From: an uncultured Myxococcales bacterium
GTDB lineage: Bacteria; Myxococcota_A; UBA9042; DTJE01
Direction of reading: 5' to 3'
Assembly (NCBI GenBank): GCA_903847405.1
Contig: CAINDP010000031.1
Span: 1-58,534, forward strand
DNA length: 58,534 nucleotides
A program made the translations under genes and the position numbers. Positions 1 to 58,534 of the stretch are shown here, piece after piece; the first letter of the stretch is position 1, and every line of letters begins with the position of its first letter. The notes below the pieces were generated by a model. That model was not told the origin of the DNA. It searched no databases and saw nothing but the letters and a program-made list of their open reading frames with translations.

Positions 1-201
1 CCATCCAGGGAGCCCGCGGATGAACCGACACCCCCCCTGCCGGGGGCCTACAGGCCGTCGCTTCGCTCCGGAGCCCCAGATACATTTCCTGGTGAGGCAA
101 CGAATCCTGCTTCAGATACTTTTCTACTTGACGCAACGGGCGTCATCCGACCGCAATACGGTGATTTGCAGGGCAAAGTTTCCAGAAGGACTGCTGCATG
201 A
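1..201 (+). CDS. C-terminal end of an unidentified protein (runs in from the left)
   Basis: Frame 1 is open from the first base to a TGA at 199-201, giving 66 codons without a start, so it would be the tail of a gene that begins outside the window. The last residues read GKVSRRTAA. The TGA overlaps the ATG of the next ORF as ATGA, the usual sign of translational coupling, and this is the main support. I do not recognise the sequence. Bases 60-200 look less GC-rich than most of the window. It could be a chance open frame, because open frames are common in GC-rich DNA. Confidence 0.3.
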   Translation, partial: PSREPADEPTPPLPGAYRPSLRSGAPDTFPGEATNPASDTFLLDATGVIRPQYGDLQGKVSRRTAA

Positions 202-353
202 CGCGGTACCAGGTGATCATCCGCCTGAAGGACCCCGTCGCCGCGCGGCCGTTCTTCCCGAAGGTGGCTCCGAAGGACCACCTGACGCCCGAGTCGGAAC
301 CGCCGGCACGCGAAACGCCGCACCCGGGCGCCGGGGCATCGCAGGCCGCGTGA
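198..353 (+). CDS. 51-aa protein, paralogue of the C-terminus of the protein at 25046-25750
   Basis: ATG at 198, TGA at 351-353. The start MTRYQVIIRLKD, followed by VAARPFFP, matches MVRCQVSIRLQD and AAARPYFP near the C-terminus of the 234-residue protein encoded at 25046-25750 on the other strand. In that copy the segment is fused to a long helical N-terminal part. Here it stands alone, with an in-frame stop at 162-164. It is either a free-standing small gene, coupled to the upstream frame by the ATGA overlap, or the remnant of a longer gene. The same 41-nt hairpin follows both copies. Function is unknown. Conservation between the copies argues that it is, or recently was, coding. Confidence 0.5.
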   Translation: MTRYQVIIRLKDPVAARPFFPKVAPKDHLTPESEPPARETPHPGAGASQAA

Positions 354-359
354 CGCCCG

Positions 360-400
360 CCCCGGATCGTCGTGGCAGAACGGGCTGCGGCGGTCCGGGG
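360..400 (+). repeat. 41-nt hairpin element, copy 1
   Basis: Two 17-nt arms (360-376 and 384-400) pair at every position, with four G-U pairs, around a 7-nt loop. The outer stem is CCCCGGA/TCCGGGG. It begins 6 nt after the stop of the 51-aa ORF and ends 23 nt before the stop of the truncated nucleotidyltransferase on the other strand. A second copy lies at 24998-25038 in the same position relative to the paralogous gene. No T-run follows on either side, so it is not a standard intrinsic terminator, although it could still stop or stabilise transcripts between convergent genes. Confidence 0.7.
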
Positions 401-423
401 TACGGCGGCCCGACCAGAAATCC

Positions 424-555
424 CTAGTGTTGCATCGCGAAACCGCCGATCACGGCGTAGCGGGAGCCCAGCTCGTTCAGGCTCAGGGCGATCCGTTCGA
501 GGTCTGCCGGCGTCGACGTTCGCGGGCCTTCTTCGCGATCTGCTCGATCATCCAC
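424..555 (-). pseudogene. Truncated nucleotidyltransferase (MNT/AbiEii-like), N-terminal 43 codons only
   Basis: Reading leftward from a GTG at 553-555, the frame gives DLERIALSLNELGSRYAVIGGFAMQH and then TAG at 424-426. The segment ending RYAVIGGFAMQH is the typical opening of small nucleotidyltransferase-fold proteins, where a G-G pair precedes the catalytic Asp residues. Family members run to roughly 100-300 residues. Here the frame stops before any catalytic Asp and the sequence passes straight into the 41-nt hairpin. The start overlaps the 3' end of the 77-aa ORF, as expected for the usual two-gene arrangement. It is best read as a gene cut by recombination. Confidence 0.6.
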
Positions 556-716
556 CGGTCAGCCTCCTCGAAGGTCCGGAATCGATACACGCCCTTGTCG
601 CACAGGGCCCGCCCAGCATTCCAGGCGGCCACCTGTTCCTGCCACGCAGCCGCCTCGGCCGACGTCACACGCCATCGGTCCGGCCGGTCGCCCACGGTTT
701 TCTGCTTCCACGCCAT
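483..716 (-). CDS. 77-aa partner protein of the nucleotidyltransferase
   Basis: ATG at 714-716, 77 residues, stop at 483-485. The protein is charged and probably helical, and contains FRTFEEADRWMIEQI followed by a basic run KKARERRRR. Small proteins of this type (RF-x-EEA-x-x-WM) commonly sit directly upstream of, and overlap, nucleotidyltransferase genes in deltaproteobacterial and related genomes. The truncated nucleotidyltransferase begins inside its 3' end. Such pairs are often described as toxin-antitoxin-like; that role is inference here. With the partner broken, this gene may be a leftover. Confidence 0.6.
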   Translation of the reverse strand: MAWKQKTVGDRPDRWRVTSAEAAAWQEQVAAWNAGRALCDKGVYRFRTFEEADRWMIEQIAKKARERRRRQTSNGSP

Positions 717-835
717 GCAGGAAGTGTAGGTCGCGGTGGGGGTTCGCGTCCAGCCCGTGCCCTGCCCCGAAGCGCCGCAGGCGCGGGCGGGAACGCACTC
801 TCCACCCAGAATCAGCGAGAATCCGCCAGGACTCA

Positions 836-864
836 TTCGACGAACTCCCGGAGAATGCTAGAAT
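836..864 (+). promoter_or_regulatory. Possible sigma-70-type promoter for the DUF4160/DUF2442 pair
   Basis: TTCGAC at 836-841, a 17-nt spacer and TAGAAT at 859-864 lie 27 nt before the DUF4160 start. The -10 is preceded by GC, giving GCTAGAAT, which matches a GCTAnnnT pattern seen upstream of several genes in this window. The -35 is weak. Confidence 0.35.
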
Positions 865-891
865 CGTTCTGAAGTTCCAGGGAGCGTCCCG

Positions 892-1152
892 ATGCCCACG
901 ATCTCGCAGTTCTTCGGGATCATCATTCGAATGTACTTCGACGAGCACGCGCCGCCCCATTTCCACGCCATCTATGCGGAACACGAAGCCTGCATCGCGA
1001 TCGAGACCCTCGACGTCGTCAGGGGCGCGATGCCGCGACGTGCGTTGGCGCTGGTCCTCGAATGGGCCTCGGTGCATCGCGACGAACTCCGGGAGAACTG
1101 GCGACTGGCCGAAGCGCAGGAGGCGCTTCGACGGATCGAACCGCTGGAGTGA
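892..1152 (+). CDS. DUF4160 domain protein
   Basis: 86 residues, ATG at 892. The sequence shows the DUF4160 signature: MPTISQFFGIIIRMYF near the start, then EHAPPHFHA, and a C-terminal helical part with WRLAEAQEALRRIEPL. The match covers the whole length, so it appears intact. The DUF2442 gene follows after 8 nt, and this order is the usual one for the pair. DUF4160-DUF2442 pairs are widespread in accessory DNA and are often suggested to be toxin-antitoxin-like, but I know of no established biochemical role. A GCTAGAAT box just upstream is a plausible -10. Confidence 0.9.
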   Translation: MPTISQFFGIIIRMYFDEHAPPHFHAIYAEHEACIAIETLDVVRGAMPRRALALVLEWASVHRDELRENWRLAEAQEALRRIEPLE

Positions 1153-1160
1153 GGTGTCCC

Positions 1161-1403
1161 ATGATTCGAGTCGCGCAGGTGGAAGCTTTGCCGGGTTGGC
1201 GACTTCATGTCCGGTTCGAGGATGGCGTGGCGGGCGTCGTGGCGCTGGCGGATTCCTTCCGGGGCCCCATGACCGCTCCGCTGCTGGACGAGGCCTACTT
1301 CCGGAAGGTCTTCGTGGACGAATTCGGCGCGGTCGCCTGGCCCAACGGGTACGACCTCGCCCCCGACGCTCTGTACGACAGACTCAGCCAGCAGGCCGCG
1401 TAG
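1161..1403 (+). CDS. DUF2442 domain protein
   Basis: 80 residues from ATG 1161. Diagnostic parts are the N-terminal strand pattern WRLHVRFEDGVAGVV, the LLDEAYFRKVFVDEFGAVAW core and the NGYDLAPDALY tail, all typical of DUF2442. It starts 8 nt after the DUF4160 stop, so the two are almost certainly cotranscribed. It ends 26 nt before the end of thrC, which comes from the other strand. DUF2442 proteins are described as DNA-binding or antitoxin-like in some pairs; that role is inferred from the family and is not visible here. An in-frame upstream ATG at 1062 would overlap DUF4160 heavily and is unlikely to be the start. Confidence 0.9.
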   Translation: MIRVAQVEALPGWRLHVRFEDGVAGVVALADSFRGPMTAPLLDEAYFRKVFVDEFGAVAWPNGYDLAPDALYDRLSQQAA

Positions 1404-1429
1404 GAAGGACGAACGGCCCGCCGACCGCC

Positions 1430-2713
1430 CTACCGCAGGATCGCCTTCCGCAAGGCATCCAGCGCGGCGGGAACGGACACGGGGGGATTCGCCCGCAGGG
1501 GCGTGAAGCCGGGCAGGGTGTTCATGTGGTAGCCGACCACCGTGTCGGCGTCCTTCAGAACGTGGCCCGTCAGGATGCCGCACACGAACTCGTCGGGACG
1601 GATGACGCCGGCTGCGACCAGCTTCTTGATGCCCGCGACCGTCGCACAGGAGGCCGGTTCGGCCCCGACGCCGGCCCCGTCCACCACGGCCTTCGCTTCC
1701 AGGATTTCGGCGTCCGTGACGCGTTCCACATATCCGTCACCGGCCCGGATCCCCCGGAGGCTCTTGCGCCAGGACACGGGGTTCCCGATCCGGATCGCCG
1801 TGGCGATGGTCGATGCCCCGGGCGTCGGGACCAGGTCCGCGCCCGTGTGGAAGGCGTCCACCAGCGGGCTGGCGCCGGCCGCCTGGATCACCGCGATCCG
1901 CGGCAGGCGGTCGATCAACCCCAGGGACAGCAGTTCGGACAGGCCCTTGCCGATGGCCGCGCTGTTCCCCAGGTTGCCGCCGGGCAGCACGATCCAGTCG
2001 GGCACCACCCAGCCCAGGTCCTGCAGCAGTTCGAAGGCGATCGCCTTCTGGCCCTCGATGCGGAACGGGTTGATCGAGTTCAGCAGGTAGATGCCTTCCG
2101 TGCGGCACACCTCCTGGACCAGCGTCATCGCCGCGTCGAAATCGCCGGCGATCTTCAGCGTGCGGGCGCCGTAGGCCAGGGCCTGGGACAGTTTTCCCGC
2201 GGCGACGGCGCCTTCGGGGATGAAGACGAAGGCCTCCATCCCGGCCATCGCCGCATAGGCGGCCATGGACGCCGACGTGTTGCCGGTGGACGCGCAGGCG
2301 ACCCGCGTCATGCCCAGGCGGCGGGCCACGCTGATGCCCACCGTCATGCCGCGATCCTTGAACGATCCGGTGGGGTTTTCGCCCTCGTGCTTCAGGCGGA
2401 TCGCGTCCAGCCCCGCCCAGGACGCGATGCGCGGCGAGTCGTACAGCGCCGTGTTGCCTTCCGGCCGCGTCACGACCGATGCGTCGTCCAGCGGCAGCAC
2501 CAGTTCCCGGAAGCGCCAGACGCCCGAGCGATCCAGCCGGTTCCGGGAGGCGCGCCGCGCGTCGAATTCCGCCAGCAGGGGCAGGCCGCGCAGGGCTTCC
2601 TGGTCGTGCATGACGTCCAGCGTGCCGCCGCAGTCGCAGCGATAGCGGACGTCCAGGCCCGGATACGACACGCCGCAATCCACGCACTTCAACGACCAGG
2701 TCACGTCACTCAT
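1430..2713 (-). CDS. thrC: Threonine synthase
   Basis: 427 residues. It converts O-phosphohomoserine to threonine, the last step of the pathway, in the cytoplasm with pyridoxal phosphate. An N-terminal zinc-ribbon-like knuckle (Cys 10, 13, 26 and 28) precedes the fold-type II PLP core. The PLP lysine is K119 in GENPTGSFKDRG. The phosphate-binding loop GGNLGN and the substrate motif STGNTS are present. The start is preceded by a purine-rich AGGGGGACGGGAAG ribosome-binding region. It lies 16 nt downstream of thrB and is the third gene of the thrA-thrB-thrC operon. No terminator hairpin is obvious in the 26 nt before the convergent DUF2442 gene. Confidence 0.95.
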   Translation of the reverse strand: MSDVTWSLKCVDCGVSYPGLDVRYRCDCGGTLDVMHDQEALRGLPLLAEFDARRASRNRLDRSGVWRFRELVLPLDDASVVTRPEGNTALYDSPRIASWAGLDAIRLKHEGENPTGSFKDRGMTVGISVARRLGMTRVACASTGNTSASMAAYAAMAGMEAFVFIPEGAVAAGKLSQALAYGARTLKIAGDFDAAMTLVQEVCRTEGIYLLNSINPFRIEGQKAIAFELLQDLGWVVPDWIVLPGGNLGNSAAIGKGLSELLSLGLIDRLPRIAVIQAAGASPLVDAFHTGADLVPTPGASTIATAIRIGNPVSWRKSLRGIRAGDGYVERVTDAEILEAKAVVDGAGVGAEPASCATVAGIKKLVAAGVIRPDEFVCGILTGHVLKDADTVVGYHMNTLPGFTPLRANPPVSVPAALDALRKAILR

Positions 2714-2729
2714 CGCTTCCCGTCCCCCT

Positions 2730-3656
2730 TCACACGCGACGCACGCCGGGACAGTCGCCGGCCGAGATCACGGCCGACGCCTCCAGTCCCGCGCGCTGGA
2801 ATGCCGCCACCATGGCCATCCCGACGTCCGACGCGCTGCGCACCGAGCGGCAGAACGCGAACATCGAAGGGCCCGAACCGCTGATCGACGACGCCAGGGC
2901 CCCGGCCTCCAGGGCCGAATCGATCACGTCCATGCACCCCGGGATCAGCCCCGCGCGGGCCGGCGTGACGATCGCGTCCGGCAGGCACCGGGCCAGCAGC
3001 GCCAGGTCGTTGCTGTAGAAGGCGCTGACCAGGGCCGCCAGGTTCGCCGTGTTGCTGACGTGCGAGGTCAGGGGCACCTCCTTGGGGAGGACCGCCCGGG
3101 ACTTCCGCGTCGCCAGTTCGAACACGGGCGTGACGACCGCCAGCGTCAGCCCTTCCGGCACCGGCAGGCGCACCACGTCCAGCGGATCCACGGACCGCAC
3201 CAGCACCAGGCCGCCCAGCAGCGCCGGGGCCGCGTTGTCGGCGTGCCGTCCCGACACCGCCTCCTCGGCTTCCACGCACGGCAGGATCAGGTCGGCCTTG
3301 CGCAGCGGGGACCCGACCAGCAGGTTCACCGCGAAGGCCGCCGCCGCAGCACTGGCCGCCGAGCTGCCCAGGCCCGAGCCCAGCGGCAGCCCCTTCATCA
3401 GTTCCAGTTCCACGCCCACGCGGACGTCGGCCTTGCGCAGCGTGGCGATGGCCGCGATGCCGGCCGTGTTGCGTTCGGCCTCCATCGGCAGGGCGCCGTT
3501 GTCCCCGGTGATCCGCACCATCCGGACCCCGGTCCCCGGCGCCAGGCGGGCGGTGACCGTGTCGCCAATCCCCGCCAGGGCCAGGCCCAGCACGTCGAAC
3601 CCCAGTCCCAGGTTGGCCACGGTGGCCGGCGCGAAGGCGGTCACGTCCCCCATCAT
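2730..3656 (-). CDS. thrB: Homoserine kinase (GHMP family)
   Basis: 308 residues. It phosphorylates homoserine with ATP to O-phosphohomoserine for threonine synthase. GHMP-kinase features are the N-terminal PATVANLGLGFDVLG, the ATP-binding loop PLGSGLGSSAASAAAA and a C-terminal SGSGPSMFAF loop. Length fits the family. The start is chosen at ATG 3654-3656, whose ATGA overlaps the thrA stop at 3653-3655. A second Met follows immediately and could serve equally. The overlap implies translational coupling in the thrABC operon. Confidence 0.95.
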   Translation of the reverse strand: MMGDVTAFAPATVANLGLGFDVLGLALAGIGDTVTARLAPGTGVRMVRITGDNGALPMEAERNTAGIAAIATLRKADVRVGVELELMKGLPLGSGLGSSAASAAAAAFAVNLLVGSPLRKADLILPCVEAEEAVSGRHADNAAPALLGGLVLVRSVDPLDVVRLPVPEGLTLAVVTPVFELATRKSRAVLPKEVPLTSHVSNTANLAALVSAFYSNDLALLARCLPDAIVTPARAGLIPGCMDVIDSALEAGALASSISGSGPSMFAFCRSVRSASDVGMAMVAAFQRAGLEASAVISAGDCPGVRRV

Positions 3657-6178
3657 CGTCTCTCCGCGGCGATGCGGAAGACGTCCCCCAGGACCGCCAT
3701 CGCCGTCACTTCGACCCCCGCCCCGGGCCCCGTGATCACCAGGGGACGGTCCCGGTAGCGATCCGACACGAACACGATCTGGTTGTCGGTGCCCTGCAAC
3801 GCGGCAAACGGCGACGTCGCCTCGACCTCGACGGGTCCCACCTCGATGGCCCCTTCGACGACGCGGGCCAGGAACCGCAACTTCCGACCGCGCGACCGCG
3901 CATCCTGGATCCGTGCCGCCATCGCCGCATCGCCGTCCCGCAGCACCGCGAACAGCGCCTCCCGGGACAGCCCGATCGGCAGGCCCTCGACCAGCGGCGC
4001 CAGGCGCACCGGCACGTCCGCCGCCAGGCCCGACCACCGGCCCAGGATCAGGGCCTTCCGGGCCACGTCGATCCCCGACAGATCCTCGGCCGCGTCCGGT
4101 TCCGTGTACCCCAGGCGCGCGGCCTCGGCCACTGCGTCCGACAGCAGCATCCCTTCTTCCAGGCGCGTCATCACGAAGCCCAGCGTGCCCGACAGCGAGC
4201 CTTCCGCGCGGACCAGGCGATCCCCGGTGGCCAGCAGCATCTCCAGGGTGTCCACGACCGGCAGGCCCGCGCCCACGGTCGCTTCGGCCTTCATCAGGCG
4301 ACCCGTCGCCGCAGCCGCCGACGTGATCGCGCGGAACGACTCGGGCGTTCCCGCCAGGGCCTTCTTGTTGGCCGTCACGACGTCGCACCCCGCGGCGAAC
4401 GCCCGCAGGAAGATCGGACCGGTCCCCTCGCCGTCGGTCACGTCCACCAGGATCGGCCGCGCCAACCGGTACGACAGCGCCGTCGCGACCACGTCGAAGG
4501 GATCCGGCGTCGCGATCGCCCCCGGGACCGCCGCCAGGTGCCCGCCCGCCGCCTTCGCCCGGACCAGGTCGAACAGGTCGTCGTGGGCGATCCCGGCCGG
4601 CCGCAGCACGTACCCCGACCGATCCGCCACGGCCACGATCCGCGCCTCCAGGCCGAACCGTTCGAACACGTGGGCGTGCCGGTCCAGGGCCAGTTCGATG
4701 AAGGCCCGGCCGACCTTGCCGCATCCCAGGATCACCAGGTCCAGCGTCCGCGGCGAATCCACGCCGATGTCGATCCGCTCCAGCCCGAACTCCCGGTGCA
4801 TGGCCCGGACCGCCCCATCGACGTCGGCGCCGGCCAGGGCCAGCGAGATGTTCAACTCCGACGAGCCCTGGGCGATGGCCAGGATGTTGATCCCGCCGTG
4901 GTGCAGGGCCCCGAAGACCCGCGCGGCGACCCCCGGCGTCTGGGCCATCCCCAGTCCCACCGCGGCCACCAGGCCGACGCCCTGCCGGACCACCACGTCC
5001 TCGATGTCGCCCGACGACAGGTCCGCCCGGAACTCGCGCTTCAGGGCCGCCTCGGCCGCGGCCGAGTCGTGGGCCGGCACGGCCAGGCAGATGGACGATT
5101 CCGACGAGGACTGGCTGATCATCGTCACGCTGATGGACCGATCGGCCAGGGCCCGGAACACCCGCGCCGCCACGCCCGGGACGCCGGACATGCCCTTCCC
5201 TTCCACCGACACCAGGCTGTGGTCGCGGACGGCCGTGATGGCCTTCACCGGGTGCGACAGGCGCGTGAAGCGTCCATCCACCATCGTGCCCGTCGCCGAC
5301 GGCGCCAGGGAATTCCGCACCCGCACCGGGATGCCCAGGGACGCCACGGGAATCATGGTGCGCTGGTGCAGGACCTTGGCGCCGTAGTAGGACATTTCCG
5401 CGGCTTCGCGGTAGTTCAACTGGGGGATGGTCCGGGCCTCGGGAACGATCCGCGGATCGGCGCCGAAGACCCCGTCCACGTCGGTCCAGATCGACACCTC
5501 GTCGGCCCCCAGCGCCGCCGCGACCAGCGTCGCGCTGAGGTCGGAACCCCCGCGTCCCAGGGTGGTCGTCGCACCGTCCGGCGCGCGCCCGCAGAACCCC
5601 GTGACCACGGGAACGCGTCCCGCCGCCAGCAGCGGCCGGATGGCCATGGCCATGCCGCGGTCCGCGACGCCCGACAGGGGGCTGGCCGCCCCGAACCGGC
5701 CGTCGGTTTCCAGGAACGTGTCGGCATCCAGCGGAACGGCGTCGACGCCCTGGCGGCGCAGGGCCACCGCCAGCAGGCGCACCGACAGTTTTTCCCCGCC
5801 GGCCATCATCCGGTCGCGGGTCCGGGCGGTCATTTCGCCCAGCAGCGACGCGCCGCGGACCAGGTCGGCCAGTTCCGAGGCGATGCGGCGGATTTCCAGG
5901 CGGGTGGGTTCGGCCGCGGGATCCAGCATGGACAGGACGTCTTCATGCCTGTCCAGGATCGATTCCAGCATCCGAAGGCCCGCGCCCCGATCGCCGGCCG
6001 CCGACGCGTCGGCCGCGGCCACCAGGTCGTCCGTGACGCCGGCCATCGCCGAGGCCACGACAACGATCCGCGCCCCTGCACCGGCCTCCGCGACGATCCG
6101 CGCCGCGGCCAGCATGCGATCCGCGCCCAGCACGCTGGTACCGCCGAACTTGTGGACCTCTAGCCGTGTCTGGGCCAT
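3653..6178 (-). CDS. thrA: Bifunctional aspartate kinase / homoserine dehydrogenase
   Basis: 841 residues. The N-terminal aspartate kinase domain (about 1-300) begins with KFGGTSVLGADR and carries GRGGSDLSATL and the downstream DVDGVFGADPR motif. Two ACT regulatory domains follow (about 310-465, with ISVTMISQSSSESS and GINILAIAQGSSELN), then homoserine dehydrogenase (about 470-841), with NAD(P)-binding VILGCGKVGRAF and catalytic-region GYTEPDAAEDLSGIDVARK. It catalyses the first and third steps from aspartate to threonine. ACT domains imply threonine feedback, as in E. coli ThrA, though this is inferred. The start is preceded by GCGAGGGGGGG. Aspartate-semialdehyde dehydrogenase is not in the window. 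Confidence 0.95.
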   Translation of the reverse strand: MAQTRLEVHKFGGTSVLGADRMLAAARIVAEAGAGARIVVVASAMAGVTDDLVAAADASAAGDRGAGLRMLESILDRHEDVLSMLDPAAEPTRLEIRRIASELADLVRGASLLGEMTARTRDRMMAGGEKLSVRLLAVALRRQGVDAVPLDADTFLETDGRFGAASPLSGVADRGMAMAIRPLLAAGRVPVVTGFCGRAPDGATTTLGRGGSDLSATLVAAALGADEVSIWTDVDGVFGADPRIVPEARTIPQLNYREAAEMSYYGAKVLHQRTMIPVASLGIPVRVRNSLAPSATGTMVDGRFTRLSHPVKAITAVRDHSLVSVEGKGMSGVPGVAARVFRALADRSISVTMISQSSSESSICLAVPAHDSAAAEAALKREFRADLSSGDIEDVVVRQGVGLVAAVGLGMAQTPGVAARVFGALHHGGINILAIAQGSSELNISLALAGADVDGAVRAMHREFGLERIDIGVDSPRTLDLVILGCGKVGRAFIELALDRHAHVFERFGLEARIVAVADRSGYVLRPAGIAHDDLFDLVRAKAAGGHLAAVPGAIATPDPFDVVATALSYRLARPILVDVTDGEGTGPIFLRAFAAGCDVVTANKKALAGTPESFRAITSAAAATGRLMKAEATVGAGLPVVDTLEMLLATGDRLVRAEGSLSGTLGFVMTRLEEGMLLSDAVAEAARLGYTEPDAAEDLSGIDVARKALILGRWSGLAADVPVRLAPLVEGLPIGLSREALFAVLRDGDAAMAARIQDARSRGRKLRFLARVVEGAIEVGPVEVEATSPFAALQGTDNQIVFVSDRYRDRPLVITGPGAGVEVTAMAVLGDVFRIAAERR

Positions 6179-6306
6179 GCCCCCCCCTCGCGAGATCGTC
6201 CCGCCGAAGCATCATCATCAACAGGGACGGGCCGCGACGCAAGCAACCGGCCCGCGGAGGTGCGCCCCTGCGCGAAATGGGGCGGCGAAACGCCTCCGGG
6301 CGCGCC

Positions 6307-6335
6307 TTGACAACAACGCGCGCGAGGGCTACACC
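6307..6335 (+). promoter_or_regulatory. Promoter for the 3767-residue surface protein gene
   Basis: TTGACA at 6307-6312 matches the -35 consensus exactly. After a 17-nt spacer comes TACACC at 6330-6335, preceded by GC. This leaves a leader of about 80 nt before the ATG at 6423. The rest of the 244-nt divergent region towards thrA shows no convincing promoter for thrA and no leader peptide rich in Thr or Ile codons. Confidence 0.55.
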
Positions 6336-6422
6336 TCGGCGGTTCACGGGGGAACGCGATCCGGGTTCGCCAGGCGCTCCCCGTGACCACCCATCCATGT
6401 CGCACACGTCGGGGGTCCGGAA

Positions 6423-9400
6423 ATGATGACACGCATCTCCCTGCTCATGACCGCGCTGCTGCTGGTGCTGGCCCTTCCGGCCCGGGCCGACACGCTGGTC
6501 AGCGGCAACATCAACACGGACACCCACTGGACGACGGCGGGCAGCCCCTACGTGCTGCAGAACGACGTCGCGGTCGTGGCGGCGGCGACGCTGACCATCG
6601 ATCCCGGCGTCGTGGTGAAGGCCAACAGCACCGGCGGCAGCGGCAACAGGGACAGCGCCCGCATCGAACTGGTCATCCAGGGCAGGCTGATCGCCGACGC
6701 CAGCACCGGCAGCCCGATCGTGTTCACGTCGGCCAAGGCCTCCCCCGTCACCGGCGACTGGTACGGCATCGACTTCCTGACGACCGCGGTCGCTGGATCC
6801 GTGATCAAGAACGTCGAAATCGCCTACGCCCGGAAGGCGCTGCACATCGAAAACACGCCGGCCGCGAACCTCGCCCTCGACAAACTGTTCATCCACCATT
6901 TCAGCGAAAACGGCGTCTACCTGCTGGGCGCGACCACGACGGTGGCCGTGACGAACAGCGAGATCCACGAGCAGGGCGTCGCCAGCCCCGGCAGTTGCAT
7001 CTACATGGAAACCGTGGGCAACGCGGTCCACTCGGGCCTGAAACTGCACCACTGCAGTTACGGCGTGTACGCCTACGAAACCAGCGCGACGATCCAGGAT
7101 TCGCAGGTCTACGCCAACACCACCCAGGGTCTGTACCTGTATCGCGCCTCGGCGACGGCCCGGACCTTCGAGTTGAAGAACTCGCTGCTGTACGCGAACG
7201 GGGCCTACGGCGCCGAGTTGTACAACATCGCCTCGGGCCTGCTGACGCTGAACGTCACCGACTCGGTCGTGTTCGGCCACACCTCCTACGGGTTCTATGG
7301 CGGCAACTCGTACTACACGCCCCACGTCCGCTACCAGTACTCGGACATCTGGAGCAACGGCAGCGGCGCGACGTCCGGCAACACCGTGGACGGCACCGCG
7401 GGCAGCATGGTCGAAAACCCGCTGCTGGTCGCCCCGGCCACCTATGACTTCCGCCCCACCGAGCGCTCGCCGCTGCGCTACTCGGATTCCAACACGGTCA
7501 AGGGCACCATCGGCCCGCTGGAATACGACGGCGTCACCACGCCCGGCATGCAGGGCGTGTACTGGACCAGCACGACGTTCCCCACCGGCGAAACCCCCAT
7601 CGAGGGCGACGTCACCGTGGCGAAGGGCGCGATCCTGACGATCCCGGCCGGCGCCACCCTGCGCATGGCCACCACCGACGCCATGAAGGGCGGCGTGGAC
7701 ACGGCCCGCATCGAGTTCCTGGTCAAGGGGACCCTGTCGGTCGCGGGCACGCCGACCCAGCAGGTGACCTTCACGTCCACGGGTACCGCCAAGACCGACT
7801 GGTACGGGATCCACGTCTTCCCGACCGCCGACGGCCTGTCCATGGGCGGCACGAAGGTGGTCCGGGCCACCCGCGGCCTGTGGATCGACGGCACCGCCCT
7901 GGCGCCGACGGACCTGGAAGCCGACAGTTGCGACACGGGCCTGTATGTCAGCGGTTCGAACGCCGCCTTCGCGAACCTGACGATCCATGACGGCACCACC
8001 GGCATCTACGCCACCGGCGGCAACCCGCAGTTCACCAACGTCGCCTTGACGAACGGCACCTCGGGCATCGTGCTGACGGCGACGCAGGCCGACTTCCAGG
8101 ACCTGACGATCAACGGCTTCACCAGCTACGGCGTGAACATCAGCGAGGGCGGCGCGGGCTTCACCAACGCCTTCAAGCACTGCCTGATCTACGACAACCA
8201 GATCGGCTTCTACCTGTACAACTCGTCCGGCGCGATCGCCGCCACGCTGAACCACTGCACCGTGGCGTTCAACCGGGGCGACGCGTTCAACCTGTACCGG
8301 ACCAGCAACTCCTACGCCATGAGCGTCGTCCTGTCGGCATCCGCCGTGACGAACAACACCGGCTATGCGTTCAACGGCAGCAGTTCGTACTACACGCCGA
8401 CCGCGACCTGGACCTACTCGGACGTCTGGAAGAACGGCTCGGGCGTTTCGGCCTCCATCACCGGCGGCGCCTCGACGGGCTCCTTCATCTACAACCCGCT
8501 GTATGCGAACCCGGCCGCGCGGAACTTCAAGCCGACGCACCGGTCGCCCCTGCGCTATTCCGACGGGGCCGCCGCCGAGATCGGGTACCACGCCTACGGC
8601 AGCGACCAGACCCCCGGCTACCACGGCTTCTACTGGGAAAACCAGGCGTTCACGCCCGGCACCTACGAGGTCGCCGGCGACGTCGTCGTGACCGCCCGCC
8701 GCATCCCGGGCTCGGGCGTGGACCCGGCGGACCCCACCGACGACGTGCCCGCCCGCGTCACGTTCCAGCCGGGCGTCACCCTACGCATGGCCACCACCGA
8801 CACGATGGAAGGCGGCCGCGACGCGGCGCGCATCGAAATCGTGAACCACGGCACCCTGGAAATGGACGGCATCACGGGCATGTGGGTCAAGGCGACCTCG
8901 GCCGCCACGGTCCCCACCAAGAACGACTGGTACGGCGTGGTCGTGGCCTCCGACGCCTTCGGCACCAACGTCAGCGAAACCGAGGCGTCCTATGCGCTGT
9001 TCGGCGCGCGCCTGGAAACCAACAACCACATCATCAAGAACTTCGAAGCCTACAAGTGCGGCACCGGCGTGTACGTGGAAGGCGGCGCCCCGGAAGTCCG
9101 CAACGTGCTGCTGCACGACAACGACATCGGCCTGAACATCGTGAACTCGACGCCGAAGATCTACGACCTGGTGGCCCACCACAACTCGAGCTACGGCCTG
9201 TACGTGTCCCAGGCCGACGGCACCACGCGGACGATCAACGTCGACGGCTGCATGCTGTACGGCAACCCCAACGAAGGCGGCCACGTCTACCAGTCCTCGG
9301 GCGCCATCACCTTCGGCCTGAACCGCTGCACGATCCACGGCAACGGCAGCCACGGCTTCGAGTTGTACAGGACGGTCAACAACGCGATGACCCTGAACCT

Positions 9401-12400
9401 GACGAACTCGTCGATCACGTCCAACGGCGGCTATGGCCTGTACGGCTCCAACAGCTACTACACGCCCACGACGACCTGGTCCAACACGAACAACTGGGGC
9501 AACACCAGCGGCGCGTCCCTGGGCATCACGATGTCGGGCGGCACCGGCACGTTCAGTTACAACCCGCTGTTCAAGGACGCGGCAAACGGCGACTTCACGC
9601 CGACCGACCGCTCGCCCCTGCGGTGCGGCCACCAGGACGCGGTCCAGGCCGCGGGCTACAAGCCCTTCGTGGGCGATCCCACGGGGCAGTTGATGGGGTA
9701 CCTGCACGGCGACATGACGCTGACGGCCGCCGGGTCGCCGTACGTCATCCCGGGCGATCTGATCGTGGACAACAAGTGCAGCACCACGCCGGTGACGCTG
9801 ACGATCCAGGCCGGCACGGTCCTGCAGTTCGCGGCGAAGGCCGACGCGATGGGCGGCGGCGTCAGTGCGGCGCGGACGGAACTGCGCGTGCTGGACAACC
9901 TGGTCATGGACGGCGTCACGGCCCAGGTCGCGCTGACGACGGGCGCGACGGCACCGGCCAAGGGCGACTGGACCGGCGTCGTGCTGGAAACCGGATCCAC
10001 GGTCAACGCCAGGGGCTACCTGGTGGAGTGGGCCGACAACGGCTTCCGGGGCGTGTCGACTACGGGCAACGTGTACGGCGCGGGCGTCGTTCGCAACGCC
10101 AGTTCCTGGGGCTACACGTTCAGTTCCGGCGCCAACGGCACCTGGGAGGACGGGCTGATCACGCTGAACGGCCAGGGCGGCATCTCGCTGGCCAACCTGA
10201 CCGGCACGCCGGTGATCCGGCGGAACATCGTGCTGGACAACGGGTCCTACGACGTCTACGTCGCGGACGGCAGCGTCCAGTTGTTCAACAACGTGCTGAT
10301 GGGGTCGAACACCGGCTTCTACGGGTACAAGAGCACCGGCACCACCGTCATCACCTTCGACCTGTACAACAACACGATCCACGAACACGCCGCGGAGTGC
10401 ATCCACACGGTCAACTACGGCAGTTCGGCCAACTACATGAAACTGAACGGCCGGAACAACCTGATGACCTGGTCCACGGGCTGGGCGTTCCTGGACGACG
10501 GGTCGTACCGCATCCAGATGGGAACCATCGGCTGGAACTACAACAACGTCTACAAGACCGCGAACTACACGGCGGCGAACCCGTACAGCGGCATCAACAA
10601 GGGCGCGAACGACACGGCCTTCGACCCGCAGTACGAGGACATCGACCCCAGCGGTCGGCGGCGCTGGTACGACCTGCGGCTGCTGTCGATTTCGCCCATG
10701 GTGGACGCCGGCACCAGCGGCGGGCTGATCCCGACCGAGGATCTGATCAAGACCGCGCGGCCCAAGGTCACCAAGTGGGACATCGGCGCCTACGAGTATG
10801 ACCCCGCGGTCAACCACGACCCCTGGGCGGCGGCGGGCGCGGACCTGCTGGTGGCCCAGGAAGACGTGACGTGCTTCGACGCGTCGGCCACCACGGACCT
10901 GGACAGCGACGCCATGACGTACGCGTGGACCTTCGGCGACGGCCAGGGCGCGGCGGGCAAGTTCGTGTGCCACACGTTCACGAACAACATCGTCCACGAG
11001 GTCATCCTGACCGTCACGGACGAGCACGGCGGCGTGGACCACGACGTGCTGGCCGTGGACGTGGACCGTCGGCCCATCGCCGAGGCCGGGCCCGAGGTGT
11101 TCGCGGCGGCGGGCGGGGACGCGGCGGCGTTCGACGGCTCGCAGTCGCGGGACGTGGACGGGACCGTGACCGCATACTCGTGGGACTTCGGCGACGGCAG
11201 CCCGCTGTCGACCGTGGCAAAGCCCTCGCACCAGTACAGCGCCGGCCCGTCCAAGGACTTCCTGGTCACCCTGACCGTCACGGACAACGACGGCTTCAGC
11301 AGCAGCGACACCACCATCGCCCACGTGTACGGCACCACCGACACGAACGGTCCGCTGATCGTCCACACGGCCATCGCCAACGGGCGGCCGGAAGGCCAGG
11401 CGGTGGACATCAACGCGACGATTTCCGACCCCAGCGGCGTCCAGGGCGCGAAGGTCTACTACCGCAGCGTGGGCGCGGCATCCTGGACGACCATGGCCAT
11501 GACGCTGCTGGGGGGGACGTCGTACAAGGCGACGATCCCGTCCGCGGCCGTGACGGCGGCGGGCGTGCAGTACTACATCGAGGCGACGGACAGCTACGCG
11601 ACGCCCAACACGGGCACCCTGCCGGCCACGGCGCCGGTCGCGGTGTTCACGTTCACGGTGAACCCGGTGGACAACCTGGGACCGACCATCGTGCACACGC
11701 CGATCGCGAACGGCCAGGCCGAGGGCCGACTGGTCGCGGTCGGGGCGACCGTCACGGACGCGTCGGGCGTGGCCACGGTCAAGCTGTACTACCGCGTCGG
11801 CGGCGGCTCGGCCTACGGCAACCTGTCGATGAGCACCACGGGCGACGGCGTCTACGCGGGCGCCATCCCTGCCGAAATCGTGACGGCGACGGGCGTGGAC
11901 TACTACATCGAGGCCACCGACCAGGCGCCCGCGGCCAACAAGAGCACGGCGCCGCTGACGGCACCGGGCGTGCCCTACCACTTCTCGGTGAACGTCACCG
12001 ACACGGCGGGGCCGACGATCGTCCACACGGCCGTCGCGAACGGGCAACTGTCGAACAACGCGGTGACGATCCTGGCGGACATCACCGACCTCAGCGGCGT
12101 CCAGTCCGCGAACCTGTTCTATCGCGTGACGGCCGGGTCCTGGTCCTCCACGGCGATGTCCAAGACCACGGGCAACACCTACAGCGCCCAGATCCCGGCC
12201 GGCATGGTGACGACCGCGGGCGTGCAGTACTACCTGTATGCGCAGGACAATTCCGCGGCCCACAACGCCAGCCTGGCGCCGGCCACGGCCCCGACCACGC
12301 CCTATGCGTTCACGGTCACCTCCGGGGACACCAGCGGCCCGTCCATCGCCCACACGGCCGTCGCGAACGGACAGGTCGCGGGGGCTGCCGTCACGATCGC

Positions 12401-15400
12401 CGCGGCGGTGGTGGACGGCTCGGGCGTCGCGTCGGTCACGCTGTACTACCGCATCCTGGGGGCGGCCTCCTGGACGATCCAGGCCATGTCGCACGGCACC
12501 GGGGATTCGTACCAGGGCGTCATCCCGGCGGACCAGGTCACCAGCGCCGGCGTGCAGTACTACCTGCGGGCGGTCGATGCCAGCACGGCGTCCAACGCCA
12601 GCGTCGCCCCGGTCACGGCCCCGGGCACCCCCTACGGGTTCACGGTGAAGGTCGAGGACCGGACCGGGCCGGACGTGGCCCACACGCCGGTGCGCAACGG
12701 CCAGATCGCGGGCAGCCCGGTCACCGTCACGGCGACGGTCACCGATGCCAGCGGCGTCAACAGCGTCACCCTGTACTACCGCGCCCCGGGCGGTTCCTAC
12801 ACGACGGCGCCGATGTCCCTGGGCGCAACGGACACGTATTCCGCGACGATCCCGGGCACGTCGGTGGCGACGCCCTCGGTCGAGTACTACCTGGTGGCGA
12901 TCGACAACTCGCCGCTGAACAACCAGTCCATCGTGCCGTCCACGGCGCCCACGACGCCCTACGCGTTCACGGTGACGCCCCAGGACCTGGCGGGTCCGAC
13001 GATCACCCACACACCCATCGCCGACGGGCAGGTCACGAACCGGGCGGTCGCGATTTCGGCGACGGTCACGGACGGCAGCAGCGTGGCGTCGGTCCAGTTG
13101 CTGTACCGCGTGCAGGGCGCGGCGTCGTGGACGACCATCGCGATGTCGGTGGCGCCCGGCGACACCTACACGGCGACCATCCCGGCCGTATCGGTGACGA
13201 CGGCGGGCGTGGAGTACTACATCCGGGCGACCGACGCGTCGTCCAACGCCAACGTCAGCGTCCTGCCGACGACGGCGCCGACCACCCCGTACCGGTTCAC
13301 CGGCGTCCTGCCGGACACCACCGGCCCGGTCATCACGCACACGCCGATCGCCAACGGGCGGACCGCGAACGTGGCGGTGACCGTCGCCGCGACCGTGAGC
13401 GACGTCAGCGGCGTCGCGTCCGTGAAGCTGTACTTCAAGGCGTCCAATGCGGCGACCTACGCCATCGTGGACATGGCCGTCACGACGGGCACCACCTGGC
13501 AGGCCGACATCCCGGCCTTCGCGGTCACGACCGCGGGCGTGGACTACTACCTGCTGGCCACGGACCTGGCCGGCGCGGCCAACACCTCCACCAGCCCGGC
13601 CAACGCGCCGACCGCCAAGAACACGTTCACGGTGCTGGCGGTGGACAACACGGCGCCGCTCATCGCGCACGTGCCGATCGCCGCCGGGCGGCCCGAGGGC
13701 GTGGCCGTGGCCATCAGCGCGGCCGTCAGCGACGCCAGCGGCATCGCCGGCGCGACGCTGTGGTACCGCACCACGGGCAGCGGCGCCTATGCGTCCGTCG
13801 CGATGACCGACGGGAACGCCGACGGGGTCTATGACGCCGGCATCCCGGCGGGCACCGTGCTGCCGGCAGGCGTGGACTACTACCTGACGGCCGTGGACGC
13901 GTCCGTGCAGGCCAACGGGGCGACGCTGCCCACGACCGCGCCGACGACGCCGTACCACTTCACCGTGACGGCACGGGACGTGACGCCGCCGGCGATCCAG
14001 CACACCCCCGTCGCGAACGGGCAACTGCTGGGGATCGACGTGCCGGTCCAGGCCAACGTCGTGGACGCCGGGGGCGTCCTGTCGGTCACGCTGTTCTACC
14101 GCGCCACCGGTTCGCCGACCTATGCGTCGGCGCCGATGGTGTCCGAGGGGACGGGCCAGTATGCGGGCCTGCTGCCCGGCGCGGCGATCACCGCGGCGGG
14201 CGTCGACTACTACCTCCAGGCGGTGGACGTCGCGACCCCGGCCAACGCGGCCGTGGCGCCCGTCACGGCCCCGACCACGCCGTACCGGTTCACGGTGAAG
14301 GTGCCGGACACCACGGGACCGTCCATCGTCCACACGGCCGTCGCCGACGGGCAGACCGTGGGCGTGGACGTGGCGATCGCGGCCACGATCACCGACGCCA
14401 GCGGCATCGCATCGGCCACGCTGTGGTTCCGGCCGACGGGGTCCGCGACGTTCTATTCCGTCGCACTGACGGCCCAGGGCGGCAACGCATACGCGGGCAC
14501 CATCCCGGGCTACGCCGTCACCGCCGCGGGCGTGCAGTACTTCCTGCAGGCCATGGACAGTGCCCAGCCGCCGAACGCCGCGGTCCTGCCGGCGGGCGCG
14601 CCGACCGTGCCTTACGCGTTCACGGCCCGCGCGTCCGACACCACCGGGCCGACGATCGCGCACACGCCCATCACCGACGGGCAGACGGCGGGCGGGGACA
14701 TCACGATCCAGGCGACCGTGGCCGATGCCAGCGGCGTCGGGACGGTCACGCTGTACTACCGCACGTCCGGCACGACGGCCTTCACGTCGGTGACCCTGGC
14801 CGCGCAGGGGAACGGCCTGTACTCGGCCGCGATCCCGGCGGTGACCGTGGCGGTTCCCGGAGTGGACTACTACCTGGTGGCCACGGACCAGGCGCAGCCG
14901 GCGAACACCTCGGTCCTGCCGGCGGGCGGCCTGGCCGCACCGTTCACGTTCACGGTTCTTGCGTCCGACGGCACCGGGCCGACGATCGACCACACGCCCG
15001 TCACCGACGGGCAGACGGCGGGCGGGGACATCACGATCCAGGCGACCGTCACCGACGCCAGCGGGGTCGGGTCGGTCACGCTGTACTACCGCACCTCCGG
15101 CACGACGCCGTTCGCGTCGGCAACCATGGCGGCACAGGGCGGCGACCTGTTCCAGGCCACGATCCCGGCAGCCACCGTGAAGGTCCCGGGCGTGGACTAC
15201 TACCTGGTCGCCGCGGACCAGGCCCAGCCCTCGAACACCTCGAAGGACCCGGCCGGGGCCCCCGGCGCACCGCATTCGTTCACCGTCACGACCGCCGACA
15301 CCATGGGCCCGGCGATCGTCCACACCCCGGTCCGGGACGCGCAACTGGTCGGCGTCGACGTGGCGATCCAGACCACGGTCACCGATCCCAGCGGCGTGAC

Positions 15401-17726
15401 GCTGGTGCGGGTGCGCTATCGCGTGCAGGGCAGCCCGTACTTCGACAGCCGGGACCTGGTTTCCCAGGGTGAGGGCCTGTACGCCGGCGCCATCCCGGGC
15501 GCCGCCGTGACGGCACCCGGCATGGACTACTACCTCGAGGCCCAGGACGCGCTGGGCAACGGATCGGTCGCACCGGAAGACGGCCCTGGCACGCCGTACC
15601 AGTTCACCGTGTCCGCCACCGACAGCACCGGCCCGTCGATCCTCCACACCGCGATTGCCGACGGGCGGCCCGCCGGCGCCGACCTGGTGTTCCAGGCGAC
15701 GGTCACCGATCCCAGCGGCGTGTCGCTGGTGCGGATGCGCTACCGGGTCCAGGGCGAACCCACCTTCGGCCTGCTGGACATGGCGTCCCAGGGCGGCAAC
15801 GTCTACGCCGGCACGCTGCCGGGCGCGGCCGTGGTCGCACCGGCCATGGAGTACTACATCGAGGCCCAGGACGGCACACCCGCGGGCAACGGCTCGGTGG
15901 CCCCGGACGGCGCCCCCGGGACGCCGTACCACTTCACCGTGATCGTGCTGGACAACGCCGGCCCGACCATCGACCACGACCCGCTGACCGGCAACCACGT
16001 CGCCGGCATGGCGGTGCCGGTCACCGCGATCGTCACGGACCCCAGTGGCGTCGCGGCAGTGCGCATGTACTTCCGGCCCACGGGCACCGCGGACTTCGCG
16101 GTGACGGCGATGACCGCCAAGGGCGGCAACGTCTGGGAAGGGACCGTGCCGGCCTACGCCGTCACGACGCCCGGCGTGGACTACACCCTGGAGGCGGTCG
16201 ACGCCTCGGCGCAGGCCAACGTGGCCACCAGCCCCGGCGGGGCCCCGGCGACGTTCCACGCGTTCCCGGTCATCGTGCTGGACACGGTCGGCCCGGTCAT
16301 CGATCACACGCCGCTGTCCGACGGGCAGATGGCCGGCGCGGCCGTTCTGGTCCTGGCCGCGGTCACGGACGCCAGCGGGGTCGCAACCGTCACGCTGTCC
16401 TACCGCGCCAAGGGCACGACGCCGTGGTTCGACGTGGAAATGACCGCCGACGGCGACCTGTGGTCGGCCGAAATCCCGGGCACCGCGATGGTCCCGGCGG
16501 CGATCGAGTACTTCCTGACGGCGGCCGATCTGGCCGACCCGTCGAACACCGCACTGGACCCGAAGTGGGGCGCGGCGATGCCGTACTCCTTCACGGTCGT
16601 GACCGTGGACGGGGCCGGCCCGTCCCTGGCCGTCACGGCCGTCGCCGACGACCGTCCGGTGGGCAAGAGCGTCACGGTCCAGGCCACGGCCCAGGACCCC
16701 AGCGGCATCCACGCGGTCACGCTGTTCTACCGGCAGGCGGGCAGCACCGACTTCACGGCCGTGCCCATGGCGGCGACGACCGACGTCCAGTACCAGGGCA
16801 AGATCCCCGCCGAGGACGTCACCGGCACGGGCATCGAGTACTACGTGCTGGCCGTGGACGACGCCGCGGCCGCGAACACGGCCATCTGGCCTGCGACGGC
16901 GCCCGAAACGCCGGCATCGTTCACCCTCGCCGCTCCGCCCGACGCGGAAGGCCCGACGGTCGTCGTGGACACGATCCGCGACGAGCAGCCGGTGGGCGTC
17001 GACGTCGTCGTGACGGCGACCGTCACGGACGCCAGCGGGGTGGGCACGGTCACGCTGTTCTACCGCACCCAGGGCACGTCCGGGTTCACGTCCGTCACCA
17101 TGGCGGCCGGTGCGACCGCCGACACCTACCAGGCGACGATCCCGGCGGCGGCCGTCGCATCCCCCGGCGTGGACTACTATGTCGAGGCCCTGGACCAGGC
17201 CGCCACGGCCAACAAGACGGTCGCCCCGACCGCCGGTCCGACCGGCCCCTACACCTTCACGGTGGACGTCCCGATCACGCCGGACACCACCCCGCCCGCC
17301 ATCGTCCACACGCCGCCCGAGGGGACGCTGTACGCGGGCCAGGCCATCACGCTGGCCGCGACCATCACCGACGACAGCGGCATCGCCGCCGCCGTCCTGC
17401 ACTACCAGGTCGCGGGCGGCATCTGGAACACCGTGGACATGACCGCGGCGGCCGGCAGCAGCCTGTGGAACGGCGTGATCCCCGCCGGCGAGGTCCTGGC
17501 GGGCGAGCTGCGCTACTACTTCGAGGCCCGCGACAAGTCGGCGCAGAACAACATCGGCCGCGAGCCGGCCGGGGCCCCCTCGGCGTCGCGCAAGCTGATC
17601 GTCGTCGAAAAGACCGGCGACACGAAGTCCGGCGGCGGCTGCGATGCCGGGTCCACCGGGGCGCTGATTCCGACGCTGCTGATGATGGTGCTGGCGTTTG
17701 CGGCGTTGCGGCGGCGGACGGTCTAG
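6423..17726 (+). CDS. Giant secreted surface protein: beta-helix, PKD and 19 Ig-like domains
   Basis: 3767 residues. Met-Met start and a signal peptide (LLMTALLLVLALPARA, cleavage near residue 23). Residues 24-1463 form four related blocks of about 360 residues (starting near 24, 378, 736 and 1092), rich in N, G, T and Y, with repeated right-handed beta-helix style turns. The first three blocks end with an SYYTP segment followed by SPLR. Residues 1464-1637 hold two PKD domains (WTFGDG and WDFGDG). Residues 1643-3730 hold 19 Ig-like repeats of about 110 residues, each with HT-NG, D-SGV, YYR and a GV-YY motif. The C-terminus has a Gly-rich GGGCDAGS, one hydrophobic helix and an RRRTV tail, resembling MYXO-CTERM or Synerg-CTERM sorting signals. 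It is probably a cell-surface adhesin or coat protein; the ligand is unknown. Confidence 0.9.
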   Translation: MMTRISLLMTALLLVLALPARADTLVSGNINTDTHWTTAGSPYVLQNDVAVVAAATLTIDPGVVVKANSTGGSGNRDSARIELVIQGRLIADASTGSPIVFTSAKASPVTGDWYGIDFLTTAVAGSVIKNVEIAYARKALHIENTPAANLALDKLFIHHFSENGVYLLGATTTVAVTNSEIHEQGVASPGSCIYMETVGNAVHSGLKLHHCSYGVYAYETSATIQDSQVYANTTQGLYLYRASATARTFELKNSLLYANGAYGAELYNIASGLLTLNVTDSVVFGHTSYGFYGGNSYYTPHVRYQYSDIWSNGSGATSGNTVDGTAGSMVENPLLVAPATYDFRPTERSPLRYSDSNTVKGTIGPLEYDGVTTPGMQGVYWTSTTFPTGETPIEGDVTVAKGAILTIPAGATLRMATTDAMKGGVDTARIEFLVKGTLSVAGTPTQQVTFTSTGTAKTDWYGIHVFPTADGLSMGGTKVVRATRGLWIDGTALAPTDLEADSCDTGLYVSGSNAAFANLTIHDGTTGIYATGGNPQFTNVALTNGTSGIVLTATQADFQDLTINGFTSYGVNISEGGAGFTNAFKHCLIYDNQIGFYLYNSSGAIAATLNHCTVAFNRGDAFNLYRTSNSYAMSVVLSASAVTNNTGYAFNGSSSYYTPTATWTYSDVWKNGSGVSASITGGASTGSFIYNPLYANPAARNFKPTHRSPLRYSDGAAAEIGYHAYGSDQTPGYHGFYWENQAFTPGTYEVAGDVVVTARRIPGSGVDPADPTDDVPARVTFQPGVTLRMATTDTMEGGRDAARIEIVNHGTLEMDGITGMWVKATSAATVPTKNDWYGVVVASDAFGTNVSETEASYALFGARLETNNHIIKNFEAYKCGTGVYVEGGAPEVRNVLLHDNDIGLNIVNSTPKIYDLVAHHNSSYGLYVSQADGTTRTINVDGCMLYGNPNEGGHVYQSSGAITFGLNRCTIHGNGSHGFELYRTVNNAMTLNLTNSSITSNGGYGLYGSNSYYTPTTTWSNTNNWGNTSGASLGITMSGGTGTFSYNPLFKDAANGDFTPTDRSPLRCGHQDAVQAAGYKPFVGDPTGQLMGYLHGDMTLTAAGSPYVIPGDLIVDNKCSTTPVTLTIQAGTVLQFAAKADAMGGGVSAARTELRVLDNLVMDGVTAQVALTTGATAPAKGDWTGVVLETGSTVNARGYLVEWADNGFRGVSTTGNVYGAGVVRNASSWGYTFSSGANGTWEDGLITLNGQGGISLANLTGTPVIRRNIVLDNGSYDVYVADGSVQLFNNVLMGSNTGFYGYKSTGTTVITFDLYNNTIHEHAAECIHTVNYGSSANYMKLNGRNNLMTWSTGWAFLDDGSYRIQMGTIGWNYNNVYKTANYTAANPYSGINKGANDTAFDPQYEDIDPSGRRRWYDLRLLSISPMVDAGTSGGLIPTEDLIKTARPKVTKWDIGAYEYDPAVNHDPWAAAGADLLVAQEDVTCFDASATTDLDSDAMTYAWTFGDGQGAAGKFVCHTFTNNIVHEVILTVTDEHGGVDHDVLAVDVDRRPIAEAGPEVFAAAGGDAAAFDGSQSRDVDGTVTAYSWDFGDGSPLSTVAKPSHQYSAGPSKDFLVTLTVTDNDGFSSSDTTIAHVYGTTDTNGPLIVHTAIANGRPEGQAVDINATISDPSGVQGAKVYYRSVGAASWTTMAMTLLGGTSYKATIPSAAVTAAGVQYYIEATDSYATPNTGTLPATAPVAVFTFTVNPVDNLGPTIVHTPIANGQAEGRLVAVGATVTDASGVATVKLYYRVGGGSAYGNLSMSTTGDGVYAGAIPAEIVTATGVDYYIEATDQAPAANKSTAPLTAPGVPYHFSVNVTDTAGPTIVHTAVANGQLSNNAVTILADITDLSGVQSANLFYRVTAGSWSSTAMSKTTGNTYSAQIPAGMVTTAGVQYYLYAQDNSAAHNASLAPATAPTTPYAFTVTSGDTSGPSIAHTAVANGQVAGAAVTIAAAVVDGSGVASVTLYYRILGAASWTIQAMSHGTGDSYQGVIPADQVTSAGVQYYLRAVDASTASNASVAPVTAPGTPYGFTVKVEDRTGPDVAHTPVRNGQIAGSPVTVTATVTDASGVNSVTLYYRAPGGSYTTAPMSLGATDTYSATIPGTSVATPSVEYYLVAIDNSPLNNQSIVPSTAPTTPYAFTVTPQDLAGPTITHTPIADGQVTNRAVAISATVTDGSSVASVQLLYRVQGAASWTTIAMSVAPGDTYTATIPAVSVTTAGVEYYIRATDASSNANVSVLPTTAPTTPYRFTGVLPDTTGPVITHTPIANGRTANVAVTVAATVSDVSGVASVKLYFKASNAATYAIVDMAVTTGTTWQADIPAFAVTTAGVDYYLLATDLAGAANTSTSPANAPTAKNTFTVLAVDNTAPLIAHVPIAAGRPEGVAVAISAAVSDASGIAGATLWYRTTGSGAYASVAMTDGNADGVYDAGIPAGTVLPAGVDYYLTAVDASVQANGATLPTTAPTTPYHFTVTARDVTPPAIQHTPVANGQLLGIDVPVQANVVDAGGVLSVTLFYRATGSPTYASAPMVSEGTGQYAGLLPGAAITAAGVDYYLQAVDVATPANAAVAPVTAPTTPYRFTVKVPDTTGPSIVHTAVADGQTVGVDVAIAATITDASGIASATLWFRPTGSATFYSVALTAQGGNAYAGTIPGYAVTAAGVQYFLQAMDSAQPPNAAVLPAGAPTVPYAFTARASDTTGPTIAHTPITDGQTAGGDITIQATVADASGVGTVTLYYRTSGTTAFTSVTLAAQGNGLYSAAIPAVTVAVPGVDYYLVATDQAQPANTSVLPAGGLAAPFTFTVLASDGTGPTIDHTPVTDGQTAGGDITIQATVTDASGVGSVTLYYRTSGTTPFASATMAAQGGDLFQATIPAATVKVPGVDYYLVAADQAQPSNTSKDPAGAPGAPHSFTVTTADTMGPAIVHTPVRDAQLVGVDVAIQTTVTDPSGVTLVRVRYRVQGSPYFDSRDLVSQGEGLYAGAIPGAAVTAPGMDYYLEAQDALGNGSVAPEDGPGTPYQFTVSATDSTGPSILHTAIADGRPAGADLVFQATVTDPSGVSLVRMRYRVQGEPTFGLLDMASQGGNVYAGTLPGAAVVAPAMEYYIEAQDGTPAGNGSVAPDGAPGTPYHFTVIVLDNAGPTIDHDPLTGNHVAGMAVPVTAIVTDPSGVAAVRMYFRPTGTADFAVTAMTAKGGNVWEGTVPAYAVTTPGVDYTLEAVDASAQANVATSPGGAPATFHAFPVIVLDTVGPVIDHTPLSDGQMAGAAVLVLAAVTDASGVATVTLSYRAKGTTPWFDVEMTADGDLWSAEIPGTAMVPAAIEYFLTAADLADPSNTALDPKWGAAMPYSFTVVTVDGAGPSLAVTAVADDRPVGKSVTVQATAQDPSGIHAVTLFYRQAGSTDFTAVPMAATTDVQYQGKIPAEDVTGTGIEYYVLAVDDAAAANTAIWPATAPETPASFTLAAPPDAEGPTVVVDTIRDEQPVGVDVVVTATVTDASGVGTVTLFYRTQGTSGFTSVTMAAGATADTYQATIPAAAVASPGVDYYVEALDQAATANKTVAPTAGPTGPYTFTVDVPITPDTTPPAIVHTPPEGTLYAGQAITLAATITDDSGIAAAVLHYQVAGGIWNTVDMTAAAGSSLWNGVIPAGEVLAGELRYYFEARDKSAQNNIGREPAGAPSASRKLIVVEKTGDTKSGGGCDAGSTGALIPTLLMMVLAFAALRRRTV
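11349..17632 (+). repeat. 19 tandem repeats of about 330 bp inside the giant gene
   Basis: Each unit encodes one Ig-like domain of 108-113 residues, starting at a GP-I-HT motif and ending before the next. Most units differ in sequence, but units 11 and 12 are close: bases 14671-14719 and 15001-15049 are identical, a 330-nt offset that points to recent duplication by one unit. Unit number is therefore likely to vary between strains, and short-read assembly here could be collapsed. Confidence 0.9.
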
Positions 17727-18916
17727 AGTCTCTCCACAATCTCCCCGTTCCCGATGCCGCCGCCCACGCAGCGGGTCGTCAGGCCCAGGCGCTTCCCGGC
17801 CCGCCCCAACTGGTGGATCATGTCGACGATCTGGCGGGCGCCCGTGCAGCCGACGGGATGGCCCAGCGACACGCCGCTGCCCCACTGGTTGACGCGCTCG
17901 GGGTTCAGTCCGGGCAGGTCGTGGTACGCGGCGGCGACGACCGCGGCGAAGGCCTCGTTCAGTTCGAACCGATCGATCTGCTCCAGGGTCAGCCCGGCCC
18001 GCTTCAACAGGTTCGGGATGACCTTGAAGGCGCCTTCGCCCATCAGTTCGCGCGGCACGCCGACGTTGTGCCAGGCCACCAACCGCGCCAGCGCCTTCCT
18101 GCCGGTCCGCGTCGCGTACTCCTCGCTGCACACGACCAGCGCCGCGGCGCCGTCGTTGATCGACGACGAGTTCATCCCCGTGATCGTGCCGCCGTCGGGC
18201 TTGAAGTAGGGCTTCTGGCCGGCGAACTGTTCCATGGTCAGCGCCTTCGGGCCTTCGTCAACAGCGAACATCACGGGCGGGCCCTTGCGCTGGGGGATCG
18301 GCACCGGCACCACGTAGTCGGCGAACCCGCCTTCCTCCCACGTCCGCATCGCGTTCGCGTGGCTGTTGAAGGCCACCCGGTCCTGCTCCTCGCGGGTGAC
18401 GCCGTACTTTTCGACCAGGCGCTCGGTCATCAGGCCCATGACTTCGCCCTTCGGGCCGACGTTGCGGTCCACCAGGGCGCCCTGCACGCCGTCTTCCAGC
18501 GTCATGTCGCCGTACAGTTGACCCTTCAGGCGCCCCTGGTACAGGAAGCGCGGCACGTTGGACATCGCCTCGACGCCGCCGGCCACGCCGACCTCGATTT
18601 CGCCCAGCAGGATGCGCCGCGCCAGGGAGTGCACCGCGGCCGCGCCCGACGCGCAGTTCTCGTGGAACGTGGTCCCGGGGACGCTGCTGGGGATTCCCGC
18701 GAACTCGCCGGCCTGCTTGGCCAGGTTCGAGGCCCGCGGATCCTGCATCACCCAGCCCATGCAGGTGTACTGCATGTCCTCGGGCGCCAGGCCGGACGCC
18801 TCGATGGCCTTGCCGATGGCGAAGGTCGCCAGTTCGCGGGCCTGCATCGAGGCCAGCCCACCCCCCATCGCGCCGATCGGGGTACGAATCGCACCCAACA
18901 CCACAACCTTGCTCAT
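17723..18916 (-). CDS. Acetyl-CoA C-acyltransferase (thiolase)
   Basis: 397 residues, full length for the thiolase family. It condenses or cleaves acyl-CoA with acetyl-CoA; whether it acts in biosynthesis or beta-oxidation cannot be told. Catalytic residues are visible: nucleophile Cys88 in HENCASGAAAVHS, His353 in GHPVGCTGA and Cys383 in CVGGGIGNG. GSGVSLGHPVG and NEAFAAV motifs are intact. A strong GAGGAGG ribosome-binding site precedes the ATG. Its TAG and the TAG of the convergent giant gene share the four bases CTAG at 17723-17726. The NFACT-R gene lies upstream on the same strand (82-nt gap), so cotranscription is possible. Confidence 0.93.
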   Translation of the reverse strand: MSKVVVLGAIRTPIGAMGGGLASMQARELATFAIGKAIEASGLAPEDMQYTCMGWVMQDPRASNLAKQAGEFAGIPSSVPGTTFHENCASGAAAVHSLARRILLGEIEVGVAGGVEAMSNVPRFLYQGRLKGQLYGDMTLEDGVQGALVDRNVGPKGEVMGLMTERLVEKYGVTREEQDRVAFNSHANAMRTWEEGGFADYVVPVPIPQRKGPPVMFAVDEGPKALTMEQFAGQKPYFKPDGGTITGMNSSSINDGAAALVVCSEEYATRTGRKALARLVAWHNVGVPRELMGEGAFKVIPNLLKRAGLTLEQIDRFELNEAFAAVVAAAYHDLPGLNPERVNQWGSGVSLGHPVGCTGARQIVDMIHQLGRAGKRLGLTTRCVGGGIGNGEIVERL

Positions 18917-18998
18917 GGGTACCTCCTCGGGCCGTCCAGGCCCACCATGATGAAGTCGGGAAGATTGGATACTAACACGGAGGCAATCGGTCGGAGCG

Positions 18999-19409
18999 TC
19001 ACTCGGGCGGGGGACCGTCCACGACCACGACGGTCGGGGGGATCCCGGGGCGGACCTTCACCTGGTCGAACTTCGTCAGCATCACCTGGCCCGCCGGACT
19101 GCCGCGCTCCTTGCGGACGTCCTTGCGGCGACACCAGTGCACGGCCACGCGTCCCGCGGTGCGGCACTTGGAGTACCAGGCCGCCAGGGAGGCAGCCTCG
19201 TCCAGCGTCGTCCGAGGAAGGCGCTGCAGGTGGTCGGGATTGCGCACCACCACGTGGCTGCCGGGCGTGGGCGCCACGTGCAGCCATATATCTTCCTGAT
19301 CCGCGACGTGGAACGTCAGGTCGTCGTTTTCCGACGCCGTGCGCCCCACCAGGATTTCGAACCCGTCGCTGGATCGGTAGGTCCAGTAGCCTTTCCGGTC
19401 GCCCGCCAT
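18999..19409 (-). CDS. Stand-alone NFACT RNA-binding (NFACT-R/DUF814) protein
   Basis: 136 residues from ATG 19407-19409. The sequence is the C-terminal NFACT-R domain of the RqcH/NEMF family without the N, helical and coiled-coil parts: GFEILVGRTASEND near the N-terminus, DIWLHVAPTPGSHVVVRN in the centre (the conserved D-x-W-x-H and PGSHV), then a helical segment and HWCRRKDVRK. Full-length RqcH adds alanine tails to stalled nascent chains. Stand-alone NFACT-R proteins occur in several lineages and have been suggested to bind RNA or ribosomes; that role is inferred. The longer open frame upstream is not coding-like, so the short start is preferred. Confidence 0.85.
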   Translation of the reverse strand: MAGDRKGYWTYRSSDGFEILVGRTASENDDLTFHVADQEDIWLHVAPTPGSHVVVRNPDHLQRLPRTTLDEAASLAAWYSKCRTAGRVAVHWCRRKDVRKERGSPAGQVMLTKFDQVKVRPGIPPTVVVVDGPPPE

Positions 19410-19542
19410 GCGTCGTCCCGCCCCCGTCACGCTGGCCCGATTGTTGGCCGGATGGGGCGTGGAGGCAAGCGCGCAGCCGCAGTCGCCTCGGGCTGCTCCA
19501 ACGATGCTACACTCGCGCCGTCCGTGAACACGCGAGGTTCCC

Positions 19543-20061
19543 GTGCGGTGGCTCCCGTCCGCGTCGTTTTCGTTCCAGACCGACCTGCCCCTGGAAACCA
19601 TCGTCGAGCTCGCCACGTCCCAGGTGGAGCCGTCCAGCCTGCTGGCGATCTTCCACCGGCTGACGCGCCCCTTCCGGGGCCGGGTGGGGCGCGCGGGGTT
19701 CAAGGTGAAGCCCGCCCGCACCTGGCTGCAGCACCAGTCCCTGAACGTGGCCGAGGGCCGGTTCGTCCAGACCCCGTCCGGCGTGCGCGTGGACGTCGTG
19801 TTCCGACTTTCCTGGATGATGTGGGGACTCTTCGGGCTGCTCGCGGCCGGCTTCGGGGTGGGCGTCTGGGCCCAGTGGCAGAGCGGCGCCGACCCGAACT
19901 TCAAGACCGCCGGCCTGCAGCTGTTCGTGCTGGCGTTCCTGTACGTGACCACGCTGATGCGCTTCAACCGCGAGGTGGGCCCGGCCCGCGCCGCGATCCT
20001 GGCCTGGTTCGGTTCGAACGTCCAACCGACCCCGGGGGGGCAGACGACAATTCCGCGCTGA
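19543..20061 (+). CDS. Small membrane protein with two transmembrane helices
   Basis: 172 residues from a GTG at 19543. The cytoplasmic-looking N-terminal 90 residues (FQTDLPLETIVELATSQVEPSS) are followed by two hydrophobic helices at about 95-113 (WMMWGLFGLLAAGFGVGVW) and 123-141 (LQLFVLAFLYVTTLM), then a short basic tail. I do not recognise a family. A GCTACACT box at 19506-19513 could be its -10, as the same pattern occurs before other genes here. It points the same way as the metallophosphoesterase 70 nt downstream, but that gap holds its own GCTATGCT box, so separate transcription is possible. Confidence 0.75.
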   Translation: MRWLPSASFSFQTDLPLETIVELATSQVEPSSLLAIFHRLTRPFRGRVGRAGFKVKPARTWLQHQSLNVAEGRFVQTPSGVRVDVVFRLSWMMWGLFGLLAAGFGVGVWAQWQSGADPNFKTAGLQLFVLAFLYVTTLMRFNREVGPARAAILAWFGSNVQPTPGGQTTIPR

Positions 20062-20131
20062 AACCCTGGTGCCTCCACCCGCAAGACGCGCTATGCTCGC
20101 CGCCAACCAAGACCCTCTGCGAGGCATCATC

Positions 20132-21622
20132 ATGCTGGCGGTGATCTCGGATCTTCATTTCGAGGAAGAGGCCCTGGACAAGGTCACTTCGGCGGCGAAC
20201 CCCGATGGGGTGTCGTTCGTGCGGAACCTTCCCGCCGGGGCGTACCACAAGATCATCGCGCGACTGGCCGACGAGGTGATGCGCAACAAGGCGACGCACC
20301 TGGACGTCGTGCTGGCCGGCGACGTGTTCGACCTGCACCGGACGCTGCTGTGGTTCGGCAAGGACGACGGCGCGGGCCGCTTCCAGCCGACGCCGGACCC
20401 GGTGCGTCCCTACGTCGCCAACACGAAGGTGACGCCGGATCTGGAAACGAAGATCGTGGACATCCTGGACGCCATCGCGAAGGAGGAGCGCGTCGCGGGG
20501 GCGCTGCAGGCCTTCAAACTGCTGTGGCAGGGCCTGTACGTCCCGAAGGGCGGCGATCCCAGCGCCCCTGAACAGTTCCCGCTGGCGGCGGACTGCATCC
20601 GCGCCGTGTACCTCCCCGGCAACCACGACCGGCTGGCGAACGCGACCCCGAAAATCCAGCAGAGGGTCCGGCACCACCTGGGCCTGCCCGAAACGGACGC
20701 GCCGTTCCTGCACACGCACACCTCCGACGATCCCCGCGTGATCGTGCGCCACGGCCACGAGTACGACGCCTTCAACTTCGGCACGGACTACAGCCGCAAG
20801 ACCTCGATCCCGTCCAGCATCCCCGAGGAGCACTACGAAGCCCCCACGTTCGGGGACTTTGTGACGGTCGACATCGTGGGCGCCCTGCCCTGGCGCATGC
20901 GCCGACACTACGGGGACGAAACCATCGTCGACACGCCCGCCCTGGCCGCGATCTACCTGCGCCTGCTGGAGTTCGACGACGTCCGCCCCCAGTCCCGCCT
21001 GCTGGACTTCGTGCTGGGCACCGCGGACACCAACCCCAGGCAGGACGAACAGTGGAACCTGCTGCGACCGGTCCTGGCCGGCCTGCTGGACGACGTCTGT
21101 GACCACCCCTTCCTGCGCGCCAGCATCGCCAGGATGAAGCCGGTCGGCATCAAGAAGCGCCTGGCCCTGCTGGCGGTCAAGGCGGCGATCCGGTCCCGGG
21201 TGTGGCGGCGCGCCCTGCCCCTGGGGGTGATGCGGTCGCTGATGGGCCAACTGGAAGGCGCCGGTGACGCCCCTGCGACCTACGCCCACCGGGAACACGC
21301 CATCCAGCACGGCACGACGCGGTTCGTGGTCGCCGGGCACACGCACAACCCGGACGTCGTGCCTGTCGGCCAGGCCTCGCGCGAACAGGTCTTCATCGAC
21401 ACGGGGACCTGGCGGAACAAGGTGCTGCCGACCGTGGCCGGCGAAGGGTTCGTCCGCCTGAAGTCCCTGACCTACGTGACCGTCTATGGCTCCACCGAGG
21501 ACGGCGGCCGCGACGCCGACGACAGCGTGCGGCAGGAGTCCTTCGACTTCTGGTCGGGCTTTGCCGAGAAGTGGCCCGAACCCACGAACACGAAAACGAA
21601 CCCGGCGACGGAGGGAATCTAG
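20132..21622 (+). CDS. Calcineurin-like metallophosphoesterase
   Basis: 496 residues from ATG 20132, chosen because the strand-forming MLAVISDLHF begins there and a GAGG lies about 10 nt upstream; an ATG at 20069 would add an unlikely 21-residue tail. The dinuclear metal site is visible in order: D-x-H in SDLHF (6-10), GD in GDVFDLHR, GNHD (about 162-166), GHE (about 207) and GHTHN (about 401). At roughly 500 residues it is longer than a minimal phosphoesterase. The substrate is unknown. It ends directly against the next start (TAG then ATG, no spacer), so it is coupled to the GMC-hydrolase fusion and may act on a product of that enzyme. Confidence 0.9.
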   Translation: MLAVISDLHFEEEALDKVTSAANPDGVSFVRNLPAGAYHKIIARLADEVMRNKATHLDVVLAGDVFDLHRTLLWFGKDDGAGRFQPTPDPVRPYVANTKVTPDLETKIVDILDAIAKEERVAGALQAFKLLWQGLYVPKGGDPSAPEQFPLAADCIRAVYLPGNHDRLANATPKIQQRVRHHLGLPETDAPFLHTHTSDDPRVIVRHGHEYDAFNFGTDYSRKTSIPSSIPEEHYEAPTFGDFVTVDIVGALPWRMRRHYGDETIVDTPALAAIYLRLLEFDDVRPQSRLLDFVLGTADTNPRQDEQWNLLRPVLAGLLDDVCDHPFLRASIARMKPVGIKKRLALLAVKAAIRSRVWRRALPLGVMRSLMGQLEGAGDAPATYAHREHAIQHGTTRFVVAGHTHNPDVVPVGQASREQVFIDTGTWRNKVLPTVAGEGFVRLKSLTYVTVYGSTEDGGRDADDSVRQESFDFWSGFAEKWPEPTNTKTNPATEGI

Positions 21623-24600
21623 ATGGAACGCATCGCGAAGCCCCTGGACCGGATGCTGGATCGCTACGACGCCATCGTCATCGGCAGCGGCTACGGCGGC
21701 GCACCGGTGGTGAAACGGATCGCCCGCTCGGGCCGCACCGTCTGCCTGCTGGAGCGGGGGCGCGAGTTCCACCCCGGCGACTTCCCGCGCACCTTCGCCG
21801 AGGTCCTGGCCCAGGTCGGCATCGACCGCCCGCTGGCCCGGGGCCCGGGGCTGTTCGACTTCCAGCCCGGTCCCGGCGGGCACCTGTCGGGGTGCGGCCT
21901 GGGCGGCAGCTCGCTGATCAACGGCGGCGTCATGGTGGCGGCCGATCCGCGGGTGATGGACGACCCGGCGTGGCCGGCCCCCCTGCGAGGCGGCACGGAC
22001 CCCGACTGGATCGCGGGCCTGCAGCGCGCCCAGGACGTGATGAAGCCCGCAACCGTTCCCGACACGGCGCCGCACCTGCCGCGCCTGGAGGCCCACGCGT
22101 GGACGGCCCGCACCCTGGGCGTGCCCTTCCGGCGGGCGCCGGCGACCATCGCGTACACGGCCGACCGCACGATCGGCAACGTGGACCGGGGCGCGTGCCT
22201 GCTGTGCGGGGACTGCTGCACCGGCTGCAACGCGGGCGCCAAGGGCACCACGGCGAACACCTGGCTGTCCAACGCCGTCGGGTACGGCGCCCACGTCTTC
22301 GCGGAAACCGACGTCGTGGACATCCGGCGCGAGGGCGACGACTGGATCGTCCGCTTCCGCCCCTACGCCGACGACCGCAAGCGCTTCGACGCGCCGCCGT
22401 CGTTCGTCCGGGCCGGCGTCGTGGTGCTGGCGGCGGGCACGCCCGGATCGCCCGGGATCCTTTTGCGGTCGAAGGCCAACGGCCTGACCGTTTCGAACCG
22501 CCTGGGCCACCGCGTGTCCGCCAACGGGTCGGCCGTCGCCTTCGCCTGGGACGGCGAGCGGATCATCGACGGCGTGGGCTGCAACCCCAACCCGCCCGTG
22601 ACCGGCCGCCCGGTGGGGCCCGCCACGACCGGCATCGCCGATGCGCGCCCCGGAACGGGCATGGCCGGGGGCGTGATGCTGTTCGACGGGGCGATCCCCG
22701 GTGCCGTCGGGCGCCTGATGGGTGCCGCCGTCGGGTTCGCGGGGCTGACGGGGGGCACTCCGGGCGGGGCGGCGGACGGGGGCGGCACGCTGGGACGCTG
22801 GATCCACCGGGCCGCCGACCAGGGCATGGCGATGGTGTTCGGTCCCCACCAGGGGGCCGCGGCGCGCACCCAGACGCTGGTCGCCACCGGGCACGACACG
22901 TCCACCGGGCGCGTGGTGCTGGCTGACGGCACCGCCGAGGTGGTGTGGGCCGACGGGGCCGCGCCCTTCCCTGCCGTGAAGGCGTTGATGGACCGGGCCG
23001 CGCTGTCGCTGGGCACCACGGCGGTCCCGGGCACCGACGTCCCGGTCCTGTTCGCCCTGGGCGGCTGCGGGATGGCGGAAACGGCCGCGGAAGGCGTCGT
23101 CGATTCCGCCGGACGCGTGTTCGCGGGGGCCACGGGCACGGCCGTGCATCCGGGCCTGTACGTCGTGGACGCCTCGGTCGTGCCGCGTTCGCTGGGCGTG
23201 CCGCCGTCCCTGACCATCGCCGCGCTGGCCGAGCGCACCGCCGCCCTGATCCTGAAGGAGCAGGGCTGGACCGAGGACGCGGGCGGTGCCCCGGTGCTGC
23301 CCCCGGACCCGCCGCCGCGCCCCGGCCTGACCTTCACCGAGAAGATGGCGGGCGCGATCCGGCCCGCGCCCCCCGGCAACGGCGTGCTGGACTTCACCGC
23401 CGACGGGCCCGGCGCCACGCCCCTGGCCTTCGTGGTCACCATCGAAACGGACGACCTGTACGGCCTGCTGCAGCGCCCGGACCACCCGGCCCGCCTGTTC
23501 GGGACGGTGCAGGCGCCCGGGTTGAGCCCCGAACCCCTGTCGGCGACGGGCGACTTCGCGCTGATCGTCGAGGATCCCACCGCCGTGGACACCTGGTCCA
23601 TGCGCTACCGGATGGACCTGCTGTCCACGACGGGCCAGCACTGGTTCCTGGACGGCGTGAAGGTGCTGCGCCGCGGGGCCGGCCACGACCTGTGGAAGGA
23701 CACGACCACGCTGTTCGTGACGGTCCACGACGGCGCGGCCGACGGGCCCGTCACGCACCGCGGCACCCTGCGGATCGCCATCACGGACTTCCTGGCGCAG
23801 GTCGGGACCATGGCGGTCACGGGCGACGTCCCGGAAGCCGAGCGCATCGCCCTGCTGGCGCGCTTCGGGGCGTTCTTCGGCACGTCGCTGCTGGACATCT
23901 ACGGCGGCCTGCTGGCCACGGACCTGATCTTCGCCCGGGAGGTCCATCCCCGGGATCCCGGCCCCCACCGCTGGGGACACCCCGACATCCACGAGGTCCA
24001 GACCGACGACGGCGTGACGATCCGCCTGACGCGCTACAACGGCGGCACCAAGGGGCCCATCCTGCTGGCGCCGGGCTTCGGCGTGTCGACGCTGTCGTTC
24101 AACGTGGACACGGTGAAGCCGAACCTGCCCCAGGCCATCTCCGAGCGGGGCTTCGACACGTGGCTGCTGGACTACCGGGCCAGCCCGGACCTGCCGTCCG
24201 CCCGGTCGCGGTTTTCCCTGGACGACGTGGCCCGCAAGGACTGGTTCACGGCCGTCCAGGCGGTGCGCGGATTCACCGGCGCCGATTCGGTCATCGCGCT
24301 GGGGCACTGCGTCGGGTCCATGACGCTGCTGATGGGCCTGCTGGCGGGCCTGCCGAACGTCCGCGCCGCCGTGTGCAGCCAGTTGACCACGCACCCGGTC
24401 ACCACGCGCCTGACGCGCCTGAAGGCCGTGCTGCACCTGGCCGAACTGATGGACTATGCCGGCATCCACAGCCTGGACACCACCGTCCAGCCCACCGCGG
24501 CCGCCCGGGCCCTGGACCTGCTGCTGCGCCTGTACCCGGTGGGGGACGAGGACTGCGACAGCCCCGTGTGCCGCCGGATCTTCGCCTTGTACGGGCCGTC

Positions 24601-24979
24601 CTACAAGCACAGCCGCCTGGACGAAGCCACGCACGCCGCCATCCTGGACATGTTCGGCGTGTCCAGCGTCCCCGCCTTCCGGCACATCACGCGCATCCTC
24701 CGCGAGGGCCACGTGGTGGACAAGGACGGCAACGACACCTACCTCCCGAACTTCGATCGCCTGAACCTGCCGATCCTCTTCATCGCCGGCGCCGAAAACC
24801 GCCTGTTCCTGCCCGAATCGTCGCGCATCCTGCACGACAAGCTGGTCGCCGCCTTCGGCCCGGCCAAGTTCCGCCGGATCGTCGTGCCGGGGTATGCGCA
24901 CATGGATTGTTTCGTCGGCAAGGACGCGGCCAAGGACGTATACCCGGATTTGCTGGATTGGCTGGAGACGCAGGCGTAG
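21623..24979 (+). CDS. Fusion of GMC-family oxidoreductase, middle module and alpha/beta hydrolase
   Basis: 1118 residues. Domain 1 (about 15-555) is a GMC/cholesterol-oxidase-like flavoprotein: FAD-binding VIGSGYGGAPVVKRIA, LGGSSLINGG and the C-terminal VVDASVVPRSLGVPPSLTIAALAER. It has a Cys-rich CLLCGDCCTGC insert. The usual catalytic HPLGGC is FALGGC here (Phe477-Ala478 for His-Pro). Domain 2 (about 569-770) resembles the N-terminus of the DUF362 protein at 29415-32147. Domain 3 (about 795-1118) is an alpha/beta hydrolase whose nucleophile elbow is GHCVGS, with Cys896 in place of Ser. Family knowledge suggests sterol or lipid oxidation plus ester or thioester handling; the substrate is not shown. 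Translation is coupled to the phosphoesterase upstream. Confidence 0.88.
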   Translation: MERIAKPLDRMLDRYDAIVIGSGYGGAPVVKRIARSGRTVCLLERGREFHPGDFPRTFAEVLAQVGIDRPLARGPGLFDFQPGPGGHLSGCGLGGSSLINGGVMVAADPRVMDDPAWPAPLRGGTDPDWIAGLQRAQDVMKPATVPDTAPHLPRLEAHAWTARTLGVPFRRAPATIAYTADRTIGNVDRGACLLCGDCCTGCNAGAKGTTANTWLSNAVGYGAHVFAETDVVDIRREGDDWIVRFRPYADDRKRFDAPPSFVRAGVVVLAAGTPGSPGILLRSKANGLTVSNRLGHRVSANGSAVAFAWDGERIIDGVGCNPNPPVTGRPVGPATTGIADARPGTGMAGGVMLFDGAIPGAVGRLMGAAVGFAGLTGGTPGGAADGGGTLGRWIHRAADQGMAMVFGPHQGAAARTQTLVATGHDTSTGRVVLADGTAEVVWADGAAPFPAVKALMDRAALSLGTTAVPGTDVPVLFALGGCGMAETAAEGVVDSAGRVFAGATGTAVHPGLYVVDASVVPRSLGVPPSLTIAALAERTAALILKEQGWTEDAGGAPVLPPDPPPRPGLTFTEKMAGAIRPAPPGNGVLDFTADGPGATPLAFVVTIETDDLYGLLQRPDHPARLFGTVQAPGLSPEPLSATGDFALIVEDPTAVDTWSMRYRMDLLSTTGQHWFLDGVKVLRRGAGHDLWKDTTTLFVTVHDGAADGPVTHRGTLRIAITDFLAQVGTMAVTGDVPEAERIALLARFGAFFGTSLLDIYGGLLATDLIFAREVHPRDPGPHRWGHPDIHEVQTDDGVTIRLTRYNGGTKGPILLAPGFGVSTLSFNVDTVKPNLPQAISERGFDTWLLDYRASPDLPSARSRFSLDDVARKDWFTAVQAVRGFTGADSVIALGHCVGSMTLLMGLLAGLPNVRAAVCSQLTTHPVTTRLTRLKAVLHLAELMDYAGIHSLDTTVQPTAAARALDLLLRLYPVGDEDCDSPVCRRIFALYGPSYKHSRLDEATHAAILDMFGVSSVPAFRHITRILREGHVVDKDGNDTYLPNFDRLNLPILFIAGAENRLFLPESSRILHDKLVAAFGPAKFRRIVVPGYAHMDCFVGKDAAKDVYPDLLDWLETQA

Positions 24980-24997
24980 CGGATTGCAGGGGGGACG

Positions 24998-25038
24998 CCC
25001 CGGACCGCCGCGACCCGTTCGGCCGCGACGATCCGGGG
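24998..25038 (-). repeat. 41-nt hairpin element, copy 2
   Basis: Same length and layout as 360-400: two 17-nt arms that pair throughout around a 7-nt loop. Relative to copy 1, stem position 14 changes from a T-G to a C-G pair and position 15 from G-T to G-C, so pairing is kept despite base changes. It starts 7 nt after the stop of the leftward gene at 25046 and lies 18 nt past the stop of the rightward GMC fusion. No T-run is present. Confidence 0.7.
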
Positions 25039-25045
25039 CCAGCGG

Positions 25046-25750
25046 CTACGCGGTCGGCTGGGGGTGCGCAATCGATTGCACCCCTCCGGTCCCCGGCGGC
25101 TCGGGTTCCTGCACCGCGCGGTTCCGCGACAGGGTCGGGAAGTAGGGCCTTGCGGCGGCGACGTCCTGCAGGCGGATGCTCACCTGGCAGCGCACCATGC
25201 TGACCGCCTTCCGGTACGCGCGAACCTGGGCCTTCAGCGCCTGCACCGCGTTGCGCTCCATCGCTTCCGCCTCCTTCCATGCCTCCATGGCGCCCTGCCA
25301 CGCGGCCACGGCTTCCCTCAACCTCTGGGCCCCCGCCGGATTGCCTGTATTGGCGTCCATCCGCCCGACCAGGAACCGCACCGCCTGCTGGCGCTGAGCG
25401 ACGCCTCCTTCCACCAACCCCTTCCGGTCATCCGGGAACAGCGTGCGGTACGCCGCATCGCTCCGGTCACCGCAGCACGCTTCCAGCGCATGGAACTGCA
25501 AGGCCCGGATGACCTGGACCATCGCGTGGTCCGCCTCTTCCGTCAAACCGCGCGTCAGCCACCGGCCGTTTGCCGCCGCCTTCCTCGCCTCCCCGGCCTG
25601 TTCCAGCCGTTCGATCGCCGCCCTCACCGCCGGCACAAGGTCCGCCAGTTCGGCATTCCCCCCCAGCCGCTCGGCGCTCCGGCGCCCCAGAGCCAACAGA
25701 ACCTCGATCCGTGTCTCCAAGAGTTGGGTTCGACCCAGGCAGAGCAGCAT
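25046..25750 (-). CDS. Unknown helical protein, paralogue of the ORF at 198-353
   Basis: 234 residues from ATG 25748-25750. Most of it is predicted helix with heptad-like Ala, Leu, Arg and Glu: RRSAERLGGNAELADLV, then VRAAIERLEQAGEARKAAA and AVAAWQGAMEAWKEAEAME. Cys residues occur in the ALEACCGDRSDAAYR segment. No signal peptide or clear family. The C-terminal part MVRCQVSIRLQD plus AAARPYFP matches the 51-aa ORF at 198-353, and the same hairpin follows both. An in-frame TGA lies 33 nt upstream of the ATG, and the codons between (NCVERVAQC) look coding-like, so the N-terminus may have been shortened. It sits beside the low-GC NTPase gene in accessory DNA. Confidence 0.7.
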   Translation of the reverse strand: MLLCLGRTQLLETRIEVLLALGRRSAERLGGNAELADLVPAVRAAIERLEQAGEARKAAANGRWLTRGLTEEADHAMVQVIRALQFHALEACCGDRSDAAYRTLFPDDRKGLVEGGVAQRQQAVRFLVGRMDANTGNPAGAQRLREAVAAWQGAMEAWKEAEAMERNAVQALKAQVRAYRKAVSMVRCQVSIRLQDVAAARPYFPTLSRNRAVQEPEPPGTGGVQSIAHPQPTA

Positions 25751-25786
25751 GCACTGCGCAACTCGTTCGACGCAGTTTCACGACGT

Positions 25787-25829
25787 CTGGACGGGCCGGA
25801 CGGGCTGGACGGGCTGGACGGGCTGGACG
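25787..25829. repeat. 9-bp tandem repeat
   Basis: Four full copies of CTGGACGGG (second copy CCGGACGGG) at 25787-25822 and a partial fifth to 25829. It lies in the 222-nt gap between the 234-aa gene and the NTPase gene. A second short tandem, GACGAACAGC twice, follows near 25888-25907. The rest of the gap becomes less GC-rich towards the NTPase gene and contains TACACT at 25916-25921, a possible -10 without a clear -35. Confidence 0.8.
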
Positions 25830-25972
25830 TTGAAGGTGGCCCGAAATCAACCTCACATTAAGGGGCGTTTCTGACCTTCGGAACACGACGAACAGCGACG
25901 AACAGCGATATGGACTACACTAACGAAGTTTGCTAGGGTTGCGCTGCCGTCACAATCGGGGGAATTGGACAA

Positions 25973-28900
25973 TTGGAAATTGCTTTTGTGCAAATTAGCG
26001 ATATTCACTTTCGAGATGATCGCCAGAATCAGATTGCTGGGCATCTTTCGGCCATTGAACGCGTTCTAGCGGCCGTGCGGTCCCGTCTGGCCCTCCACCG
26101 AGTCGACGCCTGCTTTCTAGCTGTAACCGGGGATATCGCCTATCACGGCAGGGAGACAGAATACGCGCTCGCCACACCATTTCTTAAGAAGCTGCTAGAT
26201 GGACTGCGGGCAGAACTGGCACACGCTACCTGTCAGATTGTTCTGGTACCTGGCAACCATGATTGCGATTTCGAGACGCAATACCCGGAGATAGCCCTCA
26301 GGAGCCGGATACTGAAAACCGATGGGCTAGAAGATGTCACCGGACTTGAGGCAACGATCGTAACCTGCATCCAGAAACCCTATCGGGATTTTGAGTCTCG
26401 CTTGGCACCTATTTCAGACAAGGACCATCTCGTCAGTGAGCCGGGGCCATGCGTACAAATCCATGAGTTCAAAGTATCCGGCAATGTAATCCGCTTCTAC
26501 GCGCTGAACACAGCCTGGATGTCTGAAAGAGATGAAACCCCTGGAAAGCTCGTCTTCCCACCGGCAGGACTCAGTGAGCCACTGTCTGCTCCGTTGCCAT
26601 CGCTTTCGATCGTGCTTCAGCATCATCCCGCGCGAGGTTGGTTCCGCCCAAGCAATGCTCGCGACTTGACGCGACGCCTGGAGGGCTTGGCGGATATCAT
26701 CCTAACCGGACACGAGCATGAGTCAGACGATGCCAGTGTGTCACGAACCACTGGGGCACAAGTAAACTATATCGAAGGATACGCATTTCAATGCGACGGA
26801 GCAAAAGGGCAGCCAACGTCCGCCTTCAAAGTTATCGTCGTCGATACGGCAATGCAATCTCAGGTGACCTACAATCTAATATTGGATTCGGACGGGATCT
26901 ATCTGCCGGAGACGGAGAACCCTCCTGCGCGCCCTCTGATCAGCAATCCCAAACGACTTGAGAGTAGTTTCATCTGGAGCGAGAAGGGCAATGCGTTTGC
27001 GACAGACCTAGGGTTGCCCGTAACCCATGTCAAACGTGGACGCGTCACTCTTGATGACCTGTTTGTCTATCCCTTTGTCCGGCAGGTACCGCGGCAACCA
27101 CCGTCGACTACGTCGAACGAGAGGCTCTCCGCCGATAGAATTCCTTGGCTGCACGAACGGACAATCATTGTCGGAGGTGAGCTCTGCGGCAAATCCACAT
27201 TGGCCAAGAAGTTCTTTGCCGACGCGTCTCAATCGCAGGATCTTGTCCCTGTATTTGTCAGGGGGATCGACATCAAGAGCACTTCTCCCCGCGATTGTAG
27301 TGCTCTGATTGATGACGCCTTCACCAAGCACTACTCATCCGCCAAGGAGCGGTATCGCCAGCTACCAAAGGAAAGGAAGGTTCTGATCATTGACGATATC
27401 CACCGTTCGAGCAAACGGGGAGAAGCCATCGACAAGGTGTTGCGTTGGTGCGCCGACCAATTCGGAACAATCCTTTGTTTTGCAGACAACATGCTGATGC
27501 TCGACGAGGTCGGCGACGGGCCGGAGGAACGCATCCTGCCGTTGTTTGCACGTTACGAAATTCTGCCGTTCGGACACTCCAAGCGGAATGAATTGATCTA
27601 CCAATGGTGCACGCTTGGAGAGTCTCAGGAAAACATACCCGAGGTGAAGAGGCGGACTGCGAGGGTAGTTCAGCAGGTTAACGCTGTGCTTGGCAAAAGG
27701 TTCGTGCCATACGTACCGCTATTTGTTCTAGGGATACTTCAGCAAATCGAGACGAGTGGAGGCCCTGACAACTATACGGCATCACAAGGGGCTGTTTTCG
27801 AAGCGCTCGCAACGTTGAAGCTTCAGATGAACTTCAAGGAAGACCTCCTAACAGCCAAGAACTACTTGGCTCACTTCGCATTTGCACTCTACGAGCGTCG
27901 GCAACGGTTCATGACGATTTCTGAGTTTGACAAGTGGCATGACGGTTACTGTAAGGAATTCAAACTGCGTCTTGATGCCGGCGACTACCGCAGACGGCTT
28001 GTTGATTCCCAAATTTTTCAAGTCTTGGACGACGAGGTCGGCTTCTTGCACCGCTTTGGATACTATCTCTATGTGGCAGACTATTTTGCGCGGCATATTG
28101 AAGAGCCGGAAACCCAGGCGCGCGTTCGAGAAATGTTCCGGTCTCTTTTTCATGAGGAGACGTCAAACATTCTCGTGTTCCTTTGCTTCAAGGCATCTGG
28201 CCACACCGAGTTCATCGTGCAGATGATGCTCGAGTCAGCAAGAAGCGTTTTTCCGCAACACTTGCCTGCCACCCTTGAAGATGACGCGAGGCTCATAGGC
28301 GATCAGATCGCTTCGGCTAGTCCGCCCGAACTGGACTCTCTGTGTCCAGATACTCGTCGCGCGCGGATGTTGGAGGCAAGTGATGGCCATGAGCCGAATC
28401 CATACGGCAATCTGCGTGAGGATGACTTGAGGCTTGAGGACGAGGCCGAATCGAACTATCCCCCGGAGCTTCGGGAGTGCTATGCTGCTGTGCGAAGTAT
28501 TCAACTTCTTGGACAGATCCTGCGCAATTTCTACGGTACGCTCGGTGGGAATCAGAAGGTCGAGATTTCTCGCGCTGCGTACGAACTCGCGATGAGGGTG
28601 GTGAGTTGGTACTTCTGCTTCATCACTGAGAACCAGCGAGCCGTCGCCGAGGGATTGGCCCGTGTTATTGTCAGGGACCACCTTCGTGAGTATTCGGATT
28701 CAGAACGTCTTGGCCTTGAAGTGCAGCGGACCCTTCATGCCCTTACTGAGCTTGTATCGACCGGGATGATCAAGCGAGCAGCCGACGCAACAGGAATGCG
28801 TGCGCTGGAGCCCGTCTACAGTGAGGTGATAAATGGAGATGACGGGAAGCCGCTGTCGGCTGCGTATGGTCTGATTGGGCTGGAGATCGCGCTGAATGTG

Positions 28901-29119
28901 AGCCCAACTACCCCCTTGGAGAAAATCCGCGCCGCATCAAAGGACCTTCGGGGAAATCTTTACGCACTAAGAATTCTCCAGCATCTGGTATTGGCACATC
29001 TTTCTGCCAGTTTCGTCGAAGAAAAGGTAACTCAGCAAGTTTGCGCTGCGCTTGGGATCAAGGAACCGCCCAAGGTCGTTTCTGACGGGGCACTGAAGCA
29101 GTTGCCTCGGCCAAAGTAG
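25973..29119 (+). CDS. Metallophosphoesterase-STAND-type P-loop NTPase, candidate defence protein
   Basis: 1048 residues from TTG 25973, the only start between an upstream in-frame TAG and the first motif, with a GGGGGAA 8-14 nt before it. Domain 1 (about 1-330) is a calcineurin-like phosphoesterase: SDIHF (9-13), GDIAYHG, GNHDCD (about 93), a QHHP and GHEHES (about 245). Domain 2 (about 370-640) is a P-loop NTPase: Walker A GGELCGKST (about 400) and Walker B KVLIIDDIH (about 468). The last 400 residues are helical with no recognised repeat. An enzymatic domain, an NTPase and a long C-terminal sensor is the layout of STAND defence proteins such as Avs. GC is 50-55% in lines counted, against 70% next door, so recent transfer is likely. 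The defence role is inference. Confidence 0.8.
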   Translation: MEIAFVQISDIHFRDDRQNQIAGHLSAIERVLAAVRSRLALHRVDACFLAVTGDIAYHGRETEYALATPFLKKLLDGLRAELAHATCQIVLVPGNHDCDFETQYPEIALRSRILKTDGLEDVTGLEATIVTCIQKPYRDFESRLAPISDKDHLVSEPGPCVQIHEFKVSGNVIRFYALNTAWMSERDETPGKLVFPPAGLSEPLSAPLPSLSIVLQHHPARGWFRPSNARDLTRRLEGLADIILTGHEHESDDASVSRTTGAQVNYIEGYAFQCDGAKGQPTSAFKVIVVDTAMQSQVTYNLILDSDGIYLPETENPPARPLISNPKRLESSFIWSEKGNAFATDLGLPVTHVKRGRVTLDDLFVYPFVRQVPRQPPSTTSNERLSADRIPWLHERTIIVGGELCGKSTLAKKFFADASQSQDLVPVFVRGIDIKSTSPRDCSALIDDAFTKHYSSAKERYRQLPKERKVLIIDDIHRSSKRGEAIDKVLRWCADQFGTILCFADNMLMLDEVGDGPEERILPLFARYEILPFGHSKRNELIYQWCTLGESQENIPEVKRRTARVVQQVNAVLGKRFVPYVPLFVLGILQQIETSGGPDNYTASQGAVFEALATLKLQMNFKEDLLTAKNYLAHFAFALYERRQRFMTISEFDKWHDGYCKEFKLRLDAGDYRRRLVDSQIFQVLDDEVGFLHRFGYYLYVADYFARHIEEPETQARVREMFRSLFHEETSNILVFLCFKASGHTEFIVQMMLESARSVFPQHLPATLEDDARLIGDQIASASPPELDSLCPDTRRARMLEASDGHEPNPYGNLREDDLRLEDEAESNYPPELRECYAAVRSIQLLGQILRNFYGTLGGNQKVEISRAAYELAMRVVSWYFCFITENQRAVAEGLARVIVRDHLREYSDSERLGLEVQRTLHALTELVSTGMIKRAADATGMRALEPVYSEVINGDDGKPLSAAYGLIGLEIALNVSPTTPLEKIRAASKDLRGNLYALRILQHLVLAHLSASFVEEKVTQQVCAALGIKEPPKVVSDGALKQLPRPK

Positions 29120-29186
29120 GTGAAAGGACCTGCCCTCCCATGCAACCGGACAGTTTCGAGTGAGACATCATATCAAGGCGACCGCG

Positions 29187-29341
29187 GGCCGGGTCCGGGG
29201 GTGCCAACGCGGAAGCCTCCGGAGGCGCGGTCCACCTTGCGGGGGCAATAACAATCGGACCGCGCCGAGTAGGCAGTTGCCGGCTGGGGGCAGAGCCCCC
29301 GGCCGGACAACGGTTCTGCGTGGCACCACCGGGACCCGGCC
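29187..29341. other. Structured 155-nt intergenic element (possible ncRNA or mobile-element remnant)
   Basis: The 295-nt gap between the NTPase and DUF362 genes holds nested inverted repeats. An outer stem pairs 29187-29210 with 29318-29341 (first 10 pairs perfect, about 22 in all with small bulges). Inside are a perfect 10-bp stem 29224-29233/29257-29266 whose loop carries TTGC-GGGG-GCAA, the palindrome GCCTCCGGAGGC at 29215-29226 (an alternative to that stem), a short GGCA/TGCC hairpin at 29272-29281, and a 12-bp stem 29280-29291/29295-29306 with an AGA loop and one G-U pair. No ORF of note crosses it. It is GC-rich, unlike the gene to its left. From 29380 to the DUF362 stop there are GGCTCAG and GGCCCTGC short tandems. 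Confidence 0.6.
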
Positions 29342-29414
29342 CCCCACAACGTCACGTCATTCGATGTGGCTTGTTACTGCGGCTCAGGGGCTCAGCGGCC
29401 CTGCGGCCCTGCGG

Positions 29415-32147
29415 CTAGAACCCCATTTCGTACAACACCCGGCTGGCCAACCGGTTCGCCAACGTGGGATTTTCGCCCGTCTGCACGAAGAACGTCTGCC
29501 GTAGCGGCAGGCTCAACTTCCGCATGACCTTCTTCCACGCCGGCCCGGGCTTGTCGGGGAACGCCGCCGGGTCCATCTGGCTGCAGGACATGTAGAACAC
29601 GTTGCCGAACTGGTAGTGCGCGTCCAGGCCGTCGTTCGTGAACAGTGCCAGCAACCCCGGTACATTGACCCACGGCCGGTACGGCGACGGGTCGCCGATC
29701 AGCTTGATCCGCGGCTTGCCAAACGTGTCCACCGCCAAACGCATATACCGGCTGACCATCGGGTCCAGCCCCATCTTGGTCGCGCCCACCCAGTCCACCG
29801 CCACCAGGTCCGACCCCGCGATGATCGTGTCCGTCCTGCGCGGCGCCGGCGACGCGAACACCCCGAACGGCCCGTCCGCGCTGTCATAGGCGTCCACGAT
29901 GCCGAACTGCACCGGGAACGCGTGCAGGTACTCGATGGCCGTCTCGAAGATGCCGCGCCCGCAGTGGTATTCCTTGAACTTGTTGGCCAGCGGCAACGCG
30001 CCGTAGATGTTCTTCAGCGTCAGCGTGTAGTACGCATAGCAATGCGTCTTGTTCTTCGCGAACGAAATCCGGTAGTCCGCTTCGCGCCACACCTTCGACA
30101 CCGGCGCCTCGGCGCCCAGGTGCGGCCCCAGGGGCCGGTGTTCGTCCACGTCCAGCGTCATGTCCACGATCGGCACGCCGAGGGCCCCGAACCCCTGGTA
30201 CTCCGCCACCTCGGCCACGCTGCGGTGCTCGAAGAACTGGCCGTAGGTGCTGTGCGCTTCCACGATCGTGAGGTTCGTGTAGCCCCGCGCCTTCAGCCGG
30301 TCCACCAGGCGCCCGACCAGCCGGGGGTTCGTGAAAGTGGACACGTCCTCGCGGCTGTAGGAAAACATGAAGTTCGGCTTGATGATGACCTTGAACTTCG
30401 CCTTCGTCTTGCCCGACGCCAGGCGCGCCTGGTCCACGTTCAGGTCGAACCCCGAGTCATCCAGCGCCCGGTCCAGCGCGGCGTAGCGATCCGCCCCCGT
30501 GGCCACCGCCACGACGGCCTCCCGCGTGGTCCCCACCGGCTCGCGCCGCAGCAGGTCCATCGCCTCTTCCAGCGCCAGCGTTTCAACGCCCGACGCGTCC
30601 TTCACGCGCCGGATGCGCCGCAGGAAGATCCCCGTCGGGTAGTGGTCGTTCGCGACTTCCAGCACCGGGTCGCCCAGCACTTCGAAGGCCGGCGCGCCGC
30701 CCTCCTTCGGGTCGTTCAGCAGCGTCACCTTCGTCTGGGCGCCCTCCAGCGCATACTCCGCCGACGAGGACCAATCGATCAACGCCCCCAGCCACGCGTC
30801 CAGCCGGTCCTTGCCCCAGTTCACCCGGTCGTCGCGCAGCACGCCCGTGTGGATCTGCGTCCGGATGACGCCGTTGCCCGCAGGGATCGCGCACAGGTAG
30901 TGGTACAGCAGCGTGGGCTCCTTCAGGCTGCAGAAGGTGCCGTGCTCGGCTTCGCCCCGCGTGCGGGCCGGGTCCACCACGAACGGTTCGGCCGCGGCGC
31001 CTGCCCCGATCGACAACGTCCCCGACAGCATCCGGACCAACTGCGGCGTGATCGTGATGCCCAGCGGGTGCGTTTCGGGCAGCACCTGGCGCAGGGCCGA
31101 GGCCATCGCGCTGTTCAGGTTGCGGACCATCTTCGGGACGATCGGGAACGGGAAGGCCACCGCGTCGAACTCGGCCGCCCGGAACTTCAGGTCGAACTCC
31201 ACGTGCCGGGGCGTCAGCGCCGGATCGCCGGCGTCGATCGCCTTGAACGACACCGACTGGCCGTCCGCCACCTCGTACAACGTACCCTTGAAATGGCAGG
31301 TGCCCCGCGCCAGGTCCAGGCCCAGCCCCGCCAGCGCCCGGCGGGTGGTCGCCAGCCGGCGCCAGCCTCCCGCACCGTCGCCCACCAGCAGCAGCACGTC
31401 GCTGAACTGCTCGCCGTCGCCCCAGGGGAAGCCCTTTTCGTGGGTGCCTGCCACCAGGAAGAAGGGGCGGTCGACGTTCGCGGCGTCCGCCACCACGCCT
31501 GACAGGACCAGGTTGAAGTAGGCCGCGTCGTACAGCGGGGACCACTCGTCCAGGTACTCGTCCCGGATGGACCCCATCGCCAGCGACAGGAACGCCGCGG
31601 GGGCCGCCAGGCGCTGCAGGGCGGTGGCCTCGCCTTCCACGCGCATGGACGACGCCAGGGACCCCGAGTCCTTCAACAGGAACTGCAGGATGCCGGCGCC
31701 CACGACCGGTGCCGACGCGTCGATGCCCTGGTGGATGGTGGTGTACAGGTGCGTGATGTCCCACAGGACGTTCGTTTCGTCCGCCCGCAGGTGCTTCTGG
31801 CCATGCAGGTAGTAGGCCTGCCCGTTCGTGGCCTGGAACCCGAACGCGTACATCATCCGGCGTTCGCCGTTGTCCGGGTCCAGGTCGAACATGTGGATTT
31901 CGCCGTCGGTGATGGGGAACGTCCCCCCCAGCGGCTCCCACGTGACGGTCCCGGTCAGCACGCCCATGTGGCGCTCGTCCTCCAGGAAGTCCTGGAAGTC
32001 CGCCATGCGGGCCTGGACCGTGAACTGGATCGGCGTCTTGCCATCACGGCCCGCGACTTCCCCGGCCACGGGATCGGTGACCCCCAGGGCGGCAAAGCCG
32101 GACATCGTCTCGTCGAACACGAAGGTCACGTTGCTCAGAAGGCCCAT
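29415..32147 (-). CDS. DUF362 domain protein with an N-terminal module shared with the GMC fusion
   Basis: 910 residues from ATG 32145-32147, which follows a run of seven G; upstream codons in the same frame are not coding-like. The last 310 residues are DUF362: KVIIKPNFMFSYSRED, YTNLTIVEAHSTYGQFF, SFAKNKTHCYAYYTLTLKNIYGA and GSDLVAVDWVGATKMGLDP. DUF362 proteins are of uncertain role and are often linked to iron-sulphur or redox proteins, but I see no ferredoxin-type cysteine cluster. Residues 1-170 align with domain 2 of the protein at 21623-24979 (NGQAYYLHGQKHLR against TGQHWFLDGVKVLR; LWDITHLYTTIHQG against LWKDTTTLFVTVHDG). The middle third is unrecognised. Confidence 0.85.
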   Translation of the reverse strand: MGLLSNVTFVFDETMSGFAALGVTDPVAGEVAGRDGKTPIQFTVQARMADFQDFLEDERHMGVLTGTVTWEPLGGTFPITDGEIHMFDLDPDNGERRMMYAFGFQATNGQAYYLHGQKHLRADETNVLWDITHLYTTIHQGIDASAPVVGAGILQFLLKDSGSLASSMRVEGEATALQRLAAPAAFLSLAMGSIRDEYLDEWSPLYDAAYFNLVLSGVVADAANVDRPFFLVAGTHEKGFPWGDGEQFSDVLLLVGDGAGGWRRLATTRRALAGLGLDLARGTCHFKGTLYEVADGQSVSFKAIDAGDPALTPRHVEFDLKFRAAEFDAVAFPFPIVPKMVRNLNSAMASALRQVLPETHPLGITITPQLVRMLSGTLSIGAGAAAEPFVVDPARTRGEAEHGTFCSLKEPTLLYHYLCAIPAGNGVIRTQIHTGVLRDDRVNWGKDRLDAWLGALIDWSSSAEYALEGAQTKVTLLNDPKEGGAPAFEVLGDPVLEVANDHYPTGIFLRRIRRVKDASGVETLALEEAMDLLRREPVGTTREAVVAVATGADRYAALDRALDDSGFDLNVDQARLASGKTKAKFKVIIKPNFMFSYSREDVSTFTNPRLVGRLVDRLKARGYTNLTIVEAHSTYGQFFEHRSVAEVAEYQGFGALGVPIVDMTLDVDEHRPLGPHLGAEAPVSKVWREADYRISFAKNKTHCYAYYTLTLKNIYGALPLANKFKEYHCGRGIFETAIEYLHAFPVQFGIVDAYDSADGPFGVFASPAPRRTDTIIAGSDLVAVDWVGATKMGLDPMVSRYMRLAVDTFGKPRIKLIGDPSPYRPWVNVPGLLALFTNDGLDAHYQFGNVFYMSCSQMDPAAFPDKPGPAWKKVMRKLSLPLRQTFFVQTGENPTLANRLASRVLYEMGF

Positions 32148-32250
32148 GTTCCCCCCCGTCTGGTTGGCGTACTGGTGGTGACAGGGGCTTATGCTCTGAC
32201 GGGCGGGGGGGAGTGTCAAGACCCGGGACGGACCCGGACCGATCGGAATC

Positions 32251-33105
32251 CTACAACCGGAACGTCTTGCCCAACTGCAGTTCCTTGGCGCCATAGAACG
32301 CCAGGTACGACGCCAGGGGCCGCAACGCCGCGGACTTCAGCATCGCCGCGTCGGCCTTCAGCACCAGCGGCAGCGCCTTCGCGGCCATCCGCCCGATCGC
32401 CCCCGGCTGGGCCGCCGACAGCCACCCGACCAGCGGCCCCAGCACGTGGTAGCGCTCGACGCGCTCGACCTTGAACACGTCGCCCGCCTCGGCCACCAGC
32501 GCGTCGGCATCGGGCAGCGCCAGCAGCGACGCCGCGCCCGGCAGACGGGCCAGCAGGTCGGACGCCTTGGGCAGGACCTTGTCCGCCCCGGGGATCCGCA
32601 GCAGCGCCTTCGTCATCGCGCCCGTCGGAGGCCGCACGCGGATGCGCACGAAGATGCGCCCGCCCGCCCGCAGCTCCCGGGCCGCCTTCTTCAGCAGGAT
32701 CACGGGCTCGTTGTACCGGCCCAGCGCCGAAAAGAAGATCGCCAGGTCGAAGCCGCCCGACGCGAACTCCCGCTTCATGTAGTCCGACGCGTACCCGTTC
32801 AGGCGGATCCCGCACTTGGCCTCGTCGGCCAGGGCCTGCAACGCCGCCAGCCGCTCCGCGTCGGGCTCCACGACGGTGACGAACACGTTGGCCTTCAGCA
32901 GGTCCAGCGCGATGCGGCCCTTGTCCTCCAGGCCGACCACCAGGGCACGGCGGGCGCCGTCCTTGGCCCACGTCAGCACGTCGGCCAGCGTTTCGCCCTC
33001 GAGGGCGTCGGTCAGCGCCGCGTCCTCCAGGAACGCGTCCAGCCCCGGCCCGCTGACGCGGTGGACCCGGGACTCTTCCTCGATGGAGCGCATCGTTCGG
33101 ACCAT
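32251..33105 (-). CDS. Class I SAM-dependent methyltransferase-like protein
   Basis: 284 residues. A Rossmann methyltransferase core is readable: motif I region ALVVGLEDKGRIAL, the acidic end of strand 2 VTVVEPDAERLAAL, a motif IV-like FDLAIFFSALGRYNEPV and a post-motif GGRIFVRI. The glycine-rich loop is poor (VGLEDKG instead of a G-x-G-x-G), so cofactor binding should not be assumed. The C-terminal 120 residues are helical and unrecognised. It is 30 nt downstream of thrS on the same strand and probably shares its transcript. The substrate is unknown. Confidence 0.7.
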   Translation of the reverse strand: MVRTMRSIEEESRVHRVSGPGLDAFLEDAALTDALEGETLADVLTWAKDGARRALVVGLEDKGRIALDLLKANVFVTVVEPDAERLAALQALADEAKCGIRLNGYASDYMKREFASGGFDLAIFFSALGRYNEPVILLKKAARELRAGGRIFVRIRVRPPTGAMTKALLRIPGADKVLPKASDLLARLPGAASLLALPDADALVAEAGDVFKVERVERYHVLGPLVGWLSAAQPGAIGRMAAKALPLVLKADAAMLKSAALRPLASYLAFYGAKELQLGKTFRL

Positions 33106-33135
33106 GGGGTACCTCCGGGGCGTTTCAGGCAGGCG

Positions 33136-35049
33136 CTACAGGACCCGGCGCGCGTTTTCGTCCTTCAGGCGGGCGACCAGGTCGGCCACCGCCATCGGGC
33201 CCAGGTCCTCGCCGTTGCGCGCGCGGACCGACACGGTGCCGTTTTCGGCTTCCCGCCCGCCGCACACCAACTGGTAGTTCACGTGCTGCATCTGGGCGTC
33301 GCGGACCTTCTTGCCCAGTTTTTCGTTGCGCAAGTCGGCTTCGGCACGGATGCCCGCGGCCGTCAGCGTCGCAGTCACCTGTTTCGCATAGTCCGCGAAC
33401 TTGTCGCCGACCGGCAGCACCTTCACCTGCGTGGGGTTCAGCCACAGCGGGAACTTGCCGGCGCAGTTTTCGATCAGGATGCCGATGAAGCGCTCCAGGC
33501 TGCCCAGGATGGCGCGGTGGATCATGACGGGCACCTTGCGGGTGCCGTCCTCGGCCTCGTAGGTCGCGTGGAAGCGCTCGGGCATGCTGAAGTCGACCTG
33601 GATGGTGCCGCACTGCCAACTGCGGCCCATGCAGTCCTTCACGTGGAAGTCGATCTTGGGCCCGTAGAACGCGCCGTCGCCGGGGTTCAACTGGAAGTCG
33701 ATTTCCTTGGTCGTCAGCGCCGCGGCCAGGCCGGCTTCCGCCACCTGCCACATCTCGTCGGTGCCGATGCTGCCCTGCAGGGGCCGCGTGGACAGTTCGA
33801 CGGCGACCTCCGTGAACCCGAAGGTCTTGTACATCTCGAAGACCAGGCCGATCGTTTCCACGACCGCGGCCTCGACCTGCTCGGGCGTGCAGAAGATGTG
33901 CGCGTCGTCCTGGGTGAAGGACCGCACCCGGAACAGCCCGTGCAGGACGCCGGACATTTCGTGGCGATGCACGGCGCCCAGTTCGGCCACGCGCAGGGGG
34001 AATTCCTTGTAGGAATGCATGCGGCTCTTGTAGACCAGCAGGCCGCCGGGGCAGTTCATCGGCTTGACCGCGTGCGGCACGTCGTCGATGGTCGTGACGT
34101 ACATGTTCTTGCGGTAGTGGTCATAGTGGCCCGACGTCTGCCACAGCGACATGTTCAGGATCGCGGGCGTCAGGATTTCGTTGTAGCCGTAGTTGCGGTG
34201 CACTTCCCGCCAGTACTCGACGACGGTGTTGCGCAGCGTCATGCCCTTGCCGTGCCAGAACGGGAAGCCGGTGCCCTCGTCGTGGAACGAGAACAGGTCC
34301 ATTTCCTGGCCGATCTTGCGGTGGTCGCGCTCCTTCGCCGCCTCGATGGCCGCCAGGTACGCGTCCAGGCGGGCGGCGTCGGGGAAGGACACGCCGTAGA
34401 TGCGCTGCAGTTGCTGGTTGTTCTGGTCGCCGCGCCAGTAGGCGCCCGCCATCTTGGTCAGTTTGACGGCCTTGATCATGCCGGTGCGCGGGACGTGGGG
34501 GCCGCGGCAGAGGTCCGTGAATTCGCCCTGGCGGTAGGCCGTGATGCTGCCTTCCTCGAAGGCCTGGATCATTTCGACCTTGAAGGGGTTGGCCGCGAAC
34601 GCCTTCAGCGCGTCCTCGCGGGACAGCTCCAGGCGCGCCACGGGGTGGTTTTCGGCGACGATCTTCGCCATTTCCGCCTCGATCGCCGCCAGGTCCTCGG
34701 GCGTGATGGGACGGACCGCGAAGTCGTAGTAGAAGCCTTCCTCGACGACCGGGCCGATCGTCGGCTGGGCCTCGGGGAACAGGCGCAGCACGGCGTGGGC
34801 CAGCAGGTGCGCGGTCGAATGCCGGAACACCTCGAATCCGGCCTCGTCCTCGAAGGTCAGGAACGACGCCCTGCAGGGGCCAGCGACCGCCGCCGTCAGG
34901 TCCAGCGTCACGCCGTCCACCGATACCGCCAGCACCGCCGGGTCGTTCGCACGGCCGGCCGCCGCCAGAACCGCCACAAAGTCCGCGCCCACAGGGACGG
35001 TCACATCCCCGAAGCCCTGGACCTGAACCGTCACATTCGTGTCTGACAT
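33136..35049 (-). CDS. thrS: Threonine-tRNA ligase
   Basis: 637 residues, normal length. It charges tRNA-Thr. Domains in order: N-terminal TGS domain (1-60, VQVQGFGDVTVPVGADF), editing domain with HSTAHLLAHAVLRLFPEA and the CRGPHVPRTG segment, class II catalytic core with motif 2 region RVAELGAVHRHEMSGVLHGLFRVRSFTQDDAHIF and zinc-binding Cys in KPMNCPGG, motif 3 HRAILGSLERFIGILIE, and the anticodon-binding domain beginning VLPVGDKFADYA. ATG at 35047-35049 has a GAGGAA ribosome-binding site. The TTGCGC-17-TACCCT promoter lies 54-83 nt upstream. Confidence 0.97.
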   Translation of the reverse strand: MSDTNVTVQVQGFGDVTVPVGADFVAVLAAAGRANDPAVLAVSVDGVTLDLTAAVAGPCRASFLTFEDEAGFEVFRHSTAHLLAHAVLRLFPEAQPTIGPVVEEGFYYDFAVRPITPEDLAAIEAEMAKIVAENHPVARLELSREDALKAFAANPFKVEMIQAFEEGSITAYRQGEFTDLCRGPHVPRTGMIKAVKLTKMAGAYWRGDQNNQQLQRIYGVSFPDAARLDAYLAAIEAAKERDHRKIGQEMDLFSFHDEGTGFPFWHGKGMTLRNTVVEYWREVHRNYGYNEILTPAILNMSLWQTSGHYDHYRKNMYVTTIDDVPHAVKPMNCPGGLLVYKSRMHSYKEFPLRVAELGAVHRHEMSGVLHGLFRVRSFTQDDAHIFCTPEQVEAAVVETIGLVFEMYKTFGFTEVAVELSTRPLQGSIGTDEMWQVAEAGLAAALTTKEIDFQLNPGDGAFYGPKIDFHVKDCMGRSWQCGTIQVDFSMPERFHATYEAEDGTRKVPVMIHRAILGSLERFIGILIENCAGKFPLWLNPTQVKVLPVGDKFADYAKQVTATLTAAGIRAEADLRNEKLGKKVRDAQMQHVNYQLVCGGREAENGTVSVRARNGEDLGPMAVADLVARLKDENARRVL

Positions 35050-35103
35050 GAGTTCCTCGCTGTTCTTCGAAACGTGCCGGGCCACGTGGTCCGGAGGGGG
35101 CAT

Positions 35104-35132
35104 AGGGTAGCATTGGCAGGGCCTTGGCGCAA
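35104..35132 (-). promoter_or_regulatory. Promoter for thrS
   Basis: On the minus strand, TTGCGC (35132-35127), a 17-nt spacer and TACCCT (35109-35104), preceded by GC to give GCTACCCT. It lies in the gap between the sulfatase and thrS, about 55 nt before the thrS ATG. No T-box-like leader fits in this space. Confidence 0.5.
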
Positions 35133-35135
35133 GGC

Positions 35136-37355
35136 TCACGGCCGCGCGGTCCGCGTCACCCACCGCGCCAGTTCCTTCTTCAGGATGGCCGCGGCCTCGG
35201 GCATTTCGGACAGCACGTTCTGGTGCTCGTACGGGTCCAGGCGATACCGGTACATCTGGAACGTGTTGTTGGTCAGGTCGTGGATCAGGTCCAGGCTGGA
35301 GGTGCGCACCGACGCCTGCTGCAGCGTCCGCTTCTTGTGGTAGACGTTTTCGGGCAGGTAGTACTGGTGGAACACCATCCGCCCGGCCTCGGGGGGCTCG
35401 CCCAGCACCTGCGGCACCAGGCTGTTCCCCTCGAACGCGAACGTGCCCTCGATCCCGGCCATGTTCACCACCGTGGGCAGCAGGTCCATCGCGGTGACCG
35501 GCATGTCCACGGCCCCGGGCGTGGCGAAGGGCGCGCGGACGATCAGGGGCAGGTGCAGCACCGGCGAGTGCACGTCGAACCCGTGATGGCGCTTGGAGTG
35601 CGTGGGGTCGAACGATTCGCCGTGGTCGCCCGTCACGATCAGGACGGTGTCCCCGGGCGGCAGCAGGGTGTCCAGTTCCCCCACGAACCGGGCGACCTCG
35701 CGGTCCGTGTAGGCCAGTTCGGCCTGGTAGATTTCCTTTTCCGCGTCCCCGAAGTCGGGACCGTCCGGCGGCCGGGTGTAGGGGCTGTGCGGGTCGTAGT
35801 AGTGCATCCACAGGAAGATCGGCTGCTCGCCCCGGTTCCGCACCACGTCCAGCGCGGCGTCCGTGACCTTTTCGGCGTTGTGGAAGACGGGACCGACATA
35901 GGCGTCGATGGCGTCGGTGTTGACGGTGTCGAACCCCTGGGTCAGCCCCTTCCAGTCCCGGAAGTAGGCGGTGGGCAGCACGGCCGCCGTCTGGTAGCCC
36001 GCCGACTTCATGACCTCGGCGAACATCAGGTTCGCGTCCAGCAGCAGCAGGGGGATGCGGGAGGAAGGTTCCCGGCGGATCTGCGAGTCGTACCGGGACG
36101 TCATCATGGCCGGGATCGCCAGGCGCGTGCTGGGCCCCTGGCTGTAGGCCCACGGGAACCAGGCGGAGCGGTGCGCCAGGCTGCGCAGGAACGGCGTCGT
36201 GTCCGGTGCGCCCTCCCCCTCCAGGGTCATCAGGTCGGGCGCCACGGCGTCGATGCTGATCAGGATGACGTTGTACTTCCGGGCGGCGCCCTCGGGCATC
36301 GGGGCGTCCCAGTGGGGCTGGCGGGACGAGCCGTCGACCGGCAGTTCCAGGTCCTGGCCGTCGCAGTCCTCGTCGATGCCGTTGTTGGCGATTTCCGGCG
36401 CGCCGGAGTAGATGTCGGCGTCCCACGGGTCGCAGTCGCCTTCGCCCATCAGGTTCAACTGGCCGTCCCCGTCGACGTCGGCCAGGACCTTGAAGGCGCG
36501 GTACGCGAGGGGCGCCACCTGGGCCTTCGTGGTGACCACCAGGCGGACGTCGTTGTCGGCGCCGGTTCCCAGCACCGTCACCAGGAACGCGGCGGCCGGA
36601 ATCCCGATCCCGATTCCCAGGACCGCGCGGCGGACGGGCCGGGGCCACGCGGCAACGGGACCCGCCAAGCCCGCCAGCAGGCCCGACACGACGGCCAGTT
36701 TCGCCACGGTCAGCGGGCCCAGGTTCGTCGCCGCGACGATGTCCTCGACCGCGTTGGCCTCCCAGGCCAGGACCGCCAGCACGCCCAGCAGGCCGATCCC
36801 GACGGTCGCCAGGGGGGACAACCACCGCCAGGGGGCGACGGACGCACGTTCAGGGGTGAGGAAGCCGGCCAGACGGCAGGTCACGGCGCGGCGCAGGCCT
36901 TCCACGATCAGGACGCTGGCCGCGGCCAGCAACGCGACGGCGGCCGCGGCGAAGGTCGTGGTACGGATCGACTCGATGGCCGTCAGGGCCAGCACGAACA
37001 GCAGGGCCGTGAACACGCCGACGGCGCCGACGGCGACCAGGGACGCGATCCCGCCCAGTGCCCTTTCGTGAGGATCCCGCGGGAGCAGTGCGCGGGCGAT
37101 GCGACCGGGCCAGGCACGGGGCGCGTCCATGCCGGCCGGGAACAGCAGCGCCGCCAGGACGGACAGGACCGCGCCGACGACCAGCAGCAGCATCCCGTCG
37201 AACCCGACGATCCCCGCCACGACGCCGGCACCGACCGCCAGGGCGTCGGGGCACTCGTCCTGCAGGGTCGCCACCGCGTCCGCGGCGCCCAGGACCAGGG
37301 CGCCCACGGTGGCCATGTACAGTCCCTGCCGGACCCGATCGCCGAACCCCTTCAC
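35136..37355 (-). CDS. Membrane-anchored sulfatase / alkaline-phosphatase superfamily hydrolase with a MopE-type motif
   Basis: 739 residues from GTG 37353-37355 (GGGGGGAG 5 nt upstream). Residues 1-280 hold about six transmembrane helices. Residues about 295-336 (DVDGDGQLN, GDCDPWDADIYSGAPE, NNGIDEDCDG) are a MopE-type putative metal-binding motif. The rest is an extracytoplasmic hydrolase: NVILISIDAVAPDL, GPSTRLAIPAMMTSR at the nucleophile position, VTGDHGESFD and HHGFDVH for metal binding. There is no C/S-x-P-S-R sulfatase signature, so a formylglycine is doubtful and a Ser or Thr nucleophile, as in phosphoglycerol or phosphoethanolamine transferases, is possible. The substrate is unknown. 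Divergent from the PilB/GspE ATPase gene. Confidence 0.85.
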   Translation of the reverse strand: MKGFGDRVRQGLYMATVGALVLGAADAVATLQDECPDALAVGAGVVAGIVGFDGMLLLVVGAVLSVLAALLFPAGMDAPRAWPGRIARALLPRDPHERALGGIASLVAVGAVGVFTALLFVLALTAIESIRTTTFAAAAVALLAAASVLIVEGLRRAVTCRLAGFLTPERASVAPWRWLSPLATVGIGLLGVLAVLAWEANAVEDIVAATNLGPLTVAKLAVVSGLLAGLAGPVAAWPRPVRRAVLGIGIGIPAAAFLVTVLGTGADNDVRLVVTTKAQVAPLAYRAFKVLADVDGDGQLNLMGEGDCDPWDADIYSGAPEIANNGIDEDCDGQDLELPVDGSSRQPHWDAPMPEGAARKYNVILISIDAVAPDLMTLEGEGAPDTTPFLRSLAHRSAWFPWAYSQGPSTRLAIPAMMTSRYDSQIRREPSSRIPLLLLDANLMFAEVMKSAGYQTAAVLPTAYFRDWKGLTQGFDTVNTDAIDAYVGPVFHNAEKVTDAALDVVRNRGEQPIFLWMHYYDPHSPYTRPPDGPDFGDAEKEIYQAELAYTDREVARFVGELDTLLPPGDTVLIVTGDHGESFDPTHSKRHHGFDVHSPVLHLPLIVRAPFATPGAVDMPVTAMDLLPTVVNMAGIEGTFAFEGNSLVPQVLGEPPEAGRMVFHQYYLPENVYHKKRTLQQASVRTSSLDLIHDLTNNTFQMYRYRLDPYEHQNVLSEMPEAAAILKKELARWVTRTARP

Positions 37356-37517
37356 GCGAACTCCCCCCCAGGGACATCCTTCCCGCCGGCGGCGCACGGC
37401 CCGACGGACGGGGGGATTCTACTCGGTTTGGGGTGCCAGATGTATGCGAACCCGCTTCGTCATTGCCTGGACCTCCGCTTGCTGCCATCCTAGACCGTCG
37501 CTGGGCGGAGAATCGCA

Positions 37518-39506
37518 ATGGACCTCGATGTCGCGATGGCACTACCCCTGTTCGCCGCCTTCGATCCGGCCCGGGTGGAGCGCCTGGCCGAGGCGATCGA
37601 AGAGTGCCCGGCCGACACCGACGACGAGGTCACCCGGCAGGACACCGAGGCCGAGATGGTCGTGCTGGTCCTGGAGGGACGGCTGCAGATCGGGTGGCGC
37701 GACGTGTCCGACGGCCTGGAATACCTGGGCGCGCGCCTGGGCCCGGGCGATTTCCTGGGCCTGTCCGAAATCCTGCTGAACGTCCCCCACCCGCGGTCGG
37801 CGTGGGCGTGCGAACCTTCCCGCATCGCCCTGCTGCCCCGGGAAGCGCTGCTGGACGCCATCGCCGACGACCCGGTGCTGGCCGCCTCGCTGTTCCGGAT
37901 GGTGGCCGAGCGCCTGAACGCCGCCGCCGCGCCGGTCGGGGCGCGCATCGTGGACCTGGCCCGCCTGAAGATCGACGAATCCCTGTGGGGCCTGCTGCCC
38001 CTGGTGCACATCCGCAAGTACCGGGCGCTGCCCCTGGCGCGCAACGGGCGCGTCATGGTGGTGGGCTTCGCGGACCCCGGCGACCTGAACGCCGTGGACG
38101 ACGTCGCGCGCCTGATGGCGGGATACCGCGTGCGGCCCGTGGCCCTGGACAGCGCGGAATTCGAACGGTTCCTGCGCACGCGGGTCGTGCCCGTCCTGGA
38201 GCGTCTGCGCCCCGACGAAAACCCCCGGGACCGGTGGTTCCAGGTCGTCAGCCAGAAGTCCACGGACGTGCGGCTGGTGGACTCGATGCCGTCGGTGGCC
38301 GCCGAGGAGCGGGGCAAGGCCGTTTCCGGCGAGATGGTCGTGGCCCTGGTGAACCGCATGATCGGCGAGGCGCTGGAACTGGCCGCCAGCGACATCCACG
38401 TCGAGCCGTCGGAAAGCGAACTGGTCGTGCGCTACCGCGTGGACGGCCGCCTGAAGCGCCGCCCCGAGCCCCTGGACATGCGGTTCCACGCGCCCCTGGT
38501 GTCCCGCCTGAAGGCCCTGGGCCGCATGGACATCGCCGAAAAGCGCCGGGCCCAGGACGGCCGCCTGTCGGTCGAGCACGGCCGCCGCCAGATCGACTTC
38601 CGCCTGTCCACGGTGCCGACGCGCTTCGGCGAAAAACTGGTGCTGCGAATCCTGGATCCCCAGACGATCCTGATCGACCTGGAGCGCCTGATCCTGCACG
38701 ACCCGACCTACCAGGCCATGCGCTGGATGATCGAGCAGCCCCAGGGCCTGGTGATCATCGCGGGCCCGACGGGCAGCGGCAAGACGACCACGATCTACAG
38801 CGCCCTGATGCGGCTGCGCGAGGACGAAATCAACATCGTCACCATCGAGGACCCCATCGAGTACACCATCGAGGGGATCAGCCAGGTCCAGGTGAACGAC
38901 CAGGCCGGGGTGTCCTTCGCCAACTCGGTGCGCCACTTCCTGCGCCAGGATCCGGACGTCATCGTGGTGGGCGAAACGCGGGATCCCCAGACCGCCAGCA
39001 CGACGGTCGAAGCCGCCCTGACGGGGCACCTGGTGTTCACGTCGCTGCACAGCAACGACGCGCTGGGCTCCGTGGTCCGCATGCGCGAAATGGGCGTGGA
39101 ATCCTTCCTGCTGGCCCACACGCTGGTCGGCGTGGTCAGCCAGCGCCTGCTGCGGCGCACCTGTCCCCATTGCCGCCAGCCGACCACCTACCACCCGGAC
39201 CTGGTGCAGCCGCTGGGACTGTTCGGCAAGGACGAGGGGGCCAGCGGGTTCACCTTCCTGAAGGGCACGGGCTGCCTGAACTGCAACTACCAGGGCTACA
39301 AGGGGCGCGTGGGCGTGTTCGAGTCCCTGCGGGTGGACGAGCGTCTGCGGCCGTTGATCGCGGCGGGCGAAACGATGCTCGTCATCGAGAAGGCGGCACG
39401 GGAGGCGGGGCTGTTCCTGCCGCTGCGCGAGCACTGCAAGCACCTGCTGGTCAACGGCATCACGACCCCCGAGGAGATCGCACGGGTGCTGTTCGTGACC
39501 GACTGA
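37518..39506 (+). CDS. PilB/GspE-type secretion ATPase with N-terminal cyclic-nucleotide-binding-like domain
   Basis: 662 residues; ATG preceded by GGCGGAG. Residues 1-145 resemble a cNMP-binding beta-roll (LVLEGRLQIGW, LGPGDFLGLSEILLN). Residues about 150-225 resemble part of a MshEN/GspE N2 domain (ALPLARNGRVMVVGFADPGDLNAVDDV). The ATPase core has ASDIHVEPSE, Walker A GPTGSGKTTT (about 415), IEDPIEY, Walker B PDVIVVGETRD and the TGHLVFTSLHSND box, plus a four-Cys zinc motif CPHC...CLNC. Such ATPases power type IV pilus or type II secretion assembly at the inner membrane. No other pilus or secretion gene is nearby, so it is an orphan here. The N-terminal domains suggest control by nucleotide second messengers. 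Confidence 0.92.
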   Translation: MDLDVAMALPLFAAFDPARVERLAEAIEECPADTDDEVTRQDTEAEMVVLVLEGRLQIGWRDVSDGLEYLGARLGPGDFLGLSEILLNVPHPRSAWACEPSRIALLPREALLDAIADDPVLAASLFRMVAERLNAAAAPVGARIVDLARLKIDESLWGLLPLVHIRKYRALPLARNGRVMVVGFADPGDLNAVDDVARLMAGYRVRPVALDSAEFERFLRTRVVPVLERLRPDENPRDRWFQVVSQKSTDVRLVDSMPSVAAEERGKAVSGEMVVALVNRMIGEALELAASDIHVEPSESELVVRYRVDGRLKRRPEPLDMRFHAPLVSRLKALGRMDIAEKRRAQDGRLSVEHGRRQIDFRLSTVPTRFGEKLVLRILDPQTILIDLERLILHDPTYQAMRWMIEQPQGLVIIAGPTGSGKTTTIYSALMRLREDEINIVTIEDPIEYTIEGISQVQVNDQAGVSFANSVRHFLRQDPDVIVVGETRDPQTASTTVEAALTGHLVFTSLHSNDALGSVVRMREMGVESFLLAHTLVGVVSQRLLRRTCPHCRQPTTYHPDLVQPLGLFGKDEGASGFTFLKGTGCLNCNYQGYKGRVGVFESLRVDERLRPLIAAGETMLVIEKAAREAGLFLPLREHCKHLLVNGITTPEEIARVLFVTD

Positions 39507-39661
39507 CCCGGCCTCCCTCCCGCAACACCCCGCCCACGGACGTCCACCCTCCCCCCGATTGCAAGTTTTTCGTATCGTCGGCGGGCAGTTGCCGCGACGA
39601 TGCTGACCGATGGTTCCACGGGCCTACATACTGGACTTGATGAGGAAAGCGGGTTCCCACG

Positions 39662-40606
39662 ATGGGCGATGTCGAGCGCCCCGAGGGCCTTCCCCTCGGG
39701 TTCTACAAGGAACTGCTGGACGGCCTGGACGAGGCCATCTACTTCGTGGATCAGAACCGGCGCGTCCTGTACTGGAACAAGGCGGCCGAAACGCTGACCG
39801 GCATCGCCGCTGCCGACATCATCGGAACCCGCTGCTGTGACGATCGGCTGCAGCACGTCAGCACCGAGGGCGAAAGCCTGTGCCACGGGGACTGCCCGCT
39901 GGCGCGCACGATCCGCGACGGCATCCCCCGGGCGGAGGACGTCTACCTGCGCCACCGCGAGGGCCACCGCATCCCCGTCCACACGCGCATCACGCCCATC
40001 CGCGACGTCGAGGGGCGCATCGTGGGCGCCTCCGAAGTGTTCCGGGACAACAGCGCCGCACTGGCCCTCAACGAGCGCAGCGCCCGCCTGGAACGCGCCG
40101 CGCTGCTGGACCCGCTGACGGGACTGCCGAACCGTCGCTGCGTCGAATCGGCGCTGCGGGCCCGCATGGACGAATACGAACGCTACGGGTGGGAGTTCGG
40201 GGTCCTGTTCGTGGACATCGACCGGTTCAAGAACGTCAACGACGGCCACGGCCACAGCGTCGGCGACCTGGTGCTGCGCATGGTGTCGCGCACCCTGGCC
40301 GCGAACACGCGGACGTTCGACGTCCTGGGGAGGTGGGGCGGCGAGGAGTTCCTGGCGGTCCTGGCCAACGTGGACGAGGACGAACTGTGGTCGATTGCCG
40401 AACGTTCCCGGATGCTGGTGCGGGAATCCTCGCTGCCGACGTCCCGGGGACGCCTGTCGGTCACGGTGTCGATCGGCGGCACGATGGTGGCGCCGGGGGA
40501 TACCGTCGATACGGTCGTCCGGCGGGCGGATCGCCGGATGTACCGCAGCAAGAGCGCCGGGCGGAACCGCGTGACGGTGCTGCCCGCCCCGGACGAAACG
40601 GGATAG
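39662..40606 (+). CDS. PAS-GGDEF diguanylate cyclase
   Basis: 314 residues. An N-terminal PAS domain (about 12-125: DGLDEAIYFVDQNRRVLYWNKAAETLTG, with a Cys-rich CHGDC segment) is followed by a GGDEF domain (about 145-310). The active-site loop is GGEEF, and the RTFD five residues before it is an intact RxxD inhibitory site, so an active, product-inhibited cyclase making cyclic di-GMP is expected. No membrane segments, so it is cytoplasmic. The four Cys in CCDD and CHGDC might bind metal or sense redox. It lies 155 nt after the PilB/GspE ATPase gene in the same direction. C-di-GMP control of that ATPase through its MshEN-like region is a reasonable hypothesis. Confidence 0.92.
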   Translation: MGDVERPEGLPLGFYKELLDGLDEAIYFVDQNRRVLYWNKAAETLTGIAAADIIGTRCCDDRLQHVSTEGESLCHGDCPLARTIRDGIPRAEDVYLRHREGHRIPVHTRITPIRDVEGRIVGASEVFRDNSAALALNERSARLERAALLDPLTGLPNRRCVESALRARMDEYERYGWEFGVLFVDIDRFKNVNDGHGHSVGDLVLRMVSRTLAANTRTFDVLGRWGGEEFLAVLANVDEDELWSIAERSRMLVRESSLPTSRGRLSVTVSIGGTMVAPGDTVDTVVRRADRRMYRSKSAGRNRVTVLPAPDETG

Positions 40607-40630
40607 CGATTCGTGCGCGAGGACGGAGGG

Positions 40631-43066
40631 TCACGCCCGACGCAGGCGCAGGATCCACTGGTCGCAGGTGTCCCGGCCCACGGGCCGCTCCTCCAGCACC
40701 TCAAAGGGCCGGCCGCGCAGCAGGTCCACCACCTGGGACGAATCCCAGTTCCGCAGGTGCTCGTACCGGCCGGCGGATTCGCGGTGAGCCCGGACCGCAT
40801 GGCGCCGGGCGCGGACCAGCGGCAGGGGCAGGGACTCCACCAGCAGCGCCTGGCCCCCCGTCCGCAGGCAACCCGCCATCACGTCCAGGGCGCGTCCCAC
40901 GTCCCGGAAGTGGTTCAGGCTGCGCAGGGCGACGACGGCGTCGAAGGGCCCGCCGTCGCCGGTGAACGCCTCGATTTCGCCAAGGTGCAGGCGCAGGGGC
41001 AGGTCCGATGCGCCGGCAGCGGCGATCACCGCAGGGTCCGGGTCCAGGCCGTGGTATTCGATGCGCCCCGACCGGATGCGATCGGCCAGGGACGACAGGT
41101 AGGGCACCCAGCCCATGCCCACGTCCAGGACGCGGCCCGTCCGTTCGGCCAGCCAGTCGTGGATGCGGGCCTCGTCCTCGTGGAAGAACGACGTCGGCGC
41201 CGGGACATGGCAGCCGCAGCAGGTCGGCAGGTCCGGGCAACCGCGGCACGGGTGCGACAGGACCACCTGCCGGACGTCGCGCCCGAAATCGTCGATCGCG
41301 GCCTTCCCCGACACGTCCAGGTACAACTGGCCCCGGCCGTGGACGATGCTGCGGATTTCCGCGTCCCCGAAGTCGGAGGTGTCCGTGCGGCACAGGATGA
41401 AGCGCGCGTCCACGGCCACGATCGCGGCGCGGCTGGTACGGGCCGTGGCGAGGCCCAGTCCCTGGGCGGTGCAGTGGGACGGGTCCAGCACGAACTCCGG
41501 CAACGCGCGCACCGGGATGTAGTCGAACGAATTGCTGCCGGGGCGCTCGGGTTCGGCGGCGGGCGCCTGCGGGGCGGCCGGGCCCCCTTCGATCCGGCGC
41601 TGGAAGGCCGCGTGGGCGGACTGCAGGAAGCCCTCCGGGATCGCCGGGGGGCGGAAGGCCGGCCGGTGCTGGAACAGGGAGCCGTCCGCGGAGGTGCCGG
41701 AATCCGGCGTCACCAGGCCCGCGGCCAGACAGGCGTCGAACAGGGGCGTCCCGCGCAGGGGCGTCGCGAACTGCACCGCGGGGGTGGCGCCGTAGGTTTC
41801 GTGCAGGTGCACGGCAAAGTCCAGGGTCGCCTGGACCGCGTCGGTCGTTTCCCACGGGAACCCGATGATGAAGTGGACCAGGGTCGGCAGACCCACGCGG
41901 GCGGCCTCGGCCACGACACGCGCGACCTGGGCGGGCGACTGGCGCTTGCCGATCGGACCCGCGAGGTCGGCGGCGCTGGCGCTTTCGGCCGACACGGACA
42001 GCAGCGACACGCGGTCCTTCATGCGGGCGATCGCCCCGGGGCCCAGCCGGTCGGCCCGCAGGCCGTTCGGGAACTCGTAGCGCAGATCCAGGCGCTCGAA
42101 GACGTTCAGGACGTCCTCGAAGTCGTCCCGGAGGTTCGCCATTTCGTCCAGCACGAACAGGCGGCGGGCGCCGTGATCGCGGCGGGCCTGCTGGGCCCAG
42201 TCCTGGACGACCGCCAGGGGCACGGTCCGCTGGATCTTCCGGCCGCTGGCGCGCCACCCGGCGTTGCTGCTGCAGAAGACGCACCGATGGGGGCACCCGC
42301 TGGACGTCAGGAAGGGGCGCGTGTCGGCGTCGATGGCGAAGGGATTGGACCAGAGGCCGTCGTCTCCTCCCGAGCGCGCAGGCTCCGGCGACGGGTTTCC
42401 ACAGGAAACTCTCGCCGGAGCCGAAGCCGACTCGGGACGATCCAGGAAGCAGCGCGACAGGAAGCGGCCGTAGTGGTGCGGATCCAGGGCCCCCAGCATC
42501 GGGAACGGCGGCGGCGCCTCCCAGGGGCCCGGGGGTTCGTTCACGACGGATCGGGAGCCCCGCAGGGCGGCGAGGCGTTCGGGGGCATCGAACGACGCTT
42601 CGCCCGCATACCGCAGCACGGCGTCCAGGGCGGGCAGGCCGTTGAGGACAGCGGCGCCGTCGTAGTCCACGACGTGCATGCCGCCGACGTCGCAGTCGGC
42701 CAGGACCAGGGAGGCCCCCGGGTAGCGGGCACGCACGGCGGCGATCCAGGCCCGTGTTGCCGGATGGGGATCCCAGGGGCGCAGGAACGGCGACGCCCCG
42801 ATCACGACGACGTCGAAGTCCCCGTCGGGCAGCGCAGCCACGAGATCGTCCTCGCCGGCGCCCAGCCGCCAGCCTGCGCCCTCGGCCACGCGCCCCGAGG
42901 CAGGCTGCGCGAACGCGTCCACCAGGCGGACGTCCCATCCGGCACGGGCGACGCGCGCCGCCGCGAACAGCAGGCCATGGTGGGCGAACCAGGGATAGTC
43001 CACGAAGTCGGCCGGCAGGTGCAGCGGCGGGTTGCAGAACAGCGCGCGTCGTGTGGGCTGGTTCAC
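40631..43066 (-). CDS. Radical SAM-methyltransferase fusion protein
   Basis: 811 residues from GTG 43064-43066, 35 nt after aroC. Residues 1-180 resemble the B12-binding-like Rossmann domain of radical SAM proteins but lack D-x-H-x-x-G, so cobalamin is unlikely. The radical SAM core follows with GCPHRCVFC (CxxxCxxC, about 255). A later Cys cluster PCRGCPDLPTCCGC (about 600-615) looks like an auxiliary Fe-S site. The C-terminal 170 residues form a class I methyltransferase (VLDVGMGWVPYLSSLADRI, YHGLDPDP). The reaction is unknown. As last gene of the aro operon it may modify a chorismate-derived or peptide product, but position alone is weak evidence. It contains a 42-nt in-frame palindrome. 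Confidence 0.85.
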   Translation of the reverse strand: MNQPTRRALFCNPPLHLPADFVDYPWFAHHGLLFAAARVARAGWDVRLVDAFAQPASGRVAEGAGWRLGAGEDDLVAALPDGDFDVVVIGASPFLRPWDPHPATRAWIAAVRARYPGASLVLADCDVGGMHVVDYDGAAVLNGLPALDAVLRYAGEASFDAPERLAALRGSRSVVNEPPGPWEAPPPFPMLGALDPHHYGRFLSRCFLDRPESASAPARVSCGNPSPEPARSGGDDGLWSNPFAIDADTRPFLTSSGCPHRCVFCSSNAGWRASGRKIQRTVPLAVVQDWAQQARRDHGARRLFVLDEMANLRDDFEDVLNVFERLDLRYEFPNGLRADRLGPGAIARMKDRVSLLSVSAESASAADLAGPIGKRQSPAQVARVVAEAARVGLPTLVHFIIGFPWETTDAVQATLDFAVHLHETYGATPAVQFATPLRGTPLFDACLAAGLVTPDSGTSADGSLFQHRPAFRPPAIPEGFLQSAHAAFQRRIEGGPAAPQAPAAEPERPGSNSFDYIPVRALPEFVLDPSHCTAQGLGLATARTSRAAIVAVDARFILCRTDTSDFGDAEIRSIVHGRGQLYLDVSGKAAIDDFGRDVRQVVLSHPCRGCPDLPTCCGCHVPAPTSFFHEDEARIHDWLAERTGRVLDVGMGWVPYLSSLADRIRSGRIEYHGLDPDPAVIAAAGASDLPLRLHLGEIEAFTGDGGPFDAVVALRSLNHFRDVGRALDVMAGCLRTGGQALLVESLPLPLVRARRHAVRAHRESAGRYEHLRNWDSSQVVDLLRGRPFEVLEERPVGRDTCDQWILRLRRA
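42369..42436. repeat. Nested palindrome inside the radical SAM gene
   Basis: GGCTCCGGCGA (42381-42391) and TCGCCGGAGCC (42412-42422) are perfect inverted repeats. Inside them GTTTCC (42395-42400) and GGAAAC (42404-42409) pair as well, and outside CCCGAG (42369-42374) pairs with CTCGGG (42431-42436). The 42 nt from 42381 to 42422 is a whole number of codons and encodes a linker between the N-terminal domain and the radical SAM core, so the reading frame is kept. Confidence 0.75.
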
Positions 43067-43101
43067 CGGCGTATCGTACCGGGGCGAACCCCCGGCCGCA
43101 A

Positions 43102-44415
43102 TCAACCCTCGGAAGGTCGCAGGATGGCATCCAGGATCGTCCGGACCAGTTCGCGCGGCAGGCCCAGTTCCCGGGCCCGGCGGGCCCAGGCGCTGCGCAG
43201 CGCCGGGAGGCCGATCACCGTCTTGCGTTGCCGGGGGCTGACGGCGCCCAGGGCCCGATCCCGGGCGGCGGACACCTCGACCCGGCGGGCCAGGGCCGCC
43301 AGCAGGGCCTCGTCGCACCGGTCGATTTCCAGCGCCCACTCGTCGGCGGTCGGTTCCACCCGGGCGATCCCGGCCTGCCGCGACAAGGTGTCGGCCAGCA
43401 CGCAGGCGACCATCGCCTCGGCCACCGGGACGATCCGCGGCGCAAGGCACGGGTCGTGGCGGCCCCGGATTTCGATCGTCGTGGCCTGCCCGTGCCGATC
43501 GATCGTGTCCTGGGGCTTGCCGATGGAACCGGTCGGACGGACGGCCAGGCGCAGCACCAGGGGCTGGCCCGTCGAGATCCCGCCCAGGGCGCCCCCGGCA
43601 TGGTTCGTGGCCCACCCGCCGCCGGGAAGGGGACTGTCGTTGAATTCGGATCCGTGCAGGCGGGCGGCGGCGAAACCATCCCCCATCTCGATGCCCCGGA
43701 TGCCCCCGATGGACATCAGGGCCGACGCCAGGTCGGCGTCCAGGCGGCGGAACACCGGATCGCCCATCCCGGGCAGCATCCCTTCGACGCGAATCTCGAT
43801 CACGCCGCCCACCGAGTCGCCCTCGTCGCGCGCCTTCTGGACGCGCCGGATCATTTCCGGGGACACGGCCGGGTCCGCGCACCGCAGGGGATCGGTTTCG
43901 GCGTAGGCGGCGTCCCAGGCCTGGGCCCGGACGCCGTCGATTTCCACGACCGCGCCCTGGATGCGGATCCCGCGGCGGTCCAGCAACTGGCGCGCCACCG
44001 CGCCCGCGGCCACACGGCCGACCGTCTCGCGCCCCGACAGGCGTCCGCCGCCCCGCCAGTCCCGGACCCCGTACTTCGCCAGCCAACTGAAATCGCCGGA
44101 ACCCGGCCGGAAGACGTCCTTGAGGTTGCCGTAGTCGCCCGACCGGAAGTCCACACTGCGGACGATGATGCAGATGGGGGCCCCGGTGGTCATGCCTTCG
44201 AAGATCCCGGACAGGATTTCGGCGCGGTCGGGTTCGGCACGGGGGCTGTCCAGGCCGGTGCGCCCGGGCCGACGCCGATCCATCTGGATCTGGACCGTCG
44301 CGGCGTCCAGGGGCAGCCCGGGCGCCACGCCGTCGATCACGACGCCCACGGCCGGGCCATGGGACTCACCGAACGTCGTGATCCGGAAGGCGTCGCCACG
44401 CGTGTTCGATTGCAT
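43102..44415 (-). CDS. aroC: Chorismate synthase with a chorismate-mutase-like C-terminal extension
   Basis: 437 residues, about 50-80 longer than usual. Residues 1-355 are chorismate synthase (5-enolpyruvylshikimate-3-phosphate to chorismate, reduced FMN needed): FRITTFGESHGPAVG, FRPGSGDFSWLAKYG, the Arg-rich GGRLSGRETVGRVAAGAVA and RPTGSIGKPQDTID. Residues about 358-437 (LEIDRCDEALLAALARRVEV, then GLPRELVRTILDAIL) look like an AroQ-type chorismate mutase helix bundle, though the first Arg and the Lys of the AroQ active site are not evident. The ATG at 44413-44415 lies inside aroK (50-nt overlap). Start supported by family alignment. Confidence 0.93.
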   Translation of the reverse strand: MQSNTRGDAFRITTFGESHGPAVGVVIDGVAPGLPLDAATVQIQMDRRRPGRTGLDSPRAEPDRAEILSGIFEGMTTGAPICIIVRSVDFRSGDYGNLKDVFRPGSGDFSWLAKYGVRDWRGGGRLSGRETVGRVAAGAVARQLLDRRGIRIQGAVVEIDGVRAQAWDAAYAETDPLRCADPAVSPEMIRRVQKARDEGDSVGGVIEIRVEGMLPGMGDPVFRRLDADLASALMSIGGIRGIEMGDGFAAARLHGSEFNDSPLPGGGWATNHAGGALGGISTGQPLVLRLAVRPTGSIGKPQDTIDRHGQATTIEIRGRHDPCLAPRIVPVAEAMVACVLADTLSRQAGIARVEPTADEWALEIDRCDEALLAALARRVEVSAARDRALGAVSPRQRKTVIGLPALRSAWARRARELGLPRELVRTILDAILRPSEG

Positions 44416-44890
44416 CGCATACCTCGTCGGTGCCCAGGACGGCGGTGTCCACGACCATCCGGGAACAGGCCGCATAGAAGGCCTCGCGGCGGGCCAGCAG
44501 GGCAGGCACCTCGTCCGCGACGTTCGCGCCGGTGACGGTCGGGCGGCCGCTGGCGGCCACCCGCTGGGAAAGGACCCCGGCCGGGCATGCCAGCCAGACC
44601 GTGAACGCGTGGGCCAGCAACCGCCGGGTCCCCTTGTCCTCGACCGCGCCGCCCCCGGTGGACACGACCGCGTTCGCCGGAGCCAGGGCGTCCGCCACGG
44701 CGGCGGCCTCGGCCTCCCGGAACTGCGCCACGCGCCCGGATGCGAAGAGGTCCGCGATGGGGACGCCCAGCCGCGATTCGACGGCCTGATCGGTGTCCAC
44801 GAAGGAAACCCCGAGGCGCGCCGACAGCAGGCGCCCGATGGTCGTCTTGCCCGCACCGCGCATGCCGATCAGGGCGATCACCGGGCGCAT
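44366..44890 (-). CDS. aroK: Shikimate kinase
   Basis: 174 residues. It phosphorylates shikimate at O3 with ATP. Walker A is GMRGAGKTT (9-17), the shikimate-binding DTD is in SFVDTDQAVE, REAEAAAV carries the conserved Arg-Glu, STGGGAVED is the GGG motif and GRPTV lies in the lid. Length is normal. The start overlaps the 3' end of the aroD-E-A fusion by 13 nt, and its own 3' end runs 50 nt into aroC, so translation of the three is probably coupled. Confidence 0.95.
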   Translation of the reverse strand: MRPVIALIGMRGAGKTTIGRLLSARLGVSFVDTDQAVESRLGVPIADLFASGRVAQFREAEAAAVADALAPANAVVSTGGGAVEDKGTRRLLAHAFTVWLACPAGVLSQRVAASGRPTVTGANVADEVPALLARREAFYAACSRMVVDTAVLGTDEVCDAIEHAWRRLPDHDVR

Positions 44891-47604
44891 CGGTACGCCT
44901 CCAGATCCTCCCAGAACCCCGGGTAGGACTTCGTGACGCAGCCGGGATCCAGGATGTCCAGGCCCGGAACCACCAGGGACACCAGGCCGAAGGCCATGGC
45001 CATGCGGTGGTCGCCCGAGGGATCCAGGACCGCGGGCCCGTGCAGGGGGCCGGGTTCGATCACCAGCCCGTCCGGGGTTTCCGATATCCGCGCCCCCAGG
45101 CGCCCGAACTGCTGTGCCAGGACCGCGGGACGGTCGGATTCCTTCTGGCGGGCGTGGGCCACGCCGCCAATCCGAACCGGCCCGTCGGCGAACAGCGCCG
45201 CCACGACCATCGGAGGCAGCAGGTCCGGGACCGAGCCCAGGTCCAGGACCCGGTCCCCCCCGGCATCCATCTGCTGCAGCAGCGACGCGAAGACCACGTC
45301 GCCCTGCCCGTCCGACGGGTCCAGGCCCACCAGCTCGGCCCGGCGGCCGGTGACGCGCTCGGCGGCCATCCAGAACGCCGCCAGGCTCCAGTCGCCCCCC
45401 GACTCCACCGACCGTCCCGGATAGGCGCACGGCGACACCGTGCAGACGCCGTCGCGATCGTCGGCATCCACGCCGAACCGCCGCAGCCACGCCAGGGTCA
45501 GGTCCAGGTACGAGCGGGACGCCACCGCGCCCGAGGGCCGCACCCGGAGGCCCCCGGGGAGGCCCGGCGCGACCAGCAGCAGGCCCGAGGCGGGCTGGCT
45601 GGAACCGGTCAGATCGACGACCACTTCGGCAGGGGTCGGCCCCCTGCGCTGGACGGTCAGGCGGCCGCTGGCGGAATCCAGGTGCAGTTCCACGCCGGCC
45701 GCTTCCAGGGCCTTCGCGTGGGCGCCCCAGGGACGCTCGCGAAGGCGGGAACCCAGGCCCAGCACCAGGGGTCCGTCGATCCGCAGGGCCAGGCTGGCGA
45801 TGAACCGGGCGGTGGTCGCGCCTTCCCCGCAGGGCACCGGCGCCGACGGCAGGCGCAAGGCACCGGGCGTCACCAGCAAACCTTCCGGGCGGACGTCGAA
45901 CCGCGCGCCCAGGGTCGCCAGGGCGGCGGTCAGATCCAGCGAGTCGTCCGAGGGCGAGGCGTTGCCGATCATCGACGGGGAGTCGGCCAACGCGGCCAGC
46001 ATCAGGGCCCGCTGGGTCACGCTCTTGGAGCCGGGAACGCGGATGCGCACCGGTCGCCGGCCACCCGCCTGCGGCTCGGGAGGGAGGGGGGGCGTCGACG
46101 CCGGGAGCCCGTCGGCCCGTCCCAGGCGGCGGGCCTGCTCCAGCAGGTCCCGCGGCGAAACGTCCAGCCCCGCCAGCAGGGCCGCCTGCGCCGCGCCCTG
46201 GCGGCACCAAAACGCCAGGCCGTCCACCGCCCGCCTGCCGGAAGCCCGGGCGCGTTGCACCAACTGGGAGGTCCCGTTCGGGGGGCGGACCACGTCCAGT
46301 ACCCGGGGCGGCATCGGCGCGTCGTCCGCCCAGGGGCACCCCTGGTCCTCGGCGCCGACGGGCGTCCCGTTCGCCAGAAGGTCGATCCGCCCCGCCGCAC
46401 GCTGCTCCCAGGGAATCACCGCCCAGGCCGCCGCGCGACCGGCGATGCCGTGGGGAAGGGAAGCCAGCGCCAGGCGGCACCGCTCCGGCGAACGCACCGC
46501 CAGCGTCACGTGGGCGCCCAGGCCGTCGGCCGCGAACGCGAGGGTCACCGCGGTGGCCCCGGTACCCAGCACGCGCACGGCGTGCCCGGCCCGCAGCCCC
46601 AGGCCCGCCAGCAGCCAGCGGGCGGCAATCACGTCGGTGTTGGCGGCCCGCCACGTCCCGTCCGCCAGGCGCACCAGGGTGTTCGCCGCCCCCAGCGTGG
46701 CCGCCGATTCGTCCCGGACGACGGCCGCATCGAAGGCGGCCCGCTTCAGGGGCATCGTGACCGAAAGCCCGAGGATCCCGAACGTCGTCGCCGCCGCCTC
46801 GACGTCCTCCCACCGGTTCGCGGGAAGGGGCAGGTACTGGAGGTCCAGGCCTCCGGCAGCGAACAGCCGGTTGTACACGTCGGTGCCCAGCGAGTGGACG
46901 ACCTGCGGGCCACCGACCACCGCGATGGGCCGCAGTCGGTGCGATTCCAGGACCCGCAGGGCGATGGCCCGGTCCCGGGTGATCTGGCCCGGCGCCGTCG
47001 AAAGGCCCTCCGCCGCAGCGACGAACGACCAGGCAGAACCCACGTCCCCGGGGCGGATGCGCGTCCACAGCCCGGCGTCCCCCATGCCGACGACCACGGC
47101 CGGCCGGTCGCCCAGGCGTTCCCGAACCCGTCGCAGGGCCAGCAGGTCCGCCGCACCCGTCACCGGGGCCGCCACCTTGATCATCGCGGCGGGAAGGCCC
47201 GCCAGACCACCCGCGGCGGCGTCCAGGGCCGCCACGTCGGGCGCGTGCAGGGACGCCACGGTGCGCTGGGCCGGGATCCCGGCGACCCCGGCCTGCCCGA
47301 CCACGTCCGCCTCGACGTCGACCCAGGCCGCGCCTGCCGCTGCAGCCTTGCAGAGGAGGTCGAGGCGCTGTTCCTCGGAACCCGCGAACGCGCCCAGGTC
47401 GACCGCCCGCCGGCACGTGGCAACGACCCTGGGGCCGTGGCGCCGAACCAGGTCCCAGACACGATCGTCCAGGTCCCTCAGGTGGTCCAACCGCACTTCC
47501 TGGAGGTCGGCGGAATCGGCGCGGTCGAGGCGGGCGGCCAGGGCGGCCTGCGAGGGTTCGGCGCCGGTCACGCACAGTCGGGAAGGCACCTCAGGGGAGT
47601 CCAT
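44878..47604 (-). CDS. Trifunctional AroD-AroE-AroA fusion
   Basis: 908 residues from ATG 47602-47604. Residues 1-210 are type I 3-dehydroquinate dehydratase: EVRLDHL, catalytic His in VASLHAPD and Schiff-base Lys in AAMIKVAAP. Residues about 220-470 are shikimate dehydrogenase: VVGGPQVVHSLGTD, VTMPLKRAAF with catalytic Lys, LGAANT, ANTD and nucleotide-binding VLGTGATAVTLA; the S-x-S shikimate motif is S-x-G here. Residues about 500-908 are EPSP synthase: PGSKSVTQRALML, HARQKESDRPAVL, DHRMAMAFGL and SYPGFWEDL. It covers steps 3, 4 and 6 of the shikimate pathway in one chain. Overlaps aroB by 14 nt and aroK by 13 nt. The domain order is that of the pathway, apart from the kinase. Confidence 0.93.
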   Translation of the reverse strand: MDSPEVPSRLCVTGAEPSQAALAARLDRADSADLQEVRLDHLRDLDDRVWDLVRRHGPRVVATCRRAVDLGAFAGSEEQRLDLLCKAAAAGAAWVDVEADVVGQAGVAGIPAQRTVASLHAPDVAALDAAAGGLAGLPAAMIKVAAPVTGAADLLALRRVRERLGDRPAVVVGMGDAGLWTRIRPGDVGSAWSFVAAAEGLSTAPGQITRDRAIALRVLESHRLRPIAVVGGPQVVHSLGTDVYNRLFAAGGLDLQYLPLPANRWEDVEAAATTFGILGLSVTMPLKRAAFDAAVVRDESAATLGAANTLVRLADGTWRAANTDVIAARWLLAGLGLRAGHAVRVLGTGATAVTLAFAADGLGAHVTLAVRSPERCRLALASLPHGIAGRAAAWAVIPWEQRAAGRIDLLANGTPVGAEDQGCPWADDAPMPPRVLDVVRPPNGTSQLVQRARASGRRAVDGLAFWCRQGAAQAALLAGLDVSPRDLLEQARRLGRADGLPASTPPLPPEPQAGGRRPVRIRVPGSKSVTQRALMLAALADSPSMIGNASPSDDSLDLTAALATLGARFDVRPEGLLVTPGALRLPSAPVPCGEGATTARFIASLALRIDGPLVLGLGSRLRERPWGAHAKALEAAGVELHLDSASGRLTVQRRGPTPAEVVVDLTGSSQPASGLLLVAPGLPGGLRVRPSGAVASRSYLDLTLAWLRRFGVDADDRDGVCTVSPCAYPGRSVESGGDWSLAAFWMAAERVTGRRAELVGLDPSDGQGDVVFASLLQQMDAGGDRVLDLGSVPDLLPPMVVAALFADGPVRIGGVAHARQKESDRPAVLAQQFGRLGARISETPDGLVIEPGPLHGPAVLDPSGDHRMAMAFGLVSLVVPGLDILDPGCVTKSYPGFWEDLEAYRCAR

Positions 47605-48706
47605 GCCAGCACTCCAGCAGCAGGTCTTCGTCCACCGGCACGGTCCAGTCGCCTGTCCCCGGTTCCATGACACCCGGCGCCCTGGGCAGGGCCATGCGGA
47701 CCCGCCCCTTCCGCACCTTCTTGTCCCGGAACAGGAACGGCCTGGCTGCGTCGAAGGACACCTGAGGTTCGTCCGGAAGGCCCAGCCGGCGCAACCGCTG
47801 GCGCAGCAAGTCCGCCTCGGACCTGGCAAAGCCCGTGAGATGCACCGCCACCCGGGCCGCCACCGCCAGGCCCGCGGCCACCGCCTCCCCGTGGGTCACC
47901 CGGAGTCCCGACGCCGCCTCGATGGCGTGGCCGGCGGTGTGCCCCAGGTTCAGGACGTGGCGGGGACCCTGCTCGAAGGGATCCACGCCCAGGATCCCCC
48001 ACTTCACGAGGGCCGCCCGGTGGACCGTATCGGGCGCCGGGGGGCGTCCGGCCGCCAGCCGACGCGCGTCCCGGTCCAGGACGTCCAGCAGGTCGGGATC
48101 CGCGATCAGGGCGGACTTGACCATTTCCGCCAGTCCGTTGCGCACGTGGCGCCGGGGCAGCGTGTCCAGGAAGCGCGGGTCGGACACCACCACGACGGGC
48201 CAGTGGAACATGCCGACGAGGTTCTTCCCTTCGGGCAGGTCCACCGCGGTCTTGCCCCCCAGGGCGGCATCGACCTGCCCGACCAGGGTGGTCGGCACGT
48301 TGATCAGGCGCAGCCCCCTCAGGCACGTGCCTGCCGCGAAGCCCGCCAGGTCGGTCGTGACGCCGCCGCCCACCGCGACCACGACGGACGTCCGGTCGGC
48401 GCCCGCCCGCAGCAGGGCCTGCACCAGGCGGATGTAGACGGCCGGTTGTTTCGAGCGCTCGCCCGATGCCACCCCGATGACGTCCGGCGGTGAGATGACC
48501 CGCGACAGGGCCCCCATCACCTCGGGGCCCCAGGACCGCCAGGCCTTCTGGTCCGCGACGACCACCGCCCGTTCGGCGCCCTCGGGCCATTCCTCGGCCA
48601 GGGCGTCCAGGGATCCGGGGCCCGATCGCCAGCGGGAATGGGACAGGTTCTGGACCAGCAGGGTTTCGGTGGAGGTCGACCGGGGTTCAGCCACAGTCAT
48701 GAGCAT
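47591..48706 (-). CDS. aroB: 3-dehydroquinate synthase
   Basis: 371 residues; it converts DAHP to 3-dehydroquinate with NAD and a divalent metal. Visible motifs: SGERSKQ, GGGVTTDLAGFAAGTCLRG, PTTLVGQVDAALGGKTAVD, metal-binding Glu in GLAEMVKSALI and His in LNLGHTAGHAIE and THGEAVAAGL. Start at ATG 48706 (a second Met lies two codons in). Family length is normal. It follows the TPR gene by 30 nt and overlaps the fusion gene by 14 nt. With its neighbours it completes the route from DAHP to chorismate; DAHP synthase itself is not in the window. Confidence 0.95.
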   Translation of the reverse strand: MLMTVAEPRSTSTETLLVQNLSHSRWRSGPGSLDALAEEWPEGAERAVVVADQKAWRSWGPEVMGALSRVISPPDVIGVASGERSKQPAVYIRLVQALLRAGADRTSVVVAVGGGVTTDLAGFAAGTCLRGLRLINVPTTLVGQVDAALGGKTAVDLPEGKNLVGMFHWPVVVVSDPRFLDTLPRRHVRNGLAEMVKSALIADPDLLDVLDRDARRLAAGRPPAPDTVHRAALVKWGILGVDPFEQGPRHVLNLGHTAGHAIEAASGLRVTHGEAVAAGLAVAARVAVHLTGFARSEADLLRQRLRRLGLPDEPQVSFDAARPFLFRDKKVRKGRVRMALPRAPGVMEPGTGDWTVPVDEDLLLECWHGLP

Positions 48707-48736
48707 CCTCGGACCAGGCAGGACGACCGCCGGCCT

Positions 48737-50458
48737 CTAGGGATTCCGCTCGAGGTAGGACTGGGCTTCCTCGGCCTGGGAGCCCTTCGGGTTCACCTCG
48801 AGGTAGCGGGTGTAGTAGTACCGGGCATCCGAAACGTTGCCGCGGGCCTTCTGGACCCGGGCCATGCCGACCAGGGCCGGCGCGTAGGAGGCGCCCAGTT
48901 TCAGGGCCGCCCGGAACTGCCTTTCGGCGTTTTCCAGATCGCCCATTCGCACGGCGCATTCCCCCATCCGGGCCACGGGCTCGACCCGCGAAGGACGCGC
49001 CTGGGCCGCCAGGCGGAACTCGTCCAGCGCCACGGCGGGGTTCTTGTTCAGTTCGCGGTTGCCGGCCGCCATGTGGGCGTCGTAGGTCCCGGGCTCTTCC
49101 GACGAGGCCACCTCGCCGCCGGCCGCGGCGCTTCGGGCGGCGGTGCGGGCGGGGGCCGGGGGTTCCCGGGGGACCGGCAGCGCACGGACGGCGGGAGCGG
49201 TCGCCCGAGCCGGCGGTTCGACCGCGGCGGCACGCGGGGCCGGAGCCGTCCGTTCGGCGGAGGCGGGGACCGGGAACCGGGCGGGGGAGTCGACGACCGC
49301 CTTGGGGGGCGGGGCGGGGGCGGGGGCGGGGGCGGCAACAGGGGCGGGGTCGGGTACGGGTACGGGTACGGGGACGACAACGGGGGCGGAAACGGGAACG
49401 GGGACGGGGGCCGCAACGGGAGCGGGCTCCGGAACCGGTACGGGCGCGGGTTCCGGGACGGTCACGGGCGCGGCGGCAGGCACGGCCGCGGCCGGAGGCG
49501 GAACGGGAACCGACGCAGCAGCAGGTTCGACGGCCGGAGCCTGCGGAGCCGCGGGCACGGCGGCGGTCGGGGCTTCCGGGGCTCGCAGATCGGGAAGTGC
49601 GGAGTCGTTGGCCTGGATGACCAGGGCAATCACGCTGCCGAGGGCAAGCGCCACGAGCAGCGCGAACGGGACTGCCCGCCGAATGACCGCCTTCCGCCGA
49701 GCCGCGGCACCGACCGGGTCGGAGGCCCACAGTTCGCCGTCGCCCGCCCGTCCGAACGGATCGGTCTCGCTGGGAAAGCCCATCGGCTCGTCGGCCGGAG
49801 CGGCCGGAGCGACCGGAACGGACCGGTCCCGGGCACGGTAGAGCGGCTCGGCCGGACGAACGGGCTCGGCGGGCGCGGGCACTGCAGCCTGCGGGGCCGC
49901 GGCCTCGGGTTCGGGGGCCGGCGCCTGGGGTTCGGGGACCGGCATCGCCACCGACTGCGGCGCAGCGGCGGCTTCGACCTCGACCTCGACCTCGACCGGG
50001 GCCTCGCGAATCGCAACGAAGGGGGTGGTTGCCAGCGGCTCGGGCGCCGCGACAGGCGGTGCAACCGGCGCCGCGACAGGCGGTGCAACCGGCGCTGCGG
50101 CAGGCGCTTCCTCGACGACGGGCAGACGTCGCGTCTCGCGCTCGGTCGGCCCGTCCCCCGCCGCAGGCCTGGCCGGGGGCGCCACGACCACGGGGGGCGG
50201 CGGCGCGACCGGGGCCTGGACCACGGGGGCCTGGGGAGCGGAGGGCGCGCCGGAAGCCGCGGGGCCGGGCACGGGAGCCTGCACGAGGGCACCGGCCAGA
50301 TCCTCGAGGTCCGCGAGGGGATGCCAGGCTTGATCGGGACCGAGGTAGACGTCATCGGGGGTCAGGCGTCCGTTGGACAGCCAGGCACGGACCCGCTTCG
50401 GGTCCTCGAATCGCAGGAGGACGCCGTCGCCCGTCCGGATGTAGATGACCTTTCCCAT
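48737..50458 (-). CDS. GYF-like, single-pass membrane protein with Pro-Ala linkers and C-terminal TPRs
   Basis: 573 residues. Residues 1-55 (MGKVIYIRTGDGVLLRF, DVYLGPDQAWHPLADLED) resemble the small GYF_2-type domain of deltaproteobacterial proteins. A Pro/Ala/Val linker follows (about 60-255), one transmembrane helix (FALLVALALGSVIALVIQ, about 260-280), a second low-complexity PVPVPEPAP linker to about 455, and three TPR-like repeats at the end (GNRELNKNPAVALDEFRLAAQARP). A cytoplasmic reader, membrane anchor and external TPR arrangement is inferred. Second gene of the aro operon. No link to aromatic biosynthesis is evident from sequence. Confidence 0.8.
   Translation of the reverse strand: MGKVIYIRTGDGVLLRFEDPKRVRAWLSNGRLTPDDVYLGPDQAWHPLADLEDLAGALVQAPVPGPAASGAPSAPQAPVVQAPVAPPPPVVVAPPARPAAGDGPTERETRRLPVVEEAPAAAPVAPPVAAPVAPPVAAPEPLATTPFVAIREAPVEVEVEVEAAAAPQSVAMPVPEPQAPAPEPEAAAPQAAVPAPAEPVRPAEPLYRARDRSVPVAPAAPADEPMGFPSETDPFGRAGDGELWASDPVGAAARRKAVIRRAVPFALLVALALGSVIALVIQANDSALPDLRAPEAPTAAVPAAPQAPAVEPAAASVPVPPPAAAVPAAAPVTVPEPAPVPVPEPAPVAAPVPVPVSAPVVVPVPVPVPDPAPVAAPAPAPAPPPKAVVDSPARFPVPASAERTAPAPRAAAVEPPARATAPAVRALPVPREPPAPARTAARSAAAGGEVASSEEPGTYDAHMAAGNRELNKNPAVALDEFRLAAQARPSRVEPVARMGECAVRMGDLENAERQFRAALKLGASYAPALVGMARVQKARGNVSDARYYYTRYLEVNPKGSQAEEAQSYLERNP
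50046..50093. repeat. Two 24-bp tandem units in the TPR protein gene
   Basis: Units 50046-50069 and 50070-50093 are identical and encode eight-residue Ala-Pro-Val steps in the first linker. The second linker (around 49300-49450) is also made of short Pro-Val-Ala coding repeats. Linker length is likely to vary. Confidence 0.8.
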
Positions 50459-50473
50459 CGCCTGCCGCCGGCC

Positions 50474-51421
50474 CTACTTGTGGCCCCGGAAGAACAGGAA
50501 CCAGGAAGCAGCGCCGCCGCCGACCAGCGCCAGGACGGCGCCGACGATCAGGGCGATGGCCCACCGGGGGAAACCCGGCTTGCTGCTGTTCGCGATCTTG
50601 AACGTGAACTGCGCCGTGGTGGAAACCGCGTTCCGGCCCGTGGAGGCCGCGGCGTCCGGTGCCCGCGGGGAACCGTTGGGATCCCCCGCAGCGACTGCAG
50701 CGGCAGCGTCGGACGACGGGGCCGGAGCGCCGTCGGGCATCCCTTCCGAAACACCGCCGACCGGCACCAGCCCCTGTCCTTCCGGAGCGCGCCGGAAGGC
50801 CTGCGTGGCACGGATGCCCCGCTTCGTTTCCCGCAGGAACTCTTCCAGGGACATCCACGAATCGCTGCCCCGGGAAACCTGGTAGGGCGCGGGATTCTCG
50901 ACGACGGCAGACCAGTTGACCAGGAGGATCGACGACGGGAACTCGAGGATGAGCCCCGTGGGGGATTTCACGATCCAGAGGCCGCTGGCGGAATCGACCT
51001 CGGCCGTGACCTTCGGGATGTTGAGGCGCTCGGGGGGCGGTTCGACGGGGACCGGTTTCGGCGGCGGAGCGGAAAACACGGGCGGCGGCAACACGGCGTC
51101 CACCGCCGGCATCTGGTCCGTGTCCACACGCACGGGCGTCGGAGGCGGGACCGCCCCCGCCGCGCCGCCCGTCGGCCGACCGGTTCGCCGGCCTCCGAAG
51201 GCTTGCATCGGCTTGCGGAACGCACTTCCGAACCCGTCCGATGCGGGCTCCCGGCGCGCGCCCGAATCCACAGGTTCCACGTCGGGAATGGAGCGGGCTC
51301 CCCGTGCGGCGAAGCGCTGCTCGCGACCGCACAAGGGGCAGCGAAGCATCCCCCCGGCGGCGTCGACGTCGGCGTCGTCCACCTCGAAGGTTCCCGTACA
51401 GTTCAGGCAGGTCAGTTCCAT
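50474..51421 (-). CDS. Zinc-ribbon, tail-anchored protein
   Basis: 315 residues from ATG 51419-51421. The N-terminus has a two-knuckle zinc ribbon (CLNC ... CPLCG) of the MJ0042/zinc-ribbon_5 kind. A Pro-rich linker, a GYF_2-like segment (SGLWIVKSPTGLILEFPSSILLVNWSAVV, then SWMSLEEFL) and one C-terminal transmembrane helix (WAIALIVGAVLALVGGGAASWFLFF) follow. It is 15 nt upstream of the TPR gene, and both share a GYF-like segment and a membrane helix, so they may work together. First gene after the TTGATT-17-TACTCT promoter. Its function is unknown. Confidence 0.8.
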   Translation of the reverse strand: MELTCLNCTGTFEVDDADVDAAGGMLRCPLCGREQRFAARGARSIPDVEPVDSGARREPASDGFGSAFRKPMQAFGGRRTGRPTGGAAGAVPPPTPVRVDTDQMPAVDAVLPPPVFSAPPPKPVPVEPPPERLNIPKVTAEVDSASGLWIVKSPTGLILEFPSSILLVNWSAVVENPAPYQVSRGSDSWMSLEEFLRETKRGIRATQAFRRAPEGQGLVPVGGVSEGMPDGAPAPSSDAAAAVAAGDPNGSPRAPDAAASTGRNAVSTTAQFTFKIANSSKPGFPRWAIALIVGAVLALVGGGAASWFLFFRGHK

Positions 51422-51448
51422 CCAGGCAGGCCCCCGGGATTCCGTGAC

Positions 51449-51477
51449 AGAGTAGCATCCGCGGTCGGACCAATCAA
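51449..51477 (-). promoter_or_regulatory. Promoter for the zinc-ribbon-TPR-aro operon
   Basis: On the minus strand, TTGATT (51477-51472), a 17-nt spacer and TACTCT (51454-51449), preceded by GC. The -10 ends 27 nt before the first ATG. No other promoter stands out in the operon, whose gaps are all below 40 nt, so this one probably drives all seven genes. Confidence 0.55.
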
Positions 51478-51608
51478 GCCCGCGGCGCCATTCCCCTCCC
51501 CACGGCGGGCCCGCCGTGTCGGGCCACCCCGTTGACCCGGACGGCTTCGGCGCCGACGGGACTTTTTCGGCAGACCGGTCCCCGTCCCCTGCGCGCTCGG
51601 GCGGGACT

Positions 51609-51638
51609 TTGGCACGCACGCATGCGGGGTGCTACGCT
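51609..51638 (+). promoter_or_regulatory. Promoter for ftsK
   Basis: TTGGCA (51609-51614), an 18-nt spacer and TACGCT (51633-51638), preceded by GC. It ends 31 nt before the chosen ftsK ATG at 51670, which argues against the longer open frame starting at 51532. The remainder of the 248-nt divergent region shows nothing more. Confidence 0.5.
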
Positions 51639-51669
51639 GGCCGCCGGTCGCTTCGGGAAACAACGTCCA

Positions 51670-54165
51670 ATGGCAGCAACCTCGGTTCGGACAAAGGATG
51701 GCACGGGGAAGGGCGATCGCGAAATGACGATCGCCCACGCATTGCGCCTGGAGGTGTACGGCGCGCTGCTCACGCTCTTTGCGCTGGTGCTGCTGCTGGC
51801 CCTGGCGACGTCGGACCATCGGGACGTCGCCGTCGGCGCCGGGGAAGTCACCCTGAACTTCCTGGGACCGGTCGGCGCCCACATGGCCGACCTCTTCCTG
51901 TGGGTCCTGGGGCTGGTGGCCTTCCCGTTCACGCTGGTCCTGGGCCTGCTGGGCGTCAGCGCCGTGTTCCGCCGCCCGATTCCCCTGGGCCCCCGGAACG
52001 TCGTGTGGACCGTCGTGGCACTGGTCATGATGGCGATCCTCCTGCAGATCGCCATCCCCGATGCCCGCCTGTTCGGCTATCCGCCCGCGGGCCGGCTGGG
52101 CATGTACGCCGGCGAGATCCTGGTCGCCCTCCTTTCCGTCCCGGGCACGGCCCTGGTCGCCTCGCTGACCCTCGTGATCGCGATCACCTACCTCGCCGGA
52201 TGGTCGATCGGGGCCTTGCTGCGCGGGGCCGGCCGCCTGCTGGTCGCCGCCGCGCGCCTGGTCGGGCGGGGCGTGAAGGCGGGCGCGATCCACACGTTCC
52301 AGGGCATTGCCGCCCGCTTCCGGCGCACCGAGGAGGCGGTCCCGGCGCCGACACCGGCCCTGCTTCCCGCCAACGACGGGCCCCGGATCAACCTCCGGAA
52401 CGCCGCACCGGCCGAATCCGCGGCCGACACCCGCGTGGACTCGCGCCGGGCCGCGGACCGCGGGGCGCAACCCGCCGCGGAACGCACGCCCTGGCCGGCC
52501 ACCCCGGGGTCGGAGGACGACGACGACGAGGCTTTCGAGCCCCTGGACATCCGCCTGGGCTCGCCGGACGGCACGGACGCGACCCGCCGTCCCCGCGCCG
52601 AGTCCACCCACAGCCCGCGCATCGTCGTGACGCCCCAGCGGGCGCCCATGGTCCAGGAATCCCTGGCCCTGCCCCGCGTCGCGACCGACCCCTACGTCCC
52701 GCCGCCGCTGTCCCTGCTGGATGCCGTCGAGGCCCGGGACGCGATCATCGACAAGGACCTCCTGCGCCGGAACGCCGAAACGCTGGAACGCAAGCTGCTG
52801 GACTACAAGGTCGAAGGCAAGGTCGTCGAAATCCACCCCGGCCCCGTCGTCACGATGTACGAGTTCCTGCCGGCGCCGGGTGTGAAGATCAGCCAGATTT
52901 CCAACCTTTCCGACGACCTGACGATGGCCCTGGAGGCCGTCAGCATCCGCATCGTCGCGCCCATCCCGGGCAAGGGCGTCGTGGGCATCGAGGTGCCGAA
53001 CGCGCTGCGCGAAACCGTCTACCTGCGGGAAATCCTGGCGTCCGAGGCCTTCGTCCGCAACAAGAGCAAGCTGACCCTGGCCCTGGGCAAGGACATCTTC
53101 GGCACGCCCGTCGTGACCGATCTGGCCAAGATGCCCCACCTGCTGATCGCCGGCGCGACGGGCTCGGGCAAGTCCGTGGCCGTCAACGCCTTCATCCTCA
53201 GCCTGCTGTTCAACTCGTCCCCCGAAGAGGTCAAGATGATCCTCGTCGACCCCAAGGTCGTCGAGTTGCAGGTCTACGAGGGCATCCCGCACCTGCTGCT
53301 GCCCGTCGTGTACGACCCCAAGCACGCCGCCGCGGCATTGCGCTGGGCCGTCGAGGAAATGGAGCGCCGCTACGAGTTGCTGGCCCGGTTCGGCACGCGC
53401 AACCTGCAGTCCTTCAACCAGCGCATCGACCGGATCCTGGGCCACGGCGACGCCCCCGCCGGCTCGGACTTCCCGGACACCGAAGTCGCGCCCGCCCCGG
53501 CCACCGACGTGGAGCACGACCCGGACGAACTGAAGAAGCTGCCTTACATCGTCATCGTGCTGGACGAGTTCGCGGACCTGATGATGGTCGCATCGAAGGA
53601 CGTCGAAACCGCCGTCGCCCGCCTGGCCCAGAAGGCCCGCGCCGCCGGCATCCACCTGGTGATGGCCACCCAGCGCCCGTCGAAGGAGGTCATCACCGGC
53701 CTGATCAAGGCCAACTTCCCGTCGCGCATCGCCTTCCGCGTGTCGTCCAAGATCGACAGCCGCATCATCCTGGACCAGTCGGGCGCCGACGCGCTGCTGG
53801 GATACGGCGACATGCTGTTCCTGCGGCCCGGCTCGTCGCTGGTGACCCGCGTCCACGGCCCCTTCGTGGCCGACGAGGAAGTGGGGCGCGTCACGGCGCA
53901 CCTGAAGGCCCAGGGCACGCCCGAGTACCAGATGGAGATCCTCGCCAACGCCGACGCCGAGGCCGAGGAGGACCCCAGCGACCTGGATCCGCTGCTGGCC
54001 GAGGCCCAGGACATCGTTCTGGAAAGCCGCCGCGCCAGCATTTCGTTCCTGCAGCGCAAACTGAAGATCGGCTACAACCGCTCGGCCCGCATCATGGAGC
54101 AGTTGGAACGGCGCTCCATCGTCGGACCGCCCGACAGTCGCGGCGAACGCCAGGTGCTGGTGTAG
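51670..54165 (+). CDS. ftsK: FtsK/SpoIIIE-type DNA translocase
   Basis: 831 residues from ATG 51670. It pumps DNA through the division septum and helps resolve chromosome dimers. Four transmembrane helices occupy about residues 30-200 (VYGALLTLFALVLLLALA and others), then an acidic and Pro-rich linker (to about 360), the alpha/beta motor with Walker A GATGSGKSVAVNAF (about 494-507) and Walker B IVIVLDEFADLMM, and a C-terminal winged-helix gamma domain (RASISFLQRKLKIGYNRSARIMEQLE) that would read KOPS-like signals. Length is normal for a short-linker FtsK. Ends 11 nt before the convergent ceramidase-like gene. An in-frame Met at 51724 is an alternative start. Confidence 0.93.
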   Translation: MAATSVRTKDGTGKGDREMTIAHALRLEVYGALLTLFALVLLLALATSDHRDVAVGAGEVTLNFLGPVGAHMADLFLWVLGLVAFPFTLVLGLLGVSAVFRRPIPLGPRNVVWTVVALVMMAILLQIAIPDARLFGYPPAGRLGMYAGEILVALLSVPGTALVASLTLVIAITYLAGWSIGALLRGAGRLLVAAARLVGRGVKAGAIHTFQGIAARFRRTEEAVPAPTPALLPANDGPRINLRNAAPAESAADTRVDSRRAADRGAQPAAERTPWPATPGSEDDDDEAFEPLDIRLGSPDGTDATRRPRAESTHSPRIVVTPQRAPMVQESLALPRVATDPYVPPPLSLLDAVEARDAIIDKDLLRRNAETLERKLLDYKVEGKVVEIHPGPVVTMYEFLPAPGVKISQISNLSDDLTMALEAVSIRIVAPIPGKGVVGIEVPNALRETVYLREILASEAFVRNKSKLTLALGKDIFGTPVVTDLAKMPHLLIAGATGSGKSVAVNAFILSLLFNSSPEEVKMILVDPKVVELQVYEGIPHLLLPVVYDPKHAAAALRWAVEEMERRYELLARFGTRNLQSFNQRIDRILGHGDAPAGSDFPDTEVAPAPATDVEHDPDELKKLPYIVIVLDEFADLMMVASKDVETAVARLAQKARAAGIHLVMATQRPSKEVITGLIKANFPSRIAFRVSSKIDSRIILDQSGADALLGYGDMLFLRPGSSLVTRVHGPFVADEEVGRVTAHLKAQGTPEYQMEILANADAEAEEDPSDLDPLLAEAQDIVLESRRASISFLQRKLKIGYNRSARIMEQLERRSIVGPPDSRGERQVLV

Positions 54166-54176
54166 GGGGCGGGGAA

Positions 54177-55628
54177 CTACAGGGCGTTGCGCAACTCGCG
54201 GACGATGTTCATGACGATCGTGGCCGTGGTCTTGCCCAGGGACATGGTGCGCTCGTACTCGTACTGCGGCAGGTTCCAGTCCTCCTCGCGGACCATGTAG
54301 CCGACCTCGTCGTTGCCCAGGGCCATCGTGAACTTCACCGGGGCATCCGACATCTTGTCCAGTTCGGCCACGACGGTCGGCGCGGGCTCGCCGGGAACCG
54401 ACGTCAGGTCCAGCAGGATCTCGGTGCCCTTGCGGATCTGAAGGACCGTGATTTCGCTGGTCATCATCAGCGTACCCTTCACGGTCTGCAGTTTCCGCTT
54501 GAACATCGAACGGTTGCCCATGTACTCGAAGATCCAGTTCTTCACGGGGAACTGGAACACCTTGTTGGCCGACAGCAGCGTGACGCCGGCCGGGCCGACG
54601 GGCGCGGGACCGGCCTTCACGGCGGCCTGCACCGCGTCCGCGAAGGCGTTGCCGATCTTGTCCCGCAGGGCGATGCGCTCGTCCTGGGTCATGTGCTTCA
54701 GGAAGACTTCCATGATTTCCGGTTCCAGGGCCATCTTGGCATCGCCGGGGTTGATCGTGACCAGGCCGCCCAGGGCGCCCTCGATGAACAGGGGCACGCC
54801 GCCCACGTCCTTCTGCATGCGGTTGTAGAACACGCCGGCCCAGTCGGCCGACAACTCCGTGTCGTTCCACAGGGCCTCGACGTGGCAACCCCAGTTGGCG
54901 ACCGTGGCGATGGGCGAACCGTCCGCGCCTTCCACCGTCAGCACGCGCACCACGTCGTCCTTCTGGTCGCGGATCTGGGCATGGATGTTCAGGGACAGCG
55001 ACGGATCGACGTTCCCCTGGGACACGCGCAACCGCGCGGGCTTCGCCGCCAGGGCCGCCTGGTCCACGGCGCTGGCGATCAGGATTTCGACCGCTTCCAT
55101 GTATTCCGGGACGCGGCCGCTGGAAATCGGAAGGAAGCCGCCCAGCGCCGGGCCCCAGTACCCGACCGTGTCCGGGCCGACGTGGTCGTGGATGGAAGAA
55201 ATGATCACGCGATCCGCATACCGGTCGGTGATGCGCGCCCGCGAGGCCTTCGCGTCGTCGTTCATGTAGCCGATGGTGTCGATCGTCACCAGGACGAAGG
55301 GGACCTTCCCGTCATCCAGGAACAGCACGTGGGCGTACACCGGGTCCCGGACGCCCGTGTTCTTGCGGCCCATGTCGAAGCCGCCCAGGTAGATGCCGTC
55401 CTTCCGCGCCAGGTCCGTCGTGATGTCCACCATCGCGGCGCCGGCGTATAGCATGCCGTCCGCCTTGGCCGCGATCGTGTCGTGGACCTTGTCCATCGCC
55501 TTCGTCGGCGTGGGCAGGTTCAGCGTGGCCATCTTCTTCTGGTTGACCTGCATCGAACCGGCGCACGCGCCGAACGCCAGCGCCAGGGTCGCGAATGCAG
55601 CCAGGGTCCAGGGTGTCCGGGATGCCAT
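54177..55628 (-). CDS. Neutral/alkaline ceramidase-like lipoprotein
   Basis: 483 residues. The signal peptide ends in a lipobox (ALAFGAC), so it is a predicted lipoprotein. The mature part resembles the N-terminal domain of neutral/alkaline non-lysosomal ceramidase-type hydrolases: AAMVDITTD, a GIYLGGFDMGR segment, DPVYAHVLFLDDG, VIISSIHDHVGPDTVG with metal-type His residues, NWGCHVEAL and EGALGGLVTINPGDA. Ceramidases split ceramide into sphingosine and fatty acid; the actual substrate is uncertain because the similarity is partial. A GGAGG lies 8 nt before the ATG. Convergent with ftsK. Confidence 0.75.
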   Translation of the reverse strand: MASRTPWTLAAFATLALAFGACAGSMQVNQKKMATLNLPTPTKAMDKVHDTIAAKADGMLYAGAAMVDITTDLARKDGIYLGGFDMGRKNTGVRDPVYAHVLFLDDGKVPFVLVTIDTIGYMNDDAKASRARITDRYADRVIISSIHDHVGPDTVGYWGPALGGFLPISSGRVPEYMEAVEILIASAVDQAALAAKPARLRVSQGNVDPSLSLNIHAQIRDQKDDVVRVLTVEGADGSPIATVANWGCHVEALWNDTELSADWAGVFYNRMQKDVGGVPLFIEGALGGLVTINPGDAKMALEPEIMEVFLKHMTQDERIALRDKIGNAFADAVQAAVKAGPAPVGPAGVTLLSANKVFQFPVKNWIFEYMGNRSMFKRKLQTVKGTLMMTSEITVLQIRKGTEILLDLTSVPGEPAPTVVAELDKMSDAPVKFTMALGNDEVGYMVREEDWNLPQYEYERTMSLGKTTATIVMNIVRELRNAL

Positions 55629-55898
55629 GTCGATCCTCCATCACGCGTGCCGCGCCCGCCACGCCCGGACCCGGGAGCGGTTGACGCGCGGCGAAGATAT
55701 CTCCGGGACGCGGGGGAGTCCAGCGGGATCCGCGGGGCGGGACGTCATCGCGTTCGGCCAGGGGTCAGCAATCCGGGAGGCATCTTGCGCGCCACCGAGT
55801 ACAATTCCCCCGAGCGCGGAGGCGCAGGCGCGTCCCAGGGCAGTCCCCTGGCGCCATCGACCGGGGCCTGCAAACGCCCGTGTTCTTGGAGGTTCTGC

Positions 55899-58058
55899 AT
55901 GATCGCCCGTGGGCCCCTGGGCCGCACCATGTCCACGCTCATCCTCGTCCTGGCCCTCGCCGGCGGCACGGCCTGCGGAACGGACGGTGGCCCGGCGGAC
56001 CTGGCGGTGGACGCCGTCGACGTCCCCGGCGGGGACGAGTCCCCGGATGGCTGGCAGGAGGAGGACACCGCCCAGACGGACGTCCCGCTGTGCCCCGGGG
56101 GCCTGGGCTGCCCCTGCACGCTGTTCGAGGACTGCAACACGGGCCTGTGCGTGGAATCGCTCGAACGCTTCGAGTGCGCCAGCCTGTGCGGCATGGGCGA
56201 AATCTGCCCGAGGGCCTGGGGCTGCAAACCGATCACGGTCGGGGGCGAAACGATCTACGGATGCGTACCCCGGAACGCGAACATCTGCCGCCCCTGCCGG
56301 TCCGACGACGACTGCCTGCCGTTCACGGGACCGGACGGGCAGGACTGGCTGTGCATCGACCGCGGTGCGACGGGCCGGTTCTGCGGCTCGCCCTGCGCCC
56401 GGAACGACGATTGCCCGGACACCCCGGTGATGTTCCAGTGCGCCGCCGTCCAGAAGGCCGACGGCAGCCAGGCGCTGCAATGCGTGCCGCAGGACGGCGT
56501 GTGCCCGTGCACCGCGAAGTTCGCGCAGAACCACTTGCTGACGGAATGCTTCGTGGAGAACGCGTTCGGGCGCTGCGACGGCCAACGCACCTGCGACGCC
56601 CCCTGCGGGGCCCTGACGCCCGCGGCTGAAGCGTGCAACGGGGTGGACGACGACTGCAACGGGGACACGGACGAGGGCCTGGCGTCGGTTCCCTGCCAGG
56701 TGACCAACGAGTGGGGAAAGTGCCCGGGGAACGCGGTTTGCAGCGGTGGCCACCTGGACGCCTGCCTGGGGCCCCAGGCTGCGGTCGAAGCCTGCAACGG
56801 TCTGGACGACAATTGCGACGGGACCACCGACGAGGGCTTCCCCGATACCGATGACGACGGGATCGCCGACTGCCTGGACCCGGACATCGACGGCGACGGG
56901 ATATTGAACGCATCGGACAACTGCCCGACGGTCGGGAATTCCGACCAGGCGAACAACGACTCCGCGGAAGAGGCGGCGGACGCGCGGCACGGCGATGCCT
57001 GCGACGACGATGACGACAATGACGGGATTCCCGATGTCGCGGACAAGTGCCGCCTGGTGAAGAACACCGACCAGGGCGACGCGGATCTGGACGGGATCGG
57101 CGACGCCTGCGACTGCGATGCCGACGGCGACGGCGTCGGCAACCCGGCGCCCCTGGACATGGCGGGTGCGGCGTGCCCCGTGCCGGTCCCGGCGGACAAT
57201 TGCCGCCTGGCCAGGAACGCCGACCAGGTCAACACGGACCACGATTCGCTGGGCGACGCCTGCGACTGCGACGTCGACGGCGACGGCGTCATGAACAACA
57301 ACCCGGGCTGTCCCGCGGTCACGAACCCGGACAACTGCCGGACGGTGACGAACCCGGGGCAGGAGGACCAGGACCTGGACGGGACCGGGGACGCCTGCGA
57401 CTGCGACATCGACGACGACGACGTCGGGAACTACGGCCCCGGGTGCCCGATGCCGACACCGGACAACTGTACGTTCGTGGGGAACCCGACCCAGGCGGAC
57501 ACCGACCTGGACGGGAAGGGCGACGCCTGCGATTGCGACATCGACGCCGACGGCGTCCCGAACGCGAACCCCGGCTGCCCGGCGTGCGGCGGCGGGGGCC
57601 AGCCCGCCTGCGACAACTGCCCTTCGGTCGCGAACCCGGGCCAGGAGTTCACCCCGGGCAACGCGTTCGGGACTGCCTGCGACCCGGACTGGGACGGCGA
57701 CGGCGTGCTGAACCCGGCCGACAACTGCCCGCGGACGTTCAACCCCGACCAGGCCGACCAGGAACTGGACACGAAGGGCGACGCCTGCGATTGCGACATC
57801 GACGGGGACGGCTTCGGGAACCCGGGCATCGACGTCAGCGGCGCGGCGTGCCCCGTGCCCGCGCCCCTGGACAACTGCCCCAGGATCGCCAACCCGGACC
57901 AGGCCAACATGGACCACGACGGCTTCGGCGACATCTGCGACTGCGATATCGACGGCGACGGGTACGGAAACCGGAACCTCGGCTGCCCCGATCCACCGGT
58001 CAACGAGGACAAGTGCCCCCAGGATCCCCTGAGGCACGCCACCCCCTGCATCATCTAG
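55899..58058 (+). CDS. Lipoprotein with MopE-type motifs and thrombospondin type-3 calcium-binding repeats
   Basis: 719 residues from ATG 55899 (GGAGG 7-11 nt upstream). The signal peptide ends in a lipobox (LALAGGTAC). A Cys-rich region follows (CPCTLFEDCNTGLC, CRPCRSDDDCLPF). Two MopE-type motifs (EACNGVDDDCNGDTDEG and EACNGLDDNCDGTTDEG) come next. From about 340 on there are at least eight TSP3-like repeats of the form DNCP-x-N-x-Q-x-D-D-G-GDACDCD-DGDG, which bind calcium in homologues. It is probably an outer-surface, calcium-stabilised protein. TACAAT at 55800-55805 may be a -10. The stop is followed at once by insertion-sequence DNA, so the natural C-terminus could have been altered. 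Confidence 0.88.
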   Translation: MIARGPLGRTMSTLILVLALAGGTACGTDGGPADLAVDAVDVPGGDESPDGWQEEDTAQTDVPLCPGGLGCPCTLFEDCNTGLCVESLERFECASLCGMGEICPRAWGCKPITVGGETIYGCVPRNANICRPCRSDDDCLPFTGPDGQDWLCIDRGATGRFCGSPCARNDDCPDTPVMFQCAAVQKADGSQALQCVPQDGVCPCTAKFAQNHLLTECFVENAFGRCDGQRTCDAPCGALTPAAEACNGVDDDCNGDTDEGLASVPCQVTNEWGKCPGNAVCSGGHLDACLGPQAAVEACNGLDDNCDGTTDEGFPDTDDDGIADCLDPDIDGDGILNASDNCPTVGNSDQANNDSAEEAADARHGDACDDDDDNDGIPDVADKCRLVKNTDQGDADLDGIGDACDCDADGDGVGNPAPLDMAGAACPVPVPADNCRLARNADQVNTDHDSLGDACDCDVDGDGVMNNNPGCPAVTNPDNCRTVTNPGQEDQDLDGTGDACDCDIDDDDVGNYGPGCPMPTPDNCTFVGNPTQADTDLDGKGDACDCDIDADGVPNANPGCPACGGGGQPACDNCPSVANPGQEFTPGNAFGTACDPDWDGDGVLNPADNCPRTFNPDQADQELDTKGDACDCDIDGDGFGNPGIDVSGAACPVPAPLDNCPRIANPDQANMDHDGFGDICDCDIDGDGYGNRNLGCPDPPVNEDKCPQDPLRHATPCII

Positions 58059-58534
58059 AAAGTGGGACAGTCACAATGCTGATCGGTTAGCCCGCAACTG
58101 ATCTTGCCGCCAGCGTTTTTCACGAAGCCGTTGTCAAGGAAGATCAAGGAGATCAGTATCGGCGACGTCTGGGAGGGGTTTTCCATGTCGCTTCGCGCTG
58201 ATCTTCCCGTCACGTCGTGTTTCGTCCCTGAGGACCTGACGACCTTCCGCGATCGGCTGGACCCAACATGGATCTCAGCGGCGCTGGAGGCGACCGGGAC
58301 GGCGACGCTTCGGCGGCGGCGGCTTCCGGCGGAAATGGTCATCTGGCTGATGATCGGGATCGCGTTGATTCGCAATCGACGGATTTCAGAAGTCGTGTCG
58401 TGTCTGGACCTTGCGCTGCCCGTGCCGAGTGGAAGGACGGTGGCGCCTGCGAGCATTCCTCCGGCTCGGGAACGCCTCGGTGCGGAACCGATCAAGTGGC
58501 TTTTCGAGCACACGGGAGCGGTCTGGGCGGCGGA
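58059..58534 (+). mobile_element. Left part of an IS4-family insertion sequence
   Basis: Starting directly after the TAG at 58056-58058 the sequence changes character: a 126-nt leader beginning AAAGTGGGACAGTCACAATG, then a transposase that runs off the window end. The first 25-30 nt are the likely terminal inverted repeat, but the right end is outside, so neither repeat nor target duplication can be confirmed. The left boundary is uncertain by several bases. Confidence 0.7.
58185..58534 (+). CDS. IS4-family transposase, N-terminal part (cut by window end)
   Basis: 116 codons are visible from ATG 58185, with GGGAGGGG 9-16 nt upstream. The sequence fits the N-terminal domain of IS4-type transposases (insertion element 4 transposase N-terminal): DRLDPTWISAALEATGTATLRRRRLPAEMVIWLMIGIALIRNRRISEVV, then a linker and SIPPARERLGAEPIKWLFEHT. 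The DDE catalytic residues lie beyond the window. The reading frame is intact here, so the element may be active. Confidence 0.85.
   Translation, partial: MSLRADLPVTSCFVPEDLTTFRDRLDPTWISAALEATGTATLRRRRLPAEMVIWLMIGIALIRNRRISEVVSCLDLALPVPSGRTVAPASIPPARERLGAEPIKWLFEHTGAVWAA

Follow-up and report, generated by a model that had tools for sequence, protein, structure and literature searches.

A divergent phosphoesterase–STAND homologue of the DS8/PDC-S60 family as a candidate anti-phage protein in an uncultured Myxococcales bacterium

Introduction

What might a single long, comparatively AT-rich gene that joins a phosphoesterase to an NTPase be doing in the G+C-rich DNA of an uncultured Myxococcales bacterium? 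The gene lies in a stretch of 58,534 nucleotides (contig CAINDP010000031.1 of GenBank assembly GCA_903847405.1), all of which was analysed and which is referred to here as the window. A sequence-only reading of this window had described a TTG-started gene in which calcineurin-like phosphoesterase motifs, Walker A and B motifs and a long helical stretch follow one another in one chain, and had proposed it as an anti-phage candidate. Pfam, alignments and an AlphaFold2 model bear out this order of parts, the coordinates of which are collected in Table 1. Below, we ask in turn what the gene and its site look like, to which families its domains belong, which of them would act as the effector, and what the company kept by its relatives suggests about function.

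Table 1. Features of the gene and its site, in window coordinates
Feature	Position	Strand	Basis
Stretch with no DNA match in G001 (same genus), insertion/variable site	25716..29416		comparison with same-genus genome
Phosphoesterase–STAND gene, DS8/PDC-S60 family homologue, 1048 aa	25973..29119	+	ORF, Pfam, PADLOC, NCBIfam
N-terminal calcineurin-like phosphoesterase, residues 1-325, predicted effector	25973..26947	+	PF00149, AF2 model, fold matches
Metal ligands D10 and H12, DxH motif	26000..26008	+	invariant in MPE homologues (alignments A5, A6)
Metal ligand D54, GD motif	26132..26134	+	invariant (A5, A6)
N95-H96 of GNHD: N95 metal ligand, H96 catalytic histidine	26255..26260	+	invariant (A5, A6)
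Metal ligand H217	26621..26623	+	invariant (A5, A6)
Metal ligands H247 and H249, GHEH	26711..26719	+	invariant (A5, A6)
STAND/NACHT-like NTPase, winged-helix and helical module, residues 331-874	26963..28594	+	NLRC4/NLRP3 structure matches
Walker A GGELCGKST, residues 401-409	27173..27199	+	aligned with homologues
Walker B VLIIDD, residues 470-475, two acidic residues	27380..27397	+	aligned with homologues
Pfam nSTAND_NTPase4 segment, residues 647-700	27911..28072	+	just under cut-off
Helical C-terminal region, residues 701-1030, predicted sensor (role inferred)	28073..29062	+	AF2 secondary structure

The gene and its insertion site

The open reading frame is intact, with zero internal stops, and its TTG start is credible because independent homologues have their first Met at the aligned position; the sequence GGGGGA lies ~10 nt 5′ of it. 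Scored against one consensus only, no sigma-70-like promoter was found. At 53.5% G+C (GC3 0.58), the gene differs from the neighbouring GMC oxidoreductase (73% G+C, GC3 0.95) and DUF362 genes (68% G+C, GC3 0.93), as the sequence-only reading had pointed out for the GMC gene, and its composition is well beyond chance, given that 241 other segments of the same length average 70.8% G+C (sd 2.3) with a minimum of 66.4%. The gene is also lower in G+C than the rest of its locus in 24/24 family loci—with a deficit of 3 to 27 points, and in loci that themselves range from 32 to 71% G+C—so that a low G+C content is a family trait and alone does not date a transfer. A recent transfer from a low-G+C donor is weakened accordingly; that the gene was acquired horizontally at some time forms part of the explanation that we consider probable overall.

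Comparison with a genome of the same genus (G001) suggests where the gene entered. Both flanks match G001 at 78-85% identity, up to window position ~25715 on one side and from 29417 on the other, and the gene is missing at the G001 site, where unrelated DNA is found across a contig break. From this comparison, the site looks like a variable one. A clean empty site, the exact point of insertion, att repeats or a target duplication are unreadable in G001, as the flanks lie on separate contigs with other DNA between them, and neither a tRNA nor an Rfam RNA was detected in the window.

Several further features of this region can be recorded. At the variable site of G001, positions 1-2409 of L060 hold a WLPGNESRPEW repeat protein, a GIY-YIG-like ORF (assigned by eye) and a low-G+C ORF with a hydrophobic stretch at its N-terminus, all of which are possibly other conflict genes. 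In the window, a 234-aa orphan ORF (25046-25750, minus strand) that is kept in G001 (L061 1020-1715) sits where the conserved block ends ahead of the insert, and overlapping tandem 9-bp units (CTGGACGGG-like) are found at 25787-25831, just 5′ of the alien gene. Farther upstream, the plus strand encodes a giant 3767-aa ORF (6423-17726, GC3 0.96) with a signal-peptide-like N-terminus and a second, unrelated calcineurin-like phosphoesterase of 517 aa (20069-21622, Pfam 1.4e-4), which has a native GC3 of 0.91 and lies within the G001-conserved block, 4.4 kb upstream of the gene.

A calcineurin-like phosphoesterase at the N-terminus

The N-terminal part of the protein matches the calcineurin-like phosphoesterase family PF00149 (residues 5-250, E 4.6e-11), and all seven metal ligands of the pattern DxH..GD..GNH..H..GHxH are present (D10, H12, D54, N95, H217, H247 and H249). 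Modelled alone by AlphaFold2, residues 1-328 reach a pLDDT of 79.8 and a pTM of 0.86. It superimposes on YydB as built into an integrative model (Z 25.5, rmsd 3.2, 291 residues), so that the likeness to the Bacillus protein is to a model and not to an experimental structure. Among the closest experimentally solved folds are the class III phosphodiesterases Rv0805 (Z 18.3, rmsd 3.1, 220 residues) and GpdQ (Z 16.8), to both of which the sequence profile of the domain gives a weak match as well; Lmo2642, purple acid phosphatases and SMPDL3A also match, the latter two with Z ~17. Rv0805, GpdQ and YydB have the fold and the metal-ligand motifs in common with the window phosphoesterase, yet, unlike the window protein, Rv0805 and GpdQ are free-standing enzymes of metabolism that lack a STAND module.

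An NLR-like NTPase and a helical C-terminus

G401, G406 and D474 of the NTPase part are conserved in all full-length alignment rows, and the Walker lysine is replaced by Cys in one relative (L003). Pfam scores for the window protein stay below the cut-offs, with 25.7 bits for nSTAND_NTPase4 (cut-off 27), 14.6 bits for NACHT (cut-off 26.7) and a sub-cut-off match to AAA_14; the nSTAND_NTPase4 cut-off is exceeded by most of the relatives scanned. A sequence search of the PDB with the core profile returned P-loop noise only.

The full-length AlphaFold2 model was built from an eight-sequence alignment and is of moderate confidence (pLDDT 70.9, pTM 0.55). A Foldseek search of the PDB with this model placed the NACHT module of NLRP3 at the top (E 1.7e-8), followed closely by NLRC4 and other NLRs, and VIA-align superimposed model residues 331-874 on NLRC4 (8fw2_A) with Z 13.7 and rmsd 4.4 over 411 residues. 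Because the modelled NTPase matches the NACHT modules of NLRP3 and NLRC4, its assignment to the STAND class, with a predicted NBD–helical–winged-helix fold of the NLR type, is supported; this is the class that the sequence-only reading had named and proposed to verify by HHpred or a structure search, and no match to a non-STAND NTPase was found. The C-terminal half of the model is almost all helix, and here the earlier description of about 400 helical residues was right in kind and somewhat short in extent, since the helical part spans residues ~535-1030.

Placement in an already catalogued family

The curated model NF053861 of NCBIfam, ‘DS8_antiphage’, covers the whole chain collinearly and in the same order of phosphoesterase, NTPase and helical region (residues 7-1029 onto model positions 1-994 of 994, E 5.5e-220, 732.8 bits). 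With 733 bits against the 790 bits required of equivalogs, the window protein falls just under the cut-off and is therefore filed as a divergent DS8 homologue rather than a DS8 equivalog. Other phosphoesterase–STAND relatives that were scanned score between 712 and 1131 bits: L002, L005, L008, L010, L048 and L065 pass the cut-off, with L002, L010 and L048 at 1054-1131 bits, whereas L039, L023, L066 and L067 remain below it, the scores under the cut-off including those of the two other members from the window's phylum (769 and 712 bits).

Both PADLOC models of PDC-S60, a single-gene phage defence candidate in PADLOC-DB, match as well (E 6.5e-77 for residues 342-1030 and 5.8e-27 for residues 7-492), and by these matches the window protein is a PDC-S60 member. 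The two models take in phosphoesterase- and TIR-fused forms. In the literature available, a search found no paper naming PDC-S60 and no experimental paper behind the name DS8. As PADLOC-DB had already listed the family in 2023 and NCBIfam had it by June 2026, the protein is, judged by its sequence, a distant and divergent member of a catalogued family and no novel type of system. No relative exceeds about 31% identity to it, which together with the sub-cut-off score means that its function may have drifted.

The sequence-only reading had considered a phosphoesterase effector uncommon. With the family already catalogued, the protein is less novel than that reading suggested, and Kaur et al. (2021, PMC8195603) had predicted calcineurin-type effectors by sequence analysis in other conflict proteins, of the STAND and TRADD-N kinds. 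Those proteins resemble the window protein in having an N-terminal calcineurin-like phosphoesterase effector that is interchangeable with TIR and others, and differ from it in their FGS or TRADD-N domains and NTPase clades, their description being computational only. The link to Avs and relatives drawn in that reading found no support in the profile search. Avs (AVAST) proteins such as Avs5 with its nSTAND3 domain (PMC12931631) have the tripartite effector–STAND–sensor plan in common with the window protein, but the closest Pfam STAND model of the latter is nSTAND_NTPase4, not nSTAND3, and no Avs model in PADLOC-DB v2 matched up to E 1, and Avs membership was rejected on this basis.

Effector exchange with TIR

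The case for the phosphoesterase as the effector draws most strength from relatives that carry TIR in its place on the same NTPase–sensor core. Such fusions occur in genomes and plasmids (L011, L012, L033, L034, L035, L037 and L051, the last assigned by sequence similarity read by eye) and on the viral contig L063. The window protein itself has the phosphoesterase and no N-terminal TIR according to Pfam, TIR being confined to core-sharing relatives. Repeated swapping of effectors was considered and not adopted: the core tree gives a minimum of two changes, yet a single change is possible, and its branches are long.

A comparable plan is known from the TIR-NLR of P4 satellites, a single-gene TIR–STAND protein with proven anti-phage activity whose relatives carry SIR2 or nucleases instead (Rousset et al. 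2022, PMC9122126). It likewise combines a swappable N-terminal effector, a central STAND NTPase and a C-terminal sensor, but has a TIR effector and a TPR sensor where the window protein has a phosphoesterase and no recognised repeat; the likeness described here is one of plan.

Small genes were seen beside some of the TIR forms. A small ORF with hydrophobic stretches lies directly 5′ of the TIR-core gene on a Vibrio plasmid (L011 2348-2968) and on the phage contig L063 (365-943) and is a possible partner gene, and in L033 (7998-8468) a second small TIR-like protein is encoded directly 5′ of the TIR-core protein.

Exchange with TIR at the same position suggests a toxic effector, which speaks against the reading that the phosphoesterase removes a specific signal (e.g. 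a cyclic nucleotide) or dephosphorylates a protein while the NTPase serves as a regulatory switch. That reading draws on the nearest solved folds—Rv0805, GpdQ, purple acid phosphatase and SMPDL3A—and on the weak profile match to the first two; set against it is also the sporadic distribution of the family described below, and we regard it as unlikely. Similarly doubtful is the proposal that the window protein and the two same-phylum members (769 and 712 bits) form a subfamily whose triggered phosphoesterase has a substrate of its own (for example a signal, cyclic nucleotide or otherwise, or one particular RNA), which would make them a functionally distinct phosphodiesterase-effector NLR.

Distribution and genomic company

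No further copy was found in the source genome and no homologue in the 12 other genomes of the genus and family searched, and the phylum yielded homologues in 3/379 genomes, the window's own included. Searches of three further draws with the core profile gave 6/398, 3/398 and 5/345 genomes, with the seed genome counted in each. The named relatives belong to at least five phyla (Pseudomonadota, Acidobacteriota, Bacteroidota, Bacillota and Verrucomicrobiota), which are intermixed in the core tree. Such a sporadic, phylum-mixing distribution is the pattern that would be expected of horizontally spread conflict genes, and no housekeeping context conserved across families was seen. GenBank/INPHARED phage records gave no match; a scan of viral contigs returned no relatives with a single sequence as query and five relatives carrying the core with alignments.

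Some related genes deserve mention in passing. Phosphoesterase–STAND genes disrupted by a frameshift or stop were encountered in an Acidobacteria MAG (L004/L053) and on a Jeotgalibaca plasmid (L013). In the window's phylum, a 1369-aa protein (L041 5672-9781, minus strand) has a related phosphoesterase before a P-loop NTPase that gives no match to the core profile, together with an extra N-terminal region.

The window contains no recognised defence gene next to the gene of interest. Several homologues do adjoin such genes, in keeping with the clustering that the sequence-only reading had suggested looking for. In a scan with PADLOC of neighbour proteins picked by eye, DISARM DrmD and DrmMI were found directly 5′ of the gene in L039, which belongs to the window's phylum. 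Type I restriction–modification (R-M) adjoins L005, L048 (as a fragment), L067 and the TIR form L051, the latter next to a restriction gene; type III R-M adjoins L008, type II R-M L012 and DarG L006, and the neighbours of L010 comprise type IIG R-M, a Pycsar TM effector and Hachiman. N6_Mtase genes (PF02384, HsdM-type) lie within ~10 kb of the core in 2/19 genomes against 0.21 expected (Poisson p 0.02), a rough control given that this methylase family was picked after the first hits had been seen.

Other copies travel on mobile elements. L067 is itself a viral contig, with a terminase and a Mu-type transposition protein beside its type I R-M system; on further viral contigs, the gene adjoins a CI-like repressor (L065) or an integrase (L066), the TIR form of L063 sits beside portal and terminase genes, and plasmid-borne copies adjoin resolvase genes. 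P2-like phages are known to contain an anti-phage hotspot (PMC9122126). The copies in prophages and phage contigs beside repressor, integrase, portal and terminase genes, as well as the plasmid copies beside resolvases, would fit a conflict protein of mobile elements, one that turns the same switch on competing elements, by superinfection exclusion or by immunity to plasmids or other elements, and does not serve the cell as a general defence against phages. Most of the copies found, however, belong to cellular genomes, where several have restriction systems, DISARM and the like as neighbours, and NCBIfam labels the family anti-phage, so that we judge this alternative, whose role overlaps with the anti-phage one, to be quite unlikely. 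That the gene encodes an ordinary chromosomal phosphoesterase, regulatory or metabolic, which is joined to a P-loop ATPase and takes no part in conflict is highly improbable. The adjoining GMC oxidoreductase and DUF362 genes and ThrS farther along do look housekeeping-like, and a resident phosphoesterase lies 4.4 kb upstream, but homologues are present in 0/12 other genus and family genomes and 3/379 of the phylum, the composition is alien and curated anti-phage models match.

Proposed mechanism and significance

STAND class, single-gene architecture and the anti-phage candidacy put forward by the sequence-only reading are supported by three lines, namely the curated DS8_antiphage and PDC-S60 models, the NLR/NACHT fold and the defence context of homologues. 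The best explanation for the locus, and in our view a probable one, is a STAND switch in one chain that senses phage and acts, in the manner of abortive infection, through a phosphodiesterase effector.

STAND proteins rest in an ADP-bound closed state, from which a ligand drives nucleotide exchange and oligomerisation and then effector activation. Extrapolating from this knowledge at each step, with the parts list and homology of the window protein as the basis, we propose that its C-terminal helical region and winged-helix module would keep the ADP-bound, NACHT-like NTPase closed until the putative sensor binds a phage component. The NTPase would then exchange its nucleotide and oligomerise, and the resulting clustering may switch on the N-terminal two-metal phosphoesterase, which would hydrolyse phosphodiester bonds, presumably those of nucleotides or nucleic acid. 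Damage to these shared cell resources would stop the phage, and the infection would fail.

Taken at this strength, the locus widens the range of a recently named anti-phage family by a phylum in which few genomes carry it, and its relatives show that a single NLR-like core can bear a phosphoesterase in some proteins and a TIR effector in others. The catalytic residues, phage-borne homologues and defence-linked loci listed here could allow a laboratory to settle what a phosphoesterase effector cuts.
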